A stretch of 27,700 nucleotides of DNA from a virus. The notes below the pieces were generated by a model. The model worked only from the letters and a program-made list of their open reading frames with translations. It ran no database searches and was not told the origin of the DNA. The position numbers and the translations under genes are program-made. Location: IMG/VR virus record IMGVR_UViG_3300002138_000025, positions 1 to 27,700 of that record; one strand, 5' to 3'. This document shows, piece after piece, positions 1 through 27,700 of this stretch (position 1 is the stretch's first letter; each line of letters starts with the position of its first letter).

Positions 1-1
1 A

Positions 2-94
2 GAAGAACCACTACCATCAGTTGTTATAAAAGAAGAACCACTAAAAGAAGTAGAAGAACCACTACCATCAGTTGTTATAAAAGAAGAGGAAACC
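2..94 (+). repeat. Direct tandem repeat, 51-nt period (about 1.8 copies)
   Basis: The block starting gaagaaccactaccatcag at position 2 starts again at position 53 and runs nearly identically to about 90. The repeat is in frame (17 codons) and lies in the end of the partial CDS. Near-perfect nucleotide identity, not only protein identity, suggests a recent duplication. More copies may lie to the left of the window. Confidence 0.85.
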
Positions 95-151
95 AAATTT
101 ATTTCAATGGATTCAACTCCAAAATATTTTAATAAGGAAGATGTAAAATGA
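2..151 (+). CDS. C-terminal end of an unidentified protein with 17-residue repeats (5' truncated by window edge)
   Basis: An open frame enters from the left edge and stops with TGA at 149-151; no start lies inside the window. The 49 visible residues are acidic/proline-rich and contain a 17-residue unit beginning EEPLPSVVIK that recurs at once (period 51 nt). The stop overlaps the start codon of the curlin-like gene as ATGA, so the two are almost certainly translationally coupled. The tail looks like a flexible, low-complexity C-terminus. Function cannot be told from this fragment; a curli-accessory or secretion role is only suggested by the neighbour. Confidence 0.7.
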   Translation, partial: EEPLPSVVIKEEPLKEVEEPLPSVVIKEEETKFISMDSTPKYFNKEDVK

Positions 152-855
152 AAAAAGGACTATTACTTTTTAGTATGATGTCTATATTAGTTTCTGCTGT
201 ACAAGCACAGCAGAGTGGTAATAATTCAGTGTATATTGATCAGACTAACGCTGATAATTCAACTATAACAATTACACAGACAGGGTCTGGTAATGAGATT
301 GGTGATAGGGTTGCTATGGTAGACCCAGCTTTTATCATCGAAGGTAACAACATGGATTTAACTATCAACCAAGATGGTATGAACAATATTATCACTGGTA
401 ATTTTATTGGTGGAGATTCAACATTAAGTATTGATCAAACAGGAAGTTTAAATATATTCTCATTAACTCAAGGTAACTTCGGTACAAATGGTGGTAATTG
501 GGTAGCTAATTTTACTGGAGATAGTAATAATGTTGGTATTACAATGGGGTCAACTGCAAATACTGGTAACTATATTTACAATTTAAATGTAACTGGAAAC
601 ACTAATACATTGACAAGTACAATGAATAGTAAATATATTACAAACAATATAACTATTACTGGTGATACTAACACTTATACCACTACTCAAACTGGTTTCT
701 CTGGAACTAATATTGTAGCTGGTCATAAGATTGATAGTACTATCATCGGTGATTCTAATGTTTTAACAGTAACCCAAGATGGAACAAATGCTGCAAATTA
801 TGCGACAGTTAATATTACTGGTAACAATACTACTACAACGATAGTTCAACATTGA
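148..855 (+). CDS. Secreted curlin-repeat (CsgA/CsgB-like) protein
   Basis: The protein has 235 aa. Residues 1-20 form a clear signal peptide (basic MKK, hydrophobic core, cleavage after AQA). The rest is a run of degenerate repeats, about 20-30 residues each, rich in Asn, Thr, Gly and Gln, of the form N-x-I/L-x-x-x-Q-x-G-x-x-N, for example IDQTNADNS, ITQTGSGNE, INQDGMNN, IDQTGSLN and VTQDGTNA. This is the pattern of curlin repeats, which fold as stacked beta-strand turns in curli amyloid. There are almost no charged residues and no Cys in the mature part. It follows the upstream gene with an ATGA overlap and is followed by a secreted FecR protein. An extracellular amyloid-like fibre or surface adhesin is the family expectation; its role in a phage is unknown. 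A tail-fibre repeat protein is a weaker alternative, disfavoured by the signal peptide. Confidence 0.82.
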   Translation: MKKGLLLFSMMSILVSAVQAQQSGNNSVYIDQTNADNSTITITQTGSGNEIGDRVAMVDPAFIIEGNNMDLTINQDGMNNIITGNFIGGDSTLSIDQTGSLNIFSLTQGNFGTNGGNWVANFTGDSNNVGITMGSTANTGNYIYNLNVTGNTNTLTSTMNSKYITNNITITGDTNTYTTTQTGFSGTNIVAGHKIDSTIIGDSNVLTVTQDGTNAANYATVNITGNNTTTTIVQH

Positions 856-877
856 ATTCTGGATAGATCCTGAATTT
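855..877 (+). other. Small inverted repeat after the curlin-like gene
   Basis: aattc-t-ggat / ag / atcc-t-gaatt forms a short hairpin starting at the curlin stop codon (5 + 4 bp with one T-T mismatch). No T-run follows, so it is not a convincing rho-independent terminator. It could lower readthrough into, or protect mRNA upstream of, the FecR gene 34 nt downstream. Chance occurrence in AT-rich DNA is possible. Confidence 0.35.
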
Positions 878-910
878 AAAATTAAACGAAGTATTGCACT
901 TAAAAAAACA

Positions 911-1939
911 ATGCATTATTTAGCAGCATTGATAATATTTTTCAGCATTAATTGTTATGGCGGAATAGGTACTATCACAGAGGGTAATGGCAATAGCGAA
1001 ATTCTAAGGAAGAAAGATACTATAAATGCCAAACTGAATACTGGAATCGAACCTATGGATACAGTTGTAACTGCTAATGGTATAGTGGGTATGACTTTTA
1101 TAGATAATACTAAGATACGAGTCACTCAACATTCTAAACTTATTATAGATGATTTTGTTTATGATACTAAATCTAAAGGATCAAGTAAACTCGTTATGCG
1201 AATTGCACTTGGTACAGTTAGATACGCATCTGGTAACATAGCACATAACAATCCAAACTCTGTTGGTATATCTACACCAACAGCTACAGTCGCAGTTCGT
1301 GGAACAGCATTCACAATGACTGTAGATGAAATTGGACAATCCCTAATAATATTACTGCCTAACAAAGATGGAACTGTTGGTGAAATTGAAGTCTCTACTT
1401 CAATGGGATCAGTTGTATTAAACCAAGCATTTCAAGCTACAGTTACTACTGCAAATGAAGTTAAACCAATGAAACCGGCAATACTTAATTTATCTGAATC
1501 TATGATTAATAACATGTTGATTGTAAAGCCCCCTAAAGAAGTTATACGTAGAATGATGGAAGATAATAATAATAATAAGAACGATTTTCTTATGTTTACT
1601 GAATTAGATAAAAATGCATTAGAAATTAAATCAGGACAAGATGTATTAGGGTTTGTAGAACTAGATATAAATGAATTAAATGCTGACTATTTGGGTAATG
1701 CCTTAGACTCACTTTTAATTACCGAATTTAAAGTTGGTTATAACCCATCTACTCAAATTTACGTATTAGATAATGGCCAGAATTGGCAAGTTGACCGACA
1801 TGTAAAAGGAGATATAACCATTATCATAAGTAAAGATAAAGGTTACAATATATCTATACTACAGAATGAGGCGTTAGTATCATTAAAAAATATGGAAGAT
1901 ACTACTAATAAAATAATAATTAAACAAACTGCACGCTAA
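911..1939 (+). CDS. Secreted FecR-domain protein
   Basis: The protein has 342 aa. Residues 1-17 look like a signal peptide, so it should be periplasmic or surface-exposed. About residues 45-160 match the FecR domain: a ligand-like start (GIEPMDTVVT), the FIDNTKIRVTQHSKLIIDDF stretch, GTVRYASG, and the hallmark STPTATVAVRGTAFTM. Unlike the iron-dicitrate sensor FecR it has no N-terminal cytoplasmic anti-sigma part, so it is the stand-alone periplasmic type often found next to CHASE2 cyclases in proteobacteria. The C-terminal 180 residues match nothing I recognise. The gene lies 23 nt upstream of the CHASE2 cyclase, which supports a shared sensing role. There is no strong ribosome-binding site at the chosen ATG. 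Confidence is high for the domain and low for the physiological role. Confidence 0.85.
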   Translation: MHYLAALIIFFSINCYGGIGTITEGNGNSEILRKKDTINAKLNTGIEPMDTVVTANGIVGMTFIDNTKIRVTQHSKLIIDDFVYDTKSKGSSKLVMRIALGTVRYASGNIAHNNPNSVGISTPTATVAVRGTAFTMTVDEIGQSLIILLPNKDGTVGEIEVSTSMGSVVLNQAFQATVTTANEVKPMKPAILNLSESMINNMLIVKPPKEVIRRMMEDNNNNKNDFLMFTELDKNALEIKSGQDVLGFVELDINELNADYLGNALDSLLITEFKVGYNPSTQIYVLDNGQNWQVDRHVKGDITIIISKDKGYNISILQNEALVSLKNMEDTTNKIIIKQTAR

Positions 1940-1962
1940 TTTCGCTAATACTAAATAGCAAT

Positions 1963-4035
1963 ATGCTAAAATTATTATTAAGCCCTTGGACTGCTATAAT
2001 TACATTATTATTATTATTATTTATCAGAGTACAAGATCCACCATTTGTTGAGTCAGTAAGATTAAGGTATTTCGATCAACTGATAACTTCTAAAGAAAGT
2101 ACAACATCCAAACAAATTGTTGTAGTAAATATAGATGATGAATATATACAGAAAACGGGCCAGTTCCCGTTTCCAAGAGGAGAATATGCAAGAATAATTC
2201 AGGACTTGTATTCTCGTAATGCTGGGCTGGTTGTATTTAATGTATACATGCCAGATGTTGATCGCTTTAATGAAGATGATTTACTCGTAAAAGTTTTAAA
2301 ACAATATCCTGTAATACTACCTCAAGTAGCAACTAACGATAAAATTAAAACAGATTATAAACCGTTTCGCCCTGGAGTTTCCATCATAGGTGAAGGCATT
2401 GCTGGTATTAATTATGGAAATATACAACCTAATGTAAGGATACTCAATGAAAACGCTAGTGGAATTGGTATTGTTAATGTTTTTCCTGAACTCGATGGCG
2501 TTGTCCGAAGAGTACCCATGTTGGTCCGGTCAGGCGGCTTACTCTACCCAAGCCTTGCCCTTGAAACCTTGCGAGTTGCAGCAGGAGATCCAAGCTTTCA
2601 AGTCAAACTTAGTGGAGATTCCTCAGGGAATATTGTCGCAGTCAGAATTCCACAGTACGGAAAAATCGCAACAGATAGTTACGGAAGAATTTGGCTGGAT
2701 TGGTCTTCAAAATCAACCGAATATTCCGTACTTACTTTGCCAAAAGACCTCGGAGGTGCGGTTGTCATCGTCGGAGTTACTGGGAGAGGCCTCAACAATC
2801 CAGTTGCAACAGCAAGAGGGGAAATCTACCCACATCATTTGCAGGCAAGTGCCCTCGACACCGTAATAAGTGGAAAGAGTATATCTCGACCAGATTGGGC
2901 TGATGGTGCAGAAACTCTTCTATTATTTTTAATAGGTATTATATTATTAATATTAACAAGGTTCACTTATGCGGGCATTATATTCATGGTTGGTACAGTT
3001 GGTATATCACTGTATGGTAGTTTCTATGCTTATACTGAGTATATGTATCTCATGGATGGTACTTACTTTGCTTTATCTTTGGTTCTTGTTGGATTACATG
3101 CATATACCGTTAAATTTATAAGCGAGTTCTTACAGAAACAACAAATTAAAAAACAATTTGGTACATATTTGTCACCAGCATTGGTTGAGAAATTACAAAA
3201 GAATCCAGAGTTATTAACTCTCGGTGGAGAATCTAGAGAATTAAGTATTATGTTTACAGATGTTCGTGGATTCACTTCTATCTCTGAACATTATGGTAAA
3301 GATGTACAGGGTTTAACTAAAATTATGAATAGATATATGACGGCAATGACTAAACGCATATTAGAAAACAATGGTACATTAGATAAGTATATAGGTGATG
3401 CTCAAATGGCATTTTGGAATGCCCCACTTGATGAAGAAGAACACGCAAAACTCGCAGTTAAAACTGCACTAGAAATGATGGAGAGTTTAGATGGTTTTAA
3501 CGCAGAGGTTGTTGCTGAAGGTGTTCCAGCCTTTGGGATGGGCCTTGGTATTAATACTGGGGTTGTTGTTGTTGGTAACATGGGCAGTGACCAGCGGTTT
3601 GATTATACTTGCCTCGGGGATAGTGTTAATCTGGCTGCCAGGCTTGAAGGCCAAAGCAAGAACTATGGCGTTAAAATAATACTTGGTCCAGATACTGCTA
3701 AATATGTAGAAGACGTATACGCATTACTCGAATTAGATTGTATTGCAGTTAAAGGTAAAACTGAGGGTGTGCGAATTTATACTGTATTAGGTACACATGA
3801 AAAGATGTTGACTGAATCATCTTACGTAATGGAAACTGCACAGCATGAAAAGATGTTGAATTTATACAGGATGCAAAAGTTTGATACTGCAATACATTTT
3901 TGCGAAGATCTTAAAATGTGCTTCGGTGGTAAGATGGAAGAGTATTATAATTTATGGATTTTGAGATGTGCTGAAATGAAGTCTGCAAACCTTAGTCAAA
4001 ATTGGGATGGAGTTTACAGAGCTACATCTAAGTAA
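1963..4035 (+). CDS. CHASE2-domain membrane class III adenylate cyclase
   Basis: The protein has 690 aa. Transmembrane segment 1 spans about residues 8-22, an extracytoplasmic CHASE2 sensor about 25-310 (VVNIDDEYIQKTGQFPFPR is typical), then three transmembrane helices at about 318-385, the GTYLSP linker, and a class III cyclase catalytic domain at about 425-605. The catalytic set is complete: metal ligands D433 (FTDVRGF) and D479 (YIGDA), adenine-selecting K475 and T549 (the Lys/Thr pair of class IIIb adenylate cyclases), and transition-state N556 and R560 (SVNLAARLE). It should make cAMP from ATP in response to an envelope signal; adenylate rather than guanylate specificity follows from K475/T549. 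It ends the plus-strand cassette with FecR and the curlin. Bases 2521-2880 are much richer in G+C than the flanks. Membrane cyclases are very unusual in phages. Confidence 0.9.
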   Translation: MLKLLLSPWTAIITLLLLLFIRVQDPPFVESVRLRYFDQLITSKESTTSKQIVVVNIDDEYIQKTGQFPFPRGEYARIIQDLYSRNAGLVVFNVYMPDVDRFNEDDLLVKVLKQYPVILPQVATNDKIKTDYKPFRPGVSIIGEGIAGINYGNIQPNVRILNENASGIGIVNVFPELDGVVRRVPMLVRSGGLLYPSLALETLRVAAGDPSFQVKLSGDSSGNIVAVRIPQYGKIATDSYGRIWLDWSSKSTEYSVLTLPKDLGGAVVIVGVTGRGLNNPVATARGEIYPHHLQASALDTVISGKSISRPDWADGAETLLLFLIGIILLILTRFTYAGIIFMVGTVGISLYGSFYAYTEYMYLMDGTYFALSLVLVGLHAYTVKFISEFLQKQQIKKQFGTYLSPALVEKLQKNPELLTLGGESRELSIMFTDVRGFTSISEHYGKDVQGLTKIMNRYMTAMTKRILENNGTLDKYIGDAQMAFWNAPLDEEEHAKLAVKTALEMMESLDGFNAEVVAEGVPAFGMGLGINTGVVVVGNMGSDQRFDYTCLGDSVNLAARLEGQSKNYGVKIILGPDTAKYVEDVYALLELDCIAVKGKTEGVRIYTVLGTHEKMLTESSYVMETAQHEKMLNLYRMQKFDTAIHFCEDLKMCFGGKMEEYYNLWILRCAEMKSANLSQNWDGVYRATSK

Positions 4036-4048
4036 TATATAACATCAT

Positions 4049-4294
4049 CTAGTATGTTTTTTTCACTTTATTAAGATATTTCTTATCATACATACTATTT
4101 TGGAGTTCTAACATAGCCGAAACAATTGGGGATCCGAATATAAGATTTCCCTTTTCTTTAGATATCTTAGATATTTCCCTTGCTCGTACAGAAGCAATCA
4201 GAATCATATTAAATTGATTGCCGCCTGCGTTATCTATACATTTTTGATTATCGAGTAGTTCTGTTCTACTTTTGGTTGGAGTTGTAATATTCAT
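4049..4294 (-). CDS. rpoZ: RNA polymerase omega-subunit-like protein
   Basis: The protein has 81 aa, close to the length of bacterial omega. Residues from about 16 (CIDNAGGNQFNMILIASVRA, followed by REIS) align by eye with the conserved omega core, in which C/V-x-x-x-x-N-R-F-x-L-V-L-x-A-x-x-R-A-R-x-x is the signature helix; the later FGSPIVSAMLEL segment sits where omega has NPVVxALREI. Omega wraps the C-terminal tail of beta-prime and aids RNA polymerase assembly. A phage copy could alter host RNA polymerase. A GGAT ribosome-binding site lies 7 nt before the ATG. It is the last minus-strand gene, convergent with the cyclase with only 13 nt between stops. The segment between the two omega motifs is shorter than in E. 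coli. I am fairly confident of the family but not of function. Confidence 0.72.
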   Translation of the reverse strand: MNITTPTKSRTELLDNQKCIDNAGGNQFNMILIASVRAREISKISKEKGNLIFGSPIVSAMLELQNSMYDKKYLNKVKKTY

Positions 4295-4343
4295 TTAGTT
4301 TATCCGTTGTTATATTAATCTGGTATAGTCATTAATTTTGCCA

Positions 4344-4997
4344 TTAGTTGATTATATTGGCATTTTTGTCATGAATTGTTTCGTTAATATATTCTACCCA
4401 TTCATTTAATAATTCCCATTGTTTCTCTGACATGTATTCATACATAACTTCATATTTGAATTCGTTGTATTCATCACTATCATCTCCATCTACATCTTCA
4501 TTTTTAAGTTTAAGTAGTTCGGGGTATATAATATGTAGATTTTCAATGAGTTCATCATAATCCCATTCCATAGCCTCCCATATACCATCAGATGTAAATA
4601 TTGAACATCCGTATTGGTTTGGCATTTCATCCTCGTAAGTAACCAATGCAATAATTTTTGGGTTAACTTCACCAAGTTTTTTAACAATCCATTCTAATCC
4701 AATTTCTGGATATGACCATGCACATGTTAATTTAAAAGACGCACCATCAGTACTGTCATTATCAAATTCATCGAAATAACTCCACTTTGGCCCAATGTGT
4801 TCAGTAGTCCATTCGTATGTATCAGTAATATCATACGTTGGAGAACCTTCCTTTCCGTCAACCCATATGTCACTAAACCATTCGTATGCATGATTTTTAG
4901 AGTATGGTCTAACACGAGAATACATTTCCTCTAGCATTGCTTTACCAGCTTCATTAAGGTTTCTAAACTCTACATTCACATTCACATTATTTGCCAT
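4344..4997 (-). CDS. Acidic protein with Api92/YubB-like ferredoxin-fold domain (tentative)
   Basis: The protein has 217 aa from the ATG at 4997, chosen because AGGA lies about 10 nt upstream; the longer frame (to 5033) would overlap the previous gene. The N-terminus resembles NVNVEFRN, and the centre carries W-T-T-E-H-I-G-P-K-W-S-Y followed by F-K-L-T-C-A-W-S-Y-P-E. This resembles the NWGTKWD ... F.TAWSPP core of the Api92/YubB ferredoxin-like domain found in phage and plasmid proteins of unknown role. The C-terminal third is very acidic (a DVDGDDSDEYNE stretch). It lies between a 67-aa gene and the omega-like gene. The acidic surface could suggest DNA mimicry or protein binding, but that is speculation. 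Confidence 0.6.
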   Translation of the reverse strand: MANNVNVNVEFRNLNEAGKAMLEEMYSRVRPYSKNHAYEWFSDIWVDGKEGSPTYDITDTYEWTTEHIGPKWSYFDEFDNDSTDGASFKLTCAWSYPEIGLEWIVKKLGEVNPKIIALVTYEDEMPNQYGCSIFTSDGIWEAMEWDYDELIENLHIIYPELLKLKNEDVDGDDSDEYNEFKYEVMYEYMSEKQWELLNEWVEYINETIHDKNANIIN

Positions 4998-5016
4998 AAT
5001 ATTATTTCCTACTTTA

Positions 5017-5220
5017 TTAAACCATCTTATCAATTACTTGACCAACATTAGAATTATTAATTTTACTCAACTGTATTCTATGATCCTCATTATGTTGAAT
5101 TCTTTGACTCAACATCCTTTGTTCTTGAGACAGGTATACTGCATCTCTGTAGTTAAAACGAAGTTTTTGATAGTACAACTCCATGTCAACGTAATTATCA
5201 ATTTTATGTATTGGATCCAT
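5017..5220 (-). CDS. Small conserved-looking protein, unknown function
   Basis: The protein has 67 aa, hydrophilic and helical, with a heptad-like middle (LSQEQRMLSQRIQHNEDHR) that could form a short coiled coil. A good ribosome-binding site (AAGGAT, 7 nt before ATG) supports it as real. It is followed at 20 nt by the Api92-like gene. It is not recognised. Confidence 0.6.
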   Translation of the reverse strand: MDPIHKIDNYVDMELYYQKLRFNYRDAVYLSQEQRMLSQRIQHNEDHRIQLSKINNSNVGQVIDKMV

Positions 5221-5267
5221 TTATTCTATCCTTAAAAAATTAATCACACACTATTTCCTACCAAATT

Positions 5268-5344
5268 TGGCGGACCGTAGGGGACTCGAACCCCTGACCT
5301 CCGCCGTGACAGGGCGGCATTCTAACCAACTGAACTAACGATCC
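5268..5344 (-). tRNA. tRNA-Asp (anticodon GTC), CCA encoded
   Basis: On the minus strand the 77-nt sequence folds as a standard tRNA. Acceptor GGATCGT pairs with ACGGTCC (one T-G pair), the D-arm is GTTCAGTTGGTTAGAAT, the anticodon arm is CCGCC-CTGTCAC-GGCGG with anticodon GTC at 5308-5310, and the T-arm is AGGGG-TTCGAGT-CCCCT. Discriminator G and a genome-encoded CCA (5268-5270) follow. It lies between small genes, downstream of the promoter at 5500-5528. Phage tRNAs commonly supplement host decoding; GAC/GAT codons would be read here. Confidence 0.95.
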
Positions 5345-5345
5345 T

Positions 5346-5501
5346 CTAATCTGGCCAACCTAACCAAGCACCAATAAGAAGAAATATAAAAAATGCAAAT
5401 TCAAATGATATAATACATACAGCAATAATTTGAATATCTTCAATATCTTTAATCAATTGCCTTGATTTTTCTACATAATCTTTTTTCTTCTTAACTATCA
5501 T
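5346..5501 (-). CDS. Small membrane protein (start uncertain)
   Basis: About 51 aa from the ATG at 5501: a lysine-rich N-terminus, then one strong transmembrane helix (about residues 25-45) and a WLGWPD end. The in-frame ATG at 5528 lies upstream of, and the one at 5501 inside, the -10 box of the promoter at 5500-5528, so a transcript from that promoter could not use either. The first other in-frame initiation candidate after the predicted +1 is TTG at 5456, preceded by AAGG, giving 36 aa. It may be read from longer upstream transcripts instead. It ends one base before the tRNA gene. No family recognised. Confidence 0.45.
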   Translation of the reverse strand: MIVKKKKDYVEKSRQLIKDIEDIQIIAVCIISFEFAFFIFLLIGAWLGWPD

Positions 5502-5528
5502 TATACCATACTTTTTGGTTAATTGCAA
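5500..5528 (-). promoter_or_regulatory. Sigma70-type promoter (TTGCAA-17-TATAAT)
   Basis: On the minus strand, -35 TTGCAA (5523-5528) in the context CACTTGCAA, a spacer of exactly 17 bp ending TATGG, and -10 TATAAT (5500-5505). It is one of a family of matching promoters in this window. It should drive the small membrane gene and the tRNA-Asp and genes beyond. It lies just after the terminator at 5537-5569, as expected for a new transcription unit. Confidence 0.8.
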
Positions 5529-5536
5529 GTGGTTTG

Positions 5537-5569
5537 AAAAAAAAACCTAACATTGGGAGTATTAGGTTT
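5537..5569 (-). terminator. Rho-independent terminator
   Basis: Minus-strand RNA forms AAACCTAA / 11-nt loop / TTAGGTTT (perfect 8-bp stem) followed by a run of U residues (plus-strand a-run 5537-5545). It lies 24 nt past the stop of the 5811-5593 gene and just before the next promoter, so it ends the HAD-hydrolase transcription unit. Confidence 0.85.
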
Positions 5570-5592
5570 GAGAGAGTTAGTGGTCTTATAGT

Positions 5593-5811
5593 TTAATTAT
5601 TATTTTGATCACTATCATTATTTATAACATTTATTTCTTTCTTTACACTATTATTTTCCAACATCATCTCCCTCAACTCTATAATAGTTATGAGATGCCC
5701 ATCTATTCCACCTTTAAAATATCCATCAGTATGCCCGCTTTTGTACAGTGAATACATCCCACATCCAAAGAAAATAAACAATGTTGTGATCATCCAGTAT
5801 TCTAGAAACAT
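5593..5811 (-). CDS. Small membrane protein, unknown function
   Basis: The protein has 72 aa. An N-terminal transmembrane helix (about residues 3-24) precedes a Gly-rich segment (SGHTDGYFKGGIDGH) and a polar Asn/Asp-rich tail. The start codon lies one base past the stop of the HAD hydrolase gene (TAATATG), so it is probably coupled. Followed by a strong terminator. Not recognised. Confidence 0.6.
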   Translation of the reverse strand: MFLEYWMITTLFIFFGCGMYSLYKSGHTDGYFKGGIDGHLITIIELREMMLENNSVKKEINVINNDSDQNNN

Positions 5812-5812
5812 A

Positions 5813-6430
5813 TTAATCTTCTACAATTTCAGCAAGTTCGACCATATTGTAAATATGTTCCCATTTCCAAACACGAGGTATACTATTATCTCTAAAATAA
5901 GAGTTATGATCATGCCCCATTAAGATAGACTTTAAACCCATATCTAAACCAAGTTCAGCATTAGATGGTTTATCTTCAACCCAGATACAACCACTATTAC
6001 GATAAGGTTCTAGTATATCATTTTTATCTGCACCAGTATCCGCACAGACTAATCTTTCAAATATACCTTTACCAAAAACTTTATCTAAATTCATTTGGCG
6101 TAACAGTTGAGCATTGGGGTCGTCGCTTAAAGATGTTAGGCAATGGAATACATAACCTAATTTCTCATGCAACTTTCGAACATAGTGAACAGCATCCCTC
6201 AATGGAGGTAAGAATCCAATTGAAGCAGATTCATTAAACTGTCGTATCAAAGATTTGGATAACTCTGGTGTAATATTAAACATTAAATGCATCTTATATT
6301 CACCTATACCAATTACTTCATATCCACGATGCATCATCCATACCCTAAAACTATATTCCCAATCTAATAAAACACCATCACAATCGGTAAGAATTATCTT
6401 CCTAGGGTCTGTATATATTTTTTTTATCAT
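5813..6430 (-). CDS. HAD-superfamily hydrolase (predicted phosphatase/nucleotidase)
   Basis: The protein has 205 aa with the four HAD motifs in order: motif I DCDGV (nucleophile D16, acid/base D18), motif II T99 (CLTSLSD), motif III K136 (ADKND), and motif IV E152-D153 (VEDKPSNAEL). HAD enzymes act through an aspartyl-phosphate, most often as phosphatases. The compact helical cap between motifs I and II fits a small-substrate enzyme such as a deoxynucleotidase, but the substrate cannot be fixed from sequence. Similar HAD proteins occur in T4-like marine phages. The gene is first after its own promoter (6465-6493) and precedes a small membrane gene. Confidence 0.85.
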   Translation of the reverse strand: MIKKIYTDPRKIILTDCDGVLLDWEYSFRVWMMHRGYEVIGIGEYKMHLMFNITPELSKSLIRQFNESASIGFLPPLRDAVHYVRKLHEKLGYVFHCLTSLSDDPNAQLLRQMNLDKVFGKGIFERLVCADTGADKNDILEPYRNSGCIWVEDKPSNAELGLDMGLKSILMGHDHNSYFRDNSIPRVWKWEHIYNMVELAEIVED

Positions 6431-6464
6431 TTTTATTTTATTAATTCTTCCAACTTATTTTAAT

Positions 6465-6493
6465 ATTATACCATAAAATTATAAAAAATACAA
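6465..6493 (-). promoter_or_regulatory. Sigma70-type promoter (TTGTAT-17-TATAAT)
   Basis: On the minus strand, -35 TTGTAT (6488-6493), a 17-bp spacer ending TATGG, and -10 TATAAT (6465-6470), 35 nt upstream of the HAD gene start. Inverted arms ATTTTA (6457-6462) and TAAAAT (6474-6479) flank the -10. Confidence 0.75.
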
Positions 6494-6544
6494 TTGATTA
6501 TTTACTATTGTTGTATTTTAGCAACAGTAATTTCTTTTTATTGT

Positions 6545-6865
6545 TTAAACTCTAAATGATTCTCCGCAACCACAGCGGTCACGTTCGTTTGGATTATTGA
6601 ATTCAAAGCCTTCGTTGAGGCCTTTGCGGGTATAGTCAATCTCTATACCGTTAAGGTAAGGTTGATCTTTTTTATTAACAATAACGCTAAACCCATTGTG
6701 ATCAATAGCATCATCGCCTTCTGTTAACGTATCTACATATTCTAACACATACGCCAGTCCAGAGCAACCTGTAGTTCTCACACCAACTTTGATACCTATT
6801 CCATGTCCTCTGCGAGTAATATAATGTTGTATCTTTTTGGCCGCTTGGTCAGTTACTGTTAACAT
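6545..6865 (-). CDS. iscA: IscA-type iron-sulfur assembly (A-type carrier) protein
   Basis: The protein has 106 aa, the normal length for IscA. The three conserved cysteines are present: C34 (TTGCSGLAY), and C98 and C100 in the C-terminal RCGCGESF. A-type carriers take 2Fe-2S/4Fe-4S clusters from the IscU scaffold to apo-proteins. The start overlaps the end of iscU by 17 nt. It is the last gene of the ErpA-IscU-IscA run and of the long operon that begins at the 10700 promoter. The sequence is closer to IscA than to ErpA, so the phage carries two different A-type proteins. Confidence 0.92.
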   Translation of the reverse strand: MLTVTDQAAKKIQHYITRRGHGIGIKVGVRTTGCSGLAYVLEYVDTLTEGDDAIDHNGFSVIVNKKDQPYLNGIEIDYTRKGLNEGFEFNNPNERDRCGCGESFRV

Positions 6866-7235
6866 GTTTATTTTTGTAGTCCTCTACTGCGGCTTTAATC
6901 GCATCTTCTGCAAGTATTGAACAATGAATTTTAACAGGGGGTAGGGCGAGTTCAGCAGCAATTTCGCTATTTTGAATCTTTGCCGCTTCGTCAAGTGTCC
7001 TTCCTTTGACCCATTCAGTAAGGAGCGAACTTGATGCAATCGCACTTCCACAGCCGTAGGTTTTAAATTTAGCATCTACGATTATACCTTTCTCTACTTT
7101 AATCTGAAGTTTCATCACATCACCGCACGCTGGGGCGCCCACCATACCAGTACCAACAGTAGGATCATCTTTTTCAAACGATCCTACGTTACGAGGGTTT
7201 TCATAGTGGTCAATGACTGCTTGGCTGTAAGACAT
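6849..7235 (-). CDS. iscU: IscU iron-sulfur cluster scaffold protein
   Basis: The protein has 128 aa, full length for bacterial IscU. It keeps all ligand residues: C37 and D39 (PACGDVM), C62 (YGCGSAIASSS), and H104/C105 (KIHCSILAEDAI). The LPPVK motif at 98-102, which the chaperone HscA recognises, is also present. IscU receives sulfur from the cysteine desulfurase IscS and assembles a 2Fe-2S cluster. No IscS, HscA, HscB or ferredoxin gene is in the window, so the protein should plug into the host ISC machine. The gene sits between erpA (6 nt upstream) and iscA (17-nt overlap). Confidence 0.95.
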   Translation of the reverse strand: MSYSQAVIDHYENPRNVGSFEKDDPTVGTGMVGAPACGDVMKLQIKVEKGIIVDAKFKTYGCGSAIASSSLLTEWVKGRTLDEAAKIQNSEIAAELALPPVKIHCSILAEDAIKAAVEDYKNKHVNSN

Positions 7236-7241
7236 AATAGT

Positions 7242-7571
7242 TTATACCGAGAAACTGCTACCGCATCCACAACTTGTCTGTGCATTTGGGTTTTTTATTG
7301 AAAAACTAGAGCCCATATTATCTTCTTTATAATCAATAACTGCGCCAGTTAAATATTGCATACTCATAGAGTCTATCAACACCGTTACATTATTTTTGTT
7401 AATAACAAAGTCGTCTTCATTTTGCACTTCATCTAATGTAAATCCATATTGCATACCAGAGCACCCACCACCCTGAACAAACGTGCGTAATTTTAATAAA
7501 GAATTATTTTCTTCTGCTATTAAATCTGCAATTTTAAGTATTGCATCATCTGTTATTGTTATTTGTTCCAT
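7242..7571 (-). CDS. erpA: ErpA-type A-type iron-sulfur carrier
   Basis: The protein has 109 aa and closely resembles bacterial ErpA along its length: [20 protein letters not shown] (C37), [15 protein letters not shown], and the C-terminal [10 protein letters not shown] (C101, C103). ErpA hands 4Fe-4S clusters to essential enzymes such as isoprenoid synthesis and respiratory proteins. It is the first of three consecutive iron-sulfur genes. No clear ribosome-binding site precedes the ATG. The similarity to beta/gammaproteobacterial ErpA suggests acquisition from such a host, but this is by eye only. Confidence 0.93.
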
Positions 7572-7598
7572 AAGATTAATATTATTTATACATTTTCT

Positions 7599-8246
7599 TT
7601 ATATTTTAGAAGTTTCTTTCTTCTTTTTGATAGTTGGTACATCTTTTATTTCAATGTTTTTAAGATTCTGTTCATCCGCTTTGGCTTGTAGGGCAAGCAT
7701 TTTACTACCTAATCTCTTAATAACTTCAGTACCATCCATCCATATATCACGATTATCAAGGATAGATGTTATCTCAGTTTCAGTTAAAAAGTTCTCGTAT
7801 ATCTCACGTAATAAGTTTTCCGACCATTTACGTTCATGCTGTAATTGGTCTATCATCTCCCCTCCCTTACCAAATGCGCCCCCAGAGTAATTATGGAACA
7901 TGAACATAGAATGTGGGGTAACTTCAAATTGATCTCCACATAAGAAAATCATAGTCGATGCAGACATACACGCACCTTCAACTGAACAACATACTGTCGC
8001 ATTAGTTTCAGCAAGTATTCGCATAAATTGTATTGCAGTGAATAGATCACCACCAGGGCTATTAATATAAAGTTTAACAAAGTCTTGTTCACTTGCGTGC
8101 CTAATGCAATCAAACCATTCAATATATTGATCGGAACTTTCGATCTCTCCAGATAAATAAAATTCATGTACTTGCCCAATTGGCCTATTTGTAAAGAAAT
8201 CTTTAGGTTGTTTATTCGCACCTTTTAATAATTCTAATAAATCCAT
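7599..8246 (-). CDS. clpP: ClpP-like serine protease
   Basis: The protein has 215 aa from the ATG at 8246, preferred over the GTG at 8270 because GGAG lies 8 nt upstream. ClpP fold features: INSPGGDLFTAI, nucleophile S95 (GACMSAS), H118 (MFMFHNYSGG) and D167 (NRDIWMDG), i.e. an intact Ser-His-Asp triad. Length and order match ClpP with a lysine-rich C-terminal tail. ClpP-like proteins are common in T4-like marine phages and may act with host ClpX/ClpA or in head maturation; no ATPase partner lies here. It overlaps the stop of the upstream exonuclease gene by a few bases. Confidence 0.9.
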   Translation of the reverse strand: MDLLELLKGANKQPKDFFTNRPIGQVHEFYLSGEIESSDQYIEWFDCIRHASEQDFVKLYINSPGGDLFTAIQFMRILAETNATVCCSVEGACMSASTMIFLCGDQFEVTPHSMFMFHNYSGGAFGKGGEMIDQLQHERKWSENLLREIYENFLTETEITSILDNRDIWMDGTEVIKRLGSKMLALQAKADEQNLKNIEIKDVPTIKKKKETSKI

Positions 8247-8247
8247 A

Positions 8248-8952
8248 TTATGCTCCAAAAAATTTTTCACGTTTAAATCTTGTTATAGTTTCAATCAATG
8301 GCGCAGTCCAATTGTCTCTGTGTTCTTTAAACACTAAAGGTGGATTGTCATCAACTGCAATAATTGTAACTAAGTTAACAATTGGTATATTAGTCCTCTC
8401 CTCCCACATAACTGCATATGCAGACTCTTGCATAAAATAACTATGAATGTGATCATATGTTTTTACACGTTTACTTGTTTTAAAATCGATGATAGAAGGT
8501 ATCCCATCAAACTCAGCCACGCAATCGACACGTCCAGCGACACCCAAGTAATCAGAATATAAAGGTAACTCTTGTCCATAAATTTTTCCAATTCTTTCAT
8601 CTAATATAGGTTGGATACTTTTAAATGTATCTACCACATCTGGCATAAGTCCTGTTTTATAATCAGGGTCATTGTTTAAATATTTCTCAGCAATAAGGTG
8701 AACAGCAGTACCACGCCTAGATGCCTTTCCAGATATACGATTAGCTTCTTCTGCTCCAACTCGTTCTCTCCATGCTCGTATACCATCCGCACTTAATATA
8801 CTTAGAACACTAGTTATAGAAGGATACTGTTTACCACTAGGTAAATTATATACTCGTTTACCGTCTACAGTAGAAGTAGTTAAATCTTTATACCCAAGAT
8901 CAGCACCAATATGTTCAAATATTTTCTTTTGGGTCTTCGTTAATGGTATCAT
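8248..8952 (-). CDS. PD-(D/E)XK exonuclease, MGME1/RecB-like
   Basis: About 234 aa from the ATG at 8952 (an upstream start at 8997 lies deeper in the previous gene). The N-terminus has the P-S-I-T-S-V-L pattern typical of this phage family, then RRGTAVHLIAEKYL (the helix with catalytic His). The nuclease core is GRVDCVAEFDGIPSIIDFKTSK, in which D, D and K form the PD-(D/E)XK site, followed by a Q-x-x-x-Y helix (QESAYAV). This matches the RecB-family single-strand exonucleases related to mitochondrial MGME1 that are frequent in marine T4-like phages. Likely role: recombination, repair or host DNA breakdown. It overlaps the preceding small gene by 38 nt. Confidence 0.83.
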   Translation of the reverse strand: MIPLTKTQKKIFEHIGADLGYKDLTTSTVDGKRVYNLPSGKQYPSITSVLSILSADGIRAWRERVGAEEANRISGKASRRGTAVHLIAEKYLNNDPDYKTGLMPDVVDTFKSIQPILDERIGKIYGQELPLYSDYLGVAGRVDCVAEFDGIPSIIDFKTSKRVKTYDHIHSYFMQESAYAVMWEERTNIPIVNLVTIIAVDDNPPLVFKEHRDNWTAPLIETITRFKREKFFGA

Positions 8953-9124
8953 TATATAAGTAGTCAGTAGTATTATTAATTCTTCGTGTAATCCCAAATT
9001 CAGATTGCCGTTTCTCTAGTTTATTTTTACGACGTGTAACTGAATCGAATTTATCTAGATCTTCTCTGCGTCGCTCGCCTGGTTTTTGTGATTGTCCACC
9101 TTCAAAACGTTTAAATTTAGCCAT
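8915..9124 (-). CDS. Small basic protein, unknown function
   Basis: The protein has 69 aa, strongly basic in its N-terminal two thirds (FKRFEGGQSQKPGERRRED, RRKNKLEKR) and acidic at the end. AAAGGT ahead of the ATG is a good ribosome-binding site. Its 3' end overlaps the exonuclease start and it begins 1 nt past the PhoH stop, so it is part of the same operon. Positive charge suggests nucleic-acid binding, but I do not recognise a family. Confidence 0.65.
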   Translation of the reverse strand: MAKFKRFEGGQSQKPGERRREDLDKFDSVTRRKNKLEKRQSEFGITRRINNTTDYLYNDTINEDPKENI

Positions 9125-9125
9125 T

Positions 9126-9860
9126 TTAACCTTTGCTTTCTAGCATCTCCTTTGTTATAATATATTCACGCACTAGATCTGATCTTACAATATCTGACCA
9201 AGTGAACTGGACGTGCTTAAACATTTTCATATTATCGAGAATATTTAAGAACTTGAGGACACCTTCCTTATCATTCTTCTTTTCAAAGTCTGATTGGTAA
9301 TAGTCTCCACATAAGATGAACCGACAATTTTCGCCGACTCGTGTAATAATAGAATCTAACTCATGGAAATTAAGGTTCTGCATTTCGTCTACAATGATAA
9401 TAGCATTCTTAAGTGTAATCCCACGAATGAACGATGTTGTTAAAAATTCCATATTACCTTGTGCTACTAACTTATCATAAGCAATAGGATCGTCAAACAA
9501 CTCAGCTGAAATAGACACATAGGGTAATGTGTAAGATGCTTTCTTCTCATCTTCAGTTCCAGGTAAAAATCCAATATCCCTCGTAGGAACAACTGACCTT
9601 ACAATAATAACTTTATCTAATCTATTATCTTTATTTAATACTTGTTCTAATGCAAGAAACATAGCAATAAAAGTTTTACCAGATCCAGCTGCACCAGACA
9701 ATACCATATGATAATCTTTATCAAATGCATCAAACACTACTGTTTGATTTTCTGTGATAGGTTCTAATGCAATTAGATGTTCTAACCTTAATTTAGTTGG
9801 TTTAACTGAGAACTCCCTCATTTGAGTCGATTTTCTAGTTAATGGTGATGGCTTTTTCAT
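9126..9860 (-). CDS. phoH: PhoH-like ATPase
   Basis: The protein has 244 aa. Walker A GAAGSGKT is at residues 56-63 and Walker B IIIVDEMQN at about 154-162, followed by a sensor segment FILCGDYYQSD. This is the PhoH/ATPase core related to superfamily 1 helicases (RecD-like). PhoH is a frequent marine-phage gene, often used as a marker; proposed roles link it to RNA metabolism or phosphate stress, none proven for phages. Full length for the short phage form. It lies 3 nt after the FmdB-like gene and before the small basic gene in the operon from the 10700 promoter. Confidence 0.95.
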   Translation of the reverse strand: MKKPSPLTRKSTQMREFSVKPTKLRLEHLIALEPITENQTVVFDAFDKDYHMVLSGAAGSGKTFIAMFLALEQVLNKDNRLDKVIIVRSVVPTRDIGFLPGTEDEKKASYTLPYVSISAELFDDPIAYDKLVAQGNMEFLTTSFIRGITLKNAIIIVDEMQNLNFHELDSIITRVGENCRFILCGDYYQSDFEKKNDKEGVLKFLNILDNMKMFKHVQFTWSDIVRSDLVREYIITKEMLESKG

Positions 9861-9863
9861 ATG

Positions 9864-10115
9864 CTAATCATGGATATTATTAATAACTAAATTTGACTTT
9901 ATCTTAGAAAGTACTTCTTTCCATCCGTTATCGGTCTTACTTAAAAGGCTTCCAACTCCAGTTACAATCTTTGGGGAACGCATTATGTAGTTAATACTCG
10001 TGGCATTTCCGCATGATGGGCATGGTTTTTTTTCGGCATTCATTCTATCAGAGATCTTAACGATCAGATCGAATTCTTTATCACATGATGTACATGCATA
10101 TGAATAGGTTGGCAT
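9864..10115 (-). CDS. FmdB-like zinc-ribbon protein
   Basis: The protein has 83 aa, beginning MPTYSYACTSCDKEF. Two CxxC pairs (C8-C11 and C32-C35) form a zinc ribbon typical of the FmdB/putative regulatory protein family; the C-terminal part is polar with no further motif. Such proteins may bind nucleic acid or act in regulation; the phage role is unknown. The start overlaps the stop of the upstream gene by one base (TAATG). Confidence 0.8.
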   Translation of the reverse strand: MPTYSYACTSCDKEFDLIVKISDRMNAEKKPCPSCGNATSINYIMRSPKIVTGVGSLLSKTDNGWKEVLSKIKSNLVINNIHD

Positions 10116-10666
10116 TATTTAATTCCTTGTATAAACCAGTATGGAATTTCGCGTTTTTTCCATGTAGCAAATCGCGACTTCTCATGTATATAGTACTTAC
10201 GATAAGACTCTATCGAGTTTCCTGGAACCTTACAGTACTCTGGCATTGCGGGTGGTGGTTCTGTGAAAGGTGCCTTGATATCAATGTTAACTGGTGCTGC
10301 AAACAGATCTATCATAAGGCGTTCTGTTTTATGAACTTTACCATACCGTTTGGTATATTCTTTGCACAAGTGGTAGAACAACTCGTGCAAATGTTCGTAA
10401 TTCTTGTAGGACTGTCGTACCCATATCGCCGAAGGATGGTTCATATGAGTCGCTTTATACAAAGCAGAATCGAGTGAACTATTTTCTAATTTCCAGACTT
10501 TTTGGTTTCGACCAGATTTGGTCAGTGCGGTTGCTTGTACACCATCGAGTACACGATGAGCAGTAGATAGTAGTTGGGCGTACTCAAGAATCATCTTGAC
10601 TACGTGTTTATCACAATGTTCTTTAGCGCATTGTAGCGGGTTTGTATTTAAATAAAATATGTTCAT
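10115..10666 (-). CDS. Conserved T4-like marine phage protein with CDKHVVKM motif
   Basis: The protein has 183 aa. The N-terminus MNIFYLNTNPLQCAKEHCDK runs into HVVKMILEYAQLLSTAHR, a pattern I recall from many T4-like cyanophage and pelagiphage genomes where it is left as a hypothetical protein. Conserved C, D, K, H and E residues in this helix and HPSAIWVRQS later in the protein suggest an enzyme or a metal/nucleic-acid site, but I cannot name a function. It is the first gene after the promoter and dyad at 10687-10728; no good ribosome-binding site precedes the ATG. Confidence 0.78.
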   Translation of the reverse strand: MNIFYLNTNPLQCAKEHCDKHVVKMILEYAQLLSTAHRVLDGVQATALTKSGRNQKVWKLENSSLDSALYKATHMNHPSAIWVRQSYKNYEHLHELFYHLCKEYTKRYGKVHKTERLMIDLFAAPVNIDIKAPFTEPPPAMPEYCKVPGNSIESYRKYYIHEKSRFATWKKREIPYWFIQGIK

Positions 10667-10686
10667 GTAATTAAATCACAAAAGTA

Positions 10687-10718
10687 CTCCCAAGTAAATA
10701 TTATACCATACTTGGGAG
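10687..10718. promoter_or_regulatory. Perfect 10-bp inverted repeat centred on the -10 box (candidate operator)
   Basis: ctcccaagta (10687-10696) and tacttgggag (10709-10718) are perfect reverse complements with a 12-nt centre. The centre of symmetry coincides with the centre of the -10 hexamer (10700-10705), so a dimeric regulator bound here would block RNA polymerase. The predicted start lies inside the left arm, so a full hairpin would not form in the RNA. Confidence 0.65.
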
Positions 10719-10728
10719 GACTATGCAA
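10700..10728 (-). promoter_or_regulatory. Sigma70-type promoter (TTGCAT-17-TATAAT)
   Basis: On the minus strand, -35 TTGCAT (10723-10728) within GACTTGCAT, a 17-bp spacer ending AAGTATGG, and -10 TATAAT (10700-10705). It is placed ahead of the operon from 10666 to 6545 (CDKHVVKM protein, FmdB, PhoH, exonuclease, ClpP, ErpA-IscU-IscA). Confidence 0.83.
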
Positions 10729-10743
10729 GTCATTTCTGAGTTG

Positions 10744-10905
10744 CTAAGAATACTCCTCCATGTCAGTTAATTGTCTCTCGATAAAATCACGTTTCTTGAT
10801 CATAGTATATGCCCTTTGTTGATCACCCTCCTTCTTTAGCCGTTGTATATAATGCGATAACTCTTTCGAGTCTCTTCTTAATCTTTCAATCTGACTTTTT
10901 GACAT
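10744..10905 (-). CDS. Small coiled-coil protein (53 aa)
   Basis: A 53-aa frame begins MSKSQIERLRRDSKELSHYI and ends MEEYS. It is almost wholly charged and helical with heptad-like spacing, so a short coiled coil is likely. GAAGAAGGGTG before the ATG is a good ribosome-binding site. It fills an otherwise empty gap between the DUF6433-like gene and the 10700 promoter. No family recognised. Confidence 0.65.
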   Translation of the reverse strand: MSKSQIERLRRDSKELSHYIQRLKKEGDQQRAYTMIKKRDFIERQLTDMEEYS

Positions 10906-10972
10906 AGGCACCCTTCTTCGAGTTTATGAATTTACATAACGAATAGTATTTCTTGTCCTCCTAATTATATTA

Positions 10973-11410
10973 TTATTTCACAATGAGTTTTGGAAAAACA
11001 CTCTTGACCAATTTCTTAGTCAAGGACGGAAACAACTTATTAAGTTGTTTATCTTTCATAGCTATCAGAATTTCCGCATCAGGCGTATGAATAGATTCTA
11101 AGATATTGATAAACATTCGTTCCCGTTTAGCAATATTCATTTTGTCACCAGGGCCACCTTTTACAAAGTACCTTAGTTTACTAGATTGTCTGTGTAAGTT
11201 TGAAAGTGTTAGATCAGGGGCGACATTATCTTTTTTGTATGGTGGTGACCCAGTTGGTATAGACCATTCAATAGAGTCGTCTAGAGAGCCTTTTAATATA
11301 TCTCTCAATGCAAGGCAATTATGCTTCAAAATTAATTCAGATTTCTCTTTATTAGTTTTAGCATTTTCTATAATAGTAAATATCTCTGATATCGATAACA
11401 TTTTAGACAT
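10973..11410 (-). CDS. Conserved marine-phage protein (DUF6433-like)
   Basis: The protein has 145 aa. It begins MSKMLSISEIFTIIENAKTN and contains DILKGSLDDSIEW, P-x-G-x-P-P-Y, RYFVKGGPGDKM, RERMFINILESIH, DAEILIAMKDKQL and a KKLVKSVFPKLI end. These match my memory of a family conserved in T4-like cyanophages, labelled DUF6433, that often sits beside RNase H or DNA-replication genes. Function unknown. Its start is 1 nt past the RNase H stop, so the two are coupled. Confidence 0.8.
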   Translation of the reverse strand: MSKMLSISEIFTIIENAKTNKEKSELILKHNCLALRDILKGSLDDSIEWSIPTGSPPYKKDNVAPDLTLSNLHRQSSKLRYFVKGGPGDKMNIAKRERMFINILESIHTPDAEILIAMKDKQLNKLFPSLTKKLVKSVFPKLIVK

Positions 11411-11411
11411 T

Positions 11412-12260
11412 TTAATAAAATTCCTCTATACATTCAATAAGCAATTTACAACGATTTTTGATCAAGTAGTTGAGAAACTTGGTTTTATGTGGGGTAACAT
11501 AATTTTCAAAAGTATTTATAATTTTAGATTTATGTACTTCTGGGACCATCGTTAAATCGATCAAAGTCTTATTACGTTGATAATTACGATAAACATCTTC
11601 AGGCATAACCTCATTAAGTTTTAATGCATTTGGTGCCCATAGGTTAATCTTAGTTTTAGATAGTGGAGTTTGTCTTACACCATCGACGAATACGTTATCG
11701 CCAGATAATACGTTAGGTATACCATCACCAGTATCACCCCTAAGTATATGCTCAAATAGGTAAGCATTTGGATCTTTTTCTGTAACATATTTCTTTTGTA
11801 TTGGCGAATATTGTTTAATGCCAAATTTTTGAAGTTGAATAAAATCGTGATCAGATGACACAATCATTACTGGTTCATTGTTACCAAACTCTTGTGTATT
11901 TAATGCCAGTGTACCAATGATGTCGTCTGCTTCACAACCATCAAAGTGTAATACTTTATATTGAGTATTATCCCTAATTTCATCACGGACTTTATTAAGT
12001 ATTTCAAAAATAGCGTTCCAGTCTATAGTAGATTCTGAGCGACCTTTACGACGTGATGCTTTATAATTGGGAAAATATGATCTGCGCCATGTATTACTAC
12101 CATCACATGCGAGTATAACTTGTCCATATTCTTTCTTGAACTTTTTATTGTACATACGAATAGAATTAAGAATCATATGACGTATCATCTCATCATCTGG
12201 TGCCATTTTTTGTGCAATAATGTTGCTCAATGCAATTTGACTGTAATCTATTATAATCAT
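11412..12260 (-). CDS. rnh: T4-type RNase H (5'-3' FEN-family exonuclease)
   Basis: The protein has 282 aa, near the 305 of T4 RNase H. Acidic metal-binding positions appear in order: D5 (MIIIDYSQIA), the ILACDGSNTWRRSYFPNYKA segment with the basic RRKGR arch, DGCEADDIIGTLA, and SSDHDFIQLQ, then the helix-hairpin-like GDTGDGIPNVLS. Such enzymes remove RNA primers and flaps during lagging-strand synthesis. It starts about 30 nt downstream of its own promoter and is followed by the DUF6433-like gene. Confidence 0.93.
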   Translation of the reverse strand: MIIIDYSQIALSNIIAQKMAPDDEMIRHMILNSIRMYNKKFKKEYGQVILACDGSNTWRRSYFPNYKASRRKGRSESTIDWNAIFEILNKVRDEIRDNTQYKVLHFDGCEADDIIGTLALNTQEFGNNEPVMIVSSDHDFIQLQKFGIKQYSPIQKKYVTEKDPNAYLFEHILRGDTGDGIPNVLSGDNVFVDGVRQTPLSKTKINLWAPNALKLNEVMPEDVYRNYQRNKTLIDLTMVPEVHKSKIINTFENYVTPHKTKFLNYLIKNRCKLLIECIEEFY

Positions 12261-12279
12261 CTATAGTGTTTCAATTTAT

Positions 12280-12320
12280 GGTGTAATATACATTATACAC
12301 CAATTTTATATAAAATGCAA
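12280..12320 (-). promoter_or_regulatory. Sigma70-type promoter (TTGCAT-17-TATAAT) with flanking dyad
   Basis: On the minus strand, -35 TTGCAT (12315-12320) in CACTTGCAT, a 17-bp spacer ending TTGGTG, and -10 TATAAT (12292-12297), upstream of RNase H. Arms ggtgta (12280-12285) and tacacc (12296-12301) form a 6-bp inverted repeat across the -10 and predicted start. Confidence 0.82.
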
Positions 12321-12335
12321 GTGTTTTTTTATAAT

Positions 12336-12767
12336 TTAAGGTGATTTTGATGAATTCGACACTGAATTTGTCCATAAATGTTTGACATGTGTCTTGTGGA
12401 TCTTGCAGTTAATAATTCCGTTATAGAAGGTATTGTCTAGTAATACTTTCTGCGAGAACTGTTCATCAGCTTCGATATAACTTGCTTCCCCCTTAGATAA
12501 ACATAAATGTAGAATTTCTCTGCGAAAATTATGTTCTCCTAGTGCTTCGACATCCTTCTTAAGTTCTTCAGATGATGACCAATATGTTCGCCAATCTGAA
12601 TCAATTTTTAATCGTTTCTTCTTACCTTTTATAACTTTACTCTTACTAAATTTAGTTAATTTCTTACCTATATATTTCCTATTATTAGTAAGATTAGTTA
12701 TAATATAAACAAATGCAACATATCTTTCATCGATTTCAGTTATTTCAACCCCATTATGTAACCACAT
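12336..12767 (-). CDS. GIY-YIG-like endonuclease-family protein
   Basis: The protein has 143 aa from the ATG at 12767, with GAAGAA about 6 nt upstream. FVYIITNLTNNRKYIGKKLT fits the GIY-YIG N-terminus (here VYI ... YIG), followed by SDWRTYWSSS, a FRREILHLC stretch and the catalytic-type acidic segment GEASYIEADEQF. I recall close relatives annotated as putative endonucleases in many T4-like cyanophages at a position near RNR/RNase H. It is not inside an intron and is conserved with its neighbours, so a repair or DNA-processing role is more likely than homing. The start follows the zinc-ribbon gene directly. Confidence 0.78.
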   Translation of the reverse strand: MWLHNGVEITEIDERYVAFVYIITNLTNNRKYIGKKLTKFSKSKVIKGKKKRLKIDSDWRTYWSSSEELKKDVEALGEHNFRREILHLCLSKGEASYIEADEQFSQKVLLDNTFYNGIINCKIHKTHVKHLWTNSVSNSSKSP

Positions 12768-12770
12768 CAA

Positions 12771-12941
12771 TTATTCTTCTTGGAAGTAGTCGTCATCCAA
12801 TTCTAATTCATCTCCCTCCTCTGGTCTATGATTTTCAGCACAATAGGGGCAATAGGTAGGTTCTTGAATAGCATTTTCCTCATCGTATGACAATGAATAA
12901 AACATTCCGCAATTATCGCAATCAAAAGATTTTTTAATCAT
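12771..12941 (-). CDS. Small zinc-ribbon-like acidic protein (56 aa)
   Basis: A 56-aa frame starts MIKKSFDCDNCGMFYSL and has two CxxC pairs (CDNC, CPYC) about 22 residues apart, then an acidic tail. This is a compact zinc ribbon. The start overlaps the glutaredoxin stop as ATGA, and the stop lies just before the next gene, so it is translated as part of the nrd operon. No named family. Confidence 0.75.
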   Translation of the reverse strand: MIKKSFDCDNCGMFYSLSYDEENAIQEPTYCPYCAENHRPEEGDELELDDDYFQEE

Positions 12942-13183
12942 ATGCTCATTTCTTTCATTTGTACGTAAACTATAAAATCTAAGTATCCGCCTATAAGGTT
13001 TCCATCGTCATCTAATATCAGTGGTACAGACCTGGCCGTTGGATATAACTCTTTAAATTTTTCCATTGTGATATCTACACCTATTTCAACATTATCAAAC
13101 TTTATATTCTTTGAACTAGCTAGATTCTTTGCTTGAATACAATTAGGACATGGTGGTGAACTCCTAGTATACATAGTTATCAT
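12938..13183 (-). CDS. grx: Glutaredoxin
   Basis: The protein has 81 aa with a thioredoxin-like fold: active site C12-P-N-C15 (SPPCPNCIQAK), cis-proline P54 (RSVPLI) and the GG motif at 65-66 (IGGYLD). Glutaredoxins regenerate the reduced thiols of class Ia ribonucleotide reductase, which matches its place directly after nrdB with a 4-nt ATGA overlap, as with T4 NrdC. It is slightly short but complete. Confidence 0.92.
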   Translation of the reverse strand: MITMYTRSSPPCPNCIQAKNLASSKNIKFDNVEIGVDITMEKFKELYPTARSVPLILDDDGNLIGGYLDFIVYVQMKEMSI

Positions 13184-14301
13184 AAACTCATTCCTTTAAA
13201 AGTTTCTTCGGTAACGTCTTGTTTAACGCCACCAGTTATATAAGAACTTAACTCTGTTTCTTGTGGTGCAACTTGTACACTACCACCAGATATCCACCTT
13301 TCAGTCCAAGGGAGTGGGTTTGTTTGAGAAACATGATATGGTGAATTTACACCAATTGCCCTCATCCTTCTATTACCTATCCATTCTATATAGTCCGATA
13401 ATAACTTCTCATTTAAACCAATCATAGAACCATCTTTGAACAGATATCCTGCCCAAATCTTTTCTTGCTCTATAGCAGATTTAAACATATCAACTATCTC
13501 ATCTCCACATTCTATACGAATCTTTTCATAGTCTTTATCTTCTTTTATTAGACCCTTCAAGATACTAGTAGTTGCCGCCAAATGGGTATTTTCATCTCGT
13601 GCAATTAGTTTAATGATCTTAGCATTACCTTCCATCTTTTTCATCTCAGCAAATGCCCATGAACAAGCGAATGATACATAGAAACGAATACCCTCTAAGA
13701 TGTTAACAGACATCATGCACAAATATAATTTCTTTTTCAATTGGTATTCATCAATAATAATCTCTTTACCGTTTACTGTATGTTTACCGTAACCAAGTAA
13801 TGATTGCCATTTAGAATACTCTATTAAATCGTCATAGTACTTGGAAATATCTACTGCACAATCAGATATTTCTTTTATGGTCATTATATCATCAAAGACA
13901 ATCGATGGATTCGAATAGATGTTTCGTATGATATGGGTATACGATCGAGAGTGGATTGTTTCAAAGAAAGCCCAAGTGGAAACTAAAGTCTCCATCTCTG
14001 GTACAGATGTTATAGGTAGAAACGCAAGGTTTGGACTACGCCCCTGCACTGAATCAAGTAGTATCTGTCTTTTTAAGTTAGATGTAAAGATATGTTTTTC
14101 ATGCGTGTTTAATGAATGAAAGTCTTTACTATCCTTTGATAAGTCTACTTCTTCTGGTCTCCAAAAGAAACCTAATTGTTTATCTGTAATTTTTTCAAAC
14201 TGAGGATATCGTACAATGTCATACCTGGCTATGTCTACATGATCATCAAAAAACATATTAGATTCTAGATGCGATTTTCTTTTAATTTTAAATACTGACA
14301 T
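13180..14301 (-). CDS. nrdB: Ribonucleoside-diphosphate reductase class Ia, beta subunit
   Basis: The protein has 373 aa and is full length. All diiron ligands and the radical tyrosine are in place: D83 (LLDSVQGRSP), E114 and H117 (ETIHSRS), Y121 (YTHIIRN), E203 (NILEGIRFY), and E237 and H240 (ARDENTH). It makes the tyrosyl radical used by NrdA to reduce ribonucleoside diphosphates, giving dNTPs for phage DNA synthesis. AGGA lies 6-7 nt before the ATG. It follows nrdA by 32 nt and is coupled to glutaredoxin. Confidence 0.97.
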   Translation of the reverse strand: MSVFKIKRKSHLESNMFFDDHVDIARYDIVRYPQFEKITDKQLGFFWRPEEVDLSKDSKDFHSLNTHEKHIFTSNLKRQILLDSVQGRSPNLAFLPITSVPEMETLVSTWAFFETIHSRSYTHIIRNIYSNPSIVFDDIMTIKEISDCAVDISKYYDDLIEYSKWQSLLGYGKHTVNGKEIIIDEYQLKKKLYLCMMSVNILEGIRFYVSFACSWAFAEMKKMEGNAKIIKLIARDENTHLAATTSILKGLIKEDKDYEKIRIECGDEIVDMFKSAIEQEKIWAGYLFKDGSMIGLNEKLLSDYIEWIGNRRMRAIGVNSPYHVSQTNPLPWTERWISGGSVQVAPQETELSSYITGGVKQDVTEETFKGMSL

Positions 14302-14333
14302 TTATTTTCCTACAATCCATTAAAATATATATT

Positions 14334-16622
14334 TTACAACTTGCAACTTTCGCAATCTTCTTCATCGTCGGATACAGAATCGTCATTAATAATAGGATCT
14401 TCTTTCATTTCACCAGAACCATCAAATGTATTAAAGTAATACAACTGTTTTCCACCATACTTATAAAACATTATCAAGTGCTTTATCATCTCAGACATTG
14501 GTACTTTATGTTCAGGGTAGTTCTCAGGGTTGTATGATGTATTAACTGATATACCTTGATCGATATATTTTTGCAATACAGCACATATCTTTAAATAGCC
14601 TTCTGGAGATTTTTGGTCCCACAATAAATCATATCTATTTTTTAAGTGGTGGATACCAGGAACTACTTGAGCCATGATACCATCTTTTGATTGTTTATAT
14701 GAAACTAATGCACGAGGTGGTTCAATACCATTTGTAGAGTTGCTAATTTGTGCAGATGTTTCCGCAGGCATCAATGCCATCAAGGTTGAATTACGAATAC
14801 CCGTCATCATTAATTGTCCACGTAAACCAGACCAATCCATACTCAAGGGTCTTGATACTAACTCATCAACTTCTTTTTTATATGTATCTACTGGACATAT
14901 TCCAAGTCCATATTTCGTTTCGTGGTTTTTTGGTATCTTACCCTTTTCTTTTGCGAGATCAGCAGATGCTTTAATCAAATAGAATGACCATGCTTCAGCA
15001 AACTTATCCACAGTCTCTAATGAATCTTCATCATACTTTAATCCACGTTTTGCAAGGAAAAAAGCAAAATTGATAATTCCTACACCAAGTGGCCTTCTGT
15101 TTTTTGTGCTTTGTTCTGCAGCAAGTACGGGGTATGCTTGGTAGTCGAGTAGTTCATCAAGTGCCCTAACTGTAAGGTCGCAGTACTTTTCAAACTCTTT
15201 CGTTTCGTTAATGAGCCCCCAGTTAATTGCTGACAAAGTACACAGACTGATTTCTCCATTCGAATCCTCCGAATTAATTAATGGTTTAGTTGGCAAATTG
15301 ATCTCGGTACAGAGGTTGGACATTCGGATAGGTGCAACAGAGGGATCAAATGCACCATGATCATTTGCATGATCTACGTTCATCAAATAGATCCGCCCAG
15401 TATCCTTACGTTCTGTTAGGAAACTGCTGAACAGTTCCAATGCTGGAATAGTTTTTTTACGAAGGTTTGTACTAGATTCATATTTAAGATAAAGTTCTTT
15501 AAACTTAACCTGATCAGAATAAAATGCATCATATAGATCAGGAACATCATTAGGGGAAAATAAAGTTATAACACCACCAGTAATTAGACGCTCATACATC
15601 AACTTATTAAACTGGAAAGCATAATCCATATGGCGAACTCGGTTTTCTTCAGTACCCTTATTGTTTTTTAATACAACAAGGTTCTCGAACTCCAAGTGCC
15701 AAGCAGGAATATAAATTGTTGCTGCACCACCTCTCACGCCACCTTGAGAACACGATTTTACAGCAGACTGAAAATATTTAAGAAAAGGGATAAGGCCAGT
15801 GTGTACGATACTACCGTCGCCAATATTAGAACCAATAGACCTAATACTCCCAACTCCAATTCCGATCCCAGCTTTCTTAGAAATATACCTAACGATAGAG
15901 GTAGCGGTAGAGTTGATGGAATCCAGACTATCACCTGACTCAATAAGGACACAACTTGAAAACTGACGAGTAGGGGTACGGACAGCAGCCATAATAGGGG
16001 TTGGAAGAGAAATATAAAAAGTAGAGATTGCATCGTAATATTCTTTAACATATTTTAATCTAGTTTCTTTGGGGTATGATCCAAATAGAGTAGCAGATAT
16101 CATAATATAAAGCATTTGAGGAGTTTCGTATAACTGTTTAGTGTTACGATTCTGTACCAAATACTTGCCACGAAATTGTTCCATACCTACAAATGTGAAT
16201 GAGAAATCACGTTCGTGTTTAATATAGTTATTTAATGTTTCGATTTCATTTTCACTATACTTATTTAAAATATCTCTATCATACACGCCACGTTCAACAT
16301 TAGTATCAATTAATTTAGATAAACTCCAAGGGTCAAACTCACCATATACTTCTTTACGAATTTTATAGTTTACCAAACGTGCTGCCACGTACTGATAGTT
16401 TGGGGATTGTTCAGATATCAATTCAGATGACGATTTGATCACCAATTCATGTATACCTTCAGTGGTCATACCATCATGAATCTGAATATTCGCACGAAGT
16501 TCTATCTCACTAATAGATACTCCATTAATCTCATTTGTAGCCCATTCCAACACTTTATGAATCTTATTAACGTCAAAGGGTTCTTTGACCCCATTACGTT
16601 TAACTACAGTAATTTTATCCAT
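14334..16622 (-). CDS. nrdA: Ribonucleoside-diphosphate reductase class Ia, alpha subunit
   Basis: The protein has 762 aa. The N-terminus holds an ATP-cone (VVKRNGVKEPFDVNKI), so dATP feedback control is probable. Catalytic residues: C224 (FSSCVL) and C461 (SLCTLSAIN) as the reducing pair, N436, C438 and E440 (NLCTEINLP), and the radical-transfer tyrosines Y728/Y729 (KQLYYFNT). The C-terminal C757-x-x-C760 relay thiols are present, for reduction by glutaredoxin/thioredoxin. It is the first gene of the nrdA-nrdB-grx operon and begins inside the end of a short leader ORF. Its own ribosome-binding site is weak (GGAG is 12 nt away), which points to coupling with that leader. Confidence 0.97.
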   Translation of the reverse strand: MDKITVVKRNGVKEPFDVNKIHKVLEWATNEINGVSISEIELRANIQIHDGMTTEGIHELVIKSSSELISEQSPNYQYVAARLVNYKIRKEVYGEFDPWSLSKLIDTNVERGVYDRDILNKYSENEIETLNNYIKHERDFSFTFVGMEQFRGKYLVQNRNTKQLYETPQMLYIMISATLFGSYPKETRLKYVKEYYDAISTFYISLPTPIMAAVRTPTRQFSSCVLIESGDSLDSINSTATSIVRYISKKAGIGIGVGSIRSIGSNIGDGSIVHTGLIPFLKYFQSAVKSCSQGGVRGGAATIYIPAWHLEFENLVVLKNNKGTEENRVRHMDYAFQFNKLMYERLITGGVITLFSPNDVPDLYDAFYSDQVKFKELYLKYESSTNLRKKTIPALELFSSFLTERKDTGRIYLMNVDHANDHGAFDPSVAPIRMSNLCTEINLPTKPLINSEDSNGEISLCTLSAINWGLINETKEFEKYCDLTVRALDELLDYQAYPVLAAEQSTKNRRPLGVGIINFAFFLAKRGLKYDEDSLETVDKFAEAWSFYLIKASADLAKEKGKIPKNHETKYGLGICPVDTYKKEVDELVSRPLSMDWSGLRGQLMMTGIRNSTLMALMPAETSAQISNSTNGIEPPRALVSYKQSKDGIMAQVVPGIHHLKNRYDLLWDQKSPEGYLKICAVLQKYIDQGISVNTSYNPENYPEHKVPMSEMIKHLIMFYKYGGKQLYYFNTFDGSGEMKEDPIINDDSVSDDEEDCESCKL

Positions 16623-16647
16623 TAATCCAATGCTCCATGTAATTCAT
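16615..16647 (-). CDS. Putative leader peptide ORF overlapping the nrdA start
   Basis: A 10-codon frame, MNYMEHWING followed by TAA, starts at 16647 with a strong ribosome-binding site (TTAGGAAAAATG) only about 9 nt after the predicted transcription start. Its end overlaps the nrdA ATG (16620-16622). It is long enough to load ribosomes and pass them to nrdA by coupling. Whether the peptide itself matters is not shown by the sequence. Confidence 0.45.
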   Translation of the reverse strand: MNYMEHWING

Positions 16648-16662
16648 TTTTCCTAAGTGTCT

Positions 16663-16691
16663 ATTATAACACACTATTGGGTATTTTGCAA
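16663..16691 (-). promoter_or_regulatory. Sigma70-type promoter of the nrd operon (TTGCAA-17-TATAAT)
   Basis: On the minus strand, -35 TTGCAA (16686-16691) in AACTTGCAA, a 17-bp spacer, and -10 TATAAT (16663-16668). Arms agtgt (16656-16660) and acact (16671-16675) form a short dyad centred on the -10. The predicted start is near 16656. Confidence 0.82.
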
Positions 16692-16692
16692 G

Positions 16693-17082
16693 TTAATTTT
16701 TAGTCTCAGGCATTGCACCTAACGGTTCATAATACTCTTTATATTTTGCTATTATATTGTGTTGAGTACTTATATAATTTCTAATTTCTGAAAAATTCAT
16801 ACTTAATTCTTTATAACCATCATCAGTTATTCCAAAAAGTACTACATCTACACCATCTTTTTTAAGTTTAGCAAATACTTCTTGAGCATTGTCAACAGTA
16901 ATTACCACCCATTTAGTAGGTTTTAATTTAAGTGGAGTTGGATTTGGTATGTTAAGTTTAGTCTTTTCAACGGCAACTGTTTTAACCTGAATAGGTTTAA
17001 CTGGGTCGCTAAAGAAAGATGAGAAACTAGCACAACCAGAAATGCTACTTAATAGTGTTAATGAGATTAGGACATTCTTCAT
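16693..17082 (-). CDS. Lipoprotein, candidate outer-membrane spanin (Rz1-like)
   Basis: The protein has 129 aa from the ATG at 17082, chosen because AAGGTG lies 5 nt upstream (another ATG is at 17097). Residues 1-17 form a lipoprotein signal with lipobox SISGC (C17). After a proline-rich linker comes a compact domain with TKWVVITVDNAQEVFAKLKK and DVVLFGITDDGYKELSMNFS, seen in lipoproteins of other large tailed phages. It begins inside the upstream coiled-coil membrane protein gene (38-nt overlap), the classic arrangement of i-spanin/o-spanin pairs that fuse inner and outer membranes at lysis. Function is inferred from lipobox plus context. Confidence 0.68.
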   Translation of the reverse strand: MKNVLISLTLLSSISGCASFSSFFSDPVKPIQVKTVAVEKTKLNIPNPTPLKLKPTKWVVITVDNAQEVFAKLKKDGVDVVLFGITDDGYKELSMNFSEIRNYISTQHNIIAKYKEYYEPLGAMPETKN

Positions 17083-17503
17083 TTTTTTCACCTTCATTTA
17101 ATTTAGACCCTGATGCAATTTCCATACATCTATAAGCTAATACCGTTGCATTATTAATAACTTTTTGAATGACTGCTGGTTTTTCAACTGCAAGTTTACC
17201 AAAATCTCGTACAGTACCATTCTTACTAACATTAAATTTATCATTAAGTACTTTAACATCGAGATTCTGCTTACTGATTCTATCTGCAAGTTCAGTATTT
17301 ATCTTACTGATTTGTTTTTGTTCTTCTTGGATTTGAGCAATGACTTGTTGTTGCTTTGTTATAGCGTCTTCTAAAGTCTTACTGTTTTGTTGACTGACCG
17401 CCAAGTCTGCTCTTAGGCCAGTGACATACCATAGTCCTGCTGCGATAATTGCTACAATAGCAAAAACTACGATAATTCTTATCAATTGAGTTATACCAAA
17501 CAT
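17045..17503 (-). CDS. Inner-membrane coiled-coil protein, candidate i-spanin (Rz-like)
   Basis: The protein has 152 aa. One N-terminal transmembrane helix spans about residues 5-27, then a Gln/Lys/Glu-rich periplasmic coiled coil covers about 33-95, and a short C-terminal part has two cysteines. This is the build of type II phage i-spanins. The ribosome-binding site TGGGAAAAT lies before the ATG. Preceded by a promoter (17556-17584) and overlapped by the lipoprotein gene. Other membrane-anchored coiled-coil proteins remain possible. Confidence 0.68.
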   Translation of the reverse strand: MFGITQLIRIIVVFAIVAIIAAGLWYVTGLRADLAVSQQNSKTLEDAITKQQQVIAQIQEEQKQISKINTELADRISKQNLDVKVLNDKFNVSKNGTVRDFGKLAVEKPAVIQKVINNATVLAYRCMEIASGSKLNEGEKNEECPNLINTIK

Positions 17504-17555
17504 AATATTTTCCCATTAACTAATAATAGCTACTACCCTGCTGGAGCACTATGTT

Positions 17556-17584
17556 ATTATACCATATTTACGCTATTTTGTAAA
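17556..17584 (-). promoter_or_regulatory. Sigma70-type promoter (TTTACA-17-TATAAT)
   Basis: On the minus strand, -35 TTTACA (17579-17584), a 17-bp spacer ending ATATGG, and -10 TATAAT (17556-17561). It overlaps the end of the 17764-17573 gene and precedes the spanin-like pair. Arms tatg (17550-17553) and cata (17563-17566) give a short dyad around the -10. Confidence 0.7.
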
Positions 17585-17764
17585 GGCACCAGATGCACGA
17601 CGATGCATATGTTCCATTGACCATTTAGAACGTTTGTCTTTTCTCACTCCACCTGTAACATTCATATTAACCCCGCCGGCTGCAACTGAGTTAACGGCTG
17701 CATCTTCATCTTGCCGTAATTCTTTGGGTACACCCTGATTAAGGAATTCTTTGAACGTAATCAT
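17573..17764 (-). CDS. Small protein with capsid-targeting-like N-terminus
   Basis: The protein has 63 aa. It starts MITFKEFLNQG, matching the T4-style capsid-targeting pattern shared with other proteins in this window, and continues with a Gly/Asn middle and a basic C-terminus (RKDKRSKWS, HRRAS). Basic, small and tagged would suit an internal head protein. The start overlaps the stop of the upstream gene as ATGA. Function unknown. Confidence 0.65.
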   Translation of the reverse strand: MITFKEFLNQGVPKELRQDEDAAVNSVAAGGVNMNVTGGVRKDKRSKWSMEHMHRRASGAFTK

Positions 17765-18366
17765 CTAACAATATCTCCAACAGAAATAAATATATATTGT
17801 TTAGTTGGAATATGTAGAACTTCGTAAATATTTGAACCAAACAGTGATCCAATTGGTGAAGTAAAATCTATAACCCTTATATCAGTACCCGGCCTGGCAA
17901 TAATTTCACCAGTCTTTGGCGATGCAATGTTTTCCAATAGAGTATATGTACCTTTACGTAAATCGCCATTTGATTCTATTAACCAATTGTTACCTTCGAA
18001 TATAGTTGTATCTAAATTAAGGTTATTATCATTAACGTATTTTTCCATTAATTTTGTAATTCTGGTTTCGCTCATTCCTGTCTCTTCTTTTATCAACCAT
18101 AAAGCAGAAGCCAGTGTTGCAAGGCGAGTCTTACCTATTAATGGTAGTTTATTTATTAATCGCTTCATGTTATACACTAACCTATGGAATAATGTATATG
18201 CTGATTTTTCTTCATCAGTAGTAAAGTCATTAACTTTTTTTAATTGTTTACCTTCATCATCTACTATACCTAATTTATATGCATCAGTATTCTTCCATTG
18301 TGTTACCAATAGTTTAATAAACCTGAATGTGTAAAAAAGGTCAGCACCTCTTTGAATAATCCCCAT
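17761..18366 (-). CDS. Conserved T4-like marine phage protein, unknown function
   Basis: The protein has 201 aa and starts MGIIQRGADLFYTFRFIKLL, with ANxxxYTLFHRLVYNMKRLINKLP-like helices (SAYTLFHRLVYNMKRL) in the middle and IASPKTGEIIARPG near the C-terminus. I recall this pattern as a conserved protein of T4-like cyanophages within the structural region, without a known role. It is translationally packed between its neighbours (ATG 1 nt past the previous stop, ATGA overlap with the next). Confidence 0.75.
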   Translation of the reverse strand: MGIIQRGADLFYTFRFIKLLVTQWKNTDAYKLGIVDDEGKQLKKVNDFTTDEEKSAYTLFHRLVYNMKRLINKLPLIGKTRLATLASALWLIKEETGMSETRITKLMEKYVNDNNLNLDTTIFEGNNWLIESNGDLRKGTYTLLENIASPKTGEIIARPGTDIRVIDFTSPIGSLFGSNIYEVLHIPTKQYIFISVGDIVR

Positions 18367-18738
18367 TTAAATATTCCTTAATACATTAACTACAGTTAGG
18401 TTTAACGGAGTATCTACCATTTCATCCTCTGTTATATAATTTAAATAAACTAGAAATGGTTTAATTACTGGTAGATAAATTTTTTCTAGTTTATATCGCA
18501 TCATTCTATTAGCAGGTTTAATACCAAACACATTATATATTACAATAATATGATTAAGAATTAACCTATATTGTAGATCATTATGTTCCATGTACCTATT
18601 AATTAATCTCTTTAGATACTTAAATCGGTTTAGATCAGTATAAAATTCTGATATCTCAGTACATTGAGGATTCGTATAACACTTTGCGGCGTATAGAACA
18701 AAATTTTCTTCATTCAAAACATCAAATAAATCTGCCAT
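18367..18738 (-). CDS. Conserved T4-like marine phage protein, unknown function
   Basis: The protein has 123 aa and begins MADLFDVLNEENFVLYAAKC. The pattern NPQCTEISEFYTDLNRFKYL ... NRYMEHNDLQYRLILNHIIV is the same as in a family I recall from T4-like cyanophages, always next to the previous gene. Mostly helical, no motif. GAGGAT 5 nt before the ATG is a good ribosome-binding site. Confidence 0.75.
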   Translation of the reverse strand: MADLFDVLNEENFVLYAAKCYTNPQCTEISEFYTDLNRFKYLKRLINRYMEHNDLQYRLILNHIIVIYNVFGIKPANRMMRYKLEKIYLPVIKPFLVYLNYITEDEMVDTPLNLTVVNVLRNI

Positions 18739-18753
18739 TCTATCCTCATCATT

Positions 18754-18782
18754 ATTATAGTTATAGGAACATTACCTACAAC
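18754..18782 (-). promoter_or_regulatory. Possible promoter (weak -35, TATAAT -10)
   Basis: TATAAT (18754-18759) stands 16 nt from a TTGTAG-like -35 on the minus strand, 16 nt upstream of the 18738 gene. It has neither the TTGCA -35 nor the 17-bp spacing of the main promoter family, so it is much less certain. Confidence 0.35.
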
Positions 18783-18797
18783 TACTTATACAAACTT

Positions 18798-19202
18798 TTA
18801 CAAAGTTTTTATAGACTTCACAGTAGAATTCGTAAATGATTTCTTGGTAGAATTATCTACTACTGGTTGCCTTGTAGCAATAAAGACTTTAGCTTTCATT
18901 AAATCTGTAAAAGATGTTATACGTTGTTCATTCAACATTATATCAAACCTACCACGGATTCCAGGTTTGTATGTCAATTTATTTTCTTCTTTTACAAATG
19001 AAACTTCAAATTTAGAACCATCAAAGTCAATTTCAGATTTATTAATTTCATAAGCAGATTTAACTGCTTGAATGAAAGTAGGTATTTTAGACTCTTCGAT
19101 AGTACTTGGTATCCAAGGAATTAGTTTAGGTGTAAATTTTTCACCGTTTACCATTCCAGACAATGTCTTTGACATTAGTTTTACTTCTGATTTAAAATCC
19201 AT
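18798..19202 (-). CDS. Unknown protein sharing a WxP domain with its neighbour
   Basis: The protein has 134 aa from the ATG at 19202, with AAGGA upstream. Residues about 27-70 (PKLIPWIPSTIEESKIPTFI, then QAV-K-SAYE and DGSKFEVSF) match a segment in the adjacent upstream gene product, so the two contain a related roughly 45-residue domain. The C-terminal part (RGRFDIMLNEQRITSFTD, ATRQPV) is unlike anything I know. Confidence 0.6.
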   Translation of the reverse strand: MDFKSEVKLMSKTLSGMVNGEKFTPKLIPWIPSTIEESKIPTFIQAVKSAYEINKSEIDFDGSKFEVSFVKEENKLTYKPGIRGRFDIMLNEQRITSFTDLMKAKVFIATRQPVVDNSTKKSFTNSTVKSIKTL

Positions 19203-19211
19203 TTCAATTCC

Positions 19212-20012
19212 TTACTTAGTTTTAGGTGCGACAGATTGAGACTTAACTGCCACTTCTGGTTTACCAGAATTTGGATAATCAACAATTTTCTTTTGATTGA
19301 TAGGAGTTGTCGCAAGGTGTTTAGCTTGTTCAATATCTTTATCAAAATCTGGTTTCTCAGGTGTCATATCAATTACTTCGATTTCATGGATAGCGACAAA
19401 ATCTAATTCACCATCAGATAGGTTATCACCCATCATTTGTGGTTCAGTTTTTTCTTCTAGTTTTTTAATGATAGAAGCGATTTCATCATCATCAAAACCA
19501 TTCTCACTTAGAGTAGTGATTAATTCTGAATGTACATCTTCAGCAAGTACGTAACCTTTAGAAAGATATTCCCTTTGTTTATTTTTAGGTACACGGATTA
19601 CTGGATGGGCTATACCCTTTTCATCTTTGCCTGGTTTAACAACCATAATTGTTGCATTAGCAGATTTATCAGTACGTTCTTTAACATCACTTTTGTCTTT
19701 TGTATCGTATGTTGAACTGTCGCAAGAACCTTCATGCACTTTATCACACTTCTCGCATGTAACAACAACATCTTCTTTAGTAATATTATCTACAGTTTTT
19801 TTACCCATTGTAATTTTAAACTTCTTATTTCCAATTTCAAAAGTATCTTTACCAGATTTATGTGCATTTGCGGCCGCCCCCATAAAATCGGATACATCTT
19901 CATCTTGTACCGATGCTGGAACCCAAGAAGGGCGACCAAGTTGTGTTTTTTCTTCTAAAGTTTTCTGGTTATGACCTAGAACCTTTAGGTATGCTTCTTT
20001 CATATCTATCAT
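19212..20012 (-). CDS. Unknown protein, acidic/lysine-rich, with possible capsid-targeting N-terminus
   Basis: The protein has 266 aa. N-terminus MIDMKEAYLKVLG is loosely like the capsid-targeting motif; GRPSWVPASVQDEDVSDFMG is the WxP domain shared with the neighbour. Later come a C-x-x-C plus C group (VTCEKCDKVHEGSC), a lysine/aspartate-rich middle, VIRVPKNKQREYLSKGYVL, and a disordered tail. AAGGGG before the ATG supports the start at 20012. No enzyme motif. An internal head or scaffold role is a guess from charge and neighbourhood. Confidence 0.6.
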   Translation of the reverse strand: MIDMKEAYLKVLGHNQKTLEEKTQLGRPSWVPASVQDEDVSDFMGAAANAHKSGKDTFEIGNKKFKITMGKKTVDNITKEDVVVTCEKCDKVHEGSCDSSTYDTKDKSDVKERTDKSANATIMVVKPGKDEKGIAHPVIRVPKNKQREYLSKGYVLAEDVHSELITTLSENGFDDDEIASIIKKLEEKTEPQMMGDNLSDGELDFVAIHEIEVIDMTPEKPDFDKDIEQAKHLATTPINQKKIVDYPNSGKPEVAVKSQSVAPKTK

Positions 20013-20030
20013 AGAAACCCCTTTTTATTA

Positions 20031-20357
20031 TTAACGTGTAAAAACCCATGCGATGATACTACCAACCAATGCGGTAAGACCAATCCAAAATATATTATTG
20101 ATAATTTTAACTGTTACATTATTATTATCAACCTTTCCCTCAACTATTTCCAAACGAGATTCAAGTTTTGCCAGACCATCATTCGTTCTTGCAGAATCTC
20201 TATTTAAAGAATTAACTTTTTCTTCAACTCGTGCCAATGAGACTACAGTTTCAGACAATTTATCAATCTTATATTCAATACGATCTAATCTCTTACTATC
20301 ATTAGCTAGATGCTCTTTAAATAGTTCTTGAAGTTCTATATTATTTGTATTTAACAT
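20031..20357 (-). CDS. XhlA-like coiled-coil protein with C-terminal membrane anchor
   Basis: The protein has 108 aa. A long coiled coil (about residues 15-82) ends in one transmembrane helix (about 86-106, IFWIGLTALVGSIIAWVF). This build resembles the haemolysin XhlA family, in which the protein acts with holin in lysis. It could instead be a membrane-anchored structural protein. A run of A residues precedes the ATG where a ribosome-binding site is expected. Confidence 0.6.
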   Translation of the reverse strand: MLNTNNIELQELFKEHLANDSKRLDRIEYKIDKLSETVVSLARVEEKVNSLNRDSARTNDGLAKLESRLEIVEGKVDNNNVTVKIINNIFWIGLTALVGSIIAWVFTR

Positions 20358-20402
20358 ATTTTTTTTTTTAAGTTTTTATTATTAATATCAGTTAAACTAT
20401 GA

Positions 20403-21446
20403 TCATCTTCCGACATCATTATCTTCTCTTTGAACTGACATACGAACCTTTGCAAACATTGTGTCGTCTCCAGTAACAATACCAATTAATTCATCCAATA
20501 GATCAAATAATACAGATCGTTCTGTAGGATTTGTTACATTACCCTTTTCTAAATTACCCATAGCACGAGTGATTAATGGTAATTTTGATTTATCCATTAA
20601 TCCAAATCGTACTAATTGCCTTAGACGTGCAAGTGATTTATCTTCAGATTCGTCAATCTGAATGTCTTCACTATACATTGTGCTTTTGCCGTCCATTCTT
20701 TGGCCTTGAGAAGCACTAGTGTTATGAGGGAACCCGTTTTTCTTACCGTGGTCCATAACTTTTTTACCGACTGCAGTAAGATTGCCTTTCTTATCATACA
20801 TTGTATTGACAAGTCTTTTTTCTTCAGCTGTCAACTCAGTAATAGATTCGACTTCTTCACTTACTGCTTTTTCGGACACACCTTGCTGACGAGGACCAAT
20901 TGTACCTAATTTCTTACCGCCGTTGGTAACGAGATGATTACGTCCATTTGAATTCATATTATGAACCACATCAAACCCCCCATCTGGCATTGACCATATT
21001 TCAATTCCATCCTCAGGATCACGAAATGTTTTTGCTCTATGTTTAGCATAAGCAATAGCATATTTTTTTGATTTATATTGACTTTGATACTGTCCTTCAG
21101 AAACACCTTCGTTCTTGGTGCTGACACGTTCTGCAGCACGAGTCTTGATCAGTGTAAGAGTATCTTTTTTACTATCAGGAGTTTCGTCCGGAATATTATC
21201 ATTCTTCTTATCCATTGCATCAACGTCACCGTCTGAGTCAATATCAATATTCGTCCTTGCCTTGGTAATTTGTGCTTTTATACCTTGGACTAACTCGTTC
21301 GCCAATGCAACACCATCGACCGCTGAATCGGGATTAAATCCTACCTTACCTTGACTAGGAGTGGCAGAAGCATATGCCTTTGTAGTTGCTGGTGTACCGA
21401 GTTCATTTTTCTCGTTCAACTTAGATAATAGATCTTTAAATTTCAT
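20403..21446 (-). CDS. Putative internal/head protein with EF-hand-like calcium loop
   Basis: The protein has 347 aa and begins MKFKDLLSKLNEKN (a loose form of the shared N-terminal motif). Residues 68-79 read D-I-D-S-D-G-D-V-D-A-M-D, an EF-hand/dockerin-type loop with Asp at positions 1, 3, 5 and 12 and Gly at 6, followed by DNIPDE as in thrombospondin type 3 repeats. The centre has a K-Y-A-I-A-Y-A-K-H repeat-like part and GRNHLVTNGGKK; the C-terminal about 75 residues are helical (RLRQLVRFGLMDKSKLPLI). The stop overlaps the start-side of nothing, but the gene start overlaps the nucleotidyltransferase stop (ATGA). Function unknown; head-internal is an inference from the tag. Confidence 0.62.
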   Translation of the reverse strand: MKFKDLLSKLNEKNELGTPATTKAYASATPSQGKVGFNPDSAVDGVALANELVQGIKAQITKARTNIDIDSDGDVDAMDKKNDNIPDETPDSKKDTLTLIKTRAAERVSTKNEGVSEGQYQSQYKSKKYAIAYAKHRAKTFRDPEDGIEIWSMPDGGFDVVHNMNSNGRNHLVTNGGKKLGTIGPRQQGVSEKAVSEEVESITELTAEEKRLVNTMYDKKGNLTAVGKKVMDHGKKNGFPHNTSASQGQRMDGKSTMYSEDIQIDESEDKSLARLRQLVRFGLMDKSKLPLITRAMGNLEKGNVTNPTERSVLFDLLDELIGIVTGDDTMFAKVRMSVQREDNDVGR

Positions 21447-22498
21447 TTCTTTTTCCCTTTACGTTCTTCATGCATTTTTTGCATTAATGTGGAGTATTTA
21501 TTACTATTTAGTTTTAGGCTTGCGACTGTAGTTATTGGTTTAGTTATTTTCATTTCTGAAATATTAAAAGCTCGGAGAGCGAGAACATGTTTACTATTTT
21601 GAACAGTCCCATTGTCAATTATATCTAAATCAGATTCATCAAGTTTAATTTCTTCGTTTTCTTTTAACACTTCCTCTGAAACTAATTTAACATCTGATAA
21701 CCATTTACGTTTACGATTACCATTAGTATATTCAATAAGGACATAGTTTGAACCAAGTAATACAACTTGCCCATACTGATCATCACCCTTTGACTCAACC
21801 AAATCACCCTCTTTAAATAATTCACCTCTAATATAAGATTCACGTTCTTCTGAAACGCTTTCAAGTTTGATATGTCTCCTAAAGTCATAAGACTCTTTAA
21901 GACCCATACCTTTACGAATAGCATTTAATAGTTTTTGTGCTTCTTTATATCCATTAGGCATTCCTTTAGAGAATGTCTCTAAATCATTATTGGATGCGGC
22001 TCCACGTAATTTAGAAGCAGACATACCATCCACATCATCAGAATCTGGATCACGTTCACCGGCTGATACAATTGTGATACCTTCTTTAAAGTTATAAAAT
22101 CCATGCCGACCTTTTACGCCATTGTATTTATTTAATAGTGTATCGAATTCAGAAATTCTATCTGAACCAACTACCATGCTAACTTTAGTGTAACCTTCTT
22201 CGTATAATTTATTAACTACATCGATTGCGGTCTTAATAGATTTATCTGCAATAATACTGCGAGCATGTTTAGGAAACATCTTACGCATAAATTTAATTTT
22301 TTCATCCCATCCCAAAGGGTTTTTCTTTGGATCTGATGAATGAGATGGATAAATTCTATATGTAGAACCTTTTGTTACCGATGCAACTTTATCTAGTAAT
22401 TTTTCATGCCCATTAGTTGGTGGATTGAATCTACCAAATGAAAACACAATTTCTTTAGGATTAAGAACCTCAATTATATACTCACTAAATTTTTTCAT
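21443..22498 (-). CDS. Nucleotidyltransferase (PPAT/NMNAT-like fold) with capsid-targeting-like N-terminus
   Basis: The protein has 351 aa. After the tag MKKFSEYIIEV, residues 17-170 are a nucleotidyltransferase domain: FSFGRFNPPTNGHEKLL with catalytic TNGH at 28-31, MVVGSDRISEF, and the second signature SASKLRG at 160-166. The enzyme should transfer a nucleotide from ATP or CTP to a phosphate; NMN and phosphopantetheine are family substrates, and sequence alone does not choose. Residues about 225-275 (FKEGDLVESKGDDQYGQVVL) look like a KOW/SH3-type beta domain. The protein resembles a T4-like cyanophage family. Overlaps the next gene by ATGA. Confidence 0.8.
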   Translation of the reverse strand: MKKFSEYIIEVLNPKEIVFSFGRFNPPTNGHEKLLDKVASVTKGSTYRIYPSHSSDPKKNPLGWDEKIKFMRKMFPKHARSIIADKSIKTAIDVVNKLYEEGYTKVSMVVGSDRISEFDTLLNKYNGVKGRHGFYNFKEGITIVSAGERDPDSDDVDGMSASKLRGAASNNDLETFSKGMPNGYKEAQKLLNAIRKGMGLKESYDFRRHIKLESVSEERESYIRGELFKEGDLVESKGDDQYGQVVLLGSNYVLIEYTNGNRKRKWLSDVKLVSEEVLKENEEIKLDESDLDIIDNGTVQNSKHVLALRAFNISEMKITKPITTVASLKLNSNKYSTLMQKMHEERKGKKK

Positions 22499-22505
22499 AT
22501 AGTTA

Positions 22506-23294
22506 TTATTTGTTTAAACCTGATAACCGCATAACGGCATCTTTACGAACTTTAGGGATTAACCGTTTAGTCAATCTATCAGTCATGTTTTTACGTTTGT
22601 TAACTAATTTCTCTACACTACCACGAGTTGCGTATGAAAGGGATGATTTTGCACGACCTTTCAAGATCTTCTTGAATACCATTGCACGAGCACGCCTTTT
22701 AGCACGTCTCTGAACAACTGATTTGGATGCCATACGACGTGATGCAATTAGTCTACCAATTGCAATGCGAGATTTACTACGTCTTAGGATTTGTTTTTTA
22801 CGAGCACGATCGGCTGGAGTTAGTATAGCTTCATCAACGACGAATAAATTTACATCTTCTTCAGATAGTAGTTCTTCGCTAAATTCAAAGTCTTCTTCAA
22901 GACCTTCGGTGTACATATTAAGTTCGTACTTACCGCCTTCCATGCCATAGACTTGCATGTGAAGTTTATTCTTAACAGGTTTCCCTGATTTGGTAAGATC
23001 GATTGAGAAGGAGTTTGTTTTTCCGACCGATGGTTTACGAGGTCCTACGGCGACTTTATTATGATAGTCGTCCATGTCGATTTCGTATCCTCGTTTTTTA
23101 ACTTGTTCTATTGCATGCTGTACAGCAGAAGAATATGATTTATGATAGATATCATAATCATTTTTACCTTCTTCAACCTCGGAAGAGTCTTCTAAGACGT
23201 CTTCAACGTCTTTCCGACGTTTTGCATTTTTAGCGAGTTGAACATCGCCAGTGCCTGTATAATCTACAGCTATTAGTTCTTTAAACGATAACAT
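22506..23294 (-). CDS. Basic DNA-binding-like head protein candidate
   Basis: The protein has 262 aa from the ATG at 23294, picked because TTAGGAAC lies before it and because the start MLSFKELI restores the shared N-terminal motif; the upstream frame overlaps the previous gene. The N-terminal half is mixed (IYHKSYSSAVQHAIEQVKKR; KLHMQVYGMEGGKYEL), then an acidic strip (EEDFEFSEELLSEED), and the C-terminal 100 residues are extremely Arg/Lys-rich (RARKKQILRRSKSRIAIGR, RRAKRRARAMVF). This charge pattern suits DNA packing inside the head. No named family. Confidence 0.68.
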   Translation of the reverse strand: MLSFKELIAVDYTGTGDVQLAKNAKRRKDVEDVLEDSSEVEEGKNDYDIYHKSYSSAVQHAIEQVKKRGYEIDMDDYHNKVAVGPRKPSVGKTNSFSIDLTKSGKPVKNKLHMQVYGMEGGKYELNMYTEGLEEDFEFSEELLSEEDVNLFVVDEAILTPADRARKKQILRRSKSRIAIGRLIASRRMASKSVVQRRAKRRARAMVFKKILKGRAKSSLSYATRGSVEKLVNKRKNMTDRLTKRLIPKVRKDAVMRLSGLNK

Positions 23295-23320
23295 TTTGTT
23301 CCTAATCCCATTTAATAAAA

Positions 23321-24559
23321 TTATCTTCGATTGGAAGATTGCCAACCTTTTATAACGCCTGGATCAAAGTTATTTGTACTAAACTCCAAACGATCTACAA
23401 GTTTGACTGCCCCTCCAGCGATAGTATCGATAGCAACAAAACCTTCTGCCTTAGTAACTTTATATCCATTACTAGTTTTGACAAAGGTCTTAGTCATATT
23501 CAATGTGTCTAACTTATTTATAATAATTAGCTTCGCATCAGACAGTAATTGTTGCATTTCGAAGACATTTGCCATATTATTTTTACCAGTTCCACCTAAT
23601 ATTGATAATATTTGATCTAATTCTTCTTTTTGTTTCTTTTTACCGGCATCAGTTGACCGTTTATCCATCTCTTTTTGATATTTTGCTTTAATGAAATTAA
23701 TTAAATCATTAACTTTCTTTGCAGGGGCTGGTTGTGATGCTTTATTCCGAAAGAATGTATTGTTAAATGTATTAACAGATATGTTAAAACCTTTATCGTT
23801 TGATATTTCATCAAAGAAAGATGCAGGAACAGACTTAAATAGTTGGCCAACCCTTGATAACTGTGCAGTGACTAAACCAGTTTCAGAATTAGTCATAGTT
23901 GCAGTACCAGACATATCTTGTAGATTTGCACTAACTGCCCATAAACTATTACCGTGTTTAAGTGTACTAATATCAAACCCATAAGAAGCAGACATATTCT
24001 CAAATGAGTTGCCAGTATATACTGTATGAAATACTATACCAATCTTTGCGGCACGAACTTTTTTACCCTCATCACTATTTGCTTCAATGGCATATGCTAT
24101 TGTGTTAGGATGGAAAACCCAATACTTAACACCGTCAACTGTTTCAGATTTTAAATCTGGTTTAGTAAACATGATATCACCTTGAATAACACCTTTAATG
24201 TTAACCTTTGACAATTCATCAAACGCAACTTTTAATTTGTTAGTTAGATCTCCAGAGGTATCTGCTTCAATATCTTTATGACTCTTGTATACTTTAGGAC
24301 TCTTATTAAAGATACCCTTTTTAGCAACAAAGAATTTACCATCAGTTGGATCAGTACCAGCAAATACTGCTGGGGCACCATCCCACTTAACTGTTACATT
24401 AGTTTTAGACTTAGAATTACCAGCAAGCATATCACGTAACGATTGTAATGCATTAATCGCTTGACGAACACCTTCAACACCACCATCAAGGACAAGATCC
24501 TCTAGATGGGCCATATGGACATTTTTCTCTTCTGTGACAAATTTGTTAAATGAGATCAT
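23321..24559 (-). CDS. Conserved phage protein with ligase-like KxDG motif
   Basis: The protein has 412 aa. Tag-like N-terminus MISFNKFVTEEKN, then MAHLEDLVLDGG. Residues 55-66 hold VTVKWDGAPAVF: K58-W-D60-G61 matches motif I of covalent nucleotidyltransferases (DNA/RNA ligases). GVIQGDIMFT could be motif III, and near the C-terminus KAEGFVAIDT (motif IV) and GGAVKLVDR (motif V) complete the order. I recall the same protein widely in T4-like cyanophages as hypothetical. The ligase relation is my inference. GGAT before the ATG is the ribosome-binding site, and a 12-codon ORF bridges it to the gene upstream. Confidence 0.72.
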   Translation of the reverse strand: MISFNKFVTEEKNVHMAHLEDLVLDGGVEGVRQAINALQSLRDMLAGNSKSKTNVTVKWDGAPAVFAGTDPTDGKFFVAKKGIFNKSPKVYKSHKDIEADTSGDLTNKLKVAFDELSKVNIKGVIQGDIMFTKPDLKSETVDGVKYWVFHPNTIAYAIEANSDEGKKVRAAKIGIVFHTVYTGNSFENMSASYGFDISTLKHGNSLWAVSANLQDMSGTATMTNSETGLVTAQLSRVGQLFKSVPASFFDEISNDKGFNISVNTFNNTFFRNKASQPAPAKKVNDLINFIKAKYQKEMDKRSTDAGKKKQKEELDQILSILGGTGKNNMANVFEMQQLLSDAKLIIINKLDTLNMTKTFVKTSNGYKVTKAEGFVAIDTIAGGAVKLVDRLEFSTNNFDPGVIKGWQSSNRR

Positions 24560-24597
24560 TAGTTAATCCATTGTGTGATTTTAGAAAAGATATTCAT
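24559..24597 (-). CDS. Bridging micro-ORF (12 codons)
   Basis: MNIFSKITQWIN then TAA. Its ATG overlaps the TGA of the upstream gene (ATGA) and its TAA overlaps the next ATG (TAATG). It exactly fills the gap between two genes, so ribosomes could pass without a break. The peptide may have no role of its own. Confidence 0.35.
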   Translation of the reverse strand: MNIFSKITQWIN

Positions 24598-25694
24598 TTC
24601 GTGAAGTCAATCGTATCTTTAGATTGAATTTCAACCTCAACACCTAAGAACTGTAGTACCGAATCAATACCACTACTTAGGATAGATTTCATTTTATTGA
24701 ATGCTGATGCAACCGCACTCTTAATAGAAGTAGCAATTTTACCTAAGTCAAAGAATTCGTTGATCGAATCAACTTCTTCAGGAGTATATCCCTCTTTCTT
24801 AACTTTATCTGAGGCGTCAACGATAAGTGATACAACAGACCAGAAGTTATATTCTCCAGTCTTCTCCCCCTTGATTTTGCGTGAAGTTGTTTTGAAACGT
24901 GCCTGGAGTTTCATCTTGTTTGCAATTGATTCGCAGTATGCATCATCGTATACAGAGTGAACTTGTACATCAGATCCATCATGTGAAGTTACTAACATAA
25001 ACTCAGCAGCAGAGTCGGATTTCTCGCCGAACTTACCAAACCCACTCATCGCCTCACGTGCAAATGCAATTTTAAATTCTTTAGATTGTTCAAATAGTTT
25101 ACCAAGTTCCTTCATACATTCTTTATGTGCGGACTCACCAGCGTTCACGACTTCATTCTTACCTGACTTGACAATCGCCCTTAGTTGCCCAGGGGCTAGT
25201 GATGCAGTAACGAAGTTCTCAAGTATCGCCGCCACCTTTTTGGTTTGTGGGTTTTTTTCCAGGCCTTTGATTTGTTTAATTGCGACGTTGAATGTTGCAG
25301 TAGACTCTGATTTACCACCAGACATCAACTGCGCCTGACCAACCTTGACCGAGAAACGTTGTTTACCAATCATAACGTCTGTCTTAGGGGTTGTATTACT
25401 AGCGCCAAACGACTTCCAGTATGCAGAGATAGGGTTTGATATACGACCATATACTTCTGCCTTAGAGCCCCTCTTTGCATGATTACCATTGAGTAATGCA
25501 GTGGCCACACGACGACCAGTCTCGATGACTTTAGGGTTGATCTTTAATATCTCATACTGTAGTTCTGAGATACCTGCTATGTTAGGGTCCAACTTCATAC
25601 CACAAACTTCATGCCACCCAATTACTATAGCAGCTTCGTAGTCTTCTGCCTTTAATGTAGTGGCTTCTATTAAATAATCTTTAAAACTTTGCAT
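24594..25694 (-). CDS. Nuclease-like phage protein with capsid-targeting-like N-terminus
   Basis: The protein has 366 aa from the ATG at 25694, with GGAG 7 nt upstream; an ATG 12 nt earlier lacks one. The N-terminus MQSFKDYLIEATT is the best match to the T4 capsid-targeting pattern, with a potential LIE/A prohead-protease site. Residues about 103-128 read PKTDVMIGKQRFSVKVGQAQ and then LMSGG, a D...SxK arrangement (D106, K117) like the PD-(D/E)XK nucleases. The C-terminal 60 residues are amphipathic helices (IKSAVASAFNKMKSIL). Related proteins occur in T4-like cyanophages. First gene after a late promoter. Nuclease activity is an inference. Confidence 0.68.
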   Translation of the reverse strand: MQSFKDYLIEATTLKAEDYEAAIVIGWHEVCGMKLDPNIAGISELQYEILKINPKVIETGRRVATALLNGNHAKRGSKAEVYGRISNPISAYWKSFGASNTTPKTDVMIGKQRFSVKVGQAQLMSGGKSESTATFNVAIKQIKGLEKNPQTKKVAAILENFVTASLAPGQLRAIVKSGKNEVVNAGESAHKECMKELGKLFEQSKEFKIAFAREAMSGFGKFGEKSDSAAEFMLVTSHDGSDVQVHSVYDDAYCESIANKMKLQARFKTTSRKIKGEKTGEYNFWSVVSLIVDASDKVKKEGYTPEEVDSINEFFDLGKIATSIKSAVASAFNKMKSILSSGIDSVLQFLGVEVEIQSKDTIDFTK

Positions 25695-25725
25695 CGTTAT
25701 CTCCATTAATCAGTAGTATTTTATA

Positions 25726-25733
25726 TATTTATA
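25726..25733 (-). promoter_or_regulatory. T4-type late promoter (TATAAATA)
   Basis: Minus-strand TATAAATA, the exact T4 late consensus -10, with the predicted start about 25 nt before the ATG of the 25694 gene and a GGAG ribosome-binding site in the leader. It lies just past the terminator of the preceding unit. This fits late expression of the head-protein-like genes. Confidence 0.68.
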
Positions 25734-25747
25734 TAATTTGAATATCC

Positions 25748-25784
25748 AAAAAAAAAACGACAAGAGGATTACCCCCCTGCCGTT
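25748..25784 (-). terminator. Rho-independent terminator
   Basis: Minus-strand RNA: AACGGCA (25778-25784) pairs with TGTCGTT (25756-25762) with one G-U, extended by G-rich/C-rich inner pairs, followed by a run of ten U residues (plus-strand a-run 25748-25757). It ends the small-gene unit 26697-25807. Confidence 0.88.
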
Positions 25785-25806
25785 AAATAATTAATCCTAT
25801 TGAATA

Positions 25807-26034
25807 TTAATCTAGTAATAATTGAATTGTATATTTTGCTTCAGGTGTAGACTTACATTTATCACCGTTAACCGTTATGTTTCTATTAGTTACTATACTA
25901 ACTTTAAATTTTCCAGCAGACAATTTCCAATCTGATGCTAATTTTTCTTTTACTGGAACCTTACCAGTTGCAAAGTAGAGGGTATCCATAAGTTCATCAG
26001 ACGCCAATTTACGTAAAAAATGAATATTAGCCAT
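25807..26034 (-). CDS. Small basic protein, unknown function
   Basis: About 75 aa from the ATG at 26034, which overlaps the stop of the upstream gene; a longer frame to 26067 would overlap much more. MANIHFLRKLASDELMDTLY starts a helix followed by beta-rich DWKLSAGKFKVSIVTNR and a KYTIQLLLD end. No clear ribosome-binding site and no recognised family. Followed by the terminator at 25748-25784. Confidence 0.55.
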   Translation of the reverse strand: MANIHFLRKLASDELMDTLYFATGKVPVKEKLASDWKLSAGKFKVSIVTNRNITVNGDKCKSTPEAKYTIQLLLD

Positions 26035-26230
26035 TGGTATTGATATACTTATGAACAATTTTATCAATGATCATTGTTGGAATAGAAATGTAAGGTTCTT
26101 CCAGTATGAATGGGCAAGGTAATTTCCAACCCCGATTAGATAAAAATTCATTATATCTTTGTAAATCGATTTTAGAATCTACATTAAATTCACGTTTAGT
26201 ATTATTCATTTTAAATTTCTCAAGTATCAT
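26027..26230 (-). CDS. Small protein, unknown function
   Basis: About 67 aa from the ATG at 26230, supported by an ATGA overlap with the short membrane-protein ORF just upstream. An internal ATG at 26209 (MNNTKREF) is an alternative. Contains NRGWKLPCPFILEEPYISIP; no family recognised. Confidence 0.5.
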   Translation of the reverse strand: MILEKFKMNNTKREFNVDSKIDLQRYNEFLSNRGWKLPCPFILEEPYISIPTMIIDKIVHKYINTNG

Positions 26231-26325
26231 GGTTTCATTATAAAGGCAAAGTACAATCCGAATGGTGCTCCAATTATGCAAGCAATTGTTAAAGCGGTTA
26301 TGATATCATTTAATAAAGATTTCAT
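26227..26325 (-). CDS. 32-residue membrane protein
   Basis: MKSLLNDIITALTIACIIGA begins a single hydrophobic helix, ending FIMKP. AAGGA lies about 9 nt upstream. Its ATG overlaps the previous stop (TAATG) and its TGA overlaps the next ATG (ATGA), so it sits perfectly in the chain. Function unknown. Confidence 0.55.
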   Translation of the reverse strand: MKSLLNDIITALTIACIIGAPFGLYFAFIMKP

Positions 26326-26471
26326 TATATAATTCCTTCTAGTTTCAAGATCTTCTCTTTAATTTCTATAATTCTTGATTCAGTTTCTTGATTAGAAACT
26401 AGGTCTAACGACCAACGGACTTCACATAACATTACTAATTGATTATATAGTGTATTTAAAGTTTCTTTCAT
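26325..26471 (-). CDS. Small helical protein (48 aa)
   Basis: Starts MKETLNTLYNQLVMLCEVRW and ends EIKEKILKLEGII. Strong ribosome-binding site (AGGAGT) before the ATG. Helical, possibly a coiled coil. Stop overlaps the next start (TAATG). Not recognised. Confidence 0.6.
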   Translation of the reverse strand: MKETLNTLYNQLVMLCEVRWSLDLVSNQETESRIIEIKEKILKLEGII

Positions 26472-26484
26472 CACTTACTCCTAA

Positions 26485-26697
26485 TTACTCAACAGCCGCA
26501 ATTAAATTGTTCTTCATCGTAACCTTTGCAAAGAACTCACGCCCTTTAAGACCTGTAACTAGCGGCCGGTGTGCGCCAACAAAACTACCTGTGGCCACAT
26601 ACTCTGGTCCAAACATACTAGTCTCCTGGTACACCAATTTGGAGCCAACTGCCGCTTTGAGTTCTTTTTTGCTTGTGTAGCCTGTGAATAACATCAT
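26485..26697 (-). CDS. Conserved small marine-phage protein
   Basis: The protein has 70 aa from the ATG at 26697 (MMLFTGYTSKKELKAAVG), with AAGGGAAAAAG upstream; the longer frame would start inside the promoter. YQETSMFGPEYVATGSFVGA and GREFFAKVTMKNNLI match a small protein I recall in T4-like cyanophages. Function unknown. First gene after the promoter at 26731-26759. Confidence 0.72.
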   Translation of the reverse strand: MMLFTGYTSKKELKAAVGSKLVYQETSMFGPEYVATGSFVGAHRPLVTGLKGREFFAKVTMKNNLIAAVE

Positions 26698-26717
26698 ATC
26701 TTTTTCCCTTTGTTTGT

Positions 26718-26759
26718 TACTGTATAGTACAGTATACCACAAAATAATAACCTTTGCAA
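26718..26759 (-). promoter_or_regulatory. Sigma70-type promoter (TTGCAA-17-TATACT) with start-site dyad
   Basis: On the minus strand, -35 TTGCAA (26754-26759), a 17-bp spacer ending TTGTGG, and -10 TATACT (26731-26736). A perfect 7-bp inverted repeat, tactgta (26718-26724) and tacagta (26728-26734), covers the -10 and predicted start and is a candidate operator. Confidence 0.8.
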
Positions 26760-26781
26760 CTGTAGGGTTATTATTCTGTGG
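26737..26781. repeat. 16-bp inverted repeat enclosing the -35 box
   Basis: ccacaaaataataacc (26737-26752) and ggttattattctgtgg (26766-26781) are reverse complements with one mismatch, which is a G-U pair in minus-strand RNA; the 13-nt loop carries the -35. No U-run follows, so it is not a standard terminator of the upstream genes. Confidence 0.75.
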
Positions 26782-26795
26782 TATTTAAACAACAA

Positions 26796-26948
26796 TTAAT
26801 GTATTTGTATTGAGATCTCGAATATAGGAGTTTTATCCATATTAGTTAACCATTGTCGGACCACATTAAGTGCTTCATCGGAACTTAAACACTCCACTGA
26901 CCATACTGTATTGAATTCATCGGTTATATGTACTGTTATATTTGGCAT
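26796..26948 (-). CDS. Small protein (50 aa), unknown function
   Basis: MPNITVHITDEFNTVWSVEC starts a beta-alpha-beta-like small domain ending IFEISIQIH. The ATG directly abuts the stop of the upstream gene (TAAATG). Compact, no motif recognised. Confidence 0.6.
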   Translation of the reverse strand: MPNITVHITDEFNTVWSVECLSSDEALNVVRQWLTNMDKTPIFEISIQIH

Positions 26949-27101
26949 TTAATATTCTTCAGTTTCAATATCAATTCTCAACTTACCGTAAAACTCTAAC
27001 AAGTCTAGATTGCTCCATTGATCCCAAGGTTTCATTCCGTACATTTCTATCTCAGTAAGTTCAATCAATTTTAAAATCTCATCGATTACTAAATTTCTCA
27101 T
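26949..27101 (-). CDS. Small acidic protein (50 aa), unknown function
   Basis: MRNLVIDEILKLIELTEIEM followed by a W-D-Q-W-S-N-L-D-L-L-E-F-Y segment and an acidic end. Helical. It abuts the next gene directly. Resembles small proteins in T4-like cyanophages, no known role. Confidence 0.6.
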   Translation of the reverse strand: MRNLVIDEILKLIELTEIEMYGMKPWDQWSNLDLLEFYGKLRIDIETEEY

Positions 27102-27106
27102 AATTG

Positions 27107-27700
27107 TTAATCCCACAGCCCTGAATAATATTTCCCGAACAAACGGAAACCATTTTTCACTCTTGTTTCGTAAATCTTCATACCTTTGGTATCAATTTTA
27201 AATGTATCTTTTGGACCTTTTATCATTTCACTACAGTCATTTTCAAGTTTTTTCCATTGAATGTCATGTTCTCCAGAATAAAATTGTTCTTCCCAATCGT
27301 TTAATTTAGAATCAAACGCAAAAATCATTTCATCAAGAACCCAATCCCAACGCTTGAAATGATTCTCATCTGTGTCCCACTCGTTTTCTTTGGGTGGTGC
27401 GCTTGTGCTTTTTAGTTCTTTAGGCACATCTGCATCATCAACAAAGGGAGCACCGTGTTTAGTTTCTTTTAGCTGTTTAAGCATTGGTAATACTATGGTA
27501 GACAATGTACTATCCATATTCCAAGTATCCCACTTGTCAATTTTAACATACTCAATTCTGGGATGTATAAACTTACGGACAGCTTGTAATGCGGTACACA
27601 GTGGTTCTAAGCGAGTAGCCCACAATTCAATTTTAGGTTCGTCATAATCAATCTCTCGCCAAAAGAATACCTTTTCCAAAATTACATAAGGACTTAACCA
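27107..27700 (-). CDS. Conserved T4-like marine phage protein (5' end outside the window)
   Basis: The frame runs open from the right edge to the stop at 27107 (197 codons visible), so an apparent TTG start at 27679 is probably internal. IEYVKIDKWDTWNMDSTLST, VLPMLKQLKETKHGAPFVDD and ENHFKRWDWVLDEMIFAF are hallmarks of a protein found in very many T4-like cyanophage and pelagiphage genomes. Role unknown. It is the first visible gene of the minus-strand series. Confidence 0.85.
   Translation of the reverse strand, partial: WLSPYVILEKVFFWREIDYDEPKIELWATRLEPLCTALQAVRKFIHPRIEYVKIDKWDTWNMDSTLSTIVLPMLKQLKETKHGAPFVDDADVPKELKSTSAPPKENEWDTDENHFKRWDWVLDEMIFAFDSKLNDWEEQFYSGEHDIQWKKLENDCSEMIKGPKDTFKIDTKGMKIYETRVKNGFRLFGKYYSGLWD

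Follow-up and report, generated by a model that had tools for sequence, protein, structure and literature searches.

A phage-borne curlin–FecR–CHASE2 cyclase cassette in which the FecR protein appears to end in a curlin-like repeat

At the left end of the window, a 27.7-kb virus record, stand three complete, open and co-oriented reading frames with predicted products of three kinds: a curlin that is secreted, a FecR-domain protein of the periplasm and a CHASE2 cyclase (Table 1). They are preceded on the same strand by the end of a truncated gene whose stop codon overlaps the curlin ATG. The main genes to the right of this cassette lie on the other strand and are phage genes according to PHROGs and Pfam. 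The initial annotation had described a curlin-FecR-CHASE2 cyclase unit opposite in strand to the other main genes, and the reading frames, the Pfam matches and the curlin model bear this out. It had also called the unit unlike the rest of the genome; in base composition the cassette does not stand out, its GC3 (0.20-0.27) overlapping that of the phage genes (0.19-0.36). The repeat-tailed partial gene that it placed at the left edge is present as a truncated, co-oriented gene, and its identity can be refined. Judging by position, it is most likely the C-terminal extension of csgG, because relatives with upstream room carry csgG directly before the curlin gene. The 50-residue fragment has no similarity to csgG; the window begins inside that gene, and csgG C-terminal tails are variable among the relatives, several of them disordered-looking. 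The export genes of csgG/csgF type that were expected further left agree with the gene order of the relatives.

Table 1. Features of the window, with strand and basis of assignment.
Feature	Position	Strand	Basis
3' end of truncated gene, acidic/proline repeats (EEPLPSVVIKEEPLKEVEEP...)	2..151	+	open from base 2, TGA stop at 149-151
Putative secreted curlin (CsgA/B-like amyloid subunit), 235 aa	148..855	+	signal-like N-terminus, weak PF07012, Q/N/G ladder, model
Putative periplasmic FecR-domain protein, 342 aa	911..1939	+	PF04773, phrog_37870, model vs PupR
FecR C-terminal curlin-like repeat, residues ~312-342	1844..1936	+	FecR alignments, strand matrix, profile-profile scores
Putative CHASE2 receptor-type class III cyclase, 690 aa	1963..4035	+	PF05226, PF00211
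Phage genes as a block	4049..27700	-	PHROGs/Pfam
tRNA-Asp (gtc)	5268-5344	-	
Nucleotidase-like	5813-6430	-	PHROGs/Pfam
NifU-like	6849-7235	-	PHROGs/Pfam
ClpP-like protease	7599-8270	-	PHROGs/Pfam
Exonuclease	8248-8997	-	PHROGs/Pfam
PhoH	9126-9860	-	PHROGs/Pfam
T4 RNase H, with its C-terminal domain	11412-12260	-	PHROGs/Pfam
Ribonucleotide reductase	13180-16622	-	PHROGs/Pfam
Rz-like spanin	17045-17503	-	PHROGs/Pfam
Cytidyltransferase	21443-22498	-	PHROGs/Pfam
DUF6267 protein	23321-24559	-	PHROGs/Pfam

The curlin match to Pfam is weak (E=0.0047 over 3 stretches, under the gathering score), and a PDB fold search with the model gave no match at E<=0.001. In the AlphaFold model (pLDDT 81, pTM 0.76) the strands stack into a regular ladder at a spacing of ~11 residues, and comparison with viral models returned three matches labelled "Curlin associated", with E down to 2e-9. 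Seven glutamines are invariant across 17 relatives, as is the Gln/Asn/Gly ladder. The Q/N ladder and the modelled strand solenoid thus point to a member of the curlin family. It is the only curlin gene in the window, with no second copy between FecR and the cyclase.

The cyclase has strong matches to CHASE2 (E=4.7e-38) and to the class III cyclase domain (E=1.1e-19), hydrophobic segments at residues 1-29 and 312-346, and all six catalytic residues (D433, K475, D479, T549, N556 and R560), which are conserved in 73-75 of 75 viral homologues. By these sequence features it is a predicted CHASE2 class III adenylate cyclase. The middle of its CHASE2 region (2413-2863) has a G+C content of 0.42-0.47, compared with mostly 0.32-0.42 elsewhere in the gene, and is possibly a recombined patch.

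The FecR-domain protein matches both Pfam (E=1.8e-7) and PHROGs (E 1.5e-75). Its model comprises a FecR fold (~20-200), a low-confidence linker (~200-270) and an all-beta C-terminal domain (276-340). The model aligns with the signalling domain of PupR, a FecR homologue (6ovk; Z 15.3, rmsd 2.6, 137 aligned), so the protein is predicted to have the periplasmic FecR beta fold seen in PupR. A PDB sequence search with the FecR profile gave nothing significant, and no convincing fold match was obtained for the C-terminal domain, the match list being filled by the FecR domain. Classical FecR regulators combine a cytoplasmic N-terminal anti-sigma domain with an adjacent sigma factor or TonB receptor. 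We rejected such a role here: the signal-like start leads at once into the FecR domain, and the neighbours are a curlin and a cyclase.

Among named phages, HTVC008M, cyanophages and Melnitz have the closest relatives of the T4 RNase H encoded in the window, which suggests a T4-like phage; capsid genes lie outside the window. The earlier proposal that a T4-like phage carries the unit is supported by this kinship and by the capsid genes found in cassette relatives. The large subunit of the ribonucleotide reductase is ~60% identical to those of jumbo phages, for example Xanthomonas phage XaC1, and only 24% identical to the homologue in L003, a cassette relative.

We also weighed whether the record might be an assembly chimera in which bacterial DNA (bases 1-4035) is joined to phage DNA at 4035-4049. 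Such an accident would fit L137 and L138, the relatives closest to the phage block (70-84% identity in blocks), as both lack a cassette at the corresponding boundary; in L137 a peroxiredoxin-like gene stands there, followed by an ORF of 794 residues on the opposite strand. No contig with an identical cassette-phage junction was found, and the protein at 4344-5033, used as a probe for the exact junction, had no confirmed relatives. However, in four independent contigs (L222, L223/L224, L225 and L226) the cassette and homologues of the window genes starting at 8248, 9126, 5813, 10973 and 11412 converge, and elsewhere the cassette sits in contigs with T4 major capsid genes. The same order flanked by phage genes, which had been suggested as a check, therefore does occur in other contigs. 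In L003 the cassette lies between homologues of genes 12336 and 11412 and runs in the same direction as these. From the four convergent contigs and L003 we conclude that the layout of the window is natural and that the cassette occupies varied places and orientations. Because the gene order recurs in dozens of contigs and the layout in four, the cassette is not an assembly accident, and we consider a chimeric join very improbable.

The order csgF-csgG-curlin-FecR-(curlin2)-cyclase was found again in dozens of phage contigs. Among the 80 nearest viral loci, FGcRA (33) and FGcRcA (18) dominate, counts that include HTVC008M and Melnitz. The 80 loci found with the HTVC008M FecR show csgF, csgG and curlin in every case with upstream room (50/50) and the cyclase in every case with downstream room (30/30). 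In L299 the cyclase is broken into several ORFs (FGcRcAAAA) although the cassette is otherwise intact, possibly through decay, duplication or sequencing error. At least 592 IMG/VR stretches, including contigs of 236-344 kb, encode a relative of the cyclase, and exactly one FecR accompanies it in 18/18 cyclase-bearing records >75 kb among the matches listed. T4 major capsid matches occur in cassette relatives that include contigs of 236, 250, 265 and 344 kb (partial in the 265-kb record), and of the cassette-survey records 12 of 29 have a Gp23 capsid, as do 3 of the 11 records with a relative of window gene 5813. The module is thus common in T4-like phages. Four contigs of 236-344 kb (L019, L058, L073 and L076) that carry both the cassette and T4-type capsid matches are probable jumbo phages.

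Curli clusters have previously been described in pelagimyophages (Zaragoza-Solas 2020, PMC7029224) and in Melnitz (Buchholz 2022, PMC9004378). CsgF, CsgG, CsgA/B, FecR, histidine kinase and adenylate cyclase were then reported from podophages and myophages, with an alphaproteobacterial origin inferred and with superinfection defence and sibling capture discussed (Wittmers 2022, PMC9599517). A claim of novelty for the cassette is therefore unsupported, since the curli-FecR-cyclase module of pelagiphages is already published (PMC9599517). The window cassette is a further member of this type VIII secretion module, in an uncultured T4-like lineage: gene families and order are those of the module in T4-like myophages, with curlin, FecR and cyclase following one another in one direction. 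HTVC008M (SAR11) and Melnitz (OM43) carry csgF-csgG-curlin-FecR-curlin-cyclase on a single strand. They differ from the window in having a second curlin between FecR and the cyclase, and their cyclases are ~40% identical to that of the window; the Melnitz cyclase is off consensus at two catalytic positions. Cassette and replication genes converge in the window but run in the same direction in cassette relatives such as L003.

A chromosomal counterpart was identified in Hyphomonas sp. TMED17, where an operon of the same order, csgF-csgG-curlin-FecR-CHASE2 cyclase, lies on a contig of 705 kb, with metabolic genes to one side and a TonB receptor to the other (L088:5032-11055). We found no report of such a Hyphomonas operon in the literature. 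Among 105 genomes of its family only this one has a FecR of this kind, and in five other alphaproteobacteria no FecR or cyclase was found near the curli genes. Trees group Hyphomonas with the phages and do not resolve the direction of transfer between bacterium and phage. Size and similarity make it probable that L084-L087 and L089, short contigs in MAGs, derive from phages and were binned with bacteria. FecR also stands next to CHASE2 proteins in Hoeflea and other bacteria, and such pairs occur in bacteria without curli. In the Burkholderia BiofilmReg operon, which is tied to biofilm formation, a periplasmic LysM-FecR protein adjoins a CHASE2 membrane sensor as in the window; that operon has a histidine kinase and a response regulator instead of a cyclase, and no curli genes are described for it (PMC5192318). 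FecR beside CHASE2 is thus a bacterial arrangement, as initially proposed. The accompanying idea of a module used in a lysogenic or carrier state found no support: the cassette carriers that were examined belong to the T4-like phages, and a scan of window genes turned up no integrase.

The alignments of the phage FecR proteins revealed two conserved glutamines, Q318 and Q339, close to the C terminus. Using a curlin-strand matrix built from phage curlins only, we scored the best window in each whole FecR and found it in the last 40 residues of 54 of 55 phage FecRs, and of 15 of 16 representatives under 60% identity. Controls gave a uniform expectation of 1.7 and a tail-shuffled mean of 4.8, with a maximum of 10 in 200 rounds; the C-terminal Gly-Asn pad used in the scan was applied equally to them. 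Little or no excess of C-terminal windows was seen in csgG, csgF or the cyclase. The pattern recurred in a previously unused set of phage FecRs (49/61) and in all five FecRs from L315 and the four contigs that share the layout of the window. None of 13 bacterial FecR-domain proteins without curli has its best window there, and the Hyphomonas FecR, unlike most of those of the phages, has its best window elsewhere and carries no glutamine-type repeat at its tail. Profile-profile comparison with curlin scored 19-21 for the FecR tail, compared with 2-6 for other parts of the protein and at most 6.9 for shuffled columns; matches by single-sequence HMM are weak. AlphaFold places the tail with good confidence inside the small beta domain (276-340), and shared beta-strand character could therefore add to the resemblance. 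The phage FecR looks as if it ends in one repeat of the fibre protein itself, a feature for which we found no report in the literature. It is the new point here, and it would connect the fibre with the cassette's signalling half in a concrete and testable way.

In our reading, the cassette forms the right-hand portion of a curli (type VIII secretion) module of the phage, and the leading idea, as in the literature, is that the surface of the infected cell is remodelled. During infection, the phage would make a CsgG/CsgF pore in the outer membrane, its genes presumably lying off the left edge, through which the curlin could be secreted to form amyloid on the cell. The periplasmic FecR may use its curlin-like tail to pair with subunits of the curlin or with the base of the fibre and relay their state to CHASE2 in the membrane cyclase, which would then produce cAMP in the cytoplasm. 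The phage might gain by aggregating new hosts or by excluding competitors. A surface amyloid installed by the phage together with a coupled envelope sensor is the best reading, and we give it about an even chance of being right. The conserved order, the co-occurrence of FecR and cyclase, the conserved cyclase residues, the PupR-like fold and the curlin-like tail speak for it, as do the biofilm link of the Burkholderia operon (PMC5192318) and the constitutive cAMP that results when CHASE2 is deleted from CyaD1 (PMC5498481). Against it stand the absence of cyclic-nucleotide-binding proteins from the phage records, their scarcity in Pelagibacter, the missing glutamine-type tail of the Hyphomonas FecR, the weakness of the single-sequence tail matches, and the lack of clumping in Melnitz-infected cells (PMC9004378). 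A phage-encoded cAMP receptor was sought and rejected, as no cyclic-nucleotide-binding protein was found among 29 phage records. Among 61 genomes of the genus of a Pelagibacter MAG, which may be incomplete and bear on SAR11-infecting members only, none has a class III cyclase and only five have a cNMP-binding match, all in 870-residue frames. No recognisable cAMP receptor is therefore seen in the phages or in most of the Pelagibacter genomes sampled, an observation for which we found no earlier report. This raises the question of what the phage cyclase does in such a host.

A more specific version holds that the phage FecR is a fibre-coupled sensor whose acquired curlin repeat docks on curlin subunits or on the fibre as it grows; the cyclase would thereby report envelope amyloid assembly through cAMP in hosts, such as Pelagibacter, with little or no recognisable cAMP machinery. 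We put this forward tentatively, as possible; it would imply a cAMP target new to knowledge in Pelagibacter-like hosts. As the Hyphomonas FecR has no glutamine-type tail, the coupling cannot need that tail in every system. The same tail could instead seed or hold the fibre in place of CsgB, making FecR a periplasmic anchor or nucleator and the cyclase a separate function. Such a role fits the single curlin gene in the window, the match of the FecR model to a "cell surface anchoring domain" (5ix9, Z 7.6), the FecR-like domains in very large bacterial ORFs, and L078, in which FecR has stayed within the curli cassette and the cyclase lies ~16 kb away. We nevertheless find it rather unlikely, given that FecR and the CHASE2 cyclase occur together in all long records tested, among the matches listed, and that bacteria without curli have FecR-CHASE2 pairs. 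The main point could also be the pore itself: CsgG/CsgF would be a gated channel that serves to time lysis or to take up nutrients, and the curlins would be passengers. A gated pore was proposed for Melnitz, with a complete curli pathway found absent and no clumping in culture (PMC9004378). Yet strongly patterned curlins are present in every lineage looked at, and one or two of them, FecR and the cyclase are retained alongside the pore, which makes this explanation improbable.

An exact T4 late promoter, TATAAATA, stands upstream of csgF in 3 of 59 cases and is not a general feature there. ATAAATA occurs within 60 bases upstream of csgF in 9 of 50 cases and of the cyclase in 13 of 69, and never upstream of csgG, curlin or FecR; this looser pattern weakly hints at late expression of the cassette. 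In L039, L043 and L058, csgF is preceded by short ORFs (~125 aa) that weakly resemble the cyclase and may relate to the "histidine kinase" reported before csgF in podophages (PMC9599517). The genes directly after the cyclase in L030 (12004-12708), L079 (12114-12875) and L045 (12014-12646) encode a predicted fatty acid desaturase, a D-Ala-D-Ala carboxypeptidase and a weakly chitinase-like protein, respectively, all of them envelope functions.
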